In this document: positions 1 to 64,000 of the stretch, one piece after another
Position numbering within the stretch: position 1 is the first letter of the stretch
How the letters are laid out: each line of letters opens with the position of its first letter
From: Lachnospira multipara LB2003
Lineage (GTDB): Bacteria > Bacillota > Clostridia > Lachnospirales > Lachnospiraceae
NCBI RefSeq assembly: GCF_000702205.1
Contig: NZ_KL370871.1
Coordinates: forward strand, 248,001-312,000
Reading direction: 5' to 3'
Length of the DNA stretch: 64,000 bases
The notes under the pieces: model-generated
The model's database searches: none
Told to the model about the DNA's origin: nothing
The model's input: only the letters and a program-made list of their open reading frames with translations
Translations under genes and position numbers: made by a program

Positions 1-429
1 TATCTTATCATTATTCTTAAAATAATCTGATAAAAAGAGATTATCGTAAAGATGTAGTGGGATATCCGTATAATCATATAAAGGTTCTACGTACATACTA
101 TACTCACATATAAAAAAAGTATTATTAACATCCTGTAAATCATCTATATATTCTCCATAAGGATATCCCTCATTATCCAAATAATAATCTTTAAATGTAA
201 ATGTATTTTTTTGTATATTATCATCTATTGTATATTCTTCAACTTTATTTAGTTCATATTTCTCTATATCCTTTTGTGATTCTGTTTCTTTTTCTGTTTT
301 AGCAACTGTCTTAGTTTCTAATTCAGCAGGAATAGATTCTGTTTCAATTTCTTTTGGACTTCCTGTTTTACCACACCCAATAAGTGATAACATCAATACA
401 GATAATGCTGTTATAAATATTTTCTTCAT
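1..429 (-). CDS. Lipoprotein of unknown function (partial, cut by window edge)
   Basis: The reading frame is open from an ATG at 429 to the window edge, giving 143 codons with no stop. The N-terminus is a lipoprotein signal: MKK, a hydrophobic stretch, then a lipobox LIGCGK around residues 16-21, so Cys-19 or so should be lipidated and the protein held on the outer face of the membrane. A Glu/Thr/Lys-rich linker follows, then a Tyr/Asp-rich domain I do not recognise. The start is supported by an AAGGGGGTT ribosome site. It begins 31 bases after the UvrD-like helicase stop and may be read through from that operon, but nothing in it suggests a shared job. Confidence 0.7.
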   Translation of the reverse strand, partial: MKKIFITALSVLMLSLIGCGKTGSPKEIETESIPAELETKTVAKTEKETESQKDIEKYELNKVEEYTIDDNIQKNTFTFKDYYLDNEGYPYGEYIDDLQDVNNTFFICEYSMYVEPLYDYTDIPLHLYDNLFLSDYFKNNDKI

Positions 430-459
430 ACTTAACCCCCTTAGATTACTCTTATAGCT

Positions 460-3400
460 TTAATACATAACTTCATCATCTACTAATATTACTAACTCCG
501 ATTGTGCTCTTGTATAAGCAATGTACTTCTCATTCTTAGACATTTTATTTGGAAGAACAAAAACCTTATCAAATTCTATGCCCTTAACTTGTTCAACTGT
601 CATAAATGATATTATACCCTTACCTGTACTTTCTTCTGATATTCTATTTAATTCTTTCAAATCTTTCTTTGAAAAAACATAATTTTTATCAAGCTTTCTA
701 GAAACTATAATAGCTATTCTAGAATCATCATATGACATATCTTTAATTGCATCTTTTAATCGTTTTAAATTAAGTTCACTTACCACTGCACCATCAACAC
801 CAGTTTGTTGTACTGACATATCAAAATTCTTATTACAGAATTTAGTAATTTGATTTGTATTTCTATAATTTTCATTGAGCACAAACATATTTGCTTCATA
901 TTTGTTTTTTAATTCAGACCAATCCGTTATCCCTCTTTCTTTAAATATACATTGATTTATATCTCCATATATATTCAAATATGGTTTTTTCTTGTTCATT
1001 GACATAATAAGTTTAATTTCATTTACAGCAAGGTCCTGACCTTCATCAATAGAGATAAACTCATAACTACCATATGTCTTATTAAAGTATTTCTTACATA
1101 GATACAAACGTACATATAAATCATATCTATGCAATCCACCCTTTAATTCTACTTTGTTTTCTTCTCTAAACTTTCTGCTTGCCTTTAAGAAAATGTTATT
1201 AAATGTTTTCTTAACCTGCCAATCAAGCGACTCTTTATATAGCTTATTTATTCTCTCATATAACTCCTCACTTTTTTCGTTTTCTTTTAGATTAGCTAGT
1301 TTATTTGATATTTTCTCTATTCTAGTTTTACAAGCGTTCAACTCCTTAGTTCTTCTGTCTAACCTTTTACTTAGGTTTTCACAGTCTTTAACTAGTTTTA
1401 AAGCGTCTAACATAGTAACACATATAGCTGATATTTCATCTAGTGCTTTTGATTCATAGTCATAATTAAGCATTGTTACATATTGTTTTTTTACATTATC
1501 TAATTTCTTTAATTCATTAAGATTCTCGTCAATTTTTTCTTGAATACGCTGTATCTTTCTTGCTCTACCAATGTTAATAAATGCGCTTTTTTCTTTCTCA
1601 ACTCTGGTGTTTAATTCTGCAATTGTATTATTAATCTTTTCTTCTTCTATTTGATTCTCATTTATTTTCTCAATAATTACATTTTTAATTTTATCTGGTA
1701 ATTCTTGAATACTTGTTACATATTCTTCATTAGATTTTAAATAGGCTTCTTCCCTAGCTTTTAAATTTATCTTTTCCTGTCTAAGTTTTAAGGTCTCATC
1801 TTCAATATTTTGCTTATTAATTTCAATAAGGTTTTTATATCCTTCTACTTTCATCCTGAAATTAAAAGCATATGTAAATTCATTTTCATCATTTAGCCCT
1901 TTTACTGCTTTTCCAAACTCGACAGATATCTCCTGTAGGTCCAAAAATTTCTTTTTTCTTTTTTCTATCTCCTTTTTATATGCATTGTCTAAATCCTTTA
2001 AAAATGTATCTGAATATACATATTCAACGAATTTTGATGATTGTTTCATATCCTCATCAACTTTTTTAATTGCTAAGAAAGCAGTGTCATATTTTCCTAA
2101 AAAGTACTTATAATACTGTTCAATAGACATTCTCTCAATCCCACTTAACTGCAATTCGTCTGCTATGCCTCTAATATGCAGATTAAAAGTTTCATTAGGT
2201 GTTAATATCACATATTTATCAGCATCTATTTCTGGATGTCTATATATTAAGGAGGAAAGTCTGTGAAGTAAAACCATTGTTTTACCTGAACCTGCACAAC
2301 CTTGTACAATAATATTTTTAAAATAAGATTCATCTACAATAGAATTCTGATTTTCTTGTATAGTTGCAATAATATCCACAAGATTTCTTTGTTTCTTTCT
2401 TATTGCTAACACGTTTCTTAAATATGGATCCGTAATACCTTTCTTAAATATAATATCTTCATCACTTTTCAAATTATTATAGCCATACAATTTTGCATCA
2501 TAAATATCAAACTCTCTTGAAAGTTTAATAGAATACTCTATTCCATTTCTTTCCACTTTACGAGTTTGCACATTAACCAATTCTCTACCAAAAGGACTCA
2601 TAAATGAAATTACTTTTTTCTCACCATTTAATACAACATCTTTTGCTCCTAAATAAAAAACTTTCGAATCGCCATCTTCACTTTCTATCTCAACTCTATA
2701 TCTATAAGGCTTTGGCATATAACTGTATAATAAATCCAATTCACCCTCATACTTTCTCTTACTATTAGATTTAGCGTATGTTAACGAATCATCATAGCCA
2801 CCTGAAAATGTAGCATACTGACTTACATAATCATTCTCACTTTTAATATCATCTATACGATTTTCAAGCTCATTTTCTAAACCTTCTAAATGTTTCTTTT
2901 CTTCATTAAACACTTCACCAGATGTGATATTATAACTACCATCTAAAACATCAACTACTATTGAAACATCTGGACGTCCAATATTATAGATTGAATCATA
3001 ATCTAATTGACTAATATAAAACTTCTCACAATCTCTACAATATGAAGCCTCAAAAGCATAACTCTTCTTTGTATCACCTTTTCTTACAATAAAAAATGCA
3101 ATTATGCATTCTTCATTAAAATGTGATTCATGATTACAATATGCCCCTTCTGATACAACAACAATATCATTTTCAGTTAGCCAAATTACATCCTCAGGAT
3201 ACTTAACCGTACTTTTCTTTACTTTTCCGTTCTCAACAACAAAATTCAAAATATAGTTCTTTTGATTATCTCTATCTTCCTTATAAGTTCTTTGCTTTTG
3301 TACTACTAACTCTGGTGGAGTAATTCCTAAATTATGACATTTATCTTGAATGTCTAGAGCTATAGAACGTCTTACAAATATCTTTCTACACTTAGGACAA

Positions 3401-4188
3401 AGGTAAACAACAAATTCAAGTCCTTCAGTATTCTTTTTATATTCACAAGGTAATTTCATTAGTTTCACATTATCATCAGAGCATGTGGGATTATCTTCTA
3501 TCCATTCTGATGCAACATATATAATAGAATCTTGATTTAAAACTTCTGGCTTTAGATTCGAATTTAGAAATCTATTTGTCTCCTCTAAGGAATATATTCT
3601 TACCTCATATCCCATTTTTTCTATATTGTCTTTTACAATAGCTACATCCTTTTCTTTTAAATAAAGCCTTTTGCATTTAGGACATACTAATGGAGCAACT
3701 CCATAAACAGACTTACCATTTTTATATCTAAGATTAATCTTTTCTAAATTCATAGAATGAATTAAACAATAATCCACAGAGTTTTCAATTGTAAAAGTTT
3801 CAAACGGAATTAATTCTTTATCCTCATACATTTTAAAATCTTTAATTTCACTATATGGATTATTAGAAAAATCTTCTTGATTATTTTCAATAATATTTTC
3901 TAATTCTAGTTCTTCATCAATGCTTACTTCTAAATTAGTCTTTTCAATTTCAGGAAAATCTTCTTCTGAAAAAATCGAATCATCATTTTCTACATCTATT
4001 TCTTCAGAGATTTCACTTTCATTAATTTGTGACTCATAATTTAAAGCAGCACTTAAATCAGGACGAGATAAAATTATCTCTTCCTGTCTCTCTTTTGATA
4101 ACCCATTAAAGTAATTAATAAACTCTTCAGGTATATTATTTACCTCAAAATTATCTATGTCTCTTTGTGTGAAAAAAAATAATCCCAT
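460..4188 (-). CDS. UvrD/Rep-type superfamily 1 helicase with N-terminal zinc ribbons
   Basis: A 1,242-residue SF1 helicase, third gene of a candidate defence operon. Residues 1-120 are acidic. Three zinc-ribbon-like repeats follow, with CPKC at 169-172, CPKC at 264-267 and CxxC at 384-387, each preceded by a further Cys or His. The helicase core starts with Walker A GCAGSGKT (630-637), is split by about 350 residues of predicted coiled coil, and resumes with DEGQD (1048-1052), GDINQ, the ENYRNT motif and YTRAQSELVIL near the C-terminus. This order is that of UvrD/Rep ATP-dependent DNA translocases. Its ribosome site AAGGTG overlaps the stop codon of the GHKL gene nine bases upstream, so translation is probably coupled. 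Helicase assignment is firm; a role in immunity is inferred from its operon partners. Confidence 0.88.
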   Translation of the reverse strand: MGLFFFTQRDIDNFEVNNIPEEFINYFNGLSKERQEEIILSRPDLSAALNYESQINESEISEEIDVENDDSIFSEEDFPEIEKTNLEVSIDEELELENIIENNQEDFSNNPYSEIKDFKMYEDKELIPFETFTIENSVDYCLIHSMNLEKINLRYKNGKSVYGVAPLVCPKCKRLYLKEKDVAIVKDNIEKMGYEVRIYSLEETNRFLNSNLKPEVLNQDSIIYVASEWIEDNPTCSDDNVKLMKLPCEYKKNTEGLEFVVYLCPKCRKIFVRRSIALDIQDKCHNLGITPPELVVQKQRTYKEDRDNQKNYILNFVVENGKVKKSTVKYPEDVIWLTENDIVVVSEGAYCNHESHFNEECIIAFFIVRKGDTKKSYAFEASYCRDCEKFYISQLDYDSIYNIGRPDVSIVVDVLDGSYNITSGEVFNEEKKHLEGLENELENRIDDIKSENDYVSQYATFSGGYDDSLTYAKSNSKRKYEGELDLLYSYMPKPYRYRVEIESEDGDSKVFYLGAKDVVLNGEKKVISFMSPFGRELVNVQTRKVERNGIEYSIKLSREFDIYDAKLYGYNNLKSDEDIIFKKGITDPYLRNVLAIRKKQRNLVDIIATIQENQNSIVDESYFKNIIVQGCAGSGKTMVLLHRLSSLIYRHPEIDADKYVILTPNETFNLHIRGIADELQLSGIERMSIEQYYKYFLGKYDTAFLAIKKVDEDMKQSSKFVEYVYSDTFLKDLDNAYKKEIEKRKKKFLDLQEISVEFGKAVKGLNDENEFTYAFNFRMKVEGYKNLIEINKQNIEDETLKLRQEKINLKAREEAYLKSNEEYVTSIQELPDKIKNVIIEKINENQIEEEKINNTIAELNTRVEKEKSAFINIGRARKIQRIQEKIDENLNELKKLDNVKKQYVTMLNYDYESKALDEISAICVTMLDALKLVKDCENLSKRLDRRTKELNACKTRIEKISNKLANLKENEKSEELYERINKLYKESLDWQVKKTFNNIFLKASRKFREENKVELKGGLHRYDLYVRLYLCKKYFNKTYGSYEFISIDEGQDLAVNEIKLIMSMNKKKPYLNIYGDINQCIFKERGITDWSELKNKYEANMFVLNENYRNTNQITKFCNKNFDMSVQQTGVDGAVVSELNLKRLKDAIKDMSYDDSRIAIIVSRKLDKNYVFSKKDLKELNRISEESTGKGIISFMTVEQVKGIEFDKVFVLPNKMSKNEKYIAYTRAQSELVILVDDEVMY

Positions 4189-4197
4189 AGCAACACC

Positions 4198-7100
4198 TTA
4201 CTCTCCTGCATATATTTCAAATGCTCTCTTTAAAGCTAGAAAATGTCTTGGACTATATTTAATAACAACTTCTTCTCCCTCAGGGATTTCCACCTTTATT
4301 TTTATCGGTTCATCAGAATCTACTTCAATTTGAGTCTGCATAACTTGATCATATAATCCTGATATAACCTTAGAACAATAATTATATTTAGCTGCACAAT
4401 TAGGACATAAACTTAACGAATTCCAACCCAAATTAAAACTCTTAGTCATATGCTCTTGTAAATCATTTGCTTTTACTATATTAATAGCTTCAAAATACGA
4501 ATCTCCATTCCACTTCTTTATTCTTGTTTTACATATCTGACAATATCCTCCATATTCACTTTCTAAGAAAAGTTTTTCTTCTTTATTGGATTCTCTTCTT
4601 GTAAATACAACGCCTCTGCCAAGATAGTCCTCATTTTTCATGGAATTCAAAAATTCTTTTTCCAAATTAGCTTCACGCTTTTTTAAGCCTCGCTCTGAAA
4701 TACTTCTAACTTCAAAATCTGTTTCATCATTATAAACATCCCTTTGAGACTTATCTGCTTGTCCTAATAAGCTTTTTAAATCGGATTCCTTTTTTGCTTT
4801 TGCATCTCTTTTAGCCTTAGCTTTATTATACGTTTGCAACATTTCTTTTATTTGGCTACCATTATCATTCATAATCATTTCTATAAATTGCTTACTCGTT
4901 TCATTATCAATACCAAATGCCTTAAATGACTGTACTAATAATTCGCTATCTTTTTTAAAAGGTAATACGTCAATTATTCTTTTATAACGTGAATATTCAT
5001 CTGCTATTTCTTCTTTGTTAAGTTCTCCAGGTGAATATATTCTATCTTCATCCTCTTTATATATCCATTTTTCTCTACTAAGAATTAAACCCACTGCTGA
5101 ATATATTTCCATGGCATCAACATTTCTACCGTCATAATTTCTATCATCAGCTCCAAGTAACCTATCTTTTATTAAAAAATCATTAGTGTGGGCATTTAAA
5201 AATTCAAATATTAGTTTTGACTTTTCTTTAGTCATGTTCTTAAACAGCAACTCAAATTGATCATAATATACATTCCAAAAATCATTAGAAATATAATTCT
5301 TATACAAAATCTTAGTTTGTATTTCTCTCATTTTTCCCGCACCATCATATTGTCTTACTAATCTTAAATAATGTTCTCTATCAATTTCTGTTTTTTTCAG
5401 ACCTTCAGAACAACCCAATGTTTTAAAAAAATTGTCATCCAAATTTACTTCTAACACAGTATCATCAAAATATTTATTAGATAAATATTTTATATCCTGT
5501 AAATCTGATAAAAGCTTATATCCCGTTCTAACATCTGTGGACTTTATATGAAGTTCCTCCGGTTTAAACCACTCATTCCCATCAGTTACAATATAATATT
5601 CTTTTATTTTTTCTTTAAGTCCAATATTGGTTTTTAAAGCCTCTTTTATAGTTGCTAAATCGTTTATATTTTCCTTTATGTGATTAGTTGTATTAAAAGA
5701 TACACTTCTAGAGAGATATTTAGGTAGTATTTTATCTACAACCTCACGCTCTATATTGTATTCAGGAATGTGTAACACTCTATTGTAAAAATTGTAAACA
5801 ATATCATTATCAAGAAACTTGCTATCAATTCTATATTTAGCTATCTCAGGATTATTTAAATACACCTGATACTTGCCTTCTTTTTGTGCTGTAATTTGCT
5901 CACCTGCGCTTGTTCTGACAAAAGGGATACTTAGCGCATTAATTGAAATTGATTTATTAGCTGTTTTATAGCACATATTCTCTATGGATGAAAACAGATT
6001 TTCAAACCAAGATACATTTTTAGTTTTTAAAAATATAGCATTTAAGTTTACTACTAATTCCTTCCAACTACATACTCTAAATTTAAAATTTGTATTCAAA
6101 TATTCTCTAAATTCTGAATACCTGCTACTAGTTATATCTTTAGCCATCCAATACAAATCTCTATCTCCAAGTAAAAAATGCATATCTTCATCATCAAATA
6201 CATCTACTATGCTACGCGATTCAGGTACCAAGATTTCTTTTATATTTTTGAATACGCCTTCTTTATTTGTTGGTAAAATTCTTTCTCCTGATTGAATAAA
6301 ATCGACACTATTTACATAAATGTCATAAAACAAATCTTCTTCATCATACTTATATATTGGATAAACTTTATTTAAAACGTCTAGATTTAAATATCCATTA
6401 TCTTTCATCCAAATAAAAGCAAATTGAATTAATCTAGATAAATTTTTTACAAACATTTTGTTTCTGTTTGCTGCTTGTGTTACTGCTATTAAGTTATCTC
6501 TTGCTGGTGTTGTATCAAATGGTGCATGAATAATAAAATTTTGATGGGACTCCTTAGCTGTAGGAAAATAAGCATAAATTAAGCTATTTCTTATTTCCTT
6601 AATTTCCTTACCATCTACACTAAATAAAATTGTTACAGCTTCTTTTTCCGCATCTGTAAATAATAAATAATTCTTTTCGTCCTCTTCATTCTTTTTACCA
6701 TCTACATTTTCTGTACGAATATTGACATCGAAAACATTTCCACTGCCATCCTTTTGTCTCATTTCCTTATCAACATTAATTTCCTCTTCTGTACCATCTA
6801 TAATTATATGTATCTCTCTAATATTTTTTAAAATCAATAAGCTATCAGAATTCATTTTCTTCTTTAAACCTTTATGAATTTCTTCATAACAAATTTCTTT
6901 AGGTACGCTTGCTTTATTAAAAGGCAACACGATTTTAGTTTCTAAGTCATCTAAATTAGGATCTGCTTCCACCTCATAAGGTTTTACATATTCCTCAATT
7001 CTAAAATGATACTTAGATGAATAAATTACTGGTGTTTCTGTATAACCATATACCGCTTTAAACCCTATTCCAAAGTGTCCAATCTTAGTGCCTTCATCAC

Positions 7101-7371
7101 TGTAATCTTCTTTTTTTGTACTAGCCATCATACCGCAGATACCAATAACATCTTTTTCATTAAATGGGCGACCATCATGTCTAATCTCAAATCTATCCTT
7201 AAACAAAATGAATTTAATTTTACTAGCCATTGCATCTTCAGCATTTTGTAAAATTTCAAATAAAAAATGAGTTCTATCACTATATTGGTTTGCAGCCAAA
7301 GAAAGAGTATCACTCGCTTTTCTTCCAAAATCTAATATATTATCTTTTCTTAATTGTTCATAAAAATCCAT
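4198..7371 (-). CDS. Sacsin/Hsp90-like GHKL ATPase with C-terminal HNH-like cysteine cluster
   Basis: A large protein (about 1,057 residues) with the Bergerat ATP fold at its N-terminus. Numbering from an upstream ATG at 7383, the N-box ILQNAEDA lies near residue 44-51, DGRPF near 70 and the glycine loop GHFGIGFKAVYG at 102-113, as in the sacsin/Hsp90-like group. A long all-new middle part follows. At residues 948-1003 is CxxC, FEAINIV, GW and CPNC...C, the layout of an HNH/treble-clef domain but without the usual paired histidines. I chose 7371 because GGAG sits six bases before it; the ATG at 7383 has no good site. Hsp90-type ATPases of this class occur in prokaryotic conflict systems, but the substrate here is unknown. 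Confidence 0.82.
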   Translation of the reverse strand: MDFYEQLRKDNILDFGRKASDTLSLAANQYSDRTHFLFEILQNAEDAMASKIKFILFKDRFEIRHDGRPFNEKDVIGICGMMASTKKEDYSDEGTKIGHFGIGFKAVYGYTETPVIYSSKYHFRIEEYVKPYEVEADPNLDDLETKIVLPFNKASVPKEICYEEIHKGLKKKMNSDSLLILKNIREIHIIIDGTEEEINVDKEMRQKDGSGNVFDVNIRTENVDGKKNEEDEKNYLLFTDAEKEAVTILFSVDGKEIKEIRNSLIYAYFPTAKESHQNFIIHAPFDTTPARDNLIAVTQAANRNKMFVKNLSRLIQFAFIWMKDNGYLNLDVLNKVYPIYKYDEEDLFYDIYVNSVDFIQSGERILPTNKEGVFKNIKEILVPESRSIVDVFDDEDMHFLLGDRDLYWMAKDITSSRYSEFREYLNTNFKFRVCSWKELVVNLNAIFLKTKNVSWFENLFSSIENMCYKTANKSISINALSIPFVRTSAGEQITAQKEGKYQVYLNNPEIAKYRIDSKFLDNDIVYNFYNRVLHIPEYNIEREVVDKILPKYLSRSVSFNTTNHIKENINDLATIKEALKTNIGLKEKIKEYYIVTDGNEWFKPEELHIKSTDVRTGYKLLSDLQDIKYLSNKYFDDTVLEVNLDDNFFKTLGCSEGLKKTEIDREHYLRLVRQYDGAGKMREIQTKILYKNYISNDFWNVYYDQFELLFKNMTKEKSKLIFEFLNAHTNDFLIKDRLLGADDRNYDGRNVDAMEIYSAVGLILSREKWIYKEDEDRIYSPGELNKEEIADEYSRYKRIIDVLPFKKDSELLVQSFKAFGIDNETSKQFIEMIMNDNGSQIKEMLQTYNKAKAKRDAKAKKESDLKSLLGQADKSQRDVYNDETDFEVRSISERGLKKREANLEKEFLNSMKNEDYLGRGVVFTRRESNKEEKLFLESEYGGYCQICKTRIKKWNGDSYFEAINIVKANDLQEHMTKSFNLGWNSLSLCPNCAAKYNYCSKVISGLYDQVMQTQIEVDSDEPIKIKVEIPEGEEVVIKYSPRHFLALKRAFEIYAGE

Positions 7372-7392
7372 AGACAACTCCATAATCTTTTA

Positions 7393-10300
7393 TCATTTAC
7401 TATTCTCAACTCTTAAGATTCCATAACATAATACTTCCGAAAATATATCCGCTTTTTTCTTCTTTTCTTGTAATTCATCATAAAGAAACTTGTAATCATT
7501 CTTTGCCTTATTTATTTTTCCTTCTGTTAATCTTAAATATACTTCACCAGAATTGTTAGAATTTAATTTTTGATCCTCAAGCATTGCAATACGTGCCATA
7601 GTGCTAGTATAAAGACTTGTTTCTCTATACTTGATTCTTTCCTCTGTTTTTGCTTTATTTTTCTCTATTTCATTTTTCCAAATATCATGACTTTTCTCTT
7701 CTAATTCTTTCCAATCAAATGGATCTTCATACTCTTCATTATCATCCTCACAATTTTTTAAAAAGCCAAATATTGCATTGTCTAAATCAGAGTTTTCCGA
7801 TAAAACTCTAATCTCTATATCTTTCTTGTCGCTAACTATTACCCATTGATATAGAATAAAATGATAAACACCCTCTTTTATATCATCAGTTGTTACTTTA
7901 ATACGACAAATAGTTTTCTTATTGCTTTCTAAAAATTCTGCTGCCTGTCTAACCATAGGATGAGTTGTATTAATCAAATTAAGATTCATATCCTCTAAAC
8001 CAGCTTCTGAACTAAAAGTAACCTTCCAAAAAGTCCCTTCACCTTTTAAATACTTCTCATATGCTCTTACCAGTTTATTCTTTTTATAATGTCTGCCTTT
8101 AAAATCATCTAATAATACTTTTCTTGCTTCCTGTGATAATCTAAGGTTTTTTATATTCTTTTCACCTAAAAGATACTCTGCTGGTTTTTCTAAAATTTCA
8201 TTTAAAAATTCCTCTACTAAATTTTCTATCATATCTTGTGATAGCCAATAATTCTTAGCATTATCTAATTTTTTATCAAATTCTGCACTATCTATATTTA
8301 TTCCAAAAAGCTCCCTTTGTTTTTCTTCTAATTTTTCTTCTTCCTGTATAAAACGAACCCTGTTGTCTGTCATTTGCTGTAGGGCATCTCTTCTTTCTTC
8401 GTCTGACATATCAAAATTAGTAGCTATTTTATTTATTTCCTTAGTAACACCACCTAATATATCTTCACAATCACCTATTGATTCTTTAAATACTCCCACT
8501 CTTAATAAACATCTATCATATATGTCTGCATCAATTGTTCCTGGAGTTATTAGATTATAAATATTAACTTTCTCACTTGTTTGACCATTTCTATCAATAC
8601 GACCAATTCTCTGTTCTATTCTCATAGGATTCCAAGGCAAATCATAATTAATCATGCAATCACAAAATTGGTAATCTAATCCTTCTGTACCAACTTCAGA
8701 AAATAACATAATATCTATAGCGTTTGAAGAACTAATATCTGTAATTGATGGATCAAATCTTTCTCTTAATTCTAGTCTATCACTATCTTTTACTCCGCCA
8801 TGAATTAAACCTACTCTGTAGCCATCACTAATTAATCTCTTATAAAGATAATTCAATGTATGTCTAAAGCTACTAAAAATCATTACCTTATTTTTTTCAG
8901 ATTGCTGTTTCTTTTCGATAATTTGTAGCATTGCATCATATTTAGGATCTTCTTCCGGTAAATTCTTAGCTAAAGTAATAATCTGATTTATTCTTGTATT
9001 AATTTCTAAGTCACTTAAAATTGAAGAATTATCAACAGAATCATAGCCTTCATCAAATTCAAAAATTAATTCATTCTCATGCCTTCTTAATAACTCTTCA
9101 AGCATGGGAACAAGACCAAATAAGCAACTTGCTACTTGGCGTCGTATAGTTGTCATCATAAACATCGTATTCTCTGTCATATGTATTATTGATAACATTT
9201 CATGTATTATTTTCAAAATTGCATCATGTAACATTTTTTGTGCAGATGTAAATTGAATTTCAACTGTTTGCGAATCTCTCGTTGTATAACGTCCAATATC
9301 CCTTCTTCTCGTTCTATTAATAACATTTGAAAATGTATGCATATTTTCAACATCTGTTATTAACTTAACGGTATCTTCTATTTTAATTTCATTACTTTTT
9401 AATTTTGATATAATGTCCTTTACATCAGGGTTATCACTAAATATTTTTCTTCCCCAAGCGGTATTGCACGCTTTATTTATATTTTCTAGTGCTTCTTCCT
9501 GCCAATTATCTCCTCTAGCTCTTATTATTCTTGATGCAGAATTTATAAATACGTTTGGTTCTGACATTTGTTGAAAAGTATTTTTGTCAATCACATAATC
9601 TGGTCTTAAAAGTTTTAAAAGTGTATATAAATCATCTGCTTCAAGCTGTACTGGTGTAGCTGTAAGGAATACTACTGCCTCCGCATTATCTACAAAGGTT
9701 TCAACTGCTTTATAAGCATAAGTTTCTGTATTTCTAATATGATGCGCCTCATCAACTATTACTAAATCAAATTTAGGTGGATCAACTTCTAATAATGCTT
9801 TTGTCTTTCTTTTATATTCATCTGAACCCTCTACTTTATTTTTATCAAATAAAGAAAAAGGAATAATTGCTTTACTATATTTTTCCGGCCATTCTCCCTC
9901 TAAATCCATTTGACTAAGGCAAAACTTAAATTTATCACCATCTATAGGTTCAAATGATTCATCAAATCTTTTCATTTCCAATTCCCACTTACGTTCAGCT
10001 ATAAGTGGACGCGGACATATAATCAAAACTGAATTAATATTACTTCTTGCCTCAAGTTCTTTTAAAATCAATCCTGCTTCAATTGTTTTTCCAACACCTA
10101 CGCCATCAGCAATTAATAAACGAGGTCTATCTGAATTTATAAATTTTAAAACAGGTCTAAACTGATGTGGTATTATATTTATTTTTGCACTGTTAAGCGA
10201 ATAAAGCGAAGAAACCACTGGATTTCTAATTAAAGACGCAGTTATCCTAGCATTAAAGGTATTAAAACCTACATAGTCTTTTTTTGACTCTAAATCTATC

Positions 10301-10455
10301 TTCTCTAATTGGGATTCATAATAAGTTTTATCACCATTCTTGGTATAAACTGTATACTTTGTTTCTTTTTGATCCTGAAAGATTCCAATTACAGCACCTT
10401 CAATGCTATTATCCGAAATAAGTGTCACCTTATCTCCCATTTTAAAATTTGCCAT
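7393..10455 (-). CDS. RapA/SNF2-type superfamily 2 helicase
   Basis: A 1,020-residue SF2 ATPase that opens the candidate defence operon. Residues 1-55 look like a small SH3/Tudor-like barrel. The motor has PHQFRP (Q-like motif, 96-101), Walker A GVGVGKT (118-124), DEAHH (235-239), TATP (265-268), then the second RecA-like half with MIFSSF, HGG, EGLDYQ and QRIGRIDRNGQ (615-625). The closest family pattern is RapA/HepA and the SNF2-like helicases used in several phage-defence operons. The C-terminal 350 residues are charged and unassigned. The start has AAGGAG seven bases upstream. The stop is followed within 21 bases by the GHKL ATPase gene, so the two are one transcript. Confidence 0.88.
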   Translation of the reverse strand: MANFKMGDKVTLISDNSIEGAVIGIFQDQKETKYTVYTKNGDKTYYESQLEKIDLESKKDYVGFNTFNARITASLIRNPVVSSLYSLNSAKINIIPHQFRPVLKFINSDRPRLLIADGVGVGKTIEAGLILKELEARSNINSVLIICPRPLIAERKWELEMKRFDESFEPIDGDKFKFCLSQMDLEGEWPEKYSKAIIPFSLFDKNKVEGSDEYKRKTKALLEVDPPKFDLVIVDEAHHIRNTETYAYKAVETFVDNAEAVVFLTATPVQLEADDLYTLLKLLRPDYVIDKNTFQQMSEPNVFINSASRIIRARGDNWQEEALENINKACNTAWGRKIFSDNPDVKDIISKLKSNEIKIEDTVKLITDVENMHTFSNVINRTRRRDIGRYTTRDSQTVEIQFTSAQKMLHDAILKIIHEMLSIIHMTENTMFMMTTIRRQVASCLFGLVPMLEELLRRHENELIFEFDEGYDSVDNSSILSDLEINTRINQIITLAKNLPEEDPKYDAMLQIIEKKQQSEKNKVMIFSSFRHTLNYLYKRLISDGYRVGLIHGGVKDSDRLELRERFDPSITDISSSNAIDIMLFSEVGTEGLDYQFCDCMINYDLPWNPMRIEQRIGRIDRNGQTSEKVNIYNLITPGTIDADIYDRCLLRVGVFKESIGDCEDILGGVTKEINKIATNFDMSDEERRDALQQMTDNRVRFIQEEEKLEEKQRELFGINIDSAEFDKKLDNAKNYWLSQDMIENLVEEFLNEILEKPAEYLLGEKNIKNLRLSQEARKVLLDDFKGRHYKKNKLVRAYEKYLKGEGTFWKVTFSSEAGLEDMNLNLINTTHPMVRQAAEFLESNKKTICRIKVTTDDIKEGVYHFILYQWVIVSDKKDIEIRVLSENSDLDNAIFGFLKNCEDDNEEYEDPFDWKELEEKSHDIWKNEIEKNKAKTEERIKYRETSLYTSTMARIAMLEDQKLNSNNSGEVYLRLTEGKINKAKNDYKFLYDELQEKKKKADIFSEVLCYGILRVENSK

Positions 10456-10522
10456 AAATGCTCCTTAATTAGTATAAATACAAGATTTCAATATTCTATT
10501 ATCACGAATGTTATATATACTA

Positions 10523-10551
10523 ATTATATAGTTTTTAACCTTTTCTTTCAA
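10523..10551 (-). promoter_or_regulatory. Sigma-A-type promoter for the helicase/GHKL/helicase operon
   Basis: On the minus strand TTGAAA (10546-10551) is separated by 17 bases from a perfect TATAAT (10523-10528). It lies about 70 bases before the SNF2-type helicase start and is the only strong promoter seen for the whole operon. Confidence 0.75.
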
Positions 10552-10585
10552 CTTTTAAGATGGAATACTTGCTTTCATTAAACAC

Positions 10586-10612
10586 AAAAAGACCTAGTCT
10601 CTCGACTAGGTC
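10586..10612 (-). terminator. Rho-independent terminator of the surface-protein gene
   Basis: Perfect 9-bp stem (GACCTAGTC with GACTAGGTC, loop of four) followed on the minus strand by TTTTT. It closes the 10654-12651 gene and insulates the helicase operon promoter just downstream. Confidence 0.85.
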
Positions 10613-10653
10613 CTCATTTGCTTATTTATAAATTAATTATGTATTTCTTCTTC

Positions 10654-12651
10654 CTATATTTCTTTTATCTCATGTCTCTTAGTAGCCACTATTACTAGTG
10701 CTGATAGGATTAGAACTAAGACAACTAGTGCCATCTGCTGTTTATCGCCTGTATTGCTTGTGTCTGCTGCGACTTCGCCAGCATCTTCTATTACTGGACT
10801 CTTTACCTCATCTGATAGTGCTACTGTGTCTTTTGTTGTTGGGCTTGGAAGGACTGTTGCTGTGTCTGCTGCAATCTCACCCTGCTCTGTTGTATCCTGC
10901 TCTTTTGTAGTCTGCTCTGTTTCGGATTGCTTAGTATCATCCTTTGTTGCTTCTTCTTCAGGCTTGATATCAGCTGGGTTCTCTTCTTTTGCAACTGGAT
11001 CTAGTTTTAAATAAAGACCTGGATCTAGAATAACTCCAGCTGTGTAATCAGGTGAATTTGGTGTCTTTAAATAATAGCCTCCATAATAGGACATTTCAGT
11101 AGCTGCTAATAAGAAATTTCCGCCCTTATTTAATTTTTCAATACTATCTTCCTTTGCCTTTAATCTAAAGCTAAGCTTTTTTTGATACTTATTAAAACCA
11201 ATATCATAACTAAATTTAGAATCATTTACTTTGATTATACCTGGAGTACTAACATCATCAATTTTTTCTGAGCCCTCTACTAATTCAAAATCTTCTCCAA
11301 TTATTTCTTTAAGATTTAAATTAATGCCTAAATATTTTTCCATATCTAAAGGATTTATCATATATGTAACATCATATGTGTAATCCTCGCCCTCCACAGG
11401 AGTATAATATCCGTAAAATTCAAATATATTCTGGGCAATTTGTATATTTACACCCTCTGGTTTTTCCTCTGGTTTATTATAAACTACAACTACTTTGTTC
11501 TCGCTACCGCTTTGGGCATAGCCTGTGTAATTGTCTGATTTTGTAATTTCAACCTTTCCTGTATATCCTTCAGGTCGATTATAATCAATGTCATTATTAG
11601 GATCAGCTAAATTATCATTAAATGGAAGCTTATCACCAACATAAATCATATTTGATTTTGCATTAATGAAACGCAACTCACCATTATCATTATAGTTATA
11701 CACAATTGTATAACCAGTATATTCCCTATACTTATAAACTACGTTAACCACATTTTTATCATCATCTTCTACAACCTCAATGGTTCTGACATTATTGTCA
11801 TCAATAAATCCAGTATCTTGATATCCATAAGGAACAAATTTTCCACTATACTCTATATCAGATTTATTAATAGTTGATCCAACTTTCATATTAGCGTAAG
11901 TTGTATCATCTGTTCCTAGATAATACTTATAGTTTCCATCTTCATCCTTTTCATCACTTACCTTATCTTTGTAATAATTAACAACTACTGTCCTAAAAGC
12001 TGGTAGATTAATTTTATTAACTGTATAATTTTTTCCTACCACATTAATTACAGGAGTACCCACTGCATTTTCGTATGTATACCTATATGTCATATCATAA
12101 AAAATAGCAGTTTCACCACCTCTTAGCACTTTATCCATTGCAGAATCCTTTGCTTTTACTTGAAAGCTAAATCTTATTCTAGACGATTCATTAATTTTAA
12201 ATTTGCCCTGTAAACGGTTGCTACTTGATGCTGTAATACTACCAAGGTTTTCTGAAATAATAGTAGCTCCATTGATTTTTTCAGAGCCATTTACAAACTC
12301 AAAATTCTCATTAATTTTCCCTTTAAATATCACATTAAAATCTGTAAACTTTGCTATATCTAAAGCATTGGCCACGACATTAATTTCATATGTATAATCA
12401 TCTTCATTTACTCCAGTTACATATGAACTAAATTCAAAATAATTCTTTACATTAACAATCTCTTCTCCAAAAAGCCCTATATTATCATCACCTGAATTAA
12501 TATCAGTCATTGGATAAAGCTTTCCTATATCTTGCTCAGTTGGTGCTTTAGCTGATACATCTGTCTTAAACTCTACTAATTGTGACATGACAATAATTAA
12601 TACTAACCCTAAGGTCACTAACTGCCTAAACTTTCCCATTAGTTTATTCAT
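10654..12651 (-). CDS. Cell-wall-anchored surface protein with duplicated ectodomain
   Basis: A 665-residue exported protein. Residues 1-35 form a signal peptide. Two homologous ectodomains of about 140 residues follow, at roughly 60-215 and 405-545; both share the series FEF...YTY...NPL/NAL-D..KF/KY...F.LV/FVNGSEKI. Between them lie MucBP-like strands (VVVNYYKD, GYTIVYNYND). The C-terminus has a Thr/Glu/Pro-rich wall spacer, then SNTGD, a hydrophobic helix and a short basic tail, which is the layout of a sortase substrate, although the motif departs from LPXTG. The start has GGAGGAG in front. It has its own promoter and terminator. An adhesin role is likely from family pattern, but the ligand is unknown. 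Confidence 0.75.
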   Translation of the reverse strand: MNKLMGKFRQLVTLGLVLIIVMSQLVEFKTDVSAKAPTEQDIGKLYPMTDINSGDDNIGLFGEEIVNVKNYFEFSSYVTGVNEDDYTYEINVVANALDIAKFTDFNVIFKGKINENFEFVNGSEKINGATIISENLGSITASSSNRLQGKFKINESSRIRFSFQVKAKDSAMDKVLRGGETAIFYDMTYRYTYENAVGTPVINVVGKNYTVNKINLPAFRTVVVNYYKDKVSDEKDEDGNYKYYLGTDDTTYANMKVGSTINKSDIEYSGKFVPYGYQDTGFIDDNNVRTIEVVEDDDKNVVNVVYKYREYTGYTIVYNYNDNGELRFINAKSNMIYVGDKLPFNDNLADPNNDIDYNRPEGYTGKVEITKSDNYTGYAQSGSENKVVVVYNKPEEKPEGVNIQIAQNIFEFYGYYTPVEGEDYTYDVTYMINPLDMEKYLGINLNLKEIIGEDFELVEGSEKIDDVSTPGIIKVNDSKFSYDIGFNKYQKKLSFRLKAKEDSIEKLNKGGNFLLAATEMSYYGGYYLKTPNSPDYTAGVILDPGLYLKLDPVAKEENPADIKPEEEATKDDTKQSETEQTTKEQDTTEQGEIAADTATVLPSPTTKDTVALSDEVKSPVIEDAGEVAADTSNTGDKQQMALVVLVLILSALVIVATKRHEIKEI

Positions 12652-12684
12652 TTTCTCTCCTCCATACTCTTACATTAAAGATTT

Positions 12685-12722
12685 TTTGCGAACTATACTA
12701 AAATCGTATTTTATTTCGCAAA
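12685..12722 (-). promoter_or_regulatory. Promoter embedded in an 8-bp inverted repeat
   Basis: TTTGCGAA and TTCGCAAA form a perfect inverted repeat 22 bases apart, 34 bases upstream of the surface-protein start. Read on the minus strand the first arm supplies a -35 (TTGCGA), followed after 18 bases by a TATAGT -10, so a repressor bound to the arms would cover the promoter. Operator function is inferred. Confidence 0.45.
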
Positions 12723-12837
12723 GCTTTTCTTATATTACCCCCTCTCATCCCCCTATCCACCCCTCTTTTGGTGGGTATTTTGTTGAATAATGCAGGTGAG
12801 TTGTTTTTATTAAAGTGCAATATTTTTTAGTATAAAT

Positions 12838-12863
12838 AAAAAGCCCCATACTTTAGTATGGGG
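12838..12863 (-). terminator. Rho-independent terminator of the PNPOx-like gene
   Basis: Perfect 8-bp stem CCCCATAC/GTATGGGG with a four-base loop, followed on the minus strand by TTTTT. Confidence 0.85.
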
Positions 12864-12934
12864 TCTTCAGCTCTAATATATTCTATTATATGCTCACTCT
12901 ATTAAATACTAATCTTATTGCTGTTTATCTTTGA

Positions 12935-13336
12935 TTAGAATTCAATTGTTTCTGGTTCTCTAGTAAATGAACAAAATGTAGCTTTTGCATTTTTAAAATA
13001 TAACATCTGCATGTTATCATCATCTGCACTATACATTTTCTTAAGACTTGGCATTGCTTCAAGCATTGCTTCCTTTACTTCTTTTGAATCGTCATTTACT
13101 AATTCTCCACAAACTCTAATCCATTCGCCACCCTTAAAAGCTGTAAGTTCTACCTTAGGATTAGCTGCAATCTGCTTTGAAACGTCCTTAACCTTACCTG
13201 TCTGGATGTAAAGCTTATCATTACATAATAAAGCTGTTCCAAAAGGACGCACTCTTGGCTGATTGCCTTCTACTGTTGCTAAATAATACGTCTTTGCTTC
13301 TGTTAAAAATTGGCATACTCTCTCGATATTCTGCAT
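12935..13336 (-). CDS. Pyridoxamine 5'-phosphate oxidase-like flavin-binding protein
   Basis: A small (133-residue) split-barrel protein of the PNPOx-like class. The family pattern is seen in YYLATVEGNQPRVRPFG near the N-terminus, LYIQTGK in the middle and the closing FCSFTREPETIEF. Members bind FMN or F420 and usually act as single-domain reductases or oxidases of unknown substrate; true pyridoxine synthesis is not implied, as PLP is made here by PdxST. I start at the ATG preceded by GGAG nine bases away; another ATG five codons upstream (13351) lacks a clear ribosome site. Single-gene unit with its own terminator. Confidence 0.8.
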   Translation of the reverse strand: MQNIERVCQFLTEAKTYYLATVEGNQPRVRPFGTALLCNDKLYIQTGKVKDVSKQIAANPKVELTAFKGGEWIRVCGELVNDDSKEVKEAMLEAMPSLKKMYSADDDNMQMLYFKNAKATFCSFTREPETIEF

Positions 13337-13463
13337 ATTTGTTATCTCCATTTCTTAATTAAATTCATTGTGCATATTTAGATTGTACTCAACTATGTTT
13401 ATAATAATACCGTAATTTTTAGAATACAAGGGATGAGGAAAAATTTAGATTTTGTTAAGACTA

Positions 13464-14312
13464 TTACTCCTCCATAAATAGCACCCCAAGTGTTCCTGGG
13501 CCACAATGACTTGAAATTACACTTCCTGCTCTTGTGACAAGTATCTCATCAAATCTATTTAGGGCTTCTAGTTTCTCCCTTACCTTAGCAATCAGTTCTT
13601 TATCACAACCTGAATGTGTAATAAAGACTCTATCTTTCTTTGCCTTAGCTAGCTCTTCTTCTAGGTCTACTACGTATTTCAAAATTGCAGAATCGATGCT
13701 ACCTCTGTATTTTTTACTAGCGATCATTTTTCCATTTTCCACAACTATCTTTGGATGGAGCTTAAGTAAGCCCCCTGCTATAGCTGCGACGCTTGAGCAC
13801 CTGCCGCCTCTTTGAAGATAAACTAAAGTGTCGATTACGAAACTTGCTCTTACACGATGTCGCATTTTTTCAATTTCTTTTACGATAGTTTCGGCAGATT
13901 CGCCATTTTTAGCCATAATAGCAGCCTCCACTACAAGATGCCCCACACCTGTTGAAAGATTCATAGAGTCTATGACATGAATCTTATCTTCCTTTTCTAA
14001 CTCTTCTGCTGCGATACGCATAACATTGGCAGTTGTGGACATATCCTCAGAAATTGCAAATGCAATTATTTCCTCTCCGGCATCAATATATTTTCTAAAA
14101 AGATTGATTGCCTCCCCAATTCCTACTGCGGAAGTCTTAGGAGTTTCCTTATGTTCATCGGACCACACATAGATTTCATCAGGGCTTATGTTGACACCAT
14201 CAATATACTCCTTATCCCCCATAACCACATGAAGTGGCAAAATATCAATGTCGTATTTATTCAAAAGTTCTTCAGATAAATCGCAAGTGCTATCAGAAAT
14301 GATTTTTATCAT
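13464..14312 (-). CDS. DegV family fatty-acid-binding protein
   Basis: A 282-residue DegV protein. The opening IKIISDSTCDLSEELL is the family signature, followed by LPLHV, DG and a C-terminal SHCGPGTLGVLF that closes the lipid pocket. DegV/FakB proteins bind a fatty acid and present it to the kinase FakA; no fakA is present here. The true start is the ATG at 14312, preceded by GGAGGGG; an open frame extends 44 codons further upstream but is unlike the family and has no ribosome site. It lies downstream of the methyltransferase terminator and so is probably transcribed separately. Confidence 0.88.
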   Translation of the reverse strand: MIKIISDSTCDLSEELLNKYDIDILPLHVVMGDKEYIDGVNISPDEIYVWSDEHKETPKTSAVGIGEAINLFRKYIDAGEEIIAFAISEDMSTTANVMRIAAEELEKEDKIHVIDSMNLSTGVGHLVVEAAIMAKNGESAETIVKEIEKMRHRVRASFVIDTLVYLQRGGRCSSVAAIAGGLLKLHPKIVVENGKMIASKKYRGSIDSAILKYVVDLEEELAKAKKDRVFITHSGCDKELIAKVREKLEALNRFDEILVTRAGSVISSHCGPGTLGVLFMEE

Positions 14313-14380
14313 GGTTCCCCTCCGTTTCATTAAAGATATACATAATTTTAGACTGCAAATCTTGCAATGTAAAGCAAAAG

Positions 14381-14408
14381 AAAAAGGCGCAACCACTAGG
14401 GTCACGCC
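14381..14408 (-). terminator. Rho-independent terminator of the methyltransferase gene
   Basis: A 9-bp stem (GGCGTGACC with GGTTGCGCC, two G-U pairs, loop of five) followed by TTTTT on the minus strand. It sits between the methyltransferase stop and the DegV start. Confidence 0.75.
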
Positions 14409-14427
14409 ATATAATAGAAAAGACATA

Positions 14428-15195
14428 TCACTTGGTTCCCACAAGTAGCATAGATCCTCTTAGTCCGCAAAAATAGCCCTCGAACTTACTCATAAATCTA
14501 CCCTCATCTGTGCGTATTAGATGAACTTCTTCATAGCCATCCGCTCTTAATTTGTCCACCAATTTTTCTATGTCGCCGTATTTCGACTTGGTCATAATAT
14601 CATGAATTGCGAATTTGCCGCCCTTTTTCACAGTACGTAAACTCTCTAAGATAAGCTCCTGCTTGTTAAATCCAGAAATATTGCTGTATACGTAGTTACA
14701 CACAAGCCCGTCAAATACTTCATCTTCAAAATCAAGGCTAGATGCACTGCCTTGCTTAAATTCCACGTTGCCAACACCCTCAGCCTTGGCATTTTCTTCG
14801 CACAAAGCCTTTGAAAAAGCAGCGTATTCCTTGCCCCATCTATCAACACCAATAACTTTAGCATCTGGATTTTTCTTAGCCACTGCAATTGAAAGTGCAC
14901 CACTTCCAGCTCCAACTTCCAAAATCTGACCTTTCACCTCTCCTAAGCACTCTGCTGTCCCATCAATAATTCGTCTTGATAACTGCCTCTTCCCATCATA
15001 GGAAAAAGCCATGTACATAAAGGTTAACCTAAAGGTCGCAAATAGGAATAAAATGGACACAATTGCAAAAATCACAGTCAGCTCCACCATATCCTTCTTA
15101 TAACCTGCATATGTAAAATACGCCGCGATGACACTGGCTCCAAAAGACGAAAAAATCAACCTTTTAGGCACCCAATTTTCGTAATTTGCCTTCAT
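14428..15195 (-). CDS. Membrane-anchored class I SAM-dependent methyltransferase
   Basis: A 255-residue protein. Two hydrophobic helices occupy about residues 14-60, then a Rossmann methyltransferase domain with motif I ILEVGAGSGALSIAVA, an acidic end of strand 2 (VIGVDRWG), a motif-II-like SSLDFEDEVFDGLV and the KKGGKFAIHD strand. These residues bind S-adenosylmethionine. The methyl acceptor is unknown. The two-helix N-terminus recurs in Firmicutes methyltransferases and tethers the domain to the inner membrane face. Single gene, closed by the terminator at 14381-14408. Confidence 0.82.
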   Translation of the reverse strand: MKANYENWVPKRLIFSSFGASVIAAYFTYAGYKKDMVELTVIFAIVSILFLFATFRLTFMYMAFSYDGKRQLSRRIIDGTAECLGEVKGQILEVGAGSGALSIAVAKKNPDAKVIGVDRWGKEYAAFSKALCEENAKAEGVGNVEFKQGSASSLDFEDEVFDGLVCNYVYSNISGFNKQELILESLRTVKKGGKFAIHDIMTKSKYGDIEKLVDKLRADGYEEVHLIRTDEGRFMSKFEGYFCGLRGSMLLVGTK

Positions 15196-15325
15196 AAAAA
15201 CCCTCCCCAGTATTTCAATTTCTCATTTTTTCTTAAAAATATCTATTAATGATATTATAGCATTAATCTGACATTACTAGGAAGTTAAATTTGATTTTTA
15301 ATATTCAAGACAGGCAGTTATATAA

Positions 15326-16423
15326 TTAATCTCCGCAGCATCCCTTTTCTTTTTCTTTAAATGTATTGCTCTCTTTATCATAAATTATAGTTTCTGGGAC
15401 ATTTTCCAAGGTTGGATAAACCTTCTTAGTAAATTCTTCAAGGTTAAGGGATGGATCTAAGTCGCCTGTTTCCTGTAAGTCCCTAAATGTAGACACAAAT
15501 GTCTCTCTACCAAGTTTAATTGAAGGTTCATAGTTTAAGCCTGCTAAAATCTCGCCATATTTTACAACGTCTTCATCGCTTTCTGAAGGCATGTATCCAT
15601 TAGCAACCTGGAGTCTTGCTGCTTCTTGTGGATTTGCCTGTACAAAAGCTGCGGCTTTTTGAATTGCTCTTGCATAGGCAGCTGCGCCTTCTGGATTTTT
15701 AGCTATAAGATCTTGTGAAACATAAGCCTGGCAGCAGTATTCCTCAGAAAAATCCGGATCTATACCTATATCAAAAATCTTCTTAAAATCATAGTTTTTC
15801 TCTGCTGTATAAGCTACCGGGTCATGAATTCCAATAGCATCAACTGCGCCCTTATCAAGAGCTGTTGGAAGATCTGTCATTGCATATGTTACAAACTGAA
15901 TATCAGCGTCGCTTCCATTTATTTTAAATCCAAGACGGTAAAGTTTTCTTTTTAGCTGAATTATTGCTGAATCAGACAATGATGCAACACCTACTGTCTT
16001 TCCCTTTAAATCCTCTAGGCTGTCTATTCCAGTTCCCTTTTTAGAATAAAATTTAGTACATCCTCTATGTAGGCCAGTAACATAGGCAATCTCAAGACCG
16101 TTGGCAATAGGCTGCATTAAAGTTCCTGTAAGTCCATAACCTGCATTAATTTCACCACTAGTAATCTGTTCTGTAATAGTATCCAGATTAGATGTTACAA
16201 TTTCGTACTCCTGTCCAATAGCTGCAAATTCCTCATCAAAATATCCGTTAATAATTGCAATGTGTACTGGGGCAAGGCACAAACTTTCCTTGTTGTTTAA
16301 TATCTTAACAATATTCTTATCCTTTGTTGCCTCCTTCTTACCCTGTCCACAGCCAGCAAGTGTTGAAGCAAACACAACAACACTTAAAACTAAGGCCCAT
16401 AATCTCTTCATCTTTTTCATCAT
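15326..16423 (-). CDS. ABC transporter substrate-binding lipoprotein, NMT1/SsuA type
   Basis: A 365-residue periplasmic-binding-type protein fixed to the membrane as a lipoprotein: signal peptide with lipobox LAGCGQ. The mature part carries the NMT1/THI5-SsuA pattern (LAPVHIAIINGYFDEEF, ADLPTALDKGAVDAIGIHDPVA-like segment) used for aliphatic sulfonates, taurine, nitrate or thiamine precursors. The substrate cannot be read from sequence. The last residues, CCGD, are an unusual cysteine tail. It is the last gene of a three-gene importer operon, 33 bases after the ATPase. The nearby-in-genome ThiD would fit an HMP precursor, but that is only a guess. Confidence 0.85.
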   Translation of the reverse strand: MMKKMKRLWALVLSVVVFASTLAGCGQGKKEATKDKNIVKILNNKESLCLAPVHIAIINGYFDEEFAAIGQEYEIVTSNLDTITEQITSGEINAGYGLTGTLMQPIANGLEIAYVTGLHRGCTKFYSKKGTGIDSLEDLKGKTVGVASLSDSAIIQLKRKLYRLGFKINGSDADIQFVTYAMTDLPTALDKGAVDAIGIHDPVAYTAEKNYDFKKIFDIGIDPDFSEEYCCQAYVSQDLIAKNPEGAAAYARAIQKAAAFVQANPQEAARLQVANGYMPSESDEDVVKYGEILAGLNYEPSIKLGRETFVSTFRDLQETGDLDPSLNLEEFTKKVYPTLENVPETIIYDKESNTFKEKEKGCCGD

Positions 16424-16456
16424 AATTCCTTCATTCTCCCTTTATTTCATAAAATT

Positions 16457-17236
16457 TTATAAATAATACTCAGGTTCAACATTTTCCCCTGCGTAATTAA
16501 GTATCTTAAGTATCTGGGTTCTGTACTTGAGAAAGTCCTCGTTTCCCCTGGCTCTAGGTCTAGCAAGTTCTATATCTATGACTTTTTCTATCTTGGCCGG
16601 ACGAGGAGTCATAATCACAACCTGATCTGACAAATATATAGCCTCATCAACATCATGAGTTACCATAATAATTGTAATTTTCTGCTCCTTCCAAATTCTT
16701 AGAATTTCATCCTGCATATTCATCCTAGTAAAAGCATCTAGTGCGCCAAGTGGTTCATCAAGTAGCAAAACCTTAGGATGTCCTACTAGAGCCCTTGCAA
16801 GAGAAGCCCTCTGATTCATACCTCCCGATAACTGATGTGGATATGAATTTTCAAAACCCTTAAGCCCCACCATCTCTATGTATTCCTTAACATCCTGCTT
16901 TTTTTCTTTATAAATTCCCCTTGCCTTTAATCCAAAGGAAATATTTTTCTCTATAGTTAACCATGGATAGAGATTGGCCTGCTGAAAAGCAAATCCCCTG
17001 TCATGCCCCGGTTTTTTTATTTCTTCCCCGTCAAGAAGTATCACTCCCGTATCTTGAAGGTTTAATCCTGAAATTGCCCTTAACAAGGTGGTTTTTCCAC
17101 AACCAGAGGGTCCAATCAGTGATATGAAAGAGCCAGGCTTAACCTTAAGATTTACATTATTAAGGGCTTTAACCTCACTGCCATCAGGATTTGTAAAGCT
17201 TTTTGACACATGGTCAATCACAATTTCTCCTACCAT
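16457..17236 (-). CDS. ABC transporter ATP-binding protein, SsuB/TauB type
   Basis: A 259-residue ATPase subunit with Walker A GPSGCGKTT, Q-loop FQQANLYPW, signature LSGGMNQRASLARAL, Walker B VLLLDEP, D-loop LGALD and switch histidine in MVTHDVDEA. It powers the permease and lipoprotein encoded on either side. The start overlaps the permease stop codon (ATG within AAATGGTAG), and GGAG seven bases upstream lies inside the permease gene, so the two subunits are translationally coupled. Confidence 0.93.
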   Translation of the reverse strand: MVGEIVIDHVSKSFTNPDGSEVKALNNVNLKVKPGSFISLIGPSGCGKTTLLRAISGLNLQDTGVILLDGEEIKKPGHDRGFAFQQANLYPWLTIEKNISFGLKARGIYKEKKQDVKEYIEMVGLKGFENSYPHQLSGGMNQRASLARALVGHPKVLLLDEPLGALDAFTRMNMQDEILRIWKEQKITIIMVTHDVDEAIYLSDQVVIMTPRPAKIEKVIDIELARPRARGNEDFLKYRTQILKILNYAGENVEPEYYL

Positions 17237-18183
17237 TTAATTACTCCTTTCTGCCATCCAAGTAATCTGTCTCTTATTTTGAATAAAAGGGTAATAATCA
17301 AATTACATAAAAGTGCCAATACAATAAGACCCGCGTAAACATTGGCATACAGCATCATGCTTTTTTGCCAATTTAGATACCAACCGATTCCCGATTTACA
17401 TCCAAACATCTCAGCCGTAACCAGTGTGATGAAGGAACCCGTAGTTGCATAGAAAAATCCTAAGAAGACACTTGGCAAGGCTGCAGGTATCCCCACCTTA
17501 AAAATCTTATAGAACTTACCAGCCCCTAGAGTGTCTGCCACTTCAAAATAAGTCTGCTGCACATTATTAATTCCGTTGCTTGTCATAACTGTAATCGGGA
17601 ACCACACCGCTAGGGCTATCATAAACACTGCTGCCTGATATGATGTGCTAAAAAGCGATAACACCAAAGGCGACCAAGAAGTTGCAGGTATGGGACCGAT
17701 TATTTTGATAAATGGGTTTATCCAATAGGCCAATTTCTTATTAAATCCCACTACTATACCAGTTATAAAACCTAGGCTTGCCCCAACTAAAAATCCTATT
17801 CCTAGAAGTTTTGCCGATGATAAAATACATTTCACAATCAAAGACCTATCCTTTACAAACACCGCAAAAACTCTATCTAGAGATGGGAAAAAAAGTACTG
17901 GCAACAGGGCATATTTACTGCAAACCAGATTTATAATGCTAAGTAACAGTATCCCTCCTGCAAGTAGGGGAGCTTTTTTCTCAAACTTTGCTGATAACTT
18001 ATTACTAAAAAAGGACAGCAGATAAAAAAATACGATTATTATCCCTGCAATTCCTAGAAAATACAGAAAGTAGGGCTTGTCTGTAACAGGTTGTCTAGCT
18101 GCGTTTGGAATTAACACAGCCACTGCAATAGCAAGCAACAAAGATATGATGACACTAACTTTCTTAATCTCTTTCACTAACAT
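17230..18183 (-). CDS. ABC transporter permease, SsuC/TauC type
   Basis: A 317-residue membrane subunit with the BPD_transp_1 fold. After three N-terminal helices beyond the usual core, the family segments VPTS-like PIPATSWSPLVLSLF, the EAA-type loop ADTLGAGKFYKIFKVGIPAALP (contact with the ATPase) and five to six helices follow. The start is the ATG at 18183 preceded by AAGGAGG; the open frame continues upstream through a terminator hairpin, so the longer reading is an artefact. First gene of the importer operon. Confidence 0.88.
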   Translation of the reverse strand: MLVKEIKKVSVIISLLLAIAVAVLIPNAARQPVTDKPYFLYFLGIAGIIIVFFYLLSFFSNKLSAKFEKKAPLLAGGILLLSIINLVCSKYALLPVLFFPSLDRVFAVFVKDRSLIVKCILSSAKLLGIGFLVGASLGFITGIVVGFNKKLAYWINPFIKIIGPIPATSWSPLVLSLFSTSYQAAVFMIALAVWFPITVMTSNGINNVQQTYFEVADTLGAGKFYKIFKVGIPAALPSVFLGFFYATTGSFITLVTAEMFGCKSGIGWYLNWQKSMMLYANVYAGLIVLALLCNLIITLLFKIRDRLLGWQKGVIKW

Positions 18184-18202
18184 GTTCTTCCTCCTTCTAA
18201 GC

Positions 18203-18252
18203 AAAAAAACCAGAGGTCCTGACACGCTTAACGCGATGCCAACCTCCGGTTT
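18203..18252 (-). terminator. Terminator hairpin in the importer-operon leader (possible attenuator)
   Basis: An 11-bp stem (AAACCGGAGGT with ACCTCTGGTTT, one G-U pair) encloses 24 bases with a small inner GCGTTAAGCG-type hairpin and is followed by a run of T on the minus strand. It ends about 20 bases before the permease start and its ribosome site. The nearest gene upstream on this strand is the DUF4417/toxin/immunity operon ending at 18447, so the hairpin could end that operon or act as an attenuator for the importer. No known riboswitch consensus was recognised in the 200 bases upstream. Confidence 0.6.
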
Positions 18253-18446
18253 TCCAGTCAGTTTTTGATTTTTATTCACCAAACAGTTTCATATCAATTT
18301 ATAAATCCTAAAATTTAAAAATCGCAGTTCTTATAAAGCGCCCGTTTGGGATACAAAAATAGTATCATGCCAAATATAATTTGTATAATCTGTGTAATTA
18401 ATTGTTGGTGATAAATGAAACTTATTATGGGATGAAATTTCTTTAC

Positions 18447-18821
18447 TTAAGATACTTCCATTATTACTGTTAAATTGTTGTTTATTGCATAATCTAAAAT
18501 ATCCAATATTAAATTATAAGCTTCCTTAGTCTCTTCATTTTTAAATTTTTTATTACCATATTGCAATAAATCTTCTTTATATTCTTTTAAATCAATTTCA
18601 TAATCGTCACATGTATAAGCGCCTTCTTCTTGATGATAATCTCTAGTAAATCCCTTCCAACCTTTTCCTTCCAAGTTGGCCTCTTTAAATATTTCATCAA
18701 AATATCCACACCAAATATGAATGTTTATGGAAGGATTTTCCTTTATCAACAGTATTATTTCTTCTTCTCCTTCAAAGCCTTCATACAATTTGTAATTATT
18801 TTTTAGATTTCCAATGTCCAT
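18447..18821 (-). CDS. Probable immunity protein of the adjacent toxin
   Basis: A 124-residue acidic protein that I cannot assign to a family. It contains many Glu/Asp/Tyr residues, a WCGYFDEIF segment and a C-terminal amphipathic helix, as in small SUKH/Imm-type immunity proteins. Its start lies 26 bases inside the end of the toxin-like gene, with AGGAG nine bases upstream, so the pair is translationally coupled. This arrangement, toxin C-terminal domain followed by an overlapping small acidic gene, is the usual order of polymorphic toxin and immunity genes. Function is inferred from position. Confidence 0.5.
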   Translation of the reverse strand: MDIGNLKNNYKLYEGFEGEEEIILLIKENPSINIHIWCGYFDEIFKEANLEGKGWKGFTRDYHQEEGAYTCDDYEIDLKEYKEDLLQYGNKKFKNEETKEAYNLILDILDYAINNNLTVIMEVS

Positions 18822-19317
18822 TTTTTAACATCTCCTTTTGCTTCTTTGTCGCCATTCCATTTTTTCTTGCCTTTATTGCCTCATTCCATTTTTCTTTATC
18901 TATCCATATATTGTTTCCTTTTTTATCTTTTCCAATTAATACTTCTACAACTTTATGTCTAGCATTAGGTCCGTATCCAATACCTTCCTTTTTTCGTTCA
19001 ACAACCCATGTATTTCCTTGATCTTCTGGAGCGTTAGGAGTTCTTTGATGCCATCTTGAAGTATAATTATAACCATCTTGTTTCCATTGATACTTTATCT
19101 GCCTATATCCTGCTATTTTATTCTGATCTTTTATACTAGCTCCTGGAGGAATTTTAATAGGTGAATCTTTAGGTAATTCGTTTTTTAAAAAGTATTGTTC
19201 TTGTTTTAAATTATTTAATTCTATTTCACTAGAAATAATTTGTTCTTTCATTTCGTTTAATGATAGCTGTGAATTTGTACCACACCCTGTTCCTTGACCT
19301 ATGTTACTTATATGCAT
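18796..19317 (-). CDS. Stand-alone polymorphic-toxin-like domain protein
   Basis: A 173-residue basic protein. Residues 20-60 form a Glu/Lys helix; the rest is a compact basic domain with GYNYTSRWHQRTPNAP, GNTWVVERK and NGMATKKQKEMLKNGHW, a pattern I associate with C-terminal nuclease-like domains of polymorphic toxins. The conserved R, H, W and K residues would suit RNA cleavage, but the activity is unproven. There is no signal peptide or secretion domain, so it is either an orphan module or acts inside the cell. Ribosome site AAAGGAGG; it overlaps the end of the DUF4417 gene by 14 bases. Confidence 0.5.
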   Translation of the reverse strand: MHISNIGQGTGCGTNSQLSLNEMKEQIISSEIELNNLKQEQYFLKNELPKDSPIKIPPGASIKDQNKIAGYRQIKYQWKQDGYNYTSRWHQRTPNAPEDQGNTWVVERKKEGIGYGPNARHKVVEVLIGKDKKGNNIWIDKEKWNEAIKARKNGMATKKQKEMLKNGHWKSKK

Positions 19318-20089
19318 TTTTTCGTTCCTCCTTTAACTTTATATTTCTCTCTTTTAAAGTATTTGGAGGAATAATTACATTTATGCCTTTTTTTATAGCA
19401 TACTCAAAAACATCTAATGCAGTTGTATAATCACCACAAACATCATAAACTATTATTGCTTCGAGCTTTTCCAATTTATCTACAGTATATCTTATGGCCT
19501 TCTTTAAAAGCTTCAACTCATATTCATCTTTCATATAACCTTTTGTACTAAAACCAACAACCGAACATTCTTCCAAGCCATCTAAAAACCACTTAAAACT
19601 GTCTTCACTCGGAAATGTTATTGTCGGAATTACCACTGCATTTAATTCCGTAGTTAACCATATAGCAACTACCCTAGCTTTAAATATTCTATACTCATTA
19701 TCAATAGCAATCCCATCACCACACTCACTATAGTCTGGCGTAAAGAAAAATTTTACATTTTTAAACCTTTCTTTGAATTTTTTTAAAGTATTTTCGTCAT
19801 TGAAGTAAATTGCTTCAAACAAGCCATTTCTACCATCAATTGTATTATCATATTCAAACCATACAACTGCTGTATTTCTTGTTTTATAATATGTACTTTT
19901 TTGTGAATATAATGCCAAATAATCAGGATATACTTTTGTCCTACATACAATTTGTGGTAAATTTTTTTCACCACATTTAGAAGTCAGGTTAGTATATTTC
20001 AGATAATAAAGATTCATCAACTTCATATAATTTTTTTCTTCTTTTACTTTTTTACCTGTTTCTGAAACTATAATCTTATAGTATTTCAT
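19304..20089 (-). CDS. DUF4417 domain protein
   Basis: A 261-residue protein whose core, FFTPDYSEC, IAIDNEYRIFKAR, NAVVIPTITFP, GLEECSVVGFSTKG and AIIVYDVCG, follows the DUF4417 pattern found in phages, prophages and mobile islands of Firmicutes. The biochemical role of DUF4417 is not known. Here it leads a three-gene, overlapping cluster (DUF4417, toxin-like, immunity-like), which suggests it supports the toxin or is a relic of a prophage cargo locus. Ribosome site AAAGGAG. Confidence 0.7.
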   Translation of the reverse strand: MKYYKIIVSETGKKVKEEKNYMKLMNLYYLKYTNLTSKCGEKNLPQIVCRTKVYPDYLALYSQKSTYYKTRNTAVVWFEYDNTIDGRNGLFEAIYFNDENTLKKFKERFKNVKFFFTPDYSECGDGIAIDNEYRIFKARVVAIWLTTELNAVVIPTITFPSEDSFKWFLDGLEECSVVGFSTKGYMKDEYELKLLKKAIRYTVDKLEKLEAIIVYDVCGDYTTALDVFEYAIKKGINVIIPPNTLKERNIKLKEERKNAYK

Positions 20090-20108
20090 AAAAATCTCCT
20101 TTCTTATC

Positions 20109-20252
20109 GAGAAGATTTCATGATTTAAAATCTTCTCAGTAATTATTTATTGAATTATTACTGAGAATCTGGTAAACTCAACTTGCGAGGTAGTAGTCTA
20201 TCAGATTACTCATATTAAAGCACTGACAATTTATTTGTTACGTGCTTTTTTT
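20109..20252. repeat. Stack of four inverted repeats, possible structured RNA
   Basis: Between the XRE and DUF4417 genes lie four successive palindromes: 20109-20118/20128-20137 (10 bp perfect), 20133-20143/20157-20167 (11 bp perfect), 20166-20178/20195-20207 (13 bp, one mismatch, one G-T) and 20217-20223/20242-20248 (7 bp) followed by seven Ts on the plus strand. Arms of neighbouring hairpins overlap by a few bases, so they compete. The terminal T-run fits a plus-strand RNA of about 140 nt; alternatively the array is the leader of the DUF4417 operon or a recombination site. Confidence 0.5.
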
Positions 20253-20299
20253 AGTCAAGCTTAAACTCTAACTGATTTTATATCTGCCATTCATAATTT

Positions 20300-20629
20300 T
20301 CACTTTTTAATTTCATCGTTTCCTCCTGTATCTATTAATAATTTAATAATTTCCATTTTTTCTTCTTTGCTCATTTTTGAAGCATTTCTTTCAATTAAAG
20401 ACTTTGCAAATTCTAGATCTCTATCTATATCACCATCCAATAATTCATCTGTAGTTATTCCTAAAGCTTTTGCAATTTTCATTAAGTTTTCCTCTCTAGG
20501 CACTCTCTCTCCTTTAATATATCGTGAAATTGCAGACTCTGTAATTCCTGTATCTACTGATAGTTGTTTTTGTGTAATGCCCTGCTTTCTTAATATTTCC
20601 CCAATCTTATTAGTTATTACTCTTGACAT
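20300..20629 (-). CDS. XRE-family HTH transcriptional repressor
   Basis: A 109-residue Cro/CI-type regulator. The helix-turn-helix spans about residues 8-62 (ILRKQGITQKQLSVDTGITE, SAISRYIKGERVP, LGITTDELLDGD), followed by a short helical tail probably for dimerisation. It has a strong promoter and AAGGAGG ribosome site. ACGTTATA (20701) and TATAACGT (20754) in the AT-rich stretch upstream may be its operators. It probably controls the DUF4417/toxin module downstream and itself. Confidence 0.85.
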   Translation of the reverse strand: MSRVITNKIGEILRKQGITQKQLSVDTGITESAISRYIKGERVPREENLMKIAKALGITTDELLDGDIDRDLEFAKSLIERNASKMSKEEKMEIIKLLIDTGGNDEIKK

Positions 20630-20670
20630 TATACGTCCTCCTTAGAAGAATTTAATTTTCTTCTTTTAAC

Positions 20671-20699
20671 AAGATATCATCAAATTATAATTTTGTCAA
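20671..20699 (-). promoter_or_regulatory. Promoter of the XRE repressor gene
   Basis: Perfect TTGACA (20694-20699), 17-base spacer and TATCTT (20671-20676) on the minus strand, about 40 bases before the ATG. The adjoining inverted pair of ACGTTATA sequences is a candidate operator. A second TTGACA at 20767 faces the plus strand but leads only to the HigA terminator. Confidence 0.7.
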
Positions 20700-20856
20700 C
20701 ACGTTATATATATATTGTATTTAATTCATTAATTTTAAACTAGATATAGCGTTTATAACGTATTACTTGACATTTTAAAATTTATAACTTTTATATTATA
20801 ACATATTTAATTAACCTTTGCCAAATTTTAATTTTTTTGATTTTTAATAAATATAA

Positions 20857-20886
20857 AATAAAAGCACCTGCCATGTTGACAGATGC
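20857..20886 (-). terminator. Rho-independent terminator of the higBA operon
   Basis: A 9-bp stem (GCATCTGTC/GGCAGGTGC, with two G-T pairs) followed by TTTTATTTT on the minus strand, 24 bases after the HigA stop. Confidence 0.75.
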
Positions 20887-20909
20887 CTTTAACCAAATCA
20901 TTATCAATA

Positions 20910-21989
20910 CTATGCCCACTCGTATCTTGGTCGAGCCTTCCAAGGAATTATTTCATCCTTCATAAGCCTACCTTGGACAATATAATTTTTCACATTCTGT
21001 GTGCTTGCAAATCGCTCAATCTCACTTGCTCTTTTATATCCCTCTGCAGCCACAAATTTCTTGTATGCCTTTGAATCAATTAAGAACTCGCCTGCCATAC
21101 TATCAGCCTTTGCTTCAACTTCTCCTGAAACCGAATCAAAATCAATGAATTCATGTTTTGTGTCGCCATTTAAAATATGGGCAATTTCATGAAACAACGT
21201 AAACCAAAAGATATCAGCAAACTTTTGTCTCAATGTCATACATAGAATTAATGCCCCATCTTCTGTTTTCTTAATAAAGCCCTGCACCGGCGCACCAGTA
21301 AAGTTTGGAACAATTCTAAAAGCAATTCCACATTCAGAAAAAATAGCAGTCAATTTCTTCTGAATTTGATTTGCCCTCATGAACATTACCTGTTTAATAT
21401 CAGGTATCATCTCTCTTAGCTTTTCCGTGTCTACTTCATCTGCTATTTCGATGTTCTTTGTAAGAAGCTCACACATTCTTTGCCATGCAAATAGTACATA
21501 CGGATCTACATTTTTATTTTGAGCACGGTAAGCAGCTGCATATGAAATTTTTGGAGTATCGAGCAGATTACTAATACCAAAAATCATCCGAAAATCCAGC
21601 ACCATTGCGGCAGGATTCGTTTCTTTATCAAGCCATCCAAAAGACGTCCAAACTTCTATAACTTCCTTAAGATTTTTCAGAACGCCTAATTCGGCTTCAG
21701 TGATATTATTCACTTCCTCAAACTCAAGTAATTCACGGTCGTAGTTTGCTTGAAGATTCATCCAAAAAGATGTCTCAATTCCCAAAGCATACTCTAACTT
21801 TCTTGCAAAAGCAGCTGATATGCCCTTCTGTCCATGAATAACTGTACTGATATGCTTTTCAGTCATTCCAGTTCTGACAGCAAGTTCCCTTTGCGACATC
21901 TCCCTGTCTTCAAGTACTTCCGCTAATGTCTCTCCCGGATGAATAATATAATCACGGGATAATCCAACTAAATTTTTTTCCTTTACCAT
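20910..21989 (-). CDS. higA: HigA-type antitoxin with ImmA/IrrE metallopeptidase domain
   Basis: A 359-residue antitoxin. The N-terminal third is a HigA/VapI HTH (HPGETLAEVLEDREMSQREL, MTEKHISTVIHGQKG). The C-terminal part is an ImmA/IrrE-like domain with zinc motif FHEIAHILNG and a downstream EVEAKADSMAGEFL. In this long HigA class the peptidase-like domain follows the DNA-binding one. It neutralises HigB and represses the operon. The start is the ATG at 21989; a TTG three codons upstream is too close to the GGGG ribosome site. It overlaps the toxin gene by 38 bases, so the two are coupled. Confidence 0.88.
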   Translation of the reverse strand: MVKEKNLVGLSRDYIIHPGETLAEVLEDREMSQRELAVRTGMTEKHISTVIHGQKGISAAFARKLEYALGIETSFWMNLQANYDRELLEFEEVNNITEAELGVLKNLKEVIEVWTSFGWLDKETNPAAMVLDFRMIFGISNLLDTPKISYAAAYRAQNKNVDPYVLFAWQRMCELLTKNIEIADEVDTEKLREMIPDIKQVMFMRANQIQKKLTAIFSECGIAFRIVPNFTGAPVQGFIKKTEDGALILCMTLRQKFADIFWFTLFHEIAHILNGDTKHEFIDFDSVSGEVEAKADSMAGEFLIDSKAYKKFVAAEGYKRASEIERFASTQNVKNYIVQGRLMKDEIIPWKARPRYEWA

Positions 21990-22326
21990 GATAATCAATC
22001 ACCCCTTCGATAATTAGTGTGTCGCAACTCTTAAGGCTTTCTGCACTTAAATCTTTTGCTTTTGGTTTAACAATCAAGCGATAGTTTGCGGAAACCCTTA
22101 ATGAATATGACCCCTTTCGGTCGCCCTCCAAGGATTCCATTTTTCCTATTCCAGATTGTCGAAGTGCTGAAAACGAGGTAAACGCAACAATTTGATTATA
22201 TCGTTTCTTAACAGCCTTCGTTAATTCTGCACCGATTTCCTTTTTCATTAAGTTTTTAGAATTACGAACATCATTCAAATCGTCAAATAGTTCTTTGACC
22301 TCATTATCTTCATACTCAACGTTCAG
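21952..22326 (-). CDS. higB: HigB/RelE-family mRNA interferase toxin (non-ATG start)
   Basis: A RelE-superfamily toxin that cuts mRNA on the ribosome. Family features are AFTSFSALRQSG, GDRKGSYSLRVSANYRLIVKP and the closing IIEGVIDYHGK. There is no ATG: a TTG at 22278 would give 108 residues but lose the first helix. A perfect anti-16S site GGAGGTGATC precedes an in-frame CTG at 22326, which gives 124 residues with a family-like N-terminus (NVEYEDNEVKELFDDL). I prefer 22326. Together with higA it forms a toxin-antitoxin operon under a palindromic operator. Confidence 0.78.
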   Translation of the reverse strand: MNVEYEDNEVKELFDDLNDVRNSKNLMKKEIGAELTKAVKKRYNQIVAFTSFSALRQSGIGKMESLEGDRKGSYSLRVSANYRLIVKPKAKDLSAESLKSCDTLIIEGVIDYHGKGKKFSWIIP

Positions 22327-22350
22327 AACAGGATCACCTCCCTGTTAAAA

Positions 22351-22369
22351 ACTTACCTTTTAGGTAAGT
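22351..22369. promoter_or_regulatory. 19-bp perfect palindrome, higBA operator
   Basis: ACTTACCT and AGGTAAGT around three bases, located directly downstream of the -10 box, in the position expected for autorepression by HigA or the HigBA complex. Binding itself is inferred. Confidence 0.65.
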
Positions 22370-22371
22370 AT

Positions 22372-22399
22372 ATTATAGCATTTCTAAATGAAATGTCAA
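22372..22399 (-). promoter_or_regulatory. Promoter of the higBA operon
   Basis: Perfect TTGACA (22394-22399), 16-base spacer and perfect TATAAT (22372-22377) on the minus strand, with the palindromic operator at the start of transcription. Confidence 0.85.
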
Positions 22400-22428
22400 C
22401 GCTTTTTTGAAGATAATACACCAACAAT

Positions 22429-22563
22429 CTACAGAACCAACAGGCTGCGCTCATCATAAACACTCCCCTGCAGCTCCATCTGATTGCGGATGCACCGATC
22501 AAAAGCCATGATTGCAGCTACAATACCAAAAGAGGCCAATTTACTGATATAGTAAATCGGTCT
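22429..22563 (-). pseudogene. Short gene remnant, unknown origin
   Basis: An open frame of 44 codons without a proper start reads YYISKLASFGIVAAIMAF, then DRCIRNQMELQGSVYDERS before a stop. The composition is protein-like and richer in GC than its surroundings, suggesting the C-terminal end of a lost gene. I do not recognise the family. The first 30 bases coincide with the hairpin that probably ends the MazG transcript. Confidence 0.3.
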
Positions 22564-22565
22564 CT
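22531..22565 (-). terminator. Terminator downstream of the MazG-like gene
   Basis: A 15-bp stem with one mismatch and one G-T pair (AGAGACCGATTTACT with AGTAAATTGGCCTCT, loop of five), followed by a short TTTT on the minus strand. Weak T-run, so a moderate call. Confidence 0.5.
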
Positions 22566-22595
22566 ATAAAATTTAATTATTCTATTATACTCTTC

Positions 22596-22916
22596 TTAAA
22601 GTTGGTCGTACTTTAAAGCCTTACCCTTAGCTTTCTCAACTGGGTATTTAGCTTCGTTCTGTGTCATCTTCATATTTACGATTTCATCTGCATCAAGACC
22701 TAACTTATCTAGTAACTGCTGGCTACATATAAGTACGTCTGCAAGTTCTTCTTTAACGCTTTGCAAATCGTAGTTATCGTTATCCCATTGAAAACACTCT
22801 AGAAGCTCTGCTGCCTCAATGACAACTGACTTTGCTAAGTTAGCAGGTGCGTGGAACTGATCCCAATCGCGGTCCTCTGAAAATTTTCTAATACGGTTAA
22901 TTGTTTCTTGGTTCAT
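22596..22916 (-). CDS. MazG-like nucleotide pyrophosphohydrolase
   Basis: A 106-residue single-domain all-alpha NTP-PPase. The metal-binding pattern is clear: EAAELLECFQW in helix 2 and KEELADVLICSQ in helix 3, matching ExxE and ExxD. Such proteins hydrolyse (d)NTPs or modified nucleotides to monophosphates. The short MazG/iMazG form is common in Firmicutes and is often found next to toxin-antitoxin or defence genes, as here. Ribosome site AAAGGAG. Confidence 0.88.
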   Translation of the reverse strand: MNQETINRIRKFSEDRDWDQFHAPANLAKSVVIEAAELLECFQWDNDNYDLQSVKEELADVLICSQQLLDKLGLDADEIVNMKMTQNEAKYPVEKAKGKALKYDQL

Positions 22917-22987
22917 TTTAAACTCCTTTATAAGAATATAAAGAACCTACATCAACTATTAGTTAATGTAAGTTCTTGCTTACTATT

Positions 22988-24853
22988 CTATTTTAGACAC
23001 TCTCTTAAATAATTAGCTAAGTTCTTGTCAGTACAATAAACATAACAACCCTTCATTCCTCGTGTCATAAGGGTTCTGTAGGTATTTTTTATAATCTCAT
23101 CTGCCTCAGATAAAGCTTTCTCTGGATTCTCCTTATAGAGCTTTTTAATACCCTTAAGAGATTGGTCAGTTGTGGCTCTCTTGGTAAAATCTGTGACTAT
23201 GTGCCCATTTTCATAACGCATATCATCACCAATAATTACGCCAACATAATCAAACTCAAGTCCCTGTGAAGTATGAATACAACCTACTTCATTAACTGAA
23301 GTGTCTGAAAGGGCAAATGGCTGAGAATCCGATAGATTCCAGCTCATCTCAAAATCGCCAATCTTGATATCATGCACGTTAGTATCTGCTTTACCATCTT
23401 TTAGCCATTCCCAACAATAGCCTGCAACCATACGAGCTCTATTGTGAGAATTTAAGTTCTTTTCTATGATAATATCTCTTACTTCATTAGGATCATCAAC
23501 GATTTGTATATCATACTCAATATCTTTCAAATCATGATTTGCTGTCTCTCTAATTTCTAGCACATCATCTAGCCAAGCAAGATAGCCATCTGAACCATTA
23601 CATCTAAACTGAGACAACAATTCCATTTCAAGAATTTCAGAATCTTCTTCGTCTGCCCATTTCTTGATTTCACCAATAGAACCAATATCACTTAAAGTAA
23701 CTCTCTGACTTTCATCTATAAAGAAAACGCTACATAAACTTGCATTTATAATTTCTTTAATCTGGTTCTCTCCCTTGTTATGGAATAAACCAGACTTCTC
23801 ATTAAGTCTATGGGCTTCGTCGCTAAGAATAACATCGATTACATTTTTATCAACATCAACATAAGAACCTGAACCCTTAAACATATTATTAATACTTGAT
23901 TTCTTAAAGCCTGTAAGTTTCTTAGAATAAACTTCTCTAGGCGCACTATTCTTAGAGGTATACTGAACAAACATACCTTCATTAGTTAGCTTTGCAAGCA
24001 AATTAATGGCTACAACAGTTTTTCCTGTGCCTGGACCACCCTTTACAACCACCGTACGTTTCTTTAAATCTGTCATACACTGCTTAGCCACCCTTAAGAT
24101 TTCCTCATACACAACTTTTTGCTCATCAAGCATAACAAATTCCTGATTGCCCTTTAACATACTATTTATCGTATCCTGAAGGCTTTTAGATGGTCTTATA
24201 CGTCCATTATCTATGTCGTATAGGACTTCTTTATTATCCCCTATCTTAACAGATTTTTTGATGAATTCTCTTAATTTATAGACTTCACCTCGACCAAAAA
24301 TCGGAGCATCCTCAACGTATTCTTTATATTGATTTTCCTCTAATTTTTCTGGATTGGATTTTCTATAATTATGCATAAATGCGCATGGATGAAGAATTAT
24401 GTTACCTTCCTGCACATTTTGATTATAATCATAAATCATAGCTGCATATGACCAAGCCTGATATGATGGATGAACTACCTTTCTTATGGCGCCTCCTGTA
24501 AAGGTCTCAACTAAAGCATCCTGCCCATTTACTGTATCTACCTTGTCCCACTGCTTTAACTCTATAATAATTACATTAGGATCTTTCTTCTCACCATATC
24601 CTGATATAATAAAATCAACTCTCTTTGAAGTTTGTGGAATATTATATTCTATAGCAATACCTGAGTTTTCTGGAATTGTGTCATCATTAAGCACTTTATA
24701 CATGTATTCTAATGAATTCTCCCAAGAACGAAATTCATTACGAGCTGTTTTTTTATGCATCTTGTTATAAATTGTCTCTTCAATTTCTTCTGCTATAGAG
24801 TCTTCTTCTACAGACCTTAAAAAATCTTTCTTTAAGCCAGAATAAACTAACAT
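22988..24853 (-). CDS. DUF2075 superfamily 1 helicase with N-terminal nuclease-like domain
   Basis: A 621-residue protein. Residues 40-110 resemble a PD-(D/E)XK core, with KRVDFIISG, then VIIIELKQWDKV. The ATPase follows: Walker A VVVKGGPGTGKTVVA near 270, VILSDEAHRLNEKSG, VFFIDESQRVTL, QFRCNGSDGYL, HTSQGLEFDYVGVI and YRTLMTRGMKGCYVYC at the end. This is the DUF2075 (Schlafen-like helicase) architecture, found in restriction-linked and stand-alone defence genes. Start supported by AAGGGAGG. It follows an SbcC/SbcD pair and leads into no further gene of the same type. Confidence 0.88.
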   Translation of the reverse strand: MLVYSGLKKDFLRSVEEDSIAEEIEETIYNKMHKKTARNEFRSWENSLEYMYKVLNDDTIPENSGIAIEYNIPQTSKRVDFIISGYGEKKDPNVIIIELKQWDKVDTVNGQDALVETFTGGAIRKVVHPSYQAWSYAAMIYDYNQNVQEGNIILHPCAFMHNYRKSNPEKLEENQYKEYVEDAPIFGRGEVYKLREFIKKSVKIGDNKEVLYDIDNGRIRPSKSLQDTINSMLKGNQEFVMLDEQKVVYEEILRVAKQCMTDLKKRTVVVKGGPGTGKTVVAINLLAKLTNEGMFVQYTSKNSAPREVYSKKLTGFKKSSINNMFKGSGSYVDVDKNVIDVILSDEAHRLNEKSGLFHNKGENQIKEIINASLCSVFFIDESQRVTLSDIGSIGEIKKWADEEDSEILEMELLSQFRCNGSDGYLAWLDDVLEIRETANHDLKDIEYDIQIVDDPNEVRDIIIEKNLNSHNRARMVAGYCWEWLKDGKADTNVHDIKIGDFEMSWNLSDSQPFALSDTSVNEVGCIHTSQGLEFDYVGVIIGDDMRYENGHIVTDFTKRATTDQSLKGIKKLYKENPEKALSEADEIIKNTYRTLMTRGMKGCYVYCTDKNLANYLRECLK

Positions 24854-25020
24854 ATATCCTCCCTTAGGTCTTTATTCTTTTTCATTTTTTTAAACATAAG
24901 CAAACTTTTTTTATTATTTAATAGTGTTCTATTTCTAGTCGCCTTTTTATCATAACTCTCAGACGAATCATAAACAATCCTTCTATCCTTATATTTTACT
25001 GATTTACATATAATTACAGC
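24847..25020 (-). other. Small open frame without a standard start, upstream of the DUF2075 gene
   Basis: A frame of about 58 codons stays open through AT-rich DNA and ends TGTTAG across the DUF2075 start codon. It reads SVKYKDRRIVYDSSESYDKK and ends in a Lys-rich tail. No ATG, GTG or TTG is available near its beginning. The length is unusual for chance at this base composition, but it may be a decayed gene. Low confidence. Confidence 0.2.
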
Positions 25021-25036
25021 CTCGTAAATTATATAA

Positions 25037-27664
25037 TTACTTCTCTATCACTCTACTATCATGACAAGTAAAATATATAATCTGATATTTTTCTGATATC
25101 TTCTTTAAGAAATTCTTACCACCTTGAATCTTATCTTCATCAAGATTTACAAAAGGATCATCAAATATTAAAAATGGCTTTTCCTGAGTATACATTGCAT
25201 CTATCATAGCAAGTCGTCTGCATAATCCAACCATGTCACTATAACCCGCACTTAAATGTGCAATATTATGAGACGTGCCCTGTTCTATAAGTTGAATCTC
25301 AAGTTTAGCATCAATTTCATATTTCTTACTATCATCATCAGTTAATATTGAATAATAACTATCAAAAGCTTCCTTAATTGGATTAGAGTATTTCTTAAGA
25401 TAGTTTTGTTTTGCTTCTTCCAAATACTTTTCAGTAGATCTTAAAATTTCATCTCTAAATATGTTCTCTTTATATAGTTCTGTTTTACTTTCTAGTTCTA
25501 GTTCTTTTTTTTCAATTTCATCAAGCTTTTCAGATAATTCATCACTAGTTTTTTGATATACATGTAGACTATTTATAAGTGCATCTCTTTTTTCATATAA
25601 AGCATTATTTTGATTTGCATATTCCTGTACCTTTTCTGCAGCATTTGCATCTACTGTCATTAAAGCCTCCATATCATTTACTTCTTCGAAACTATGTAAT
25701 TCTTCTCTTTTTTCAATTACTCTCTTTTCAATTTCATTGTATTTTATAATATTCTTTTCTAATCTATAAAGTTCATCAACATAATTCTGATTCAACTCTA
25801 GATTTAAATTATATTCATCATTAAAAGAAAGCAATTCATTTTTTATATTATCTAACGATTGCTTATTATTCTCATATCTTAACTGTTTATCATTTAATCG
25901 ATTGTATTCTGTACAATCTGATTTTAAAGAATACAATGTCTTCTCGAATAAATCCTCAGAAATATCATTATAATAATTACTCAATTTTCTAACAATATTT
26001 TTCCCTAATTCAAGATTATCATCATTAACGATACTGTTTTCCTGTCCTTTTCTATTCTTAAAAGACTGGTACTGAATTAGTTCTCTATTAACTTCATCTA
26101 ATGCATGTGTTATTGAGTCATCTGTATAAAACTCACCATAGTTAAACTCTGATAAAAATGCTCTCACCTTAGCATCTAACTTTTCAATTGTTTCGTTAGC
26201 AGTATTTATTTCTAAATTTAAATTTGCAATCTTTGTTTCTAACGCATCATTATTTTTGTTAGATGATAATACAAATCCTAACACAGCCATTACAACAGCA
26301 AAAGCACCTGATACAAGGCCTACAATTGGTAATTTAATAACAGCTAAAGAAATAATAGCAACTACAATTGCAACTGCTGCTATGCCCCATAACATATAGG
26401 ATATAGAATTCTTTTTATTACTCTTTGTATTATTGTAAGCAGTAACTTCAGCATTCTTGTTAGATACATTACTTTTTAAGCTTTTAACGTCTTCCCAGTT
26501 ACGCATCAATCCTTCAACCTCAGAAGTTTCTGGTAGTCGTTCTTTATACTTAGCCTTTAGTTGTTCCCATTTAATATTTTCTTCGCTTGATAATACACTA
26601 TTATATTTTAATGCACTTACCTCATTGTATTTTTTTATATCAGATTCGATTTCTTCAAGCTCTATATTTGATGGTACTCCATTAACAAATAATGCCTTAA
26701 GTTTTTCTAAGTTTCCTGCTTCTATTGAAGTTAACTTCATTTCTTCTAATGACTTATTCTTATATTTGTAATCATTAGCCTTATTTATTTCCTCATTAAG
26801 TTTTGAAAGCTCCAACTTTTTATCTGGAATACTTTTCTTTAGCTCTTCTAATTCACTTTCTTCTAAACTAATATCTTTCTGTTTTCTTTCATACTCTTTC
26901 TTTTTATCAGCATTATTAATAACTTCTTGAATCTTCTTTTGTTTCTCACCTATTTCATTTATCTTCTCTTCTATTGCTAATTTATTAATCTTCGTAGCTT
27001 TGATATTTTCATTAACTTCATTTAGTTCAGATTCAATTCTTTCTTTTTTAGAAATTTCTACTTTTAAGAAACTTATCTCATCTTTAAGTTTAGGTAAAAC
27101 AGAATTTTTATTATATGATAACGAATTATACTCATCCTTAATCTTTTGAATTATTTTTTCAAAATTAGATAAATCACTTGTTACTTCTGCTTTATCAGTT
27201 AATTTTGCCGACATATCCGGTTTTACTTCTAACTGACAATCCTGTTGTCCAACAAAGACTGTATTTTTAAATGCTTCTAAATCAATACCAAATAATTCTT
27301 CACCTATATTATCTTTTAATTTTTTTATCTCTAATTTAGTATCTGCATTAATGAGCTTATATGTATCAGCGCTTTTTTTCTCTCCAAAATTTCTCTCTAT
27401 TGTATAGGTATTGCCATTTTCTTCAAATGTTAATTGTCCACCATAAACCCCTGCTTGCCATGGTTTATAAATAAACCTCTCTTTAGCTATATTGTCACGT
27501 TTAGTTTCATTTTCAAATCCGTAAAACATAACCTTAATAAAACTAGCTAATGTAGTTTTTCCCCAGCCATTCTCTTCATTTATACAATTTATATTTTTAT
27601 CAAAATCTATTGTTACATCCGATAATTTACCAAAATTTTCTATATGACATCTTATTAAATGCAT
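25037..27664 (-). CDS. SbcC/Rad50-like ATPase of the YhaN type
   Basis: An 875-residue SMC-like ATPase. N-terminal half-ATPase: NGWGKTTLASFIKVMFYGF and Q-loop FVGQQDCQLE. Two long coiled coils follow, and between them, at about 420-470, a hydrophobic segment SYMLWGIAAVAIVVAIISLA with a second helix close behind. The C-terminal half has signature HLSAGYSDMVGLCRRLAMID, Walker B FLIFDDPFVNLDED and CHDSR. There is no CxxC zinc hook; instead two membrane helices are present, as in Bacillus YhaN. It should partner the Mre11-like nuclease encoded just upstream in DNA-end processing. The start overlaps the partner's stop by ten bases. Confidence 0.88.
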   Translation of the reverse strand: MHLIRCHIENFGKLSDVTIDFDKNINCINEENGWGKTTLASFIKVMFYGFENETKRDNIAKERFIYKPWQAGVYGGQLTFEENGNTYTIERNFGEKKSADTYKLINADTKLEIKKLKDNIGEELFGIDLEAFKNTVFVGQQDCQLEVKPDMSAKLTDKAEVTSDLSNFEKIIQKIKDEYNSLSYNKNSVLPKLKDEISFLKVEISKKERIESELNEVNENIKATKINKLAIEEKINEIGEKQKKIQEVINNADKKKEYERKQKDISLEESELEELKKSIPDKKLELSKLNEEINKANDYKYKNKSLEEMKLTSIEAGNLEKLKALFVNGVPSNIELEEIESDIKKYNEVSALKYNSVLSSEENIKWEQLKAKYKERLPETSEVEGLMRNWEDVKSLKSNVSNKNAEVTAYNNTKSNKKNSISYMLWGIAAVAIVVAIISLAVIKLPIVGLVSGAFAVVMAVLGFVLSSNKNNDALETKIANLNLEINTANETIEKLDAKVRAFLSEFNYGEFYTDDSITHALDEVNRELIQYQSFKNRKGQENSIVNDDNLELGKNIVRKLSNYYNDISEDLFEKTLYSLKSDCTEYNRLNDKQLRYENNKQSLDNIKNELLSFNDEYNLNLELNQNYVDELYRLEKNIIKYNEIEKRVIEKREELHSFEEVNDMEALMTVDANAAEKVQEYANQNNALYEKRDALINSLHVYQKTSDELSEKLDEIEKKELELESKTELYKENIFRDEILRSTEKYLEEAKQNYLKKYSNPIKEAFDSYYSILTDDDSKKYEIDAKLEIQLIEQGTSHNIAHLSAGYSDMVGLCRRLAMIDAMYTQEKPFLIFDDPFVNLDEDKIQGGKNFLKKISEKYQIIYFTCHDSRVIEK

Positions 27665-28779
27665 TTATTAATCTCCTCCCCATCTAAGGCTTTTATTCCA
27701 CATCTGATTATGGCAGCTTTTTTCTCTTCATCTATATCCTCAAGACCACTTACCAATCTTACAAATTCGCCTTTTAATGAAACGTCTCCTGAGTAATCTT
27801 TTACATCTACTGCAAGCGTACTTTCATCATATATCTTAACGAAGAAAAATCGCTGTTCTAGATTAGTTGTCATATATGAGATGCTCTTTTCAATATTCAC
27901 ATCCACTTCACCAGTTAGTATGATCTTAATCATATCTTCCTTAGTGCATTCAATCTGTGATAATTCAGCATTAATCTTTTCTAATACTTCAATTGTTGTC
28001 ATACATTCAGATATATCAACTGCTACTTCATATAAACATCTTGTTGAAAATGCAATAAAATCATCTCTTAATTCTTTTGTGTCCTCATTAATATCAAGCA
28101 CTACAAATCCGTGTACGCCTAATTCATCAAATCCGCGACCTTCAAGACATCCTGGATAACAATAGATTCCTCTTGCGTCCAATTCTCCTCTTTCATATTT
28201 ATGTACATGACCTAGGGCTAAGTAATCAATATTTTTATTACGTAAATCACTACGACTAATTACTTCTGCTCTATCCTTGCTTTTATGTTCATTTTCTTGT
28301 CCATGTAAAACAACAATATTAAATTCATCACTATTTAAATGTAAAGATGAATATATCTTGTTGTTATTATCATAAGTTAATTCGACCCCAGTAACTGCAA
28401 CTTTAAAATTTCTACTTGTTTCTGATACTATATAATATGTTTTCCATTCATCTTCAAACATGTGAAGATTTTCTGGTACTACATCTAATGAAGTTATGAA
28501 ATTATTGCTATCATGGTTCCCTCTAAGATAATAGAATTGAATATTAGGATAATTTGTTATATTACCTATAACAACATTTTGTACTTTAGTAGATACGTTA
28601 TCTCTATCAAATAAATCTCCAGCTATAATTATATGCATAATTTCATTTTCATTAGCATATTCTACTAGCTCTGCAAATTTATTTAGTATCTCATTTCTTC
28701 TCTTTTTTGCTTTTTCTGCTTTTAAATTGGTTTCTAGTCTAGAATCCAAATGCAAATCCGCACAATGTAATATTTTCAT
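27655..28779 (-). CDS. SbcD/Mre11-like exonuclease of the YhaO type
   Basis: A 374-residue metallophosphatase-fold nuclease. Metal ligands are visible in HCADLHLD, IIAGDLFDRDN, LRGNHDSNN, VVLHGQEN and LALGHVHKYE, the canonical phosphodiesterase series. The following CYPGCLEGRGFDELG is the family capping segment. It acts with the SbcC-like partner on DNA ends or hairpins. GAGGT ribosome site. Downstream overlap with the ATPase gene shows co-translation. Confidence 0.9.
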   Translation of the reverse strand: MKILHCADLHLDSRLETNLKAEKAKKRRNEILNKFAELVEYANENEIMHIIIAGDLFDRDNVSTKVQNVVIGNITNYPNIQFYYLRGNHDSNNFITSLDVVPENLHMFEDEWKTYYIVSETSRNFKVAVTGVELTYDNNNKIYSSLHLNSDEFNIVVLHGQENEHKSKDRAEVISRSDLRNKNIDYLALGHVHKYERGELDARGIYCYPGCLEGRGFDELGVHGFVVLDINEDTKELRDDFIAFSTRCLYEVAVDISECMTTIEVLEKINAELSQIECTKEDMIKIILTGEVDVNIEKSISYMTTNLEQRFFFVKIYDESTLAVDVKDYSGDVSLKGEFVRLVSGLEDIDEEKKAAIIRCGIKALDGEEINKCI

Positions 28780-28820
28780 ATTTTCTACCTCTTAATTTTC
28801 AAAATATTTTTATATAACAC

Positions 28821-28858
28821 AAGGGCAAAAATCGAAATATCATTTGATTTTTGCCCTT
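28821..28858. terminator. 13-bp perfect hairpin between the Mrr-like and SbcD-like genes
   Basis: AAGGGCAAAAATC and GATTTTTGCCCTT with a 12-base loop, 19 bases after the stop of the membrane nuclease gene. The run following it on the minus strand is AT-rich but not a clean T-run; it may allow partial read-through into sbcD. Confidence 0.6.
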
Positions 28859-28876
28859 ATTAATTCCCTCTAATTA

Positions 28877-29740
28877 CTAAAAATCATCCTCTGTTAAAAA
28901 ACATTCGGATTTATCAACTACGTGTTTATTTACTATTATTCCATATTTATTTAACAATTCAATAAATTTTTCTCCATCTATTAATTCAATATTTTCTTCT
29001 TCTGCAAATTGTTTTGCCCCGGCCGTAAAATTACCTGTTGTAATTATTATTTTATTATCGACTTGATAATCTTGTATAATTATCTTCTTTACAAATGGTT
29101 TACCAACATTAGATTCTGTGTCTATACACTTGCATAACACAATTGTTTTTTTCCCATTTTTATCTAGATATAAACCACATTCATCAGCTTTTATTTTCTC
29201 TTTTATTTCATATCCCATCTTTAATAAAAGATCTCCACATAAATCCGTAAAAGCATCATTCATGTTTTCGTATTTATTTGCGAGTTTAACTAACTTTTTT
29301 GATTTCCATTCTTTCTCTTTCTTTATTCTCAAAGATTTTAATTTACGTTTTTCTTGATCACACAACTCAATTTTATAATTTGTTCTTAACTCTAGGACTA
29401 ATTCGTATATATCTTCAGCATAATAACTATAAAGATAATTTTTATCAAAAAACAGTTCACTACGCATCTTTACTAATCTGTTATTTCGTGTGTATCGCTC
29501 ATCTTTTGTTCCATCTTTCTTGTGATGGTACCAATAAGATTTTCTTAAAACGAAATAATTTCTATTCTCCTTTTTTCCTTTTCTCACTTTTATCGTATTA
29601 CTTATACTGGATAAATCATACTTTATCATAAAAGTTTTTCTTCTAGCCGCCTCAACTAACATTATTACAACATAAATGATAATAGCAACAATACCAAACA
29701 CAATAAAAAACATTAAGGAAAAAATATCGTCATCAAACAT
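28877..29740 (-). CDS. Membrane-anchored Mrr-like restriction endonuclease
   Basis: A 287-residue protein with one N-terminal membrane helix (about 8-32), a basic linker and a C-terminal Mrr_cat/PD-(D/E)XK domain. The core runs LLLKMGYEIKEKIKADECGLYLDKNG, KTIVLCKCIDTESNVGKPFV and KIIITTGNFTAGAKQFAEEENIELIDGEK. The catalytic strand reads CKC where many Mrr proteins have QAK, so the lysine is kept. The start at 29740 has AAAGGAG six bases away; an ATG seven codons upstream has none. Mrr-type nucleases cut modified or foreign DNA; the membrane anchor suggests action on entering DNA, which is inference. Confidence 0.82.
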   Translation of the reverse strand: MFDDDIFSLMFFIVFGIVAIIIYVVIMLVEAARRKTFMIKYDLSSISNTIKVRKGKKENRNYFVLRKSYWYHHKKDGTKDERYTRNNRLVKMRSELFFDKNYLYSYYAEDIYELVLELRTNYKIELCDQEKRKLKSLRIKKEKEWKSKKLVKLANKYENMNDAFTDLCGDLLLKMGYEIKEKIKADECGLYLDKNGKKTIVLCKCIDTESNVGKPFVKKIIIQDYQVDNKIIITTGNFTAGAKQFAEEENIELIDGEKFIELLNKYGIIVNKHVVDKSECFLTEDDF

Positions 29741-29848
29741 TACAGACTCCTTTACAAACATTAATTATCCCTTATATTTATTTGTTCCGTTTTTTATGAA
29801 TTTATTATAACATAAACTTATTAGCTTTTATACAACTTAAAACTAGTC

Positions 29849-31021
29849 TTATAACCACACCTGATAGCCCTGCCTTTTGGCAGAATCATACACAGGCTGC
29901 ATATTTTTTTCTAAAATTCCATAAAACTCATCTTTTGAATTTCCCTTGCGATACAATTCCTGATTTGCCCAAATCGAATGCAAGTTATCCCTAAAGCAGC
30001 CTTCAAAAAGTCTTCTAATCTCTGGCTTACTCCCATCATTTACCAACTGATACATCAAATATTGATTCCTAGCAAATTTTTTAAAAAATGGATTCCACTT
30101 TGGCAACTTATTGCTTTTAGCCAAATTTAACGAGCTATCCATAGGCATTAAATTCCACAGCTCATCATTCATCACAAAAGACCAAGGAATAAAATGATCC
30201 ACATCATAAGCCTTATCATCAATCACAGTATCCTTGAACACATCCATCACAGGACTTAAATCTATAATAGCATCCCAAAGCTTATGCACATGAGCGAGCT
30301 TTCTTACATTTTCATCCATAGGCTCTAGCTTATAAACCAAACTTGGCACCTCAGGATTGTTGTTTTGTAGCCACTTCACCTTCTCATACTGAATCCAACT
30401 AAGAATAGCAACGGTGTTGTCTTGTATCATTTTAATCCAAAAAGAATTGAAAGCAACTTCCCTGTTAAGCCCCGTCTCCCTGCCTATTATATAAGGCAAA
30501 GCTCTAAGTTTGTTGACCTCTTCAATATAAACTGTCAACCTGCCAATGCTCTCCCAATTTGGATTTTTCTCGTATCTATCAAAAAATCCCGCCAAAGCCC
30601 TATAAGGCACCATCTTTGTCAACTGAATCTTAACCGCCCTCATGGCAGTTTCATTGGCCTTTATCGCATTTTTAATCTCAATCTTTGATGCGCTTGTGGG
30701 CAAATCACTAAGCTCCTTTAATAAAAGCACAGCCCTCTCAAGGCCATCCCTAACCTCGCCTAGAACCACGCCGCTTAGATGGATGTGATACTCTAGAACC
30801 GTATACCATGCATTTGCTATCATCTCATCTATTATTTCTGAAAATGTAGTTCTTTCCACATCTTCAGCGATCAACTTCACGCAAGCCTCTAACCAGTAGA
30901 ATTTGTAGCAATAAGAGGGATTCTTTAACATTTGATAAAATGCTTCCATATCCAAATGGTTATAATATTCTTCCTTAAGATTAACTTTTAGTCCACTTTT
31001 TTCAAAATCAAATTCAGCCAT
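29849..31021 (-). CDS. HNH endonuclease domain protein
   Basis: A 390-residue protein. The first 270 residues are helical and unassigned. The HNH core is at about 275-315: YDVDHFIPWSFVMNDELWNL, then NLMPMDSSLNLAKSNKLP, with the DH pair, the central N and the closing N-K that bind metal and DNA. No zinc cysteines are seen. Such HNH proteins with a long helical N-terminus occur as stand-alone restriction-like genes in Firmicutes. It has its own promoter and is separated from the Mrr-like gene by about 110 bases. Confidence 0.8.
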   Translation of the reverse strand: MAEFDFEKSGLKVNLKEEYYNHLDMEAFYQMLKNPSYCYKFYWLEACVKLIAEDVERTTFSEIIDEMIANAWYTVLEYHIHLSGVVLGEVRDGLERAVLLLKELSDLPTSASKIEIKNAIKANETAMRAVKIQLTKMVPYRALAGFFDRYEKNPNWESIGRLTVYIEEVNKLRALPYIIGRETGLNREVAFNSFWIKMIQDNTVAILSWIQYEKVKWLQNNNPEVPSLVYKLEPMDENVRKLAHVHKLWDAIIDLSPVMDVFKDTVIDDKAYDVDHFIPWSFVMNDELWNLMPMDSSLNLAKSNKLPKWNPFFKKFARNQYLMYQLVNDGSKPEIRRLFEGCFRDNLHSIWANQELYRKGNSKDEFYGILEKNMQPVYDSAKRQGYQVWL

Positions 31022-31061
31022 TTCTCGTCCTCTCTTAATTCTCTAACATCATTTCACCATA

Positions 31062-31091
31062 ATTATATGGTCTCATTCAATTGCATCTCAA
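31062..31091 (-). promoter_or_regulatory. Promoter of the HNH gene
   Basis: TTGAGA (31086-31091), 18-base spacer and TATAAT (31062-31067) on the minus strand, about 40 bases before the start codon. Confidence 0.6.
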
Positions 31092-31094
31092 TTG

Positions 31095-31157
31095 CATCAT
31101 CGTCAATTCAATTATATCATTTTGGTAAAAATGATATAATTGAATTTCAAGATGATG
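31095..31157. repeat. Large palindrome: 19-bp perfect arms plus outer 7-bp arms
   Basis: Arms 31105-31123 and 31127-31145 are perfect over 19 bp around a three-base loop; CATCATC (31095) and GATGATG (31151) extend the cruciform. It abuts the -35 box of the HNH promoter and is preceded by two direct TCAATTGCATC repeats. There is no T-run, so it is more like an operator, a fold-back element or a recombination remnant than a terminator. Confidence 0.7.
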
Positions 31158-31186
31158 TTATTAAACTAAAAAACAAGCCATAAAAA

Positions 31187-31236
31187 TACCGACCTCCCAT
31201 CGTTAGATTTTTAGGTCTAACTTTTGGGGGTCGGTA
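31187..31236. terminator. Terminator of the flavodoxin-like reductase gene
   Basis: TACCGACCTCCCA pairs with TGGGGGTCGGTA (one bulge), enclosing a second hairpin GTTAGA/TCTAAC, followed on the minus strand by ATTTTTAT. Confidence 0.75.
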
Positions 31237-31269
31237 CAAATATGACTTGTCTTTTCTCACATATTTTTC

Positions 31270-31887
31270 TTATCTCACAAAATTTGTTGCCTGCCATTCT
31301 TCTTTTTCTGGCAAGCCGTATTTTTCCTTGCCAAGGGCGATGCTCTTAATAAGGAATGACATGTTTCGTGCAAGTACGCGCATTGTCTGTAAGCCTTCCT
31401 TGTCGCTTTCGGCTTCTCCCTTTAATCTACCGTGAATGCTATTCCAGTACTGGCTTGATGCCACCGGCATGCCGCTTATTGTAAAATACTTATTTAACTC
31501 GTCAAATGTTGCTGATGAGCCGCCTCTTCTAGCAACTACCACGCTTGCTCCAACCTTCATTGTCTTATCAAAACTTGTGCTATAGAAGAGTCTATCAAGA
31601 CAGGCGATAAGTGTTGCATTTGCAGAAGCATAATATACTGGAGATGCTACAACGAGTCCATCTGCTTCTTCAAACTTTGGTGCGAGCTCATTAACCACAT
31701 CATCAAATACACATTTTCCCTTAGTTGAACAGACGCCACAAGCTATACAGCCTCTTACATCTTTTTGTCCGATTTGTACAATTTCAGTTTCGATTCCTTC
31801 CTTATCAAAAATCTTCACCATCTCATTTAATGCTATTGTTGTATTGCCCTCTATTCTTGGGCTTCCATTAATTATTAATACTTTCAT
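31270..31887 (-). CDS. NADPH-dependent FMN reductase / flavodoxin-family protein
   Basis: A 205-residue flavodoxin-fold protein. MKVLIINGSPRIEGNTT is the FMN phosphate loop, CGVCSTKGKCVFDD provides cysteines at about 44-54 that in related iron-sulfur flavoproteins bind a cluster or act in redox, and VVASPVYYASANATL contacts the flavin. The likely role is multimeric NAD(P)H:FMN or quinone reduction. The start at 31887 has AAAGGAG; the seven codons upstream are excluded. Single gene with its own terminator. Confidence 0.85.
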   Translation of the reverse strand: MKVLIINGSPRIEGNTTIALNEMVKIFDKEGIETEIVQIGQKDVRGCIACGVCSTKGKCVFDDVVNELAPKFEEADGLVVASPVYYASANATLIACLDRLFYSTSFDKTMKVGASVVVARRGGSSATFDELNKYFTISGMPVASSQYWNSIHGRLKGEAESDKEGLQTMRVLARNMSFLIKSIALGKEKYGLPEKEEWQATNFVR

Positions 31888-32856
31888 ATAAATCTCCTTT
31901 ATTACCACACCAAAATCTTATTAACTATATGATTATAGCATTTTTGTCAATCTTGGCGGGATGTATAGGTCTTAATTAATATATAGTGTAGAGGTTAATT
32001 TGTCCCGTGTCCGCATAAAGGCTTGTTTCTATGAGAAGTACCCATACGCCATAAAAAAGCTTCCTAAGGGCAACAAATTTCATTTCACACGGAAGAATTT
32101 TAATCTTTTTGGGAGGATTCTATGAGATTTAGATACTTTTCATTATTATACTCTCCCAAAAAGACTGATTTTCTCATCCAAATCATCAATTAATCTTCAA
32201 AAAAGATTACAGGTAAAATTTTTACAATTCTTAATTTGCTATTTAGTTGCCTTTTACAAGGAATTTTCCATTATTTAGGCAAACCCCGGACCCCCCACTC
32301 ATAAAGATTTCACCCACACAAGTCACAAAAAATATGCGCCTATAAATAGGCGCATACTCTCACTAGTATCAAAATAAATACCGTTCTTTATAATTTCAAA
32401 AAGTCATAAAATAAGACTCGCATGTACTACGAATTTTTCATAAAGCTAGTCGTAGTCCATGGATTTGCAGACTCCACATGCAAGATGCATATGGCTTAAA
32501 GAATCACACATAGATCATGTATGAATTTGTTAAAATATAATAACCTGGGGTTATTGGCAGTTTGATTAGCTCTAATCGCACTAAACTAAATTGAATTAAA
32601 ATACATTTATTTGAAGATACATAACTTTAACTCAACATAAATTAAGATGCAGCTTTACAACTGCCCTAAAGAAGTTTCGATGATTCACAACCACATTGAT
32701 ATATATTTAGTACTTTATATTTCATTTATCTTTAGAATTAATTTGCCATTTTTCTTTAGTATTCAACCTTCGCCATCCTATTTTACAAATATATTAGAAT
32801 CTATCTTTTAAACTAAATAGAATAAATAAGACACGCACAATTCATAAATAATCCTA
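31888..32856. other. Gene-free stretch with hairpins
   Basis: No convincing gene. Visible structure: a 12-bp perfect inverted repeat TCTTTTTGGGAG/CTCCCAAAAAGA at 32104-32115 and 32153-32164, spaced 37 bases; a 10-bp terminator-like hairpin TATGCGCCTA/TAGGCGCATA at 32333-32356 followed on the minus strand by TTTTTT, although no gene precedes it on that strand; and AATAACC/GGTTATT near 32540. A short minus frame reading HLACGVCKSMDYD near 32490 may be gene debris. The orphan terminator leaves room for a small RNA ending at 32330. Confidence 0.5.
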
Positions 32857-33657
32857 TTAATTCAATAAAAACAGTTCCTTCAGCATCTTTTTTATCACCT
32901 TAGAATTTAAGGGATGTTGATCAGTTTCAAAAGTAAATATTAGATTTTTCCCTAAAAAAATATTGTTCTTTTGATACTCATCAAGCTTCTTTAAACTTGC
33001 CTTTAAGTAATCTCTCTCGTCTAAAAGTCCAAAATGTTCAAAGTATATTTCCGTTCCTGTTTCCTTGTTATATAGCGTGAAATCTGGAAATCTAACCTCT
33101 CCATTTTTAAGGAATAAAGCCTTTTCATAATGATATGGAATGTCCAATTCGTACAAAATATCAGCAATTATAGCCTCTGACTTTGAACGAACCAACTCTC
33201 CTCGCTTTGTTTCATAAACTTTATTCTCTTCCAAAAAATCTGTTGTTTGAATTTTCTTATTTTGCCACTTCATGGCGCTTTGTTCCTTATCCAAAATATA
33301 GGGATTTACTAGGCTTTTTCGAACATCTGACAGATTGTCATAAAGCAAATTTAGATTCATTGTTGAGATTTTTTTCTTTACCTTCTCAAGGTAATTGATT
33401 TCATTTTCGCAATGCTTAATAAAATCAGCATGATATTTCTTTTGTGCAAGATTTTTCGCTATTTTAATGTCGTTTTTCTTCAAATATCTCTCGCTACTCT
33501 TATCATTTGGAAAAACTTGATAAAAACGCGGCCTCCGATTATAAAATGAAACTCGCAAATAGCCTTCACAAAACTTGTCATTGTCTCTCTTTGCCAGACT
33601 AAGCGCTTGTTTATCGGCAATAATCCGCTCTTCTAGTATTGATATTAATTTCTTCAT
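32857..33657 (-). CDS. PD-(D/E)XK-like nuclease, paralogue 1
   Basis: A 266-residue protein. Residues 1-130 are basic and helical. The C-terminal domain has KRGELVRSKSEAIIADILYE, VRFPDFTLYN, EIYFEHFGLLDERDYL, KLDEYQKN and GKNLIFTFET. The E, PDF and E-H-F positions match a restriction-endonuclease-like fold, with H where the catalytic K is usual, so activity is uncertain. It aligns end to end with the gene at 59608-60408, of identical length. Ribosome site AGGAGA. It stands alone within repeat-rich, gene-poor DNA. Confidence 0.72.
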   Translation of the reverse strand: MKKLISILEERIIADKQALSLAKRDNDKFCEGYLRVSFYNRRPRFYQVFPNDKSSERYLKKNDIKIAKNLAQKKYHADFIKHCENEINYLEKVKKKISTMNLNLLYDNLSDVRKSLVNPYILDKEQSAMKWQNKKIQTTDFLEENKVYETKRGELVRSKSEAIIADILYELDIPYHYEKALFLKNGEVRFPDFTLYNKETGTEIYFEHFGLLDERDYLKASLKKLDEYQKNNIFLGKNLIFTFETDQHPLNSKVIKKMLKELFLLN

Positions 33658-33713
33658 TACTTCTCCTGTGTAAAAAATTGTAATAGGAATTCTGCGCGTA
33701 ATTAGAAGTGTTA

Positions 33714-33812
33714 GAATTCTACATATATTGAAATTCTAGGTGTATTGAAATCTACACATATTGGAATTCTACGTGTGTTGAAATCTACACGTATTGGAAT
33801 TTTCACATAAAT
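33714..33812. repeat. 16/17-bp tandem repeat, six units
   Basis: Six units of the form G-AAATTCTAC-RYGTATT alternate 16 and 17 bases: 33714, 33730, 33747, 33763, 33780 and 33796. They lie 57 bases upstream of the nuclease paralogue 1 start codon, in the place of a control region. Confidence 0.75.
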
Positions 33813-33910
33813 GTAAAAATTAGACATAGTCGCGCTAAAGTTGATTGATGGTTAAACCGTGCTTGTGCATTATTGTTGCTTAACCGTGGTTAGTATATCA
33901 TATAAGAATT

Positions 33911-34380
33911 ATTTTGTCACTAACAATATATTTAACAATATGGCCCTTTGGGGATGAATTGCCCGTGGTTACTGCTTTTATCCCAGAAAGGCAATTTTTT
34001 TAGAAATAAAAAAAGTAAGATTCATCTTTTTGGATACTTTTTCTTCTTTTTGGATTATCAAGCTAACGATTTACCAGCAAATAAAGCAAAATAATTGCCC
34101 TTATGTGAAATTTCTCTTTCAAAAAGATGCTTGCTTAATTATCTTTAACTTTCATTTTTCAAAAAAATTGCCCAAACAAGCATTTTTCTGCTCATTTGGG
34201 CAATTCCCACATCAAACTAAGCAAGTTGCCGCACTTCCCGCCTGTTCTTCAAAGCTGTCCTGGCCGGACAGCTACTTTCTTTCTTTTTCTTTCTTTTTTT
34301 CACTTCTCACCAAACTAAGCAAGTTGCCATGCTTCCCACCTGGTTCTTACAGCTGTCCTGGCCGGACAGCTACTTTCTTT
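33911..34380. repeat. ~470-bp non-coding repeat, copy A
   Basis: Matches copy B (35024-35493) at an offset near 1,112 bases with few differences. It contains ATTGCCC...GGGCAAT hairpins (34168-34205) and ends in two ~70-bp subunits each carrying AGCTGTCC-TGGCC-GGACAGCT. It ends exactly at the stop of the GNAT gene. No coding frame is conserved. Confidence 0.8.
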
Positions 34381-34879
34381 ATCTAGTTTTCTCGAAGGCT
34401 ATTCTTGGCATGTCGTCGCTTTCCACATAGACTGTGCCTGTGTGCTTAAATCCAAGCTTTGTAAGAAGATTCTGCATTACCTTGTTATCACCATGTGTGT
34501 CGATTCGTACATGGCCTGACTTTTCAAAAGCCCAATTAAGGCAAAATGTGCCTATGCCTTTTTGGGAGCCATCAGCTGCTAGTCTGTGAACCACTGCATA
34601 TGGGCTTTCATCAAACCAGTTACCATCTGTAATATCGCCATAAGTTGGATCAATATCCTTACCGTAGTCATAGAAGAAGACGCCTATTACTTCGTCATTG
34701 TTATTAACACATACATAGCTTTTCTCTCTTTGTATATCTTCTTCTATAAGATTTCTTGGAGGCCAATTGCTAGTTCCCCACTGTGTTGGATTTCCATGTT
34801 CTGCCATGAAAGCTCTAGCATAAGCATAGATATCCATAATACGATCAAGATCTGATTTTACTGCATTTCTAATTCTCAT
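34379..34879 (-). CDS. GNAT-family N-acetyltransferase
   Basis: A 166-residue GNAT protein. The opening IRNAVKSDLDRIMDIYAYAR is the usual first strand and helix; AVVHRLAADGSQKGIGTFCL carries the acetyl-CoA pyrophosphate loop (Q-K-G-I-G), and NLLTKLGFKHTGTVYVES the closing helix and strand. The acceptor is unknown; this subgroup often acts on small amines or antibiotics. It lies exactly between the two copies of the 470-bp repeat, so it may have moved with them. Confidence 0.85.
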   Translation of the reverse strand: MRIRNAVKSDLDRIMDIYAYARAFMAEHGNPTQWGTSNWPPRNLIEEDIQREKSYVCVNNNDEVIGVFFYDYGKDIDPTYGDITDGNWFDESPYAVVHRLAADGSQKGIGTFCLNWAFEKSGHVRIDTHGDNKVMQNLLTKLGFKHTGTVYVESDDMPRIAFEKTR

Positions 34880-35023
34880 CTTTATTTCCTTTCATTTTCC
34901 TTTCAATCTCATTTTCTTCCATCTTTAATTCGTTTGCAATTTAATTGTGTCAAATATTATCCACAATCATTTTACACAGCCTACTCTTGCTTGTAAAGAC
35001 TTGAAAAGCTTGACTAGCTTGTA

Positions 35024-35493
35024 TTTTGTCACAAACAATATATTAAATAATATGGTTCTTTGAGGATGAATTGCCCGTGGTTATCACTTTTATCCCAGAA
35101 AGGCAATTTTTTTAGAAATAAAAAGAGTAAAATTCATCTTTTTAGATGCTTTTTCTTCTTTTTGGATTATCAAGCTAGCAATTTACAAGCAAATAAAGCA
35201 AAAAAATTACCCTTATGTGAAATTTCTCTTTCAAAAAGATGCTTACTTAATTATCTTTAACTTTCATTTTTCAAAAAAATTGCCCAAACAAGCATTTTTC
35301 TGCTCATTTGGGCAATTCCCACATCAAACTAAGCAAGTTGCCGTGCTTCCCACCAGTTCTTCAAAGCTGTCCTGGCCGGACAGCCACTTTCTTTCTCTAT
35401 TTTTTCAATTCTCGCCAAACTAAGCAAGTTGCCGTGCTTCCCGCCAGTTCTTCAAAGCTGTCCTGGTCGGACAGCCACTTTTTTCTCTATTTT
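35024..35493. repeat. ~470-bp non-coding repeat, copy B
   Basis: Second copy, between the GNAT start and the NhaC stop. It also ends with two palindromic subunits; one centre has changed from TGGCC to TGGTC. Hairpin ATTGCCCAAA/TTTGGGCAAT is at 35279-35316. Confidence 0.8.
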
Positions 35494-35541
35494 TCAATGC
35501 CAACTAGCCAACTCAATACTTACTAGCTAACCCGATTCTCA

Positions 35542-37101
35542 CTAGCTTGCAAGACTTTCGCTTGCTTCATTTCTTTTTCCTACTGTAACTTTCTTAATAA
35601 CAACAAGTGTAAGAATCATAAGAACAACAGCTATAAGAAGACATATTGCCCAGTTTCTTACAAAGCCTGCGATTACGTAAGAGACAAGTGAAACAGTTGC
35701 AACTGTAATAACGTATGGAAGCTGTGTGCTTACGTGTCTTATATGTTCACAACCTGCACCAGCTGATGCCATAATTGTTGTATCAGAAATAGGTGAGCAG
35801 TGATCTCCACATACAGCACCTGCCATACATGCTGAAATTGCAATAATCATAAGCTCGTTGTTTACATCACCACCAAAGAGGTTAACAACTATAGGAATTA
35901 AAATTCCGAATGTACCCCATGATGTTCCTGTTGCAAATGCAAGGAAGATACCTACTAGGAATACAAGTGCTGGAATTAAACTCATAACTGCGCCATTAGC
36001 TGCAACACGAGCAACTACGCCACCTACATATTCTGATGCACCTAAAGAATCAGTCATTGCCTTAAGAGTCCATGCAAATGTTAATACAAGAATTGCTGGT
36101 ACCATACTCTTAAAACCTTCAGGAATTGCATTCATACAGTCGTTGAAGCTAAGAACCTTAGTTGCAACAAAGAATACAATTGTAATAATAAGAGCTACAA
36201 CTGAGCCATAAACTAAACCAACTGATGCATCTGAATTTGAGAATGCAGTTACAAAATCTACACCTGAGAAAAATCCACCTGTATAAATCATACCAATTAC
36301 ACAGCAAATAATAAGGGAAACTATTGGAAGTACCAAGTGAATTACCTTACCATTTTGTGAAATTGGAGGATGTGGCTGATCTTCTGCACCTGTAAGACTG
36401 GCTGCATCCTTCTTCTTCTTGTTCTTGTTCTCAACCATATGGTTAAGTTCAGCAAGATTCATTGAACAATAATCAAATTTCAATGTTGTAATTGTAAACA
36501 TCATTACAAGTGTAAGTAATGCATAAAAATTATATGGAATTGCCTTTACAAAAAGAGAAAGTCCATTAGCCCCATCAACAAAGCCTGTAACAGCTGCTGC
36601 CCAAGATGAAATAGGTGAAATAATACATATTGGGGCTGCTGTTGCATCAATAATATATGCAAGCTTTTCTCTTGAAATTCCATGCTTATCAGTTACAGGT
36701 CTCATAACTGAACCTACTGTAAGACAATTGAAATAATCATCAATAAAGATAAGTACACCAAGAATAATTGTGGCAATCTGTGCACCTGCCTTTGTCTTAA
36801 CGTGTTTAACTGCCCATTTACCAAATGCAGCAGATCCACCGGCTCTATTCATAAGCATAACCATGCTACCAAGTATAACTAAGAATACTAAAATACCAAC
36901 ATTCCAGCTATCTGAAAGTTGACCAATCATACCATCTACAAAGATGTGATTCATAGCAACTGAAAGGTTAAAACCTGCAAATAATAATCCGCCTGCGAAG
37001 ATACCAATAAAAAGTGATGAATATACTTCCTTTGTAATTAAGGCCAAAATAATGGCAATAAGTGGTGGAAGTAATGACCAAATTGTGTTAGTAAAATCCA
37101 T
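35542..37101 (-). CDS. Na+/H+ antiporter, NhaC family
   Basis: A 519-residue polytopic protein with about twelve membrane helices. LIFIDDYFNCLTVGSVMRPVTD near 120 and SPISSWAAAVTGFVDGANG are the family ion-path segments, repeated in part by CGDHCSPISDTTIMASAGAGC in the second half, which shows the inverted repeat of the fold. A charged cytoplasmic loop (KKKKDAA) splits the halves. It exchanges Na+ for H+ or an amine/acid pair; the exact substrate is not decided by sequence. Single gene. Confidence 0.9.
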   Translation of the reverse strand: MDFTNTIWSLLPPLIAIILALITKEVYSSLFIGIFAGGLLFAGFNLSVAMNHIFVDGMIGQLSDSWNVGILVFLVILGSMVMLMNRAGGSAAFGKWAVKHVKTKAGAQIATIILGVLIFIDDYFNCLTVGSVMRPVTDKHGISREKLAYIIDATAAPICIISPISSWAAAVTGFVDGANGLSLFVKAIPYNFYALLTLVMMFTITTLKFDYCSMNLAELNHMVENKNKKKKDAASLTGAEDQPHPPISQNGKVIHLVLPIVSLIICCVIGMIYTGGFFSGVDFVTAFSNSDASVGLVYGSVVALIITIVFFVATKVLSFNDCMNAIPEGFKSMVPAILVLTFAWTLKAMTDSLGASEYVGGVVARVAANGAVMSLIPALVFLVGIFLAFATGTSWGTFGILIPIVVNLFGGDVNNELMIIAISACMAGAVCGDHCSPISDTTIMASAGAGCEHIRHVSTQLPYVITVATVSLVSYVIAGFVRNWAICLLIAVVLMILTLVVIKKVTVGKRNEASESLAS

Positions 37102-37238
37102 ATTTTTCTTCTTCCTTCAATCAATATTTGTTATATAGCGGTTCTAATTTTGCGCTGTAACAAACAGTATAACAAACATTGTCAAGGATTTCATCTTAAA
37201 AAAAATAAACTTTTATTAGATCCAGAAAAATCCTTACT

Positions 37239-38126
37239 TTAGAACAAATCAAGCATGCTATCTAAATACATTTCTTCTCTAATTAGAAGCTGATATTCAG
37301 GCTTTACCATATAATAAAGTATAAACTCAAGTAGTATTGCGCTTCCAAGGCCTCGTCCTTCAATTTTAAAGTGAGAAAAACCCATCTTAGCATATGTATT
37401 TACAATATCATCAATCCCTATAAATCCTGGATTTTTCATTGCTACAGAGAAACGATAACCTTCTTTTCCCCTTAAAGAAGCGCAGTGAAAATCCCTTTCA
37501 GTCTTACCAAGAGCCTTTAATGATACATTTTTATAACATTCTTTTCTAGCCTTGCAATCATAGTCGCAACACTCATTGCATAAAAACTCCACTTTACTCT
37601 TTAAATTCTTTGGGAGATCCGCCAATTCCTTGAAAGACTTATTAAGTCTAAAATCAGGAACCACAAATCTAAATTCTTCCCTTTCTAGCTCTTTTTCTAA
37701 ATCCTTAAAGTCTGTTAATACCTTAGTTGTAGAAGATACAAGATAAAGCCCTGGATATTTTTTTCTTAAATATTTAAGAAGTAATTCAGAGTGAACTATA
37801 ACGCCATTTTGTCCATTTTTTTCAAAAGCTTCGCATAGCTTATTACACATATAGTCCTCTAGGTCATCTTCTTCAAGCTCAGAGTTACTAAAGGTGAGTC
37901 TTGCGCTTATGCCATACTCTCCCACTAGCTTTAATACATCACCAAATCTAGCATCTCCAAAGCCTACTCTACCACCACCCCACAGAGCATCTGATGGAGC
38001 ACCATAGATTGAGCCTATGTCACACCAGTCGTAAAAATATTCTCTTTTTTCTGACCAGATTTTTAAAAACTCCTTATAAAAATCATAAAACTCAAACAAA
38101 CCTGGTAAGTGGTAGTAAATCTTCAT
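37239..38126 (-). CDS. Peptidase-U32-like protein with cysteine cluster
   Basis: A 295-residue protein. It has a TIM-barrel-like start (LPGLFEFYDFYKE, GARLTFSN-like strand SARLTFSNSEL), then CNECCDYDCKARKEC at about 195-210, and ends with FSHFKIEGRGLGSA. FKIEGR and the clustered cysteines are marks of U32/UbiU-type proteins, where they hold an iron-sulfur cluster used for hydroxylation. The family link is tentative. It begins five bases after the deacetylase stop, with AAGGAGG inside the deacetylase end, so the two are one operon. Confidence 0.5.
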   Translation of the reverse strand: MKIYYHLPGLFEFYDFYKEFLKIWSEKREYFYDWCDIGSIYGAPSDALWGGGRVGFGDARFGDVLKLVGEYGISARLTFSNSELEEDDLEDYMCNKLCEAFEKNGQNGVIVHSELLLKYLRKKYPGLYLVSSTTKVLTDFKDLEKELEREEFRFVVPDFRLNKSFKELADLPKNLKSKVEFLCNECCDYDCKARKECYKNVSLKALGKTERDFHCASLRGKEGYRFSVAMKNPGFIGIDDIVNTYAKMGFSHFKIEGRGLGSAILLEFILYYMVKPEYQLLIREEMYLDSMLDLF

Positions 38127-38131
38127 TAATA

Positions 38132-39091
38132 CTAAAAATCCTCCTTAAACTTTTCACTTTTTGGCGGAAAGTCATTACAATCAAATCGTGGCAACAAAAG
38201 CTTATTATCCTTAGTTAAATCTGCCAGTCTAACTTCTGTTGAAAGGCCCAAAACTGCGCCTTTTTCCTTAACTATTTCAAGTACATCATCGTTATAACTT
38301 CCATAAGGATAATTCATAACCCAAGAACTCTTATCAATAAACTCGTCCATAACGTCTAAAGCCTTTGTTAAGTCCTGTCTTACTTTTTCCTTATCAATAT
38401 TTCCAAGCCAGTAATGCTCGTAACTGTGAACCCCAATAAACATGCCATTGTCCTGCATAAGCTTTATCTGGTCTTTATTTAGGTAGAGTTCGTAAGCTAA
38501 CTGCTCCTCAGTTATTCCAACATATTTTGAAAAAAGATTACTAGAAATAATATTTCTTAGACGCTCTGGAAGGGCTGTTTGCAACATTCTTTTTACAAAA
38601 ATTGTTTCCTTATTGTCAAACCTGTTGGCAACCGCGTATTTTTCATATAATTCATCCGTTGATGGGAACACAAATTCCGTGCCCCTATGCCTATCCATCT
38701 GCTCCTTAACATCAGCCATAAGCTTCATTATATCCGCACAAGCTAAGATATAGTGCAACTTATTCACATCAAGAAGCTGATGCTCATTAATGGTTTTTCC
38801 TATTATAAAAAAGGATCCCTGCAGGTGACGCTCCTTTAATATAGGAAGTGCCACTGTGTAATTGTCTATGTAGCCATCGTCAAAGGTTAAAAGTAGCGGA
38901 TTCTCTGGTAATTTTCCGCCAGCATAGTAATCAAGTACCTGCTCCATGGTCACTATGTTAAAATTAGCCATCATAAAATCAAGCTGCCTTTTAAAGATAT
39001 CAACATCAAGCCCCTTAATTCCTGGATATCTGCTATGTAACAAGTCCCTAGTGTAATGGTACATAGAGATATATAATTTCTGATTCTCCAT
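38132..39091 (-). CDS. Polysaccharide deacetylase family protein
   Basis: A 319-residue protein with a NodB domain. LLLTFDDGYIDNY gives the catalytic D-D pair and FIGVHSYEHYWLGN the zinc-binding histidines; ISMYHYTRD opens the barrel. Such enzymes remove acetyl or formyl groups from amino sugars in walls and exopolysaccharides. There is no signal peptide, so it acts in the cytoplasm, as for sugar-lipid precursors. The start at 39091 has GGGGGA seven bases upstream; six further codons upstream lack a site. Confidence 0.85.
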   Translation of the reverse strand: MENQKLYISMYHYTRDLLHSRYPGIKGLDVDIFKRQLDFMMANFNIVTMEQVLDYYAGGKLPENPLLLTFDDGYIDNYTVALPILKERHLQGSFFIIGKTINEHQLLDVNKLHYILACADIMKLMADVKEQMDRHRGTEFVFPSTDELYEKYAVANRFDNKETIFVKRMLQTALPERLRNIISSNLFSKYVGITEEQLAYELYLNKDQIKLMQDNGMFIGVHSYEHYWLGNIDKEKVRQDLTKALDVMDEFIDKSSWVMNYPYGSYNDDVLEIVKEKGAVLGLSTEVRLADLTKDNKLLLPRFDCNDFPPKSEKFKEDF

Positions 39092-39202
39092 ATTTTTTCC
39101 CCCGTGCATAATCTACTTCTGTAGCTTATTTTAAACTTTTGTAGCATTTTTGTAAAGAATTGCTGTTGGTTTCCTCAAAATATAAACAATTCATAAACTC
39201 TA

Positions 39203-39233
39203 TTGACTTGGAGTTCACTCAAGGGCGTACAAT
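39203..39233 (+). promoter_or_regulatory. MerR-type promoter of the DXS-like gene
   Basis: TTGACT (39203-39208) and TACAAT (39228-39233) are 19 bases apart, too long for normal use. The spacer carries the near-palindrome CTTGGAGT-TC-ACTCAAGG. This long-spacer layout is the mark of promoters twisted open by MerR-family activators. No merR gene is in the window. Confidence 0.7.
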
Positions 39234-39313
39234 ATGTATAACCACTGATGCAATCACAAAATATCCCTAAACATTTGTCTTGGTGGAAATCACAGGAAAG
39301 GAATTGAGACGAC

Positions 39314-41056
39314 ATGTATTTAGAAAATATCAATGGACCTGAAGACATTAAAAAAATCAGTGTTGATGATTTACAGATTCTTGCTGACGAAACAAGAAGC
39401 GCACTTATTAACCGAATCAGCAAAATCGGCGGTCATAAAGGTCCTAATTTAGGTGTTGTTGAATTAAGCGTCGCTCTACACTATTGCTTCAATTCTCCAA
39501 CAGATAAATTTGTCTGGGACGTTTCTCACCAAAGTTACCCTCACAAGATTCTAACCGGTAGAAAGCTTGCTTATCTTGATGATGAACATTTTGGCGACGT
39601 AACTGGATACACAAACCCTAAAGAAAGTCCCCACGATTTCTTTAAAATTGGACACACATCCACATCTATATCTTTAGCCCTCGGTTTAGCTAAAGGTCGT
39701 GATGTTAACGGTGGCAAAGAAAATATCATCGCAATTATTGGCGACGGTTCTTTATCTGGTGGTGAGGCCCTTGAAGCTCTTGATTATGCTGGCGAGTATG
39801 ACAAGAATTTCATCATCATTGTAAATGATAACGACCAGAGTATCGCAGAGAATCACGGTGGTATTTACAAAACACTTAAAGCCTTAAGAGACAGTAACGG
39901 CACTGCTCCTAACAACTTTTTCAAAGGATTTGGCCTTGACTATATGTATGTAGAAAATGGACATGATATCAAAACCCTAGTAAATGTGTTTAGTGAAATC
40001 AAAGATATCGATCACCCTATTGTAGTCCACATCCATACAATTAAAGGTAAGGGTCTAAAATATGCCGAAGAAAATCGCGAAAGCTGGCACGCTGGCGGAC
40101 CATTTAATGTAGAAGACGGCTCACCAAAAATAGTAAGTAATGGTGGCGATACTACTGTTTTTGACAGTCTTATTAACTTACTTGAAACAGACGACACATC
40201 TGTAATTTTAAATGCTGGTACTCCAATGGGTCTTGGATTTGTTGGTGATATCAGACAAAAATGGGCTAGTCTTGGACGTTTTGTGGACGTTGGTATTGCC
40301 GAAGAAAACGCCATGGCCATGGCAAGTGGTATTGCCAAAAATGGCGGAACTCCTGTATTTGGTACATTTGCACCATTCCTACAAAGAACATACGATCAGC
40401 TATCCCATGATTTATGTTTAAATGATAACCCGGCTACAATTTTAGTGTTATCCCCTGGCGTTTATGGCATGAACTCTGATACTCACATTGCCTTAAGTGA
40501 TATCCAGTTCTTCGCTCACGTTCCAAATTTAATCTATCTTGCTCCAACTTCTAAGGAAGAATACCAGCAGATGTTTAAATTTGCCACAACTAATAAAAAG
40601 CATCCTGTTGCTATTAGAGTCCCTAACTCATTTACAAGCACAGGTGTTGCCGATACAACAGACTACTCCTTATTAAACAAGTCTTTAGTTGTTAATGAAG
40701 GCTGCGACACTGCTATTATTGCAGTTGGTCCACTTCTTTCCATAGCACTTGATACAGCTAAGGCTTATAAGGAAAAAACCGGCAAAGACATAACAGTAAT
40801 CAACCCTAGATTCCTTACTGGAATTGACACTGATTTACTTGAATCCCTAAAGAAAAATCACAGTCAGGTTATTACTATCGAAGATGGCTATGTTGATGGC
40901 GGCTACGGCCAGCGCATCGCTTCCTACTATGGCACATCTGATATGAAGGTTACAAACCTTGGTTTAACAAAAGAATTCCATACAGACTATGACGCTGACG
41001 AACTTCTAAGTTCATGCGGAATCAGCCTAGAAGGACTACTGGCACGCTGCATTTAA
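39314..41056 (+). CDS. dxs: 1-deoxy-D-xylulose-5-phosphate synthase-like transketolase
   Basis: A 580-residue thiamine-diphosphate enzyme. DVSHQSYPHKILTGR (about 68), IGDGSLSGGEALEALDYAG with NDNDQSI (about 142-175, the ThDP/Mg site) and VGIAEENAMAMASG (catalytic Glu, about 325) all follow DXS, which joins pyruvate and glyceraldehyde 3-phosphate for isoprenoids, thiamine and PLP precursors. It is about 40 residues shorter than standard DXS and several consensus positions differ (GIAEEN for GIAEQH), so it may be a second, specialised copy. The MerR-type promoter supports induced expression. Confidence 0.78.
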   Translation: MYLENINGPEDIKKISVDDLQILADETRSALINRISKIGGHKGPNLGVVELSVALHYCFNSPTDKFVWDVSHQSYPHKILTGRKLAYLDDEHFGDVTGYTNPKESPHDFFKIGHTSTSISLALGLAKGRDVNGGKENIIAIIGDGSLSGGEALEALDYAGEYDKNFIIIVNDNDQSIAENHGGIYKTLKALRDSNGTAPNNFFKGFGLDYMYVENGHDIKTLVNVFSEIKDIDHPIVVHIHTIKGKGLKYAEENRESWHAGGPFNVEDGSPKIVSNGGDTTVFDSLINLLETDDTSVILNAGTPMGLGFVGDIRQKWASLGRFVDVGIAEENAMAMASGIAKNGGTPVFGTFAPFLQRTYDQLSHDLCLNDNPATILVLSPGVYGMNSDTHIALSDIQFFAHVPNLIYLAPTSKEEYQQMFKFATTNKKHPVAIRVPNSFTSTGVADTTDYSLLNKSLVVNEGCDTAIIAVGPLLSIALDTAKAYKEKTGKDITVINPRFLTGIDTDLLESLKKNHSQVITIEDGYVDGGYGQRIASYYGTSDMKVTNLGLTKEFHTDYDADELLSSCGISLEGLLARCI

Positions 41057-41071
41057 GGCAAGCTTGCTTTC

Positions 41072-41131
41072 GCTAGCCAACTAACTCAAAACCGATAAAT
41101 AGCGGTTTTGGGCGGTTGGCTAGCTTTTTTT
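41072..41131 (+). terminator. Rho-independent terminator of the DXS-like gene
   Basis: GCTAGCCAAC (41072-41081) pairs with GTTGGCTAGC (41115-41124); an inner hairpin AAAACCG/CGGTTTT fills the loop; seven Ts follow. Confidence 0.88.
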
Positions 41132-41776
41132 GTAGCCTGGCGGGGGGTGTGGGGTGTTTGGGGCTGGCTGGTAGTGCAGGATGGCGGGGGTGTGGCGGTG
41201 TGTGCGAGTTGCTTTACGGGGCTGCGAGTTGTTTGAAGTAATGTAGTGGGCTGTGTGGCGGGAGATTGTTGCCCTAATTGGGCAAAAAATCCCAATACGG
41301 ATTAGCTTTTGCCATTTTAGATAGTTAAATAAATTTAATGCTAATCCGTATCAGGAAAATTTCGTCGAAAAAGGCAACAAAATCCCTGATTTTTCTTCTT
41401 TTTAAAAAGCATAATTGCCCAAATGTAGAATTCTTCCGCGAAAAAGATTAATTTCAACTTGCTAATTTCTGAAATCTTTGCCCTAAAGCCAAAATAATTG
41501 TTGATATGGGCAATTCTTTATTTTTTAACCCCTCCAGCTTCTTAAAAGTTTCCTTCCATGCGATATCCCCGATTTCACACAACAGCTTGCTTTCTCTTCC
41601 CCTCCACTTTTCGATGGCTTCCTCCAAGATGCAACAAAGCACAGGGCTTAGAATTTCCCACTTATCTGTAGGATTTCTTCCCTGTGCTTTATCTCTATTT
41701 CGTTTATTTAATTCTATGTAATATTAATGTCATCACAATTTTGCTAGCTTCCATGAATCATAGCTTCATCACAATT
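41132..41776. other. Gene-free stretch: G-rich tract and repeat debris
   Basis: 41137-41270 is strongly G/T-rich on the plus strand with runs of G at 41142-41147, 41151-41154, 41160-41163 and 41186-41190, enough for a G-quadruplex. Beyond it, ATTGCCC/GGGCAAT motifs (41271, 41417, 41508) echo those in the 470-bp repeats. On the minus strand 41454-41723 is open for about 89 codons without a start and includes KWEILSPVLCCILEEAIEKW; it may be the end of a lost gene. Confidence 0.45.
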
Positions 41777-42865
41777 CTACCAGTCTTCCCAGTAATCATA
41801 GGCATCATCCCAATCATCGAAGTCATTGCCCCATGCATCATCTGCGAAGTCCTCTGGGCTGTCGTAATCATCAGGATCGTAGCTATTTCCATTATAGATT
41901 CGTTTACCTGAGCTTCCGCTTGTGCCTCCGCTACTTCCGGAGCTTCCACTACTTCCAGAACTGCCGCTACTACCAGAGCTTCCACTGCTGCTTCCGCTGC
42001 TGCTAGGACTATAACCGCCAACTTTATATTTTGAAACATTTAATTCTTTATCAAGACTTCTTGTGTAGTATTTTTCTTCGTCCCAGTTATGAACCGTAAA
42101 TAAAGGAGTATTGTTCTCGCCCCAGTATCTAGTGCCACCATAGCGAGTTACTTCCGATATTTTTTTGTTACGACATACCACCTTCATATAAATTGTGCTG
42201 TATCGATTATTTTCTAAGTCAGCCCAATAATAAATATTGACATATACCTTTTTTTTAGTTTCTTTGTCGGTTTCCATACGAGAATAATAAAAAGCAGGTT
42301 TGCCTGTGTTGCAGTAGTCTACTGCCGTTGACGGCATTCCCACATTTATGGCCTTATCTCCAAACTGATCATACCATATCTTTTTTTGGGCATATTCTTT
42401 TTCCTCGCTAGCCTTTTTTGATTCAGCTTCTTCTTGCTTTTTCATTGAAGTATAAAGCTCATTGTATTTATCGTAGCTTTCACGCATTGCGGCATCTAAG
42501 TTGCCTTCCGCAATTTTTGTGAAATTAAATTTTTTACACACTTCATAGATTTTAAGAGGATCAGCAGCTTGAGCCTCCATGTCCAAAAGCTCAATATAAA
42601 TTTCCAAATTATTCTGATAATTTGATTTATAGTCAATTTCATCCAATTTTTCCTTAGCTTCGCTAAGTTTATTTTCCTGAATGAGTTGCTCAATTTCGGC
42701 TGTTTTTTTTATTATTCTATCACTTTTATATTCTGACAAAGCCACCATAGCAAAAATAAATATTATTACTACAAATACTGGTATAAGCTTAACTAAGCTT
42801 TGCATAAATTTCTTTATTTTAGCTTTCCTGCGCTTCTTTTTTATACGCTCATACAATTCATCCAT
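41777..42865 (-). CDS. Membrane protein with Ser-Ser-Gly linker and acidic tail
   Basis: A 362-residue protein of unknown family. A basic start is followed by one membrane helix (about 24-45) and a helical, coiled-coil-like domain. A Cys- and Tyr-rich domain comes next (KPAFYYSRMETD, YWADLENNRYSTIYMKVVC). At about 290-320 lies a run of Ser-Ser-Gly repeats, then a short acidic and aromatic tail (DDWDDAYDYWEDW). The helix order suggests the large part is outside the cell. The Ser/Gly run is a 9-bp DNA repeat and could vary in length. The start with AGGAG six bases upstream is used. Confidence 0.6.
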   Translation of the reverse strand: MDELYERIKKKRRKAKIKKFMQSLVKLIPVFVVIIFIFAMVALSEYKSDRIIKKTAEIEQLIQENKLSEAKEKLDEIDYKSNYQNNLEIYIELLDMEAQAADPLKIYEVCKKFNFTKIAEGNLDAAMRESYDKYNELYTSMKKQEEAESKKASEEKEYAQKKIWYDQFGDKAINVGMPSTAVDYCNTGKPAFYYSRMETDKETKKKVYVNIYYWADLENNRYSTIYMKVVCRNKKISEVTRYGGTRYWGENNTPLFTVHNWDEEKYYTRSLDKELNVSKYKVGGYSPSSSGSSSGSSGSSGSSGSSGSSGSSGGTSGSSGKRIYNGNSYDPDDYDSPEDFADDAWGNDFDDWDDAYDYWEDW

Positions 42866-42968
42866 AGGCATCTCCTATAAAACAAACTTCTAAACCTATA
42901 ACTTCTTGCTAAAAATATCAGCTATTATCAACTATTATTTTCTATAATTTATACAACTATTATTACCC

Positions 42969-43532
42969 TTAATCGTCTGTGTCTACGATTTGGGTCATTT
43001 TCTCTGCAAATTCCTTTTGATACTCTTCCTCTTCTATTTTTAATTCACTTCTTGTTTTTTCATAGTCCTTAAAAACTTTAGCTTCCACAAAAGTCAGATT
43101 ATTCCTGGCCTTCTCGGTCTTTATAACAAGCTGCTTATATTCAGGGCCCACCATCAATAGGCTTAGAAGCTCATCATCTGATAAATAGCCACTTCCAATT
43201 ATTCCAAAGGTATCAAAAATTGTATCGTTAGAAATTGGACCAACAATTACATCCGCATCTAGTCCGTCTTTTAGCTTTCTATTGTTTAAAATATAGTGAA
43301 GCCAATCCTTGCTTCTATTAAATTCTACAATTTTAAGCCCGCCCAAGTTCAGCTCATACTCGTTAATGTAAGCATTAGCTACTGCCCACTTTGTAACAAA
43401 ATCATAGTCTGGGCTTAGGTAAAAGCCTTGACCAAAATCCGCATTTTTCCTACCTCTTTTTAAATCTGGGAAGGGAATCTTTGTCTCGCTTGCATGAAAT
43501 AATTTCACACTTTTCTCAGAATCTTGCTTCAT
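42969..43532 (-). CDS. DUF3990 protein, ADP-ribosyltransferase-like
   Basis: A 187-residue protein. LFHASETKIPFPDLKRGRKNADFGQGFYLSPDYDFVTKWA follows the DUF3990 pattern (H, R, FGxGFY), a compact relative of the ADP-ribosyltransferase fold that would bind NAD. Residues 60-130 include VVEFNRS-like KIVEFNRSKDWLHYIL and DADVIVGPISND. It lacks a signal peptide. DUF3990 genes occur as toxin-like or phage-linked single genes, often with a small partner; no obvious antitoxin is adjacent here. Confidence 0.72.
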   Translation of the reverse strand: MKQDSEKSVKLFHASETKIPFPDLKRGRKNADFGQGFYLSPDYDFVTKWAVANAYINEYELNLGGLKIVEFNRSKDWLHYILNNRKLKDGLDADVIVGPISNDTIFDTFGIIGSGYLSDDELLSLLMVGPEYKQLVIKTEKARNNLTFVEAKVFKDYEKTRSELKIEEEEYQKEFAEKMTQIVDTDD

Positions 43533-43561
43533 AAAACCCCCGATTTTTCTTCTAACAAAAA

Positions 43562-43954
43562 CTACTGAATGTTAAGCACTTCTCCAAGGGATAGAACTGC
43601 GTTTCTAACGCATTCATTACATGGACATAGAACGCAACCACTGCCAACTCCCTTTAAATCCTTACAGATTGTAGCGCCGCACTTATCGTTAAATTTAGCA
43701 ACAATGTCCTTAGAATATCTAGCTGTTGTCTTGCCTTCTGTCTTAACGCCTGCCACCATAACAGCTCCAATTAAGGCACCACATGTACTTTCCATGCATC
43801 CCATACCTGCAGCAAAACCTGCTGAGAGATTTGATAAAACCTCCGGCTTTACATCTATTTTATCTTCAAAAACCTTTAAAACTGATTGTGTACAATTACA
43901 CTTTCCTGTTGCTTTTAATTCTGCTGCCATATCGGCTCTTTCATTAATTGTCAT
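43562..43954 (-). CDS. C_GCAxxG_C_C family redox/metal protein
   Basis: A 130-residue cysteine-rich protein. The name-giving pattern is present: NCTQSVLKVF, GFAAGMGCMESTCGALIGAVM, and the C-terminal C..C with CVLCPCNECV. Such proteins are common in anaerobes, are thought to be redox-active or metal-binding and often sit by oxidoreductases. The start at 43954 has AAAGGAA; the ten codons before it are excluded. It stands alone. Confidence 0.85.
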   Translation of the reverse strand: MTINERADMAAELKATGKCNCTQSVLKVFEDKIDVKPEVLSNLSAGFAAGMGCMESTCGALIGAVMVAGVKTEGKTTARYSKDIVAKFNDKCGATICKDLKGVGSGCVLCPCNECVRNAVLSLGEVLNIQ

Positions 43955-44119
43955 ATCTAATTCCTTTCTGTAAAAAACGGACATTCTAAATCCGCTTTGC
44001 TTATTTTTAATAAACGCAATAACACTTTATAACACTTCACTTTATACCGCGTTCAAATTTTTCCGCCTCACATCTAAGTCTATTATATCAAACTCTTATG
44101 CTCTATGCTAATCTTTGGT

Positions 44120-44716
44120 TTAGTTTTCCTTCTTGTCCTTATTTTTTAACTGGCAGATTCCCTGAGTCATTGTTCCCATTGGGCAGAATGTACACCAGGT
44201 GCGTTCCTTAAATAGCACCATACAAATAAGGCCAATAAGTGTTGATGTTAACATTAAACTGTAAAAGCCAAAGGCAAACTTATATGACCAGTCTGGTAGG
44301 GCACTGGCATGATAAGCCCACTTAAATGGGACCTTGAATGTCCAGAAGAGCTTTATTGCCATTTTTAGGGACTGAGCCTTACTAAAAACTAGATAGGTCT
44401 GAAATAACATATTTCCAAACATAGTTAAAAAGAAGGCCAAAAAACCGTATCTAAACCATTTTGAAGAAAGCCATTTAGGCGCTGATGCTCTTCTTGAACA
44501 CTTCCCTTTCCTACCAAGGAGCCATAACAACTGACCGCGTCCACACATATTATTACAAAACCACTTATTTCCAAAAACTGCTGCAAAAACTAGTGGCAAT
44601 AGAAAGTCGATTAATCCTAGCCATGCAAATAAAATATTAAAAAATCCCAACGCAAAATATAGAATCGACCATATCCAAAGATAGTCATACCAATGATTTT
44701 TTCTTATTTTCTTCAT
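44120..44716 (-). CDS. Membrane-bound 4Fe-4S protein, NapH/NosR-like
   Basis: A 198-residue protein with four to five membrane helices. FCNNMCGRGQLLWLLG and WCTFCPMGTMTQGIC are the paired cysteine motifs of the NapH/NosR/CcoG-type 4Fe-4S domain that carry electrons through or along the membrane. It follows the two-cluster ferredoxin gene by three bases, so the ferredoxin probably hands electrons to it. The terminal acceptor is not in the window. Confidence 0.82.
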   Translation of the reverse strand: MKKIRKNHWYDYLWIWSILYFALGFFNILFAWLGLIDFLLPLVFAAVFGNKWFCNNMCGRGQLLWLLGRKGKCSRRASAPKWLSSKWFRYGFLAFFLTMFGNMLFQTYLVFSKAQSLKMAIKLFWTFKVPFKWAYHASALPDWSYKFAFGFYSLMLTSTLIGLICMVLFKERTWCTFCPMGTMTQGICQLKNKDKKEN

Positions 44717-44719
44717 TAA

Positions 44720-44923
44720 CTAATTAACCTCACTTTCCGCCACAATATCAATTACATCCGCTGGACATGCCTTTGCGCAGATGCCACAAGCAACACAAAG
44801 GTCCAAATTAACAACTGCATAACAGCCTTTATAAATGCTTATTGCGACCCTTGGACATTCCTTTTTACAGACCCCGCAGGCAACGCATCTACTAGCATCA
44901 GGCCTAGCTTTTTTCTTAGTCAT
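44720..44923 (-). CDS. 2[4Fe-4S] ferredoxin
   Basis: A 67-residue ferredoxin with two complete motifs, CVACGVCKKECP and CVACGICAKACP, each holding a 4Fe-4S cluster. It is the first gene of a two-gene operon with the membrane Fe-S protein, transcribed away from an HxlR regulator. Confidence 0.92.
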   Translation of the reverse strand: MTKKKARPDASRCVACGVCKKECPRVAISIYKGCYAVVNLDLCVACGICAKACPADVIDIVAESEVN

Positions 44924-44975
44924 ATTATTAGACTCCTTAAAAAATATTATCTTTACATATACGCAAGATACGTTT

Positions 44976-45003
44976 ATTATATTTGGTATAAAAAATATAT
45001 CAA
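44976..45003 (-). promoter_or_regulatory. Promoter of the ferredoxin operon
   Basis: TTGATA (44998-45003), 16-base spacer, TATAAT (44976-44981) on the minus strand. Confidence 0.65.
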
Positions 45004-45017
45004 GTACGCAAAATTTA

Positions 45018-45030
45018 CTTACCTAGTAAG
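45018..45030. promoter_or_regulatory. Candidate HxlR operator
   Basis: The palindrome CTTAC-CTA-GTAAG lies 15 bases upstream of the ferredoxin -35 box and 43 bases before the HxlR start, so one bound dimer could control both directions. Function inferred. Confidence 0.45.
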
Positions 45031-45072
45031 AAAAAACTGACCAGTTTAAATTGACTAAATAAGGAGGAGTTT

Positions 45073-45414
45073 ATGCCTAGACCAAAAAAAGAATCCCTAT
45101 GCGATGATATTGCCGGAGACGGATGTGGACTTAAGAAGGTCCTTAACATCGTTGGTGGAAAATGGAAAATTATGATTTTATGTGTTATTGACAATAGAGA
45201 AACCGTCAGATACGGCGATTTAAGAAGGGCAGTTTATGGAATAACTAATACCATGCTTGCCCAATCCTTAAAAGAGCTTGAATCTGACGGTCTTGTTAAG
45301 AGAATTCAGTACGATGAAATGCCGGTTCGCGTGGAATATAGCCTAACCCATAAGGCATCAACTATGATTCCAATTTTATTAGAATTAAAAAAATGGGGCG
45401 AGGCGAACCTATAA
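45073..45414 (+). CDS. HxlR-family winged-helix regulator
   Basis: A 113-residue regulator. VLNIVGGKWKIMILCVID, RYGDLRRAVYGITNTMLAQSL and LVKRIQYDEMPVRVEYSLT are the family's helix, recognition helix and wing. Cysteines at about 9 and 18 near the N-terminus could sense redox state, as in related thiol-based regulators, which would suit control of the divergent ferredoxin operon. GGAGG ribosome site. The last six bases overlap the convergent transporter gene. Confidence 0.88.
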   Translation: MPRPKKESLCDDIAGDGCGLKKVLNIVGGKWKIMILCVIDNRETVRYGDLRRAVYGITNTMLAQSLKELESDGLVKRIQYDEMPVRVEYSLTHKASTMIPILLELKKWGEANL

Positions 45415-46560
45415 TATTGCCCACAAAGCCACTAGGATCACTAGGAAAATTAGGTTTGTAAGGGTGAATTCCTTCATATACTTGCCTGTATTTTCCTTGT
45501 ATTCCTTAGTGTAGGCCTTATATGAAATTAGACTTGCCATTGAGGCAATTAAAGTTCCAAGGCCACCTACATTAACACCAATTATTAGTTCTTTATAACA
45601 TGTTGTAAAGCCAGATAACATAAGGGTTGCCGGCACATTGCTAATAAACTGACTTGTAATTAATGCAATAATAAATTCTCTACCATTCATTAATTTTTCT
45701 AGTAATTCTCTAACCAAATCCAGCCTTCCCATATTACCTGTAAATATGAAAAATCCAATAAAGGTCAAAAGTAATGTATAATCTGCGCTAGCAATAAGTT
45801 CTCTATCCATTAATAAAATAATAATTAACACAACTGCATCAAAATATAAGTAAGGCACTATTCTTGCCACTGTAAGAATTGCCACTATAAACGCTAGGCT
45901 AAATAGGAGGATTGCAAGCTTTCCTCTATTATCTGTGCTTAACTTATCCACTTCCTTTTTATTTTCAAGGTCTTTTTCCACACTTTTTTCTAAATTATTA
46001 ACAGATGCAAAAGCTTTATTCACAATAAAAATTGCAAGCCCAAGGCCAATAAAGGAAACTAAGCTAAATGGAAACATTATGCCACAAAATGATATAAGAG
46101 ACATTCCTGTCTTTCCATACATATAAAGATTTTGTGGGTTACCTATTGGAGTTAGCATACTTCCTAAATTTGCAGCCACAGTCTGTAATACAATTACAGG
46201 AATTAGTAAGTTTTCCTTATCTGCACCCTTTAAAATCATAATAGCTATTGGCACGAAGGTTATTAAGGCCACATCATTTGTTATTAACATACTAGAAAAA
46301 AAGCAGATAAACACTAACACTGCCATTAATTGCCAGTCCTTATTAAATTTCTTAATCAACTTATTTGCTAATAAATCAAAGACATTTTCTTTCTTTAGGC
46401 CTTGAATTATTATCATTAAACCCCATAAAATTCCTAAAGATCTAAAATCAATATAGTTAACATATTCCTTATCGGGATGTATAAAAAAAGCCGAAATTAT
46501 GGCTAATATCCACGCAATAGTCATAACCGGATCTAATCTTTTTATTTTTTCTAAAATCAT
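45409..46560 (-). CDS. ArsB/CitMHS-type anion permease
   Basis: A 383-residue polytopic protein with about ten helices. FFSSMLITNDVALITFVPIA and AANLGSMLTPIGNPQNLYMY are the family's substrate and ion-binding segments (N-D and G-N-P-Q-N), shared by ArsB, NhaD and the citrate-Mg transporters. The second half repeats this as QFISNVPATLML and VNVGGLGTL. Substrate (citrate, other dicarboxylate, arsenite) is undecided. Start at the second ATG, which has GGAAGGG eight bases away. Confidence 0.82.
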   Translation of the reverse strand: MILEKIKRLDPVMTIAWILAIISAFFIHPDKEYVNYIDFRSLGILWGLMIIIQGLKKENVFDLLANKLIKKFNKDWQLMAVLVFICFFSSMLITNDVALITFVPIAIMILKGADKENLLIPVIVLQTVAANLGSMLTPIGNPQNLYMYGKTGMSLISFCGIMFPFSLVSFIGLGLAIFIVNKAFASVNNLEKSVEKDLENKKEVDKLSTDNRGKLAILLFSLAFIVAILTVARIVPYLYFDAVVLIIILLMDRELIASADYTLLLTFIGFFIFTGNMGRLDLVRELLEKLMNGREFIIALITSQFISNVPATLMLSGFTTCYKELIIGVNVGGLGTLIASMASLISYKAYTKEYKENTGKYMKEFTLTNLIFLVILVALWAIL

Positions 46561-46641
46561 AGTCATTACCCTTCCATTTTTTATTAACGTGCACTGCCTA
46601 GTATAACACGAATGACCTCAATAAAAAGCCATTTTTTAAAC

Positions 46642-46673
46642 AAAAAACTCCCACAGCAAAATTGCTGCGGGAG
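46642..46673 (-). terminator. Rho-independent terminator of the AGCS symporter gene
   Basis: An 11-bp stem CTCCC-CAGCA/TGCTG-GGGAG with one A-C or G-T position, followed by TTTTTT on the minus strand. Confidence 0.85.
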
Positions 46674-46713
46674 ACACGTAAATCTATCAAGACTACATTC
46701 CTACATATCCTCT

Positions 46714-48198
46714 TTATGATGCGGCACTATCATCCTTTGATAGTTCCTTATTAAACTCAGTAACCTTTGCTCCAAGATTATCTGTCTTATCAGCCTTAAG
46801 CTTATTAAAATAAGCCTTTGTATCTGCTACCACTACCCCATTTAAGGCAATAAGTGCAATTAAGTTTGGAATTGCCATAAGACCGTTAACAATATCAGCA
46901 ATTGTCCAAACAGCGCTAACTGTCATATATGGGCCAATGAATACACAGAAGATATAAAGCCATCTATAGACTTTAACTGCCTTAGTATTCTCTCCTGTTA
47001 AGTATTCAAGACATTTTTCAGAATAATAATTCCAACCAAGTATTGTTGTAAATGCAAAGAATACTAAACAGCACATAAGTAAAAATGCTGAAAACTGTGT
47101 TGGGAAAGGTAATCCCTTCTGGAAGGCATAACTTGTAACATTAGCGCCCTCAAGTCCTTCAACTTTAAATGCACCTGTAACAATAATTGCAAGACCAGTC
47201 ATTGTACAAATCATAAGTGTATCAATTACAGTACCAAGCATTGAAACAAGTCCCTGCTTTACAGGCTCGTCTACCTTAGCTGCTGCAGCTGCAATAGGTG
47301 CTGAACCAATACCAGCTTCGTTAGAGAATATACCTCTTGCGATACCCTTTTGCATAGCCACCATCATAGCTCCAAGAGCACCACCAGCTGCTGCTTTTAA
47401 ACCAAATGCTCCTTGGAAAATCTGAACAAATGCATCTGGAATCTTATTAAGATTAAGTAAGATAATAAGCACTCCGCATAAGATATAAAAGATTGCCATA
47501 AATGGCACAACTACCTGTGCTACAGATGATATTCTCTTTAATCCGCCAATAAGAACTAATGCTACACAAATTGTTAAAATAATACCCGAAATAACTGTAA
47601 CGACTGAATAATCCATTCCAAATAAAGAAATTGTATTAACAGAATTAGGATCAAAAAATCCCTTAATTGCTGATGTGATACCGTTGATCTGAGTAAATGT
47701 ACCAATACCAAAAAGACCAACCATAACTCCAAAGACGGCAAAAATGCTAGCTAACCACTTCCACTTAGCACCCATGCCTTTTTCTATGTAATAAAAAGGT
47801 CCACCAATAATATGACCATCCTTAGCAACTGTTCTATATTTAACAGCTAACATACATTCTGCATACTTTGTTGCAGTACCAACTAATGCGGCAAGCCACA
47901 TCCAAAATAGCGCACCAGGACCACCTGCGGCAATAGCTGTTGCTACACCAACGATGTTACCAGTACCAATTGTTGCTGAAAGTGCAGTACAAAGAGCTCC
48001 AAAGCTTGAAACTTCGCCCTTCTTACCACTCTTGTCATTCTTAAACATAAGCCCAAATGCCATGCCTAATTTGGCAAATTGCATACCGCCAAGTCTAATA
48101 GTAAGTAAAAGTCCAGTAAACAATATCAAGACTATAAGCGGCACTCCCCATACGAGACTATCGAGAGTTTCTAGAAAGTTATTGATTGCATTAAACAT
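46714..48198 (-). CDS. Sodium:alanine/glycine symporter, AGCS family
   Basis: A 494-residue symporter with about eleven helices. ALSATIGTGNIVGVATAIAA, GGPGALFWMWLAALVGTATKYAE and FSNEAGIGSAPIAAAAA are the hallmark segments that hold sodium and amino acid. It imports alanine or glycine with Na+. Single gene, with its own terminator. Confidence 0.92.
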   Translation of the reverse strand: MFNAINNFLETLDSLVWGVPLIVLILFTGLLLTIRLGGMQFAKLGMAFGLMFKNDKSGKKGEVSSFGALCTALSATIGTGNIVGVATAIAAGGPGALFWMWLAALVGTATKYAECMLAVKYRTVAKDGHIIGGPFYYIEKGMGAKWKWLASIFAVFGVMVGLFGIGTFTQINGITSAIKGFFDPNSVNTISLFGMDYSVVTVISGIILTICVALVLIGGLKRISSVAQVVVPFMAIFYILCGVLIILLNLNKIPDAFVQIFQGAFGLKAAAGGALGAMMVAMQKGIARGIFSNEAGIGSAPIAAAAAKVDEPVKQGLVSMLGTVIDTLMICTMTGLAIIVTGAFKVEGLEGANVTSYAFQKGLPFPTQFSAFLLMCCLVFFAFTTILGWNYYSEKCLEYLTGENTKAVKVYRWLYIFCVFIGPYMTVSAVWTIADIVNGLMAIPNLIALIALNGVVVADTKAYFNKLKADKTDNLGAKVTEFNKELSKDDSAAS

Positions 48199-48382
48199 AA
48201 ATAATCTCCTAAATATATAAATGTGCGATTCATTGCACTAAAGCAATAAACTACCTCATTATATATAATTTAGGAGATTATGACAATATATTTTGCTGCT
48301 CAATTTCAATCTATTCCAGTCAATATCAATCTTTGCAGCCTCTAAACACTATAGTATTATAAAAATTGCTTCGCCATTTTTA

Positions 48383-48844
48383 TTAATCTAGCTTTGTACA
48401 GTGCTTATCATTGATTTCCTGTACCTTTTTAACACGACGACGGTATTTTTCTTCCATAAGTGGATCTGTATTTAACCATGTCTTAACTGTCTCTAAGGCA
48501 ATAAGTCCACCAATAATCTTAGCTCCAAGACAAAGAATATTAGAATCTGTATGCTGTCTTGCAAGGGTTGCACATAAAGGATCCTGACAAACTGCTGCAT
48601 AACAGCCATTAATTTTATTAGCAATTAAGGCACTTCCATAGCCTACTCCATCGCAAAAAATTCCTCTGTCACATTCTCCCTTTGCCACTGCAAGGGCTGC
48701 AGGATATACAAAATCAGAAAGGTCACAAGACTCCTCGTCAAATGTACCAAAATCAACTACTTCGTAGCCATTGTCCTCTAGGTATTTCTTAATCTCTTCC
48801 TTCATGCGAGTTCCTGCATGATCATTAGCCATAGCTATCTTCAT
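48383..48844 (-). CDS. Ribose-5-phosphate isomerase B / LacAB family sugar isomerase
   Basis: A 153-residue RpiB-fold enzyme. IAMANDHAG gives the D-H pair, GIFCDGVGYGSALIANKI the catalytic-loop cysteine and phosphate loop, and LARQHTDSNILCLGAKIIG the second histidine and substrate segment. It interconverts aldose and ketose 5- or 6-phosphates. The FCDGVGYG loop departs from the ICGTGIG of classic RpiB, so the substrate may be another pentose or hexose phosphate. Single gene. Confidence 0.8.
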   Translation of the reverse strand: MKIAMANDHAGTRMKEEIKKYLEDNGYEVVDFGTFDEESCDLSDFVYPAALAVAKGECDRGIFCDGVGYGSALIANKINGCYAAVCQDPLCATLARQHTDSNILCLGAKIIGGLIALETVKTWLNTDPLMEEKYRRRVKKVQEINDKHCTKLD

Positions 48845-48883
48845 AAAAAACCTCCAAACATATGAATTAACTGATATTGCTAA

Positions 48884-51157
48884 TTATAAGTATACCACAT
48901 TTCTAAGATTTTTCGCTGCCTGAACTAAATTAGTTAAACTCTCCTTAGTTTCCTTAATTCCTCTAGTTTTTAAGCCACAATCCGGGTTTACCCACAATTT
49001 ATCCTTATCTACCTTAGTAAGCATAATCTTTAAGGCCTTCTCAATTTCTTCAACTGATGGAACTCGTGGAGAATGAATGTCGTAAACTCCAGGACCTACC
49101 TCTGTTTCAAAATCATTATCCTTTAAGGAATCTAGAATAAGCAAGTCTGATTTTGATGCTTCAAAGGTGATTACATCTGCATCCATATCATCAATTTCCT
49201 TGATTATATCTGTAAATTCAGAGTAGCACATATGTGTATGAATCTGTGTTTCTGGCTTTACTCCACTATGGGTTAATCTAAAGGCTGGTATGGCAAAACT
49301 TAAGTATTCACTATGCCAATCAGTTTTTCTTAATGGAAGCTTTTCTCTTAAGGCTGCCTCATCAATCTGAATAATATTTACCCCATTAGCCTCTAAATCA
49401 AGAACTTCATCTCTAATTGCAAGAGCTATCTGATAAATTGACTCCTTAATTGATATATCCTCTCTTGGGAATGACCAGTTAAGGATTGTAACAGGACCTG
49501 TAAGCATGCCCTTCATTGGCTTATTAGTTAGGGATTTAGCGTACAAGATCCAATCAAGGGTAATTGGCTTTGTTCTATAAACATCGCCCCAGATAATAGG
49601 TGGCTTAACGCATCTAATACCATATGATTGCACCCAAGCCTTCTTAGTAAAAATAAAACCATTTAGGGCCTCACCAAAGTATTCAACCATGTCGTTACGC
49701 TCATATTCTCCATGAACTAGCACATCAAGTCCCACTTCTTCCTGCCATTCTACACATGCCTTAATTTTTTCTTTGTTAAAAGCAATATAATCTTCCTTTG
49801 ATTTTTCCCCCTTCTTATAGAGACTTCTGTTCTCCTTAACTTCCTTAGTCTGTGGGAATGATCCTATGGTTGTTGTTGGAAAATGTGGTAAATTAAAGGC
49901 TTTCCTTTGAATCTTACTTCTTTCATTTCTTGCTGGTGTTCTAACAAAATCCTTATCAGTGATCTTATCTAATCTGTCCTTAACATCCTGATTAAATGAA
50001 TTTCTATCGCTATTTAATAAATTCTGATTATTTATGAAAATATCAGTAGTTCTATAATCCTTATTGTCTGCTAAATCACCAAGTATTCTTAACTCATCCA
50101 GCTTTTCATAGGCAAAAGATAAGTGGCTTAAATACTGCTCTGACAACTTATCTTCTCCCTTAGTTGTATATGGTACGTGAAGTAGAGAACAAGATGTCTG
50201 TAATACAATTTCTATGTCCTTTTCTTTCAATCTATCAACTATTCCTAATGTCTTAGAAAAATCGTTCTTCCAAACATTCTTACCGTTAACTAATCCTGCA
50301 AAAAGAACCTTTCTGTTAAGTCCATTTTTTTCAATTAGATTTAAGTTTTCCTTACCCTCTACTAAATCAAGGCCAAGTCCCCAAAAATCCAATTCTAAAA
50401 GCTCATTATATATGTCTCTTACATCGCCAAAATATGTCTGTAAAAGCACCTTAGTATTTAAATCCTGTCCTAGAATTTCTTTATAACTCTTTATAAAATC
50501 CTGCTTTTCTTCATCAGTTAAATCAAATACAAGGGCAGGCTCATCTATCTGAATCAATGAAATTCCCTCATTATCACACTCTTTTAGAATATTAGAATAT
50601 GCCTTTACAAGACTAGCTAAAAACTCCTTAGAATCCCTATTTCCCTTAATTCTTGCTAACTTATGGAAAGTGAATGGCCCAATAATTACAGGTTTTGTCT
50701 CTATTCCATAGCTTAAAGCTTCATGATACTCTCTAATTAATTTATCAAGATTAATTTCTAGCTTAAGAGCATCTTCTATTTCTGGCACCACATAGTGATA
50801 ATTTGTATTAAACCATTTTTTCATAGCTAGGGCATGTACATCTTTACCATCCTTTTGATAACCTCTTGCCATTGCAAAATATGTATCTATGTCCGATAAA
50901 TTCAATTCCTTATAACGTGTTGGCACTAAACCAAGCATTACAATTGTATCTAACATTAAATCATAATAAGAAAAATCATTAGTTGAAATATAATTTATCC
51001 CTGCATTTTTCTGTACTTCTAAATGTCTCTTTCTAAGAGTTTCAGCGCTCTTTTTTAACTCCTTACTATCAATCTCTCCTCTAAAATATTTTTCAATAGA
51101 AAACTTTAACTCTCTATTTTCTCCAATTCTTGGAAATCCTACTACTGATGTATTCAT
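48884..51157 (-). CDS. metE: Cobalamin-independent methionine synthase MetE
   Basis: A 757-residue double-barrel enzyme that transfers a methyl group from methyltetrahydrofolate-polyglutamate to homocysteine. TSVVGFPRIGENRELKF opens the N-terminal barrel; FPTTTIGSFPQTKEVKENR opens the C-terminal barrel; zinc ligands are in IHTHMCYSEF and NPDCGLKTRG. The start at 51157 has GGAGG; 18 codons upstream are not used. It follows the LysR and MFS genes. No S-box or T-box is visible in the short leader, so LysR control is more likely. Confidence 0.95.
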   Translation of the reverse strand: MNTSVVGFPRIGENRELKFSIEKYFRGEIDSKELKKSAETLRKRHLEVQKNAGINYISTNDFSYYDLMLDTIVMLGLVPTRYKELNLSDIDTYFAMARGYQKDGKDVHALAMKKWFNTNYHYVVPEIEDALKLEINLDKLIREYHEALSYGIETKPVIIGPFTFHKLARIKGNRDSKEFLASLVKAYSNILKECDNEGISLIQIDEPALVFDLTDEEKQDFIKSYKEILGQDLNTKVLLQTYFGDVRDIYNELLELDFWGLGLDLVEGKENLNLIEKNGLNRKVLFAGLVNGKNVWKNDFSKTLGIVDRLKEKDIEIVLQTSCSLLHVPYTTKGEDKLSEQYLSHLSFAYEKLDELRILGDLADNKDYRTTDIFINNQNLLNSDRNSFNQDVKDRLDKITDKDFVRTPARNERSKIQRKAFNLPHFPTTTIGSFPQTKEVKENRSLYKKGEKSKEDYIAFNKEKIKACVEWQEEVGLDVLVHGEYERNDMVEYFGEALNGFIFTKKAWVQSYGIRCVKPPIIWGDVYRTKPITLDWILYAKSLTNKPMKGMLTGPVTILNWSFPREDISIKESIYQIALAIRDEVLDLEANGVNIIQIDEAALREKLPLRKTDWHSEYLSFAIPAFRLTHSGVKPETQIHTHMCYSEFTDIIKEIDDMDADVITFEASKSDLLILDSLKDNDFETEVGPGVYDIHSPRVPSVEEIEKALKIMLTKVDKDKLWVNPDCGLKTRGIKETKESLTNLVQAAKNLRNVVYL

Positions 51158-51221
51158 ATAATTACCTCCTTCATAAATGATTAAGCTAATTATATTTTCT
51201 ACTTGTGTCATTGTATAATAT

Positions 51222-51269
51222 AAAAAAAATCAAGTTAGCCATAGTTTAAAACTATGACCAACTTGATTT
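51222..51269 (-). terminator. Terminator overlapping the MFS gene stop
   Basis: AAATCAAGTT/AACTTGATTT (10 bp) and inner CATAGTTT/AAACTATG form a long hairpin followed by a T-run on the minus strand. The outer arm covers the last codons and stop of the MFS gene. Confidence 0.85.
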
Positions 51270-52409
51270 AATAGATTTATTAAAAATCAAAATTAATACT
51301 GCTAGCGCTGAGAATACAAATGGTGTTGCAAGTAGCATTATTGCTGTCCTTAGACCAATATAGTTTCCAAGAATGCCGGTTATTGCTGTAAATATAAAAC
51401 CTCCAAGCCCTGTTGCTGTAGTTATCATGCCTGTTGCTAGGGCTTTTGATTTGCCTGATAGTGGCATAGCTAAGTTTAGGGAACATGGATAAATTGCTCC
51501 GCTAAAAAATCCTAGTGGCACACATAGCATAAGTATTAACTTAGCTGAATTTAATATTGAAATAAGCACTGTTATAGCTGGTATTGCAATAACAGAAACA
51601 AGCAAAATTTTTCTTGAATATTTTTCAAAGCTACCCACTAACATTCTTGATGGAATCATTACTATCCAGAAGATGCTAATGGCAAATTTGCCCAATGTTG
51701 ATGCTAATTCTTCACTAAACATTGAATCTATAAAGAATGCAAATCCATTCTCAAAACCTACATAAATGGCCATTACAAGGCATAATAACAAGACTCCTGA
51801 AAGGATAAAGCCTTTTTTATCTCTTTCTTTCGTAGAGTTCTCTTCTTTTTCTTGAACCTTATCTGTAATTCCATGCATATATGCAAATGAAAGCGCGCTG
51901 GCAACTGCAATTATTATAAATAAAGTCTTCCATGACAAACCGCATTTTAAATAAAATGTCACAATTAATGGTGCCACAAATGCGCCAAAAGCATACATTG
52001 ATGTCATGTAGCCGATTCTTTTTTTGCTGCTCATTGGATAAATATCAGCAAATGCAGCAATTGTAATAAATTGCAATGTTGATGTTGTAAGTCCTATTAA
52101 AAACATGCCAATTACAAACACGTTTCGTGAAATTGGTAGACATATTCCCAATGTAACTACTATTTGAATTATTAGTGCAATTCTTAAGCATTTAACCTTA
52201 TCATTTCTATCTGCCCATGCTCCAAGTAATATTGGTGCTAACATGTCTGCAAATAGCTCCACTGCTGCTGTTAATCCCTTAGATGTGTTGTTTAAATCAT
52301 AGTTTTTTCCTATGTCTAATAAACTTGCCTGATATCCTCCAGACTCAAAGCCATTAATAAAAATAATTAAGAAAAAAATAATCCACAAAAACCGTGCATT
52401 TCTTTTCAT
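51252..52409 (-). CDS. Major facilitator superfamily transporter
   Basis: A 385-residue MFS protein with twelve predicted helices. The loop 2-3 motif is present as LLGAWADRNDKVKC (G-x-x-A-D-R-x-x-R/K type), and the second half repeats the pattern weakly. Small MFS carriers of this length export drugs or metabolites. It lies between lysR and metE, so a methionine- or cysteine-related cargo is possible but unproven. Its stop lies inside its own terminator hairpin. Confidence 0.85.
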   Translation of the reverse strand: MKRNARFLWIIFFLIIFINGFESGGYQASLLDIGKNYDLNNTSKGLTAAVELFADMLAPILLGAWADRNDKVKCLRIALIIQIVVTLGICLPISRNVFVIGMFLIGLTTSTLQFITIAAFADIYPMSSKKRIGYMTSMYAFGAFVAPLIVTFYLKCGLSWKTLFIIIAVASALSFAYMHGITDKVQEKEENSTKERDKKGFILSGVLLLCLVMAIYVGFENGFAFFIDSMFSEELASTLGKFAISIFWIVMIPSRMLVGSFEKYSRKILLVSVIAIPAITVLISILNSAKLILMLCVPLGFFSGAIYPCSLNLAMPLSGKSKALATGMITTATGLGGFIFTAITGILGNYIGLRTAIMLLATPFVFSALAVLILIFNKSIKSSWS

Positions 52410-52508
52410 ATAGCCACCCCACTATTTAGTTTTGTTTTGCCTGTATACTAATAGTATAACAACCATACAAGAAACGCAATATAAAGGATGGCTTATATTT
52501 AGCTCATA

Positions 52509-53414
52509 TTAGAGTTCCTTAAATTTTAAAAGTTCCTCCACATAAGCCTCTCCATAGATGCTAAGCGGACTTCCCTTTCTCTTAATATAGCCAATTACAA
52601 GGGGATCTTCTTCCTTTAATTTAATAGAAACAAAGCCCTTTAAAATCGCCTTATCATCTGATAGCATTCCACTACCAATTGAATAGCCATGAAGCTCTGA
52701 TATTATCTCCATTGTTGATGCTCTATCATCTGATTTAATCATCTTATTAAAATTATAATCTGACATGGCCTCTTCTGTTAAATAGAAGTTACTATCATCA
52801 CTTTGATCAAAAAAGACACATGGATAATCCTTTAATTCCTCAATTGATATTTCATCTCTTCCAGCAAATTTATGATTTTTCCAGACATATACATAAGTTT
52901 CTCTTTGCATTAATGGGACAAATTCCAAATTATATTCCTTGAAAAACTTCTTTAAAACCGCTTCATTTGAACCTGAAAATGAAACGATTCCTATTTCACT
53001 TTTAAGGTTTCTTACTGACTCTAGAACATCTCTTGTCTTAGTCTCATGTATTTCAAAAACGTATTTTTCTGGGTCGAATTTTTTCAATACTTCTGTAAAG
53101 GCTTTAATGGAAAAATTGTAGTGCTGTGTTGATACTGCAAATCTCTCCTTATCGCTATCCTTTGATAAATACCTATCTTCTAGTATTTCGTACTGACCCA
53201 CTACTTTTTTAGCATAGGAAACAAATTCCCTTCCTTCATCTGTAAGTGAAATTCCCTTATTAGTTCTATCAAATATCAAGATACCAATTTCCTCTTCAAG
53301 CTCTTTAATGCTTAATGAAAGGGCTGGTTGTGAAACAAAAAGCTTTGTTGCTGCCTCTCTCATAGAACTTGATTGTGAGATTTCTAAAACATACTTAATC
53401 TGTGTAATATTCAT
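52509..53414 (-). CDS. LysR-family transcriptional regulator
   Basis: A 301-residue LTTR. The N-terminal winged helix is MNITQIKYVLEISQSSSMREAATKLFVSQPALSLSIKELEEEIG; a linker helix and a periplasmic-binding-type effector domain follow (ALTEVLKKFDPEKYVFEIHE-like). It probably controls the MFS and metE genes downstream, like MetR/CysB-type regulators, though the effector is unknown. Here the MFS start is 99 bases beyond its stop. Confidence 0.88.
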   Translation of the reverse strand: MNITQIKYVLEISQSSSMREAATKLFVSQPALSLSIKELEEEIGILIFDRTNKGISLTDEGREFVSYAKKVVGQYEILEDRYLSKDSDKERFAVSTQHYNFSIKAFTEVLKKFDPEKYVFEIHETKTRDVLESVRNLKSEIGIVSFSGSNEAVLKKFFKEYNLEFVPLMQRETYVYVWKNHKFAGRDEISIEELKDYPCVFFDQSDDSNFYLTEEAMSDYNFNKMIKSDDRASTMEIISELHGYSIGSGMLSDDKAILKGFVSIKLKEEDPLVIGYIKRKGSPLSIYGEAYVEELLKFKEL

Positions 53415-53466
53415 GGCATTTCCTCCCTATGCTTATTATAAAAAATTCTATCTCTTAATCAAGATA

Positions 53467-53620
53467 CTATTTACTTTTTATTAGTCCTGTAAGTTCTAAA
53501 ACTTCCTTAACTGTTGTTACTGGGATTATTTTTAAATTGTCCTTAACAATAGGTGCCACATCAATTAAGTCATCTTTGTTCTCAACTGGTATAAATACTG
53601 TCTTTACTCCGCTTTTATAT
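53467..53620 (-). pseudogene. Remnant of the Lon protease C-terminus
   Basis: About 50 codons read GVKTVFIPVENKDDLIDVAP, IVKDNLKIIPVTTVKEVLEL, the last part of the Lon proteolytic domain (where intact Lon has AHRAGIKTVFIP before it). Everything upstream is gone, and the 17 codons before it (MVVRPAAIKSTVKSP) are unrelated, being the reverse of the neighbouring TetR-like remnant. No function expected. Confidence 0.7.
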
Positions 53621-53764
53621 GAAGACGGGGATTTAACTGTAGATTTTATAGCTGCTGGTCTTACAACCATTGCAAAACATTACCTTATGGATGATGCAAG
53701 TTGGTCAAATAAAGAACTCTCAGACACTATATTAAGACTATTTAGTGGTGACTTTTTTAGATAA
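53612..53764 (+). pseudogene. Remnant of a TetR-like regulator C-terminus
   Basis: About 50 codons on the plus strand read LLYEDGDLTVDFIAAGLTTI, AKHYLMDDASWSNKELSDTI, ending at a stop with a terminator behind it. The helices match the ligand-domain end of TetR-family regulators. The DNA-binding part is missing; the frame opens directly at the Lon remnant, so a deletion or inversion joined them. Confidence 0.55.
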
Positions 53765-53765
53765 A

Positions 53766-53822
53766 AAAAGCCCTAAGTTTTGATTTATCCTAATGGATTT
53801 TCAAAACCTAGGGTTTTTGTTT
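53766..53822. terminator. Bidirectional terminator hairpin
   Basis: AAGCCCTAAGTTTTGA (53768) pairs with TCAAAACCTAGGGTTT (53801) with two mismatches; a T-run follows on both strands. It serves the TetR-like remnant on the plus strand and can end the YjeM-type transcript on the minus strand. Confidence 0.75.
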
Positions 53823-53891
53823 TTTATATTAGTCTGTAATTAAGAGTCTTAAAACTTATCTTAAGCTTTTAGTAACTATCTAAGTCCTATC

Positions 53892-55454
53892 TTAAGCTTC
53901 TGCTTCTGCCTCTGTTGTTACAGTTTCTTTTTTTTCTTCTGATTCAGCTGGAATAAGTCCTGCTGCAACTCTTTTTTCATAACGAGTATAAATAAACCAA
54001 GCTGCAACACCGAAGATTACTGGACCTGCAAGTGACCAGAATGTTGTTAAATAGTCACCATCAAGTGCTGGCTGAATAATAGCAAATACGTTAGCTAAAA
54101 CTAAAACGATTGTTACTACATAACCCCAGAAGTTAGCTGACTTCTGTGTCTTGTAAACTTCGAAACTTCTATCGATATTTGTAAGCTTCTTAAATCTTGG
54201 GAAAGCAAATGAAATAAATACGTAAGGTACTGTCATACCAACGTTAACCATTGCTGTTAAGATTAAGAAGAACTGCTGCATGTTGTCGCCACCAAATGAA
54301 ATTAAGAGGATTAATGCACATACGATTACACACTGAATCCACATAGCATTTCTTGGCATACCATCTTCATCAACAACACCCATCTTACCAGGCCATAATT
54401 CCTTAGGTGTACCATCGATGATCTGCTTTAATGTTGAGTAAACAAGTGTAAACATAGCACCTAATAATGCAAGTAACATGATTAAAGCGTAAATTCTAGC
54501 AAATCCACTAGCAAGTGCAGCCTGAGTTGCTGCTGATGCACCAAATGCCTTACCAAATTCTGCTGCAAAGTTTGACATGATTACATATGATACATTACCA
54601 AGTGTAATATTGTCAGCGCCAAGAATTTCGTTGTAGTTAGTAAATGAACCAACTAACATAATAAGAAGAGCATAACCTACAACGATTACTAATGCTGCAG
54701 TTACAATTCCCTTAGGGAAGTTCTTCTTAGGGTTCTCTGTCTTATCTACAAGACCACCAACTGCTTCGATTCCACCGTAAGCAAATAATGCATAAACGAT
54801 GAATGATAATATCATAATTACATTACCCTGATATGCTACATTAAGTGGTGTCTTAAGTGATTCAACGCCAAGGAATGGCTGCTCAAGATGACCGTGACGA
54901 GCAATAATCATGATAATAGAACCTAAAACTACTAAAATGTTAATTGTAAGAACAGCTGTACCACCGATTGATGTTACTTTTCTGATCTTATCAATACCCT
55001 TTGTTACAAAGAATGTAATACATATAAAGAAAATAGCAGCCATTAAACCAAGAAGCTTTGTTCCTGATAAGAAGCTTGATCCAAAGAATGACCAGCTAGC
55101 TGTATTATCCTTACCAAAAATAACGTTAGATACTGGAACCCAGATACCTGATGAAACATTTACCATCCATAATACATATGATGTATACCACATAAATGTT
55201 CCGATAAATGCGTACTTAGGACCTACTGATTTGCACATCCATGAGTACATTCCACCCTTCTCTTCACGGAAAGCTGAACCATATTCAGCAACCATAAATG
55301 CAAATGGAATAAAGAATAAAATACCAGCAATTACAAACCAAGGAATTGCTGCGTATCCCATAAGATAATAAGATCTTGGAATGTTGTTAAATCCATAAAC
55401 TGATGTAAAAATCATCAAAATTAGGGCCATTAGCCCAAGTTTTTTCTCTTTCAT
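53892..55454 (-). CDS. yjeM: APC-superfamily glutamate:GABA-type antiporter, YjeM-like
   Basis: A 520-residue transporter with about twelve helices. MIFTSVYGFNNIPRSYYLMG and GSAFREEKGGMYSWMCKSVG are the GGA-family first helix and loop, followed by FIGTFMWYTSYVLWMVN and FAYGGIEAVGGLVDKTENPK. These match YjeM/GadC-type amino-acid exchangers, which trade an amino acid for a decarboxylation product. The C-terminus is Glu/Ala-rich. A 360-base leader with a terminator hairpin precedes it, which suggests regulated read-through. Confidence 0.85.
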   Translation of the reverse strand: MKEKKLGLMALILMIFTSVYGFNNIPRSYYLMGYAAIPWFVIAGILFFIPFAFMVAEYGSAFREEKGGMYSWMCKSVGPKYAFIGTFMWYTSYVLWMVNVSSGIWVPVSNVIFGKDNTASWSFFGSSFLSGTKLLGLMAAIFFICITFFVTKGIDKIRKVTSIGGTAVLTINILVVLGSIIMIIARHGHLEQPFLGVESLKTPLNVAYQGNVIMILSFIVYALFAYGGIEAVGGLVDKTENPKKNFPKGIVTAALVIVVGYALLIMLVGSFTNYNEILGADNITLGNVSYVIMSNFAAEFGKAFGASAATQAALASGFARIYALIMLLALLGAMFTLVYSTLKQIIDGTPKELWPGKMGVVDEDGMPRNAMWIQCVIVCALILLISFGGDNMQQFFLILTAMVNVGMTVPYVFISFAFPRFKKLTNIDRSFEVYKTQKSANFWGYVVTIVLVLANVFAIIQPALDGDYLTTFWSLAGPVIFGVAAWFIYTRYEKRVAAGLIPAESEEKKETVTTEAEAEA

Positions 55455-55464
55455 ATTCCTTTAC

Positions 55465-55483
55465 GATGTGTAAAAAACACATC
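55465..55483 (-). promoter_or_regulatory. Hairpin with competing upstream start codon in the yjeM leader
   Basis: GATGTGT/ACACATC form a perfect 7-bp hairpin directly upstream of the yjeM ribosome site (AAAGGA). An ATG at 55482 inside the first arm has a better site (AAAGGAG) and opens an out-of-frame reading that overlaps the yjeM start. It may hold back yjeM translation. Confidence 0.4.
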
Positions 55484-55629
55484 TTTTCTCCTTTACTTTT
55501 TCGCTTTGAAATCATATGATTTTCCATTACGGAAATCCTTAAATATCTAGATAACTAGTATTTAATTTCGTCTTTAGCATCTTACCTCTAGATTGTATAG
55601 GTTTGTCATACGATTTAAACACCCTACAT

Positions 55630-55663
55630 AAAAAATAAGACTCCTTAAATTGCCAAGGGGTCT
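55630..55663 (-). terminator. Terminator hairpin in the yjeM leader (possible attenuator)
   Basis: AGACTCCTT (55638) with AAGGGGTCT (55655), 9 bp with one G-T, followed on the minus strand by TATTTTTT. It lies about 170 bases before yjeM and about 150 after its promoter. No known riboswitch consensus was recognised in the leader. Confidence 0.55.
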
Positions 55664-55818
55664 ATAAAAAGTTGCGTTACTTATTTGTAAACGTTACTTA
55701 AAAAAGCCAATAACATTTAATTGTAAATATGCGGTTAAATTCTGGTCTCTTAACTACAATTATCTGTAGATTAGCCAATGCCGAGATGTTTATAAATCAT
55801 AAGCTTCACAGCCATTGA

Positions 55819-55847
55819 ATTATACTTGAAACTAAATATTCTGTCAA
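55819..55847 (-). promoter_or_regulatory. Strong promoter of the yjeM leader
   Basis: Perfect TTGACA (55842-55847), 17-base spacer and perfect TATAAT (55819-55824) on the minus strand, 365 bases before the start codon. Confidence 0.8.
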
Positions 55848-56165
55848 ATTACAGTTATGAACTTGTAAAACTTAGGTGTTTTAAACAAAGCACTTAATTT
55901 TATAAAGTTACAATTTCATTTAAAACTTTTTCTTGTTTCAAGAATATTTTTTAATTCTAACATAGTTTCCCAGTGTTTAGGCTGATTTCTTTAAGATTTA
56001 AGGAAATTTTTCTGACAATTTTAGATTTTGGGGGCTATATTTCAGAATTATTTTATTAAGTCAAATTCAGTTTTTCTTTAATAATATAAAGGGATTTTTA
56101 GCAGTTTATGGACTAAAAAAATGTATTTTTTTGTTTTTTTATTTGCCTGTCGATTTCTTATTCCT

Positions 56166-56265
56166 AGTTGGGATTCTCACTTTGCTGGTTATATATTTAG
56201 TTGGGATCCTCACTTTACTGCTTATATATTTAGTTGGTGATCCTCACTTCGCTGGTTATATATTT
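56166..56265. repeat. 33/34-bp direct repeats, three units, upstream of pdxS
   Basis: Units start at 56166, 56199 and 56232; each reads AGTTGGGATCCTCACTTTGC-like and closes with TTATATATTT. They differ at few positions. The 880-base gap between yjeM and pdxS otherwise shows only the yjeM leader and AT-rich DNA. Confidence 0.75.
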
Positions 56266-56340
56266 TTCTTCTAATTTGGTCATTTTCATATAACCAATAT
56301 TGCAATAATATTTATAAAAAGTTCAAGGGAGGAAATGAAA

Positions 56341-57219
56341 ATGAACAATACACAACAATATGAACTTAATAAAGGACTTGCTCAAATGCTAAAGGGTGGC
56401 GTTATCATGGACGTCACTACACCTGAACAAGCTAAGATTGCACAGGAAGCTGGTGCTTGCGCTGTTATGGCTTTGGAGCGCATACCTGCTGATATCCGTG
56501 CAGCTGGCGGTGTATCTAGAATGAGCGATCCTAAGATGATTAAAGAAATTCAGGACGCTGTTAGCATCCCTGTTATGGCAAAATGTCGTATCGGTCATTT
56601 TGTGGAGGCTCAGATTCTTGAGGCTATTGAAATTGACTACATCGACGAATCTGAGGTTTTATCTCCTGCTGATGATATTTACCATATTGATAAGACTAAA
56701 TTTAAGGTTCCTTTTGTCTGCGGCGCGAGAGATTTAGGTGAGGCCCTCAGACGTATTAACGAAGGAGCTTCTATGATTAGAACCAAGGGTGAACCTGGCA
56801 CTGGAGATGTTATCCAAGCTGTAAGACATCTTCGTAAAATGAATTCTGAAATTCGAAAAATCGTTTCAATGAGTGAGGATGAGCTTTTTGAAGCTGCTAA
56901 AGAGCTTAAAGTTCCATATAATCTAATCACATATGTCCACAACAATGGCAAACTTCCTGTTGTTAACTTCGCAGCCGGTGGCGTTGCAACTCCTGCTGAT
57001 GCTGCTTTAATGATGCAACTTGGAGCTGAGGGCGTTTTTGTTGGTTCTGGTATTTTTAAATCCGGTGATCCAAGAAAAAGAGCTTCTGCTATCGTTGAGG
57101 CCGTTACTAATTACAAGGATGCTAAACTTATTGCCAAACTATCAGAGAACCTTGGAGAAGCTATGGTTGGCATCAATCCAGAAGAAATCAAAATCATTAT
57201 GGAAGAAAGAGGAATTTAA
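56341..57219 (+). CDS. pdxS: Pyridoxal 5'-phosphate synthase lyase subunit PdxS
   Basis: A 292-residue (beta/alpha)8 barrel that builds PLP from ribose 5-phosphate, glyceraldehyde 3-phosphate and ammonia. [38 protein letters not shown], the first Schiff-base lysine in [13 protein letters not shown] and the second in [13 protein letters not shown] are all present, as is [16 protein letters not shown]. The second ATG is used because GGGAGG lies eight bases from it and only two from the first. It is followed 33 bases later by its glutaminase partner pdxT. Confidence 0.96.
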
Positions 57220-57252
57220 AGAAAGAGAAATTTTAAAAAAGGAGTGTGATTT

Positions 57253-57915
57253 ATGAAAATTGGAGTTCTTGCCCTTCAAGGTGCCTTTATTGAGCATATC
57301 AATATGATTAATAAGATTAATCAGCAGAATTGCCCTAGTCTACTCTTTAATCAATCTAACAACTTTGCTTTTTCTAATTTTAAATTACAAATTGAATGTG
57401 TTGAAATTCGTAGGCCAAAAGATTTAGCTGAAATTGATGCCCTTATTATTCCTGGCGGGGAAAGTACTGTGCAAGGTCTACTTCTAAGGAAATCCGGTCT
57501 TTTTAATTCAATAAAAAAATTAATTGAATCTGGAATGCCTGTTCTTGCCACTTGTGCTGGTCTCATCCTTCTTGCTAAAGAAATAGAAAATGAGTCATCA
57601 GCCCATCTTCAAACTTTTCCAATAAAAGTTGTCCGTAACGCCTATGGTAGGCAACTTGGAAGTTTTTGTAGCACTGCTAATGTAGGCGAAATAAAGGATT
57701 TTCCTTTAGTTTTTATCCGTGCCCCATACATCAAAGAATGCCTTTCTCCTGATGTTACCGTACTTTGTAAAGACAAAGACCGCATAGTAGCCGCCCAATA
57801 TAAGAACCAATTTGTCTATGCTTTTCACCCTGAAATGAGCGATGACACAAGAATTCATGAGGAATTTATAAAAGCGGTTTTTAAATACTCAAGTAAGAAA
57901 CTGTTAGCCGGATAA
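57253..57915 (+). CDS. pdxT: Pyridoxal 5'-phosphate synthase glutaminase subunit PdxT
   Basis: A 220-residue class I glutamine amidotransferase that feeds ammonia to PdxS. IGVLALQGAFIEHI opens it; IPGGESTVQGLLLR binds the oxyanion; ATCAGLILL holds the nucleophilic cysteine; AFHPEMSDD the His-Glu pair. It is about 25 residues longer than usual because of an insertion after residue 16 (CPSLLFNQSNNFAFSNF) before the VEIRRPKDL strand. Same operon as pdxS. Confidence 0.94.
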   Translation: MKIGVLALQGAFIEHINMINKINQQNCPSLLFNQSNNFAFSNFKLQIECVEIRRPKDLAEIDALIIPGGESTVQGLLLRKSGLFNSIKKLIESGMPVLATCAGLILLAKEIENESSAHLQTFPIKVVRNAYGRQLGSFCSTANVGEIKDFPLVFIRAPYIKECLSPDVTVLCKDKDRIVAAQYKNQFVYAFHPEMSDDTRIHEEFIKAVFKYSSKKLLAG

Positions 57916-57924
57916 TTTATGAAC

Positions 57925-57984
57925 AAAAAAGACATTGAGTTGTTGGTCATATGTTAATTCCAACCTAATCTCAATGTCTTTTTT
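57925..57984. terminator. Bidirectional terminator after pdxST
   Basis: GACATTGAG (57931) with CTCAATGTC (57970), inner GTTGG/CCAAC, flanked by AAAAAA and TTTTTT. It also ends the convergent membrane-protein gene. Confidence 0.88.
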
Positions 57985-57987
57985 ATT

Positions 57988-58956
57988 CTAATACATTTCC
58001 ATTCTATGCATTCCCATATCAAACAAGAACTTTTGCTCATCTATACAGAATGTATAATATGGACTTTTTGCCGATTCATATTGTTTTTTACTTACTTCTA
58101 TCGTCTCAGTTTTTCCGTCTTCATACTCAAACTCTATATTGTAAACTCTTCTTTTGCTTTTCCCTGTTGTAATGTGAGTCTCTCTACTTACCACTGTTAC
58201 TTCTTTTTTAACATGTGTAGAGGTTAAGTTCACTAAAGAATATACTACAACAACTGAAATAAATAACATACCTATAAACATTGCTACTTTTTCGTTTGCT
58301 CTATCTTTTTGAGTTCCCATAGTTTTTCTTATAAATAAGTAGCCTAGTGTTGCTACTATTCCTACGCACATAAACCAAGCTATAAGATTATCATAATTAT
58401 AAAATTTAGCTGACCACAAACTCATTAGTAATATTATCGATGTCTCGTAAAGAAAAATGTCACAGCAAATCATATTATTTTTATAATAATAGTTATTTTC
58501 TTTAGAATAGTCTTTAGCTTTCTTCACTAGTTTTTCTGTTATATAAACGCTTCCTCTATAATGATAAATAAATACTGCATCTAGGAAATAAATCAACAAG
58601 CAAAGAAAGGAAAATCCTTTTCTTATAAATTCTGACGGAATCTCACTATCATCCTGCATTAATAAAAAACCAATAACGAACACACACACTACTGCAAAAA
58701 CACTAATTCCAACTAACCAATTTAGTTTGGATTTAGCTTTCTTTATTTCCGCTTGGGTAAAGCGCCTTCTGTTAGAGTATTGGGGATTAACTCTATTACT
58801 TGCATCACCGTTATTATTAATCATCCTGTTAAAATACGGATTAACTCCTGCATTGAACTGGCGCATGCTTGGATTTGATTGGTAATTTCTTGTGTTTTGG
58901 GGTGAGTTATAAGCATTACCAAATCCAGCATTGGGATTTCTTCTGTAATCATTCAT
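57988..58956 (-). CDS. Multi-pass membrane protein of unknown function
   Basis: A 322-residue protein. Residues 1-65 are Asn/Gln/Tyr/Pro-rich and disordered (RNPNAGFGNAYNSPQNTRNY). About six membrane helices follow between 75 and 250, then a soluble C-terminal domain with basic and acidic stretches (GKSKRRVYNIEFEYEDGKTE). I do not recognise a family. Single gene convergent with pdxST. Confidence 0.6.
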   Translation of the reverse strand: MNDYRRNPNAGFGNAYNSPQNTRNYQSNPSMRQFNAGVNPYFNRMINNNGDASNRVNPQYSNRRRFTQAEIKKAKSKLNWLVGISVFAVVCVFVIGFLLMQDDSEIPSEFIRKGFSFLCLLIYFLDAVFIYHYRGSVYITEKLVKKAKDYSKENNYYYKNNMICCDIFLYETSIILLMSLWSAKFYNYDNLIAWFMCVGIVATLGYLFIRKTMGTQKDRANEKVAMFIGMLFISVVVVYSLVNLTSTHVKKEVTVVSRETHITTGKSKRRVYNIEFEYEDGKTETIEVSKKQYESAKSPYYTFCIDEQKFLFDMGMHRMEMY

Positions 58957-59240
58957 TGTAGTACTGCCTCACATTTTTATTTTCTTTACAAATGTAGTTT
59001 TACCATAGGCTGTTGCTGTTGTCTATACGTATTTTGAAGAAAATAAAATGGAAACGTTTAATTTAGTGCACGTTTGGAGCGCTTGAAAGTGCTAAGATAG
59101 CAGGTAACTGGCGGGGAACGCGAAAGAATTGTGGGCTGGCGGGGGGTGCGCTTTATGGAACCTTTTTGTGTGTTTTTGGACTTTTTTATTGAAAAACAGC
59201 TGTTGGGTCATGAAATAAAACTACTGACCAATGGTCATTT

Positions 59241-59471
59241 TGACCTTTTTCTCTTGCTACACAATTTAGGTCCATTGTAGCATTTAATTACCTAAAGCTT
59301 CCTCCTATGATCATTGACCTTTTTTGTTAAATTCTTGTTTTAGTCCTATTTTTACTTTTCAATTTCATAAATTGGAGTTGACCTTTTTCCTAAATTATCG
59401 AAATAAAGTCCAATTACGTAGGAACTTACTTAAATTGACACTGACCTTTTTTCTCAAACTATCAATATAGG
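59241..59471. repeat. Imperfect 63-74-base repeats headed by TGACCTTTTT
   Basis: TGACCTTTTT occurs at 59241, 59315, 59379 and 59442, each followed after 25-30 bases by TAGGTC or AAGTCCAATT, giving a TTGACC...GGTCAA inverted pair within the last unit. The spacing (74, 64, 63) is too irregular for CRISPR. It lies between the membrane protein and nuclease paralogue 2. The preceding stretch (59136-59148) repeats CTGGCGGGGGGTG, also found at 41137-41149. Confidence 0.55.
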
Positions 59472-59597
59472 TCAATTTGTAACTTCGCCATAGCCATAAT
59501 TCCCGACTTCACCACAGCCATAATTCCAAACTTCACAATAGCCATAATTCCCGACTTCGCCATAGCCATAATTTCCAGCTTCGCCACTCATTCTCAT
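59472..59597 (-). repeat. 24-bp tandem repeat, four units, with an in-frame 41-codon reading
   Basis: Units of 24 bases start at 59482, 59506, 59530 and 59554. Because 24 is a multiple of three, the minus strand reads an octapeptide GNYGYGEV four times with changes, from ATG at 59597 to a stop at 59472. The frame begins ten bases after the stop of nuclease paralogue 2 but lacks a good ribosome site, so translation is doubtful. Confidence 0.6.
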
Positions 59598-59607
59598 CCA
59601 AGCACAA

Positions 59608-60408
59608 TTAAATATCACACAAGATGCTTTTTAACATTGCTTTTATGCCTTGAATGTCTAATGGGCTTCCTTGCATTTCATAAGTCATGATAAGATTTTT
59701 TCCAAGATAAATGCCATTTCTTCTGTATTCATCGAGCTTTTTTAGATTTGATTTCAGATAATTGTCGTCATCTAACAAACCAAAATGCTCAAGGTAGATT
59801 TCTTTTCTGGTTCGTTTATTAAGTATCGTAAAATCGGGATATCTGATTTCTCCATTCTTTAGTTTTAGAGCTTTTTCATAAAGATACGGTATTTTTAGTT
59901 CTGTGAGAATGTCAGCTATTATAGCTTCTGACTTTGATCGAACCATTTCGCCCTGCTTGGTTTCATAGGTTTTATGCTCTTGCATAAACTCATTAGTCTT
60001 GTAAGTTTGCGACATCCATTTTGATGCATACAAATCATCGTTTTCAAAATATGGACTTATTAATTCTCTTCTTGGGATTTTTTCTTTAACAAATGCAGCA
60101 TCTGCATCGTATTTAGATAATTTCTTAATTGAATTTTCTAGACATTCTATTTCTTTTGTAGCAGTTTTTATAAATTTTTCTCGATATGTTTTTTGTGCAA
60201 GCTTAACCGCCATTCCTCGCTCGTGTTTCTTGATATATCGCTGGGATTCAGAATTTTCGCCTTTTACATGGTAATAGCGATAACTTGTGTCTGATCTTGA
60301 AATTCTCAAACGTCCATCCGGATACAAATCATCATCGCGTAAAGCAAGATTTAACGCCTTTTTCGTAGCTTTTAGCCGCTTTTCCATTAATTCTATTATT
60401 CTATTCAT
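59608..60408 (-). CDS. PD-(D/E)XK-like nuclease, paralogue 2
   Basis: A 266-residue protein of the same length and layout as the gene at 32857-33657. Shared segments are MVRSKSEAIIADILTELKIP, GEIRYPDFTILN, EIYLEHFGLLDDDNYLKSNL, KLDEYRRNGIYLGKNLI; the basic N-terminal halves also align (SQRYIKKHERGMAVKLAQKT). Conserved E, PDF and EHFG suggest a nuclease fold with H at the usual lysine. The start at 60408 has AAAGGAGG; 23 further codons upstream are excluded. Single gene in repeat-rich DNA. Confidence 0.72.
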   Translation of the reverse strand: MNRIIELMEKRLKATKKALNLALRDDDLYPDGRLRISRSDTSYRYYHVKGENSESQRYIKKHERGMAVKLAQKTYREKFIKTATKEIECLENSIKKLSKYDADAAFVKEKIPRRELISPYFENDDLYASKWMSQTYKTNEFMQEHKTYETKQGEMVRSKSEAIIADILTELKIPYLYEKALKLKNGEIRYPDFTILNKRTRKEIYLEHFGLLDDDNYLKSNLKKLDEYRRNGIYLGKNLIMTYEMQGSPLDIQGIKAMLKSILCDI

Positions 60409-60758
60409 CTGTCCTCCTTTGTTATTTTTGAAGTGGATAATATCTTTTGTAATATAACTTCTGAAAAAGTATATCATATATAGTTTTCATGCACAACTCT
60501 TCTTGCTAAAGCCCGCCATTATAAAAAGCATGTCGCCTAAACCCAGTAATAAATTGTAAAATTTAATTGTACGCAATTTTTTTATTCATAATTTCATTCC
60601 CTACTCGCTGGCTGATTTTTCTAATCGCAAGTTATAAACATGTAATTAAATACATGTTTTTTATGACAATATTTTATTTATGTGTTATTATATTTATCGC
60701 GAAATATATTTTTGTTATTCTATTTTATTAAGAAATTGGGGGAATTATAGGAGGATTT
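60409..60758. other. Intergenic region with hairpin and YczE promoter
   Basis: AAACATGTA/TACATGTTT (60636-60659) followed by T on the plus strand is terminator-like but no plus-strand gene precedes it. A promoter ATGACA (60663-60668), 17 bases, TATTAT (60686-60691) points to the YczE-like gene 68 bases on. Nothing else seen. Confidence 0.55.
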
Positions 60759-61442
60759 ATGAAGGACAAAAAGAATATTAAAGATTTAGTTCTACGATAT
60801 CTTATTTTTCTTGTAGGACTTTTTATTGCATCCATCGGGGTTGCTTTCTCTACAAAGGCTGAACTTGGCACTTCGCCGGTTTCATCTGTACCCTATTCTG
60901 TTTCTTTGGTGAACCATTTATTTAGTTTTGGTGGTTGGATCAATGTTTTGAGCATCACTCAGATTATTATCCAAGTTATAGTACTTAAATTTAAGTGCAA
61001 TTATGTTGAAATCGCGATTCAAACTGTGTTGGCATTTGTTTATGGATATTTAACTAATCTCTCATGCTACTTGCTTAGCGGAATTAATCTTTATTCATAT
61101 CCTGCAAAATTCACATTTATGATCTTAAGCTGCATAATTCTTGCTTTTGGTATTTGGATTCAGTTTAAAGGAAATGTTGCTATGCTTCCTGGTGAGGCCA
61201 TGAACCGCGCAATTAGTAGCGTTACAAAATTTAGCTACGAAGCTATGAAGATTTTCTTCGATATTTTGTATATTATAATTTCTGCAATTATTTGCTTTGT
61301 TGCTTTCCACAAGCTTCTTGGAGTACGCGAAGGCAGTATCATTGCGGCTTTATTAGTCGGCACAATCATTAAGTTTTATAATATGATTTTCGATAAAATT
61401 GCTTCTGCAAAATGTCCAGAGCCAAACCCGGACACATTATAA
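60759..61442 (+). CDS. YczE/YyaS-like membrane protein (DUF6198 type)
   Basis: A 227-residue protein with five membrane helices. GLFIASIGVAFSTKAELGTSPVSSVPYSVS and GNVAMLPGEAMNRAIS match the YczE/YitT-like family, whose transport substrate or role is unclear. AGGAGG ribosome site, own promoter and terminator; the C-terminal AKCPEPNPDTL is polar and cytoplasmic. Confidence 0.82.
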   Translation: MKDKKNIKDLVLRYLIFLVGLFIASIGVAFSTKAELGTSPVSSVPYSVSLVNHLFSFGGWINVLSITQIIIQVIVLKFKCNYVEIAIQTVLAFVYGYLTNLSCYLLSGINLYSYPAKFTFMILSCIILAFGIWIQFKGNVAMLPGEAMNRAISSVTKFSYEAMKIFFDILYIIISAIICFVAFHKLLGVREGSIIAALLVGTIIKFYNMIFDKIASAKCPEPNPDTL

Positions 61443-61452
61443 ATATAAAGAT

Positions 61453-61483
61453 GCCCACATTAAATCTTTAATGTGGGCTTTCT
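61453..61483 (+). terminator. Rho-independent terminator of the YczE-like gene
   Basis: Perfect 12-bp stem GCCCACATTAAA/TTTAATGTGGGC with a 2-base centre, then TTTCTTGT. Confidence 0.85.
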
Positions 61484-61569
61484 TGTATTTATTATCTAAT
61501 TTACCGCTAGTTCACTAGGCAGCATGCTTGATTATTGTAGCAATTCTTAACCGAACGATTAAACCTAAT

Positions 61570-62373
61570 TTAATTCGACAATTCTTTGCTTAGCATGTAA
61601 CCGTGATTTAGTGGGCCATTGCCCTTGCCTAAATTGAGGTTTGCTGCAATTGCGCCTGTAATATATTCCTTTGCTTTACTAACAGAAGCTTGAAGTGTCA
61701 TGCCTTTGGCTAAGTTAGAAGCTATTGCACTAGATAGAGTGCAGCCTGTTCCATGAGTATTCTCATTTTGAATTTTCTTTGTTTCATACCAGATTTCCTC
61801 GCCCTGGCAATACAAAAAATCATTGGAATCGCCAATGCTGTGTCCCCCCTTAACAAGGGTTGAACAGTTATATTCCGTACTTATTATTCTTGCGGCTCTA
61901 ACCATATCCTCTTCGTTTTTTATGTCGATGCCAGAAAGTACACTGGCTTCAGGAATATTGGGTGTTACAAGACTTGCCAGGGGAAAAAGCTTGGAAGTCA
62001 TAGCTTTTATGGCATCCGTTTTTAGAAGACGCTTGCCTGATGTTGAAATCATAACGGGGTCTATCACTATGTTTTTAGCCTTATAAAAACTAAGTCTTTC
62101 AGCCACAAGCTCCACAAGTTCCTTAGAAGGTAACATTCCAATTTTTATTGCATCTGGATAGATATCTTCAAAAACAGCATCAATTTGCTCCTTTAAAAGC
62201 TTAGGACTTGTCTCTTCAACATCCTTTACTTCTTTTGTATTTTGCGCTGTAATTGCTGTGATTGCACTCATGGCATAGACATTATTCATAATCATGGTCT
62301 TAATATCAGCCTGAATTCCAGCTCCTCCACTACAATCACTGCCTGCAATTGAAAGTGCGGTTTTTAATTCCAT
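61570..62373 (-). CDS. thiD: Hydroxymethylpyrimidine/phosphomethylpyrimidine kinase ThiD
   Basis: A 267-residue ribokinase-fold enzyme of thiamine synthesis and salvage. SIAGSDCSGGAGIQADIKTM is the substrate site, DPVMISTSGKRLL the anion loop and HGTGCTLSSAIASNLA the GTGC catalytic motif with its aspartate position replaced as normal in ThiD. It phosphorylates HMP twice, to HMP-PP. No other thi gene or TPP riboswitch is adjacent. Confidence 0.93.
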   Translation of the reverse strand: MELKTALSIAGSDCSGGAGIQADIKTMIMNNVYAMSAITAITAQNTKEVKDVEETSPKLLKEQIDAVFEDIYPDAIKIGMLPSKELVELVAERLSFYKAKNIVIDPVMISTSGKRLLKTDAIKAMTSKLFPLASLVTPNIPEASVLSGIDIKNEEDMVRAARIISTEYNCSTLVKGGHSIGDSNDFLYCQGEEIWYETKKIQNENTHGTGCTLSSAIASNLAKGMTLQASVSKAKEYITGAIAANLNLGKGNGPLNHGYMLSKELSN

Positions 62374-62439
62374 ATATCATCCTCCCAAGTTAAAAACTAA
62401 AGATTATTATATACAGACTATGCAAAATTTTAAAGATAT

Positions 62440-63222
62440 TTATGGCAAAATATCATAATTCGTGCAAATTGGATGACCATCTTTATCATCATATATTATT
62501 TGGGCGTCGATATCATAAATTGCCTTTAGATTCTCCTTTGTCACAACAGTTTTGGCATCGCCCTCACAAATGATTTTTCCTTGTTTCATGGCTATCATGT
62601 GATCCGCGAAACGAGATGCTAAGTTTAATTCGTGAATAACAATTAGGATTGTGGTCTGTCTAGCTCTATTTAATTCCTGCAAAAGCTTTAGAATTTCTAA
62701 CTGATGAGCCATATCAAGATAGGTTGTGGGTTCGTCAAGAATTAGAGTATCTGTGCACTGAGCAAGGGCCATAGCAATCCATGCTCTTTGTCTTTGACCA
62801 CCTGATAGTTCCTCTACATTGCTGCATTTTAGGCTTGTTAAACGAACTTCCTTTATTGCTTGTTCTATGATTTCATTGTCAGTTTTTGTAAGGCCGCCAA
62901 AACCCTTTCTATATGGGAATCTTCCAAAGGCTATTAACTCTTCAACAGTAATTTTTTGCGGAACCACTGGGTTTTGAGGTAAATAAGCAAGTTCTTTGGC
63001 AATTTCCTTAGTCTTATAAGATTTTATGTCTTTATTATTCAGAAAAATTTGGCCATTTTTAGGCTTAATAATTCCGCCAATTGACTTTAAAAGAGTAGAT
63101 TTTCCGCAACCATTAGAGCCAATGACCATGGTAATCTTACCCTTTGGAATTTTTACGCTTAAATCAGAAATTATTATTTTGTCATCGTATCCAACCTTAA
63201 GATTTCTACATTCTATGGACAT
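62440..63222 (-). CDS. ABC transporter ATP-binding protein, FecE/FepC type
   Basis: A 260-residue ATPase of an iron-siderophore, heme or cobalamin importer. VIGSNGCGKSTLLKSIGG is Walker A; YLPQNPVVPQKITVEELI the Q-loop; ELSGGQRQRAWIAMALAQ the signature; LILDEPTTYLD Walker B; IHELNLASRFAD the switch. The start at 63222 has GGAG and lies two bases after the permease stop, so the subunits are coupled. Twenty codons before it are excluded. Confidence 0.93.
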   Translation of the reverse strand: MSIECRNLKVGYDDKIIISDLSVKIPKGKITMVIGSNGCGKSTLLKSIGGIIKPKNGQIFLNNKDIKSYKTKEIAKELAYLPQNPVVPQKITVEELIAFGRFPYRKGFGGLTKTDNEIIEQAIKEVRLTSLKCSNVEELSGGQRQRAWIAMALAQCTDTLILDEPTTYLDMAHQLEILKLLQELNRARQTTILIVIHELNLASRFADHMIAMKQGKIICEGDAKTVVTKENLKAIYDIDAQIIYDDKDGHPICTNYDILP

Positions 63223-63224
63223 TC

Positions 63225-64000
63225 TTATCGCTCCTTCACTAAAAAATACACAAAAATTGGGACTCCAATCATAGACACACATATTCCCACAGGAATTTCT
63301 ATTGGAGAAAAAAGATTTCTTGCAACTATATCGGCAACTATTAAAATAATCGAGCTTATTATTCCTCCAAGTGGAATTATAAATTTGTGTCTATCACCCA
63401 CTAAAACTCTAGCAAATTGTGGTCCTATAAGACCTAAAAAAGCTATGTTTCCAGCCACTGCTGTAGCAAGTGCTGATAAAAGAATTGCCAAAATATATAG
63501 CTTAGTTGTTTCCATTGCTACATTAAGGCCTAGTCCTGTCGCTAATTCATCACCAAGCTTTAAAAGATCAAGTCGTCTATACTGACAAAAAACTATAATC
63601 GTTAACAATAAAACTAATGGGCCAACGGCTTTAATGTAATCCCAGCTTGTTCCCCATAAAGAACCGCTTGTCCATACCAAAACCTCATTAAAATCCCCTC
63701 TACCCATATTCAACTCAAAATATGTGATTATTGCGTTAATCCCTGCATTTACACCCATTCCCACAAGAATAAGTCGAATTGGATTAATTTTACCTTTTTT
63801 AATTGCTATTAAAAATATTATTGTACTTACTAGACATGCTCCAAAAATTGCCACAAGTGGCATTAGAAAAATCTTATTTCTTGAAAGGGTGTCGTAGTAG
63901 GCTCCTGTACTTAGCGTTATGTAAGCTACAACTGCAAGGGCTGCGCCACTATTTATTCCCATCATTCCCGGTTCACATAATGGATTTTTTGAAATTGTCT
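63225..64000 (-). CDS. FecCD/BtuC-type ABC permease (partial, cut by window edge)
   Basis: The reading stays open to the window end, where it reads TISKNPLCEPGMMGINSGAAL, the FecCD family's conserved segment (usually near residue 70-90), so the N-terminal part lies outside. About seven membrane helices remain. LLKLGDELATGLGLNV and FLGLIGPQFARVLVGDRHKF are the contacts with the ATPase and the closing helices. It pairs with the FecE-type ATPase; the binding protein is presumably further upstream. Confidence 0.9.
   Translation of the reverse strand, partial: TISKNPLCEPGMMGINSGAALAVVAYITLSTGAYYDTLSRNKIFLMPLVAIFGACLVSTIIFLIAIKKGKINPIRLILVGMGVNAGINAIITYFELNMGRGDFNEVLVWTSGSLWGTSWDYIKAVGPLVLLLTIIVFCQYRRLDLLKLGDELATGLGLNVAMETTKLYILAILLSALATAVAGNIAFLGLIGPQFARVLVGDRHKFIIPLGGIISSIILIVADIVARNLFSPIEIPVGICVSMIGVPIFVYFLVKER

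Follow-up and report, generated by a model that had tools for sequence, protein, structure and literature searches.

A SNF2 helicase and a sacsin-type GHKL ATPase form the conserved core of a candidate accessory defense operon in Lachnospira multipara

A 64,000-nucleotide stretch of the Lachnospira multipara LB2003 genome (here the window; NZ_KL370871.1, positions 248,001 to 312,000) carries three large adjoining genes with helicase and ATPase motifs, raising the question of whether they act as one unit and whether that unit serves in defense. A sequence-only reading had described three minus-strand open reading frames (ORFs) of 1,020, about 1,057, and 1,242 residues with gaps of about 20 and 9 bases, and we found them as it said, using mechanically called ORFs. 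The operon is real: a SNF2 helicase gene is followed by genes for a sacsin-type GHKL ATPase and an SF1 motor (Table 1), and chance is ruled out because further genomes show the same arrangement of genes. From its first ATG, gene 2 would encode 1,061 aa and its span would end at 7383. Because a GGAG sits a few bases before the ATG at 7371 and the GHKL protein of a Falcatimonas relative (L011) starts at the residue matching that ATG, the 1,057-aa form, with gaps of 21 and 9 nt, is the better choice. The single promoter that had been claimed is plausible, given that the site before gene 1 matches 11 of 12 consensus letters and is the top promoter-like match in a 13-kb scan in which such sites as a class were fewer than in shuffled sequence (58 versus a mean of 79.8); it is nevertheless a consensus match only. 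No nuclease or DNA methylase was recognized in the three proteins.

Table 1. Positions of the operon and its features in the window
Feature	Coordinates	Strand	Basis or detail
Gene 1: SNF2/RapA-type SF2 helicase, DrmD/BrxH-like	7393..10455	-	ORF call, 1,020 aa
Gene 2: sacsin-type GHKL ATPase	4198..7371	-	1,057 aa from ATG at 7371
Gene 3: HelD-like SF1 motor, N-terminal zinc ribbons	460..4188	-	ORF call, 1,242 aa
Walker A of gene 1, GVGVGKT	10084..10104	-	Motif search
GHKL nucleotide-binding core, gene 2	7009..7296	-	Residues 30-125, 1,061-aa numbering; N box QNAEDA, G2 GHFGIGFK
McrA-like HNH zinc fold (CxxC...CxxC), GHKL C terminus	4378..4542	-	Catalytic histidines replaced
Three zinc ribbons, gene 3	3028..3768	-	C141/H144/C169/C172; C236/C264/C267; C351/H356/C384/C387
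Promoter-like site before gene 1, TTGAAA-17-TATAAT	10523..10551	-	Consensus match only
Terminator-like hairpin closing upstream gene	10588..10615	-	Consensus match only

The first protein belongs with the RapA-like helicases. It matched DrmD (4.7e-106) and BrxH (7.1e-64) in PADLOC, DrmD (9e-92) and RapA (3e-58) in NCBIfam, both below the curated cut-off, and RapA in a PDB profile search (8.3e-31), and it has the motifs GVGVGKT, DEAH, TATPVQ, and RIGRIDR. From family kinship, as treated in a passage of PMC12839542, we infer a Tudor-like N terminus. The top family match is thus to DrmD of DISARM and to RapA, but the NCBIfam DrmD score is 309 bits against a cut-off of 610, and none of drmA, drmB, drmC, or a methylase was recognized at the locus by PADLOC (four window proteins and the downstream PLD-SF2 gene) or Pfam (ten upstream proteins), the other downstream ORFs being judged for drm genes by eye only.

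Gene 2 passes the cut-offs of Pfam SACS (9.8e-13; 48.9 bits, cut-off 32.8) and NCBIfam P_loop_sacsin (81.2 bits, cut-off 50), and its fold matches were Hsp90, sacsin, MutL, and MORC2. PADLOC, which is without a curated cut-off, matched it to TmtA at 1.8e-41 over residues 30 to 327 and at 8.8e-41 over residues 29 to 733. TmtA, which we take to be Tiamat, shares the sacsin-type GHKL ATPase, but the better match is confined to the shorter stretch and the matched TmtA models are 1,302 to 1,782 aa long; Tiamat is a single-gene system. The SF2, Bergerat, and SF1 motifs of the operon had been called intact, which is only partly right: SF2 and SF1 motifs were found, as were the N box and G2 box of gene 2 (QNAEDA and GHFGIGFK, with TPARDN), but its G1 box is altered to H-[D/N/F]-G (H-x-G) in all 31 aligned sequences. 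The C terminus gave a profile match to the McrA-type HNH structure 6ghc (4e-7). At the positions we take to be those of the catalytic histidines in this fold, an active nuclease was rejected, the histidines being lost: position 997 is His in 0 of 31 aligned sequences, and four of the 31 have a His within 966 to 968 and two have one at 1001/1002, neither set including the window protein. Part of the idea is already in print, since PMC2292703 describes restriction operons in which MORC/paraMORC GHKL ATPases accompany SNF2 helicases and HNH nucleases. These resemble the present locus in that a GHKL ATPase adjoins a SNF2 helicase, along with HNH enzymes or methylases; they differ in that curated models make gene 2 sacsin-type, not MORC-type, and that its HNH fold is fused, with the histidines lost.

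The third gene had been read as a UvrD helicase. We rejected this assignment, as curated family, PDB, and Foldseek matches point to HelD. The NCBIfam HelD_BACSU match (1e-24, 86.5 bits) is below a cut-off of 419, a strict one that a single control genome out of 14 reaches; the PDB profile match to HelD was 2e-18, and the top Foldseek match of the N-terminal model was HelD 6wvk, with low TM-scores (0.14/0.11). The motifs GCAGSGKT, SIDEGQD, NENYRNT, and IAYTRA are present, and the GajB models of PADLOC reach only 1.2e-10 on this protein, with no match in the operon to the OLD-type nuclease GajA of Gabija. Against the HelD domain layout given in the relevant passages of PMC7749167, residues 473 to 699 (arm and 1A region) align to HelD 78 to 303, and 344 residues lie between matched points at the place of the clamp arm versus 238 in HelD, the second of these points being weak (a 3.4-bit alignment around motif II). 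Beyond the last matched point there are 123 residues versus 156, leaving no room for a 2B insertion. The layout of HelD, with an arm, 1A split by a long insertion, and a continuous 2A, therefore appears kept, one matched point being weak; the differences are the added zinc ribbons, whose residues are invariant in 7 of 7 sequences, the loss of the anchor Trp137 (Phe in the window protein, Trp in 0 of 7), and the low family score. A weak structural model (pTM 0.37; residues 415 to 429 and the tip, 459 to 464, at pLDDT <50) predicts a helix hairpin (425 to 449 and 467 to 490). Close to the tip of this hairpin lies Asp466, which all seven sequences share; for comparison, HelD has an acidic tip (D56/D57; same passages of PMC7749167).

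Whether the three genes form one unit was judged from their relatives. The genome scan confirmed at least 464, of which the best 80 were kept; together with L013 and L095 these gave 82 loci, and the GHKL tree used the 75 proteins of 800 aa or more, leaving out shorter or broken ones, with L015 representing the window. Within this sample, drawn from the best 80 of at least 464, the co-occurrence that the sequence-only reading had proposed to look for was found, a SNF2 gene lying no more than 1.5 kb upstream of the GHKL gene in 25 of 75 relatives (19 pairs and 6 trios); 38 have no such neighbor, in 9 the locus runs into the end of its contig, and in 3 the two genes stand in the opposite order. 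The SNF2-GHKL gap exceeds 300 nt in 5 of the 18 pairs measured. SNF2 and GHKL distances are correlated (r = 0.703, 24 pairs), a value reached in none of 5,000 permutations of a kind that ignores shared ancestry. Trio synteny extends to six further loci besides the window, and the trio GHKL proteins form a single clade (SH-aLRT 99) made up of Lachnospiraceae and the Falcatimonas. Their proteins are 28 to 56% identical to those of the window, apart from L015 of the same genus (97%), so that the trio evidence amounts to seven loci of one clade with the window and L015 near-identical. The two-gene core, by comparison, was found in many bacterial phyla. The view of the trio as one unit thus stands for this clade, but the conserved core is the SNF2-GHKL pair, and gene 3 is a clade-specific addition; some HelD-like proteins (G318, G110, G593, and G782) stand separate from every sacsin-type GHKL protein that was found.

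The distribution is not that of a housekeeping operon, an outcome that the earlier reading had set against its own proposal; the trio is accessory and patchily present. A full-length match to gene 2 was found in at least 2 of 299 family genomes, its own included, and a gene 3 match at E = 0 in at least 3 of 397 genomes, these counts being lower bounds because at most two candidates were scored per genome. The family search also placed SNF2 beside GHKL in 3 of 5 genomes with a partial GHKL match (L005, L006, and L007/L010). Scans of viral contigs returned nothing for the single-protein query or the third protein and one locus, a pair (L095), for the GHKL alignment.

A role in defense is argued for by the neighborhoods of the relatives, where the predicted enrichment was seen: at 1e-10, 123 PADLOC families were matched among 95 neighbor proteins versus 13 among 95 control proteins, a tally of families rather than proteins, with control stretches that are mostly contig starts. 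It covers 15 loci, leaving aside the window, L011, and L015, with up to seven neighbors of 150 to 1,300 aa each, and 25 of the 123 families appear by name among the matches listed. The controls are the first 95 of 107 proteins (one from L133 and none from L134; L122 is too short). In L020, a type IV restriction enzyme, BrxA-B-C-PglX-PglZ-BrxL, and two ORFs precede the trio; L035/L164 and L013 have BREX genes including PglZ and then SNF2-GHKL; for Faecalibacterium, PglZ precedes the pair; and PglZ and BrxC adjoin the relatives in L020 and L035. Other pairs lie beside HsdM and HsdS (L022), HsdR (L027 and L028), or an Mrr-type enzyme (L028), and a type I methylase lies downstream of the L011 trio.

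Upstream of the window operon, the ten proteins scanned with Pfam look metabolic or transport-related. No DNA methylase was recognized among them or in the downstream ORFs, which were judged by eye; 14428-15195 encodes a methyltransferase of a non-DNA-methylase type. PglZ (PF08665) has no match in the genome. There are two strong N6-methylase matches elsewhere in it, the nearest about 31 kb past the end of the window, so a link to methylation is possible. The downstream PLD-SF2 gene is mREase_IV by PADLOC, and some trios have relatives of it nearby (L015, L018, and, upstream of L020, L163). It is unlikely to be an obligate fourth subunit, because a homolog stands without the trio in G008, a genome lacking a match to gene 2 or 3. 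The trio-flanking genes fall on different contigs in G008. A HEPN toxin was likewise considered: an Rx4H motif occurs in an N-terminal SNF2 extension in 13 of 24 sequences but in 1 of 6 trios (L020), the HEPN label meaning this motif plus one Pfam match below cut-off (L013, 20.5 bits, cut-off 27.5). It was rejected as the window effector because the window SNF2 protein has no such extension.

No named system with this trio was found in PADLOC or open-access literature text, in agreement with the sequence-only reading. BREX shares a RapA/SNF2-type helicase (BrxHII), and BREX genes directly precede the pair or trio in L035, L013, and L020, but the window genome has no PglZ; by term counts, the main text of a 2026 BREX survey (PMC12839542) has no mention of GHKL, Hsp90, or sacsin. 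ARMADA type II, in the portions of PMC12458937 consulted, combines a RapA-like and an SF1 helicase in one operon and has no mention of GHKL or Hsp90. It differs in its YprA helicase, PglX-like methylase, and RelE-UvrD, which the trio lacks, and neither a YprA-like helicase nor a PglX-like methylase was recognized in the trio or its scanned neighbors (Pfam and PADLOC).

We consider it probable, by a modest measure, that the whole is best explained as a candidate accessory system against phages or mobile elements, with a conserved two-protein engine as its basis. The predicted role in defense, judged from the gene context of relatives, is itself very likely. The SNF2 protein would travel along double-stranded DNA, as its RapA, DrmD, and BrxHII kin suggest, and DNA translocation by the system is likely. 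The sacsin-type GHKL protein could partner the SNF2 protein as a clamp or switch gated by ATP, a role to which we give even chances; the earlier claim that it switches between two translocases is not retained, co-occurrence being all that was found. Its dead HNH zinc fold may bind nucleic acid without cutting, and in the one clade that has it, the HelD-like motor with its zinc ribbons would most likely use its arms to dislodge proteins from invading DNA, perhaps RNA polymerase, a rather unlikely target. With no nuclease or DNA methylase recognized in the trio, it probably stops an invader by using ATP to strip or block its DNA or else aids nucleases encoded nearby.

Alternatively, defense could be directed at transcription, with RapA-like and HelD-like motors acting on RNA polymerase on invading DNA while the GHKL protein gates HelD-like arms that open or clear the polymerase. 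The RapA match of the SNF2 protein, the apparently kept HelD layout, the predicted hairpin with its invariant Asp466, and a Foldseek match of the gene 3 N-terminal model to GreB (E 0.017) are consistent with this, but the anchor Trp is missing, the HelD score is far below its cut-off, and the model and its TM-scores are low; moreover, the passage of PMC12839542 that likens the BrxHII layout to RapA does not claim action on RNA polymerase. We regard this reading as doubtful, and its fuller form, a nuclease-free defense in which RapA- and HelD-kin motors with a sacsin-type clamp between them recognize transcription complexes and strip them mechanically from invading DNA, as improbable.

The operon might also be an effector arm accessory to BREX or restriction-modification that depends on a neighboring methylation system for self/non-self discrimination, a reading we consider rather unlikely. 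The BREX, PglZ, Hsd, Mrr-type, and type I methylase neighbors of the relatives speak for such an arm, but the window genome has no PglZ, no DNA methylase was recognized in the scanned window neighbors, and the nearest strong N6-methylase match is distant. A general stress or DNA-repair operon would fit the housekeeping kin of RapA, HelD, and Hsp90-like proteins and the metabolic look of the upstream genes; patchy presence, the defense-rich neighborhoods of relatives, and the pair on a viral contig make this very unlikely.

An accessory defense system of this kind links parts known separately: RapA-like helicases (in BREX, DISARM, and ARMADA), sacsin/TmtA-type GHKL ATPases, and HelD. Recurring beside BREX and type I restriction genes, the SNF2-GHKL pair would be a portable module, and should the HelD-like arm bind RNA polymerase, the trio would turn mechanical force directly on the transcription of the invader. 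Its sacsin-type core may also help reveal the role of this ATPase fold in a tractable host.

The sequence-only reading had proposed a three-gene operon, and this held: the window begins within it, and the genes form one minus-strand series of long ORFs, separated by 21 and 9 nt when the start of gene 2 is taken at 7371. Among the promoter-like sites scanned for, the best match lies before gene 1, and a terminator-like hairpin ends the gene upstream of the trio. The genes scanned upstream look metabolic or transport-related, and the second gene downstream matches the PADLOC model mREase_IV. The window also holds a Schlafen group 3 helicase at 22988-24853 (PF09848, 3.7e-103); close to it are an HTH/M78 protein and a DUF4417 protein, and the group may be another mobile or defense region.

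Genes of the trio in the window
Feature	Coordinates	Strand	Order of transcription
Gene 1, SNF2 helicase	7393-10455	minus	first
Gene 2, GHKL ATPase	4198-7371	minus	second
Gene 3, SF1 motor	460-4188	minus	last

Gene 1 is predicted to encode a RapA/DrmD-type SNF2 helicase, which would move on DNA. It matches DrmD (4.7e-106) and BrxH (7.1e-64) in PADLOC, DrmD (9e-92) and RapA (3e-58) in NCBIfam, each under its cut-off, and RapA in the PDB (8.3e-31). A HEPN-like N-terminal extension with an Rx4H motif (RNxWAH) was seen in 13 of 24 SNF2 sequences, including those of loci L013, L020, L022, L025, and L027; on the L013 protein, the one scanned for it, Pfam HEPN_Swt1 matched below its cut-off. An IMG/VR viral contig carries a HEPN-like SNF2 gene paired with a GHKL gene (L095:6330-13051). 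Passages of PMC3710099 mention both HEPN-SNF2 helicase fusions and HEPN-paraMORC fusions and so already cover part of this observation.

Gene 2 is predicted to encode a sacsin-type GHKL ATPase, the dimer of which would close as an ATP-gated clamp. It scores over the cut-off for Pfam SACS and NCBIfam P_loop_sacsin and matches TmtA in PADLOC (1.8e-41), and its AlphaFold model (mean pLDDT 80.8, pTM 0.55) has Hsp90, sacsin, MutL, and MORC2 as fold matches. The Bergerat motifs, described earlier as intact, are so in part: the N and G2 boxes are retained, but the G1 box is H-x-G in all 31 GHKL sequences aligned. The C terminus matches the HNH region of McrA (6ghc, 4e-7), with Cys948 conserved in 31/31 sequences, Cys951 and Cys993 each in 30/31, and Cys996 in 21/31 (His in 9). 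The histidine after the second CxxC is missing in 31/31 aligned sequences, and on this ground we rejected a nuclease reading. We read the McrA-like region as a predicted binding fold; this dead HNH fold would bind DNA.

Gene 3 had been taken for UvrD, an assignment we revise because NCBIfam, phmmer, and Foldseek all point to HelD. The best NCBIfam match is HelD (1e-24, under cut-off), and phmmer finds Bacillus subtilis HelD at 2e-18. When residues 1-600 were modeled (mean pLDDT 68.2, pTM 0.37), HelD 6wvk was the sole Foldseek match below 0.001, with low TM-scores. Within the window genome, the HelD family model scores highest on gene 3 itself, and no protein reaches the curated HelD cut-off, a strict one attained in 1 of 14 control genomes. 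It appears to retain the HelD layout set out in PMC7749167, with an arm, a long insertion that divides the 1A domain, and an uninterrupted 2A, and the protein would act through mechanical arms. Unlike HelD, it has three zinc ribbons in front of the HelD-like part, their cysteines invariant in 7/7 sequences, and the HelD anchor Trp137 is not conserved. In two relatives, a macro domain follows the motor of the HelD-like third protein (L016:8653-14427 and L018:13142-18616).

Given the resemblance of gene 1 to RapA and of gene 3 to HelD, RNA polymerase is a real option as target. However, BREX, DISARM, and ARMADA also employ RapA-like helicases, and a simple HelD role for gene 3 is opposed by the missing Trp and the weak model.

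The conserved unit is the SNF2-GHKL pair. At least 464 relatives of gene 2 were confirmed among 84,980 species (one genome each), and the best 80 were retained for analysis of loci. Among the matches listed for 75 GHKL proteins, 19 had an SNF2 gene within about 1.5 kb upstream as a pair only, 6 had SNF2 upstream and a HelD-like gene downstream, 3 had SNF2 downstream, 38 had no such neighboring SNF2, and the remaining 9 were cut by a contig end. The pairs listed are spread over Chloroflexota, Nitrospirota, Thermodesulfobacteriota, Actinomycetota, Acidobacteriota, Bacteroidota, Pseudomonadota, and other phyla. Spacing runs from a 44-nt overlap to 1,420 nt and exceeds 300 nt in 5 of 18 measured pairs. 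SNF2 and GHKL distances correlate across 24 pairs (r = 0.703; highest of 5,000 permutations, 0.419, in a test that ignores shared ancestry). In the tree of the 75 proteins, the trios form one clade (SH-aLRT 99), sister to the pair of Faecalibacterium and a faecal contig; five of the six trios are labeled Lachnospiraceae, and Falcatimonas is labeled Clostridiaceae there, yet it was counted within the window's family in the 299-genome search.

Within the family and class, the genes are sparse in searches that scored at most two candidates per genome. Gene 2 matches occur in 7 of 299 family genomes, full length in 2 (own included); an SNF2 gene lies beside the GHKL gene in three of the five partial-match genomes (G061, G088, and G079), and none was seen at the short loci of G190 and G106. 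The gene 3 profile at 1e-20 matches 22/397 genomes: three at E = 0 (the window's own genome G000, plus G336 and G047), two intermediate (G318 and G110), and 17 weak matches resembling ordinary HelD. Across 391 class genomes, gene 3 at 1e-35 is found in 4 (own, G593, G719, and G782) and gene 2 at 1e-60 in 3 (own, G499, and G682), with only the own genome common to both; the neighbors of the HelD-like genes in G593 and G782 do not look defense-like by eye. The window genome is closely related to Lachnospira multipara ATCC 19207, in which the GHKL protein is 97% identical to the gene 2 product, and G336 matches window positions 1706-10559 at 97.8% over 8,854 alignment columns. Neither gene 2 nor gene 3 finds a match in G008, a third Lachnospira genome; it carries a homolog of the downstream type IV enzyme split over three ORFs (L147:10462-13417), without the trio.

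The neighborhoods of the relatives are rich in matches to defense models. At 1e-10, 95 neighbor proteins from 15 loci (4 trios and 11 pairs, without the window) gave 123 PADLOC family matches versus 13 for 95 control proteins taken elsewhere in 13 of these genomes, a tally of matching families rather than of matching proteins. Among the 25 neighbor families listed are models for type I REase, BrxL, PglZ, type IV REase, DpdF, Zac, and MADS; the control families were DinG (6), viperin (3), Leo (2), DpdF (1), and MADS (1). One trio (L020) follows a type IV REase and BrxA-B-C-PglX-PglZ-BrxL; two ORFs on the same strand, neither matched by PADLOC, separate it from BrxL. Two Faecalibacterium loci (L164 and L035) read BrxA, BrxC, PglX in two parts, PglZ, and SNF2-GHKL, with BrxB not identified, and faecal contig L013 reads PglX-PglZ-SNF2-GHKL. 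In Falcatimonas, a type I methylase lies downstream of the trio, with HsdS- and HsdR-like genes labeled by eye. No PglZ was found in the window genome, and its two strong N6-methylase matches are not linked to the trio.

Scanning up to 10 kb on each side and either strand, we found UvrD at 23, type III Mod at 17, and a Res-type helicase at 15 of the 38 SNF2-less GHKL loci, versus 1, 0, and 0 of the 19 pair loci (matches listed). This related clade includes L048 (UvrD-GHKL-Mod-Res, 7068-19688), L052, L055, L070, L094, and others. Giant GHKL proteins of 1,507 to 1,529 aa at L076, L079, and L087 lie near RelE-UvrD, a YprA/DruE-like helicase, and a PglX-looking methylase (RelE and methylase by eye); these loci resemble ARMADA plus an extra GHKL. 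The L158 operon (326-11999) holds a HelD-like gene, HNH, a C5 methylase, a DUF4420 protein, a Z1 protein, and a further protein with an apparent N box by eye, possibly a second GHKL type, for which Pfam gave no match. Together, the UvrD/Mod/Res-linked loci and L158 make helicase plus GHKL a recurrent theme, one proposed for MORC and paraMORC in passages of PMC2292703.

The families, folds, synteny, and context of the trio are established. We found no description of it in the open-access literature searched; GHKL, Hsp90, and sacsin have no occurrences in the main text of PMC12839542, nor do GHKL and Hsp90 in that of PMC12458937. We therefore regard the trio as a probable variant of GHKL-plus-helicase defense, a kind of system already known.
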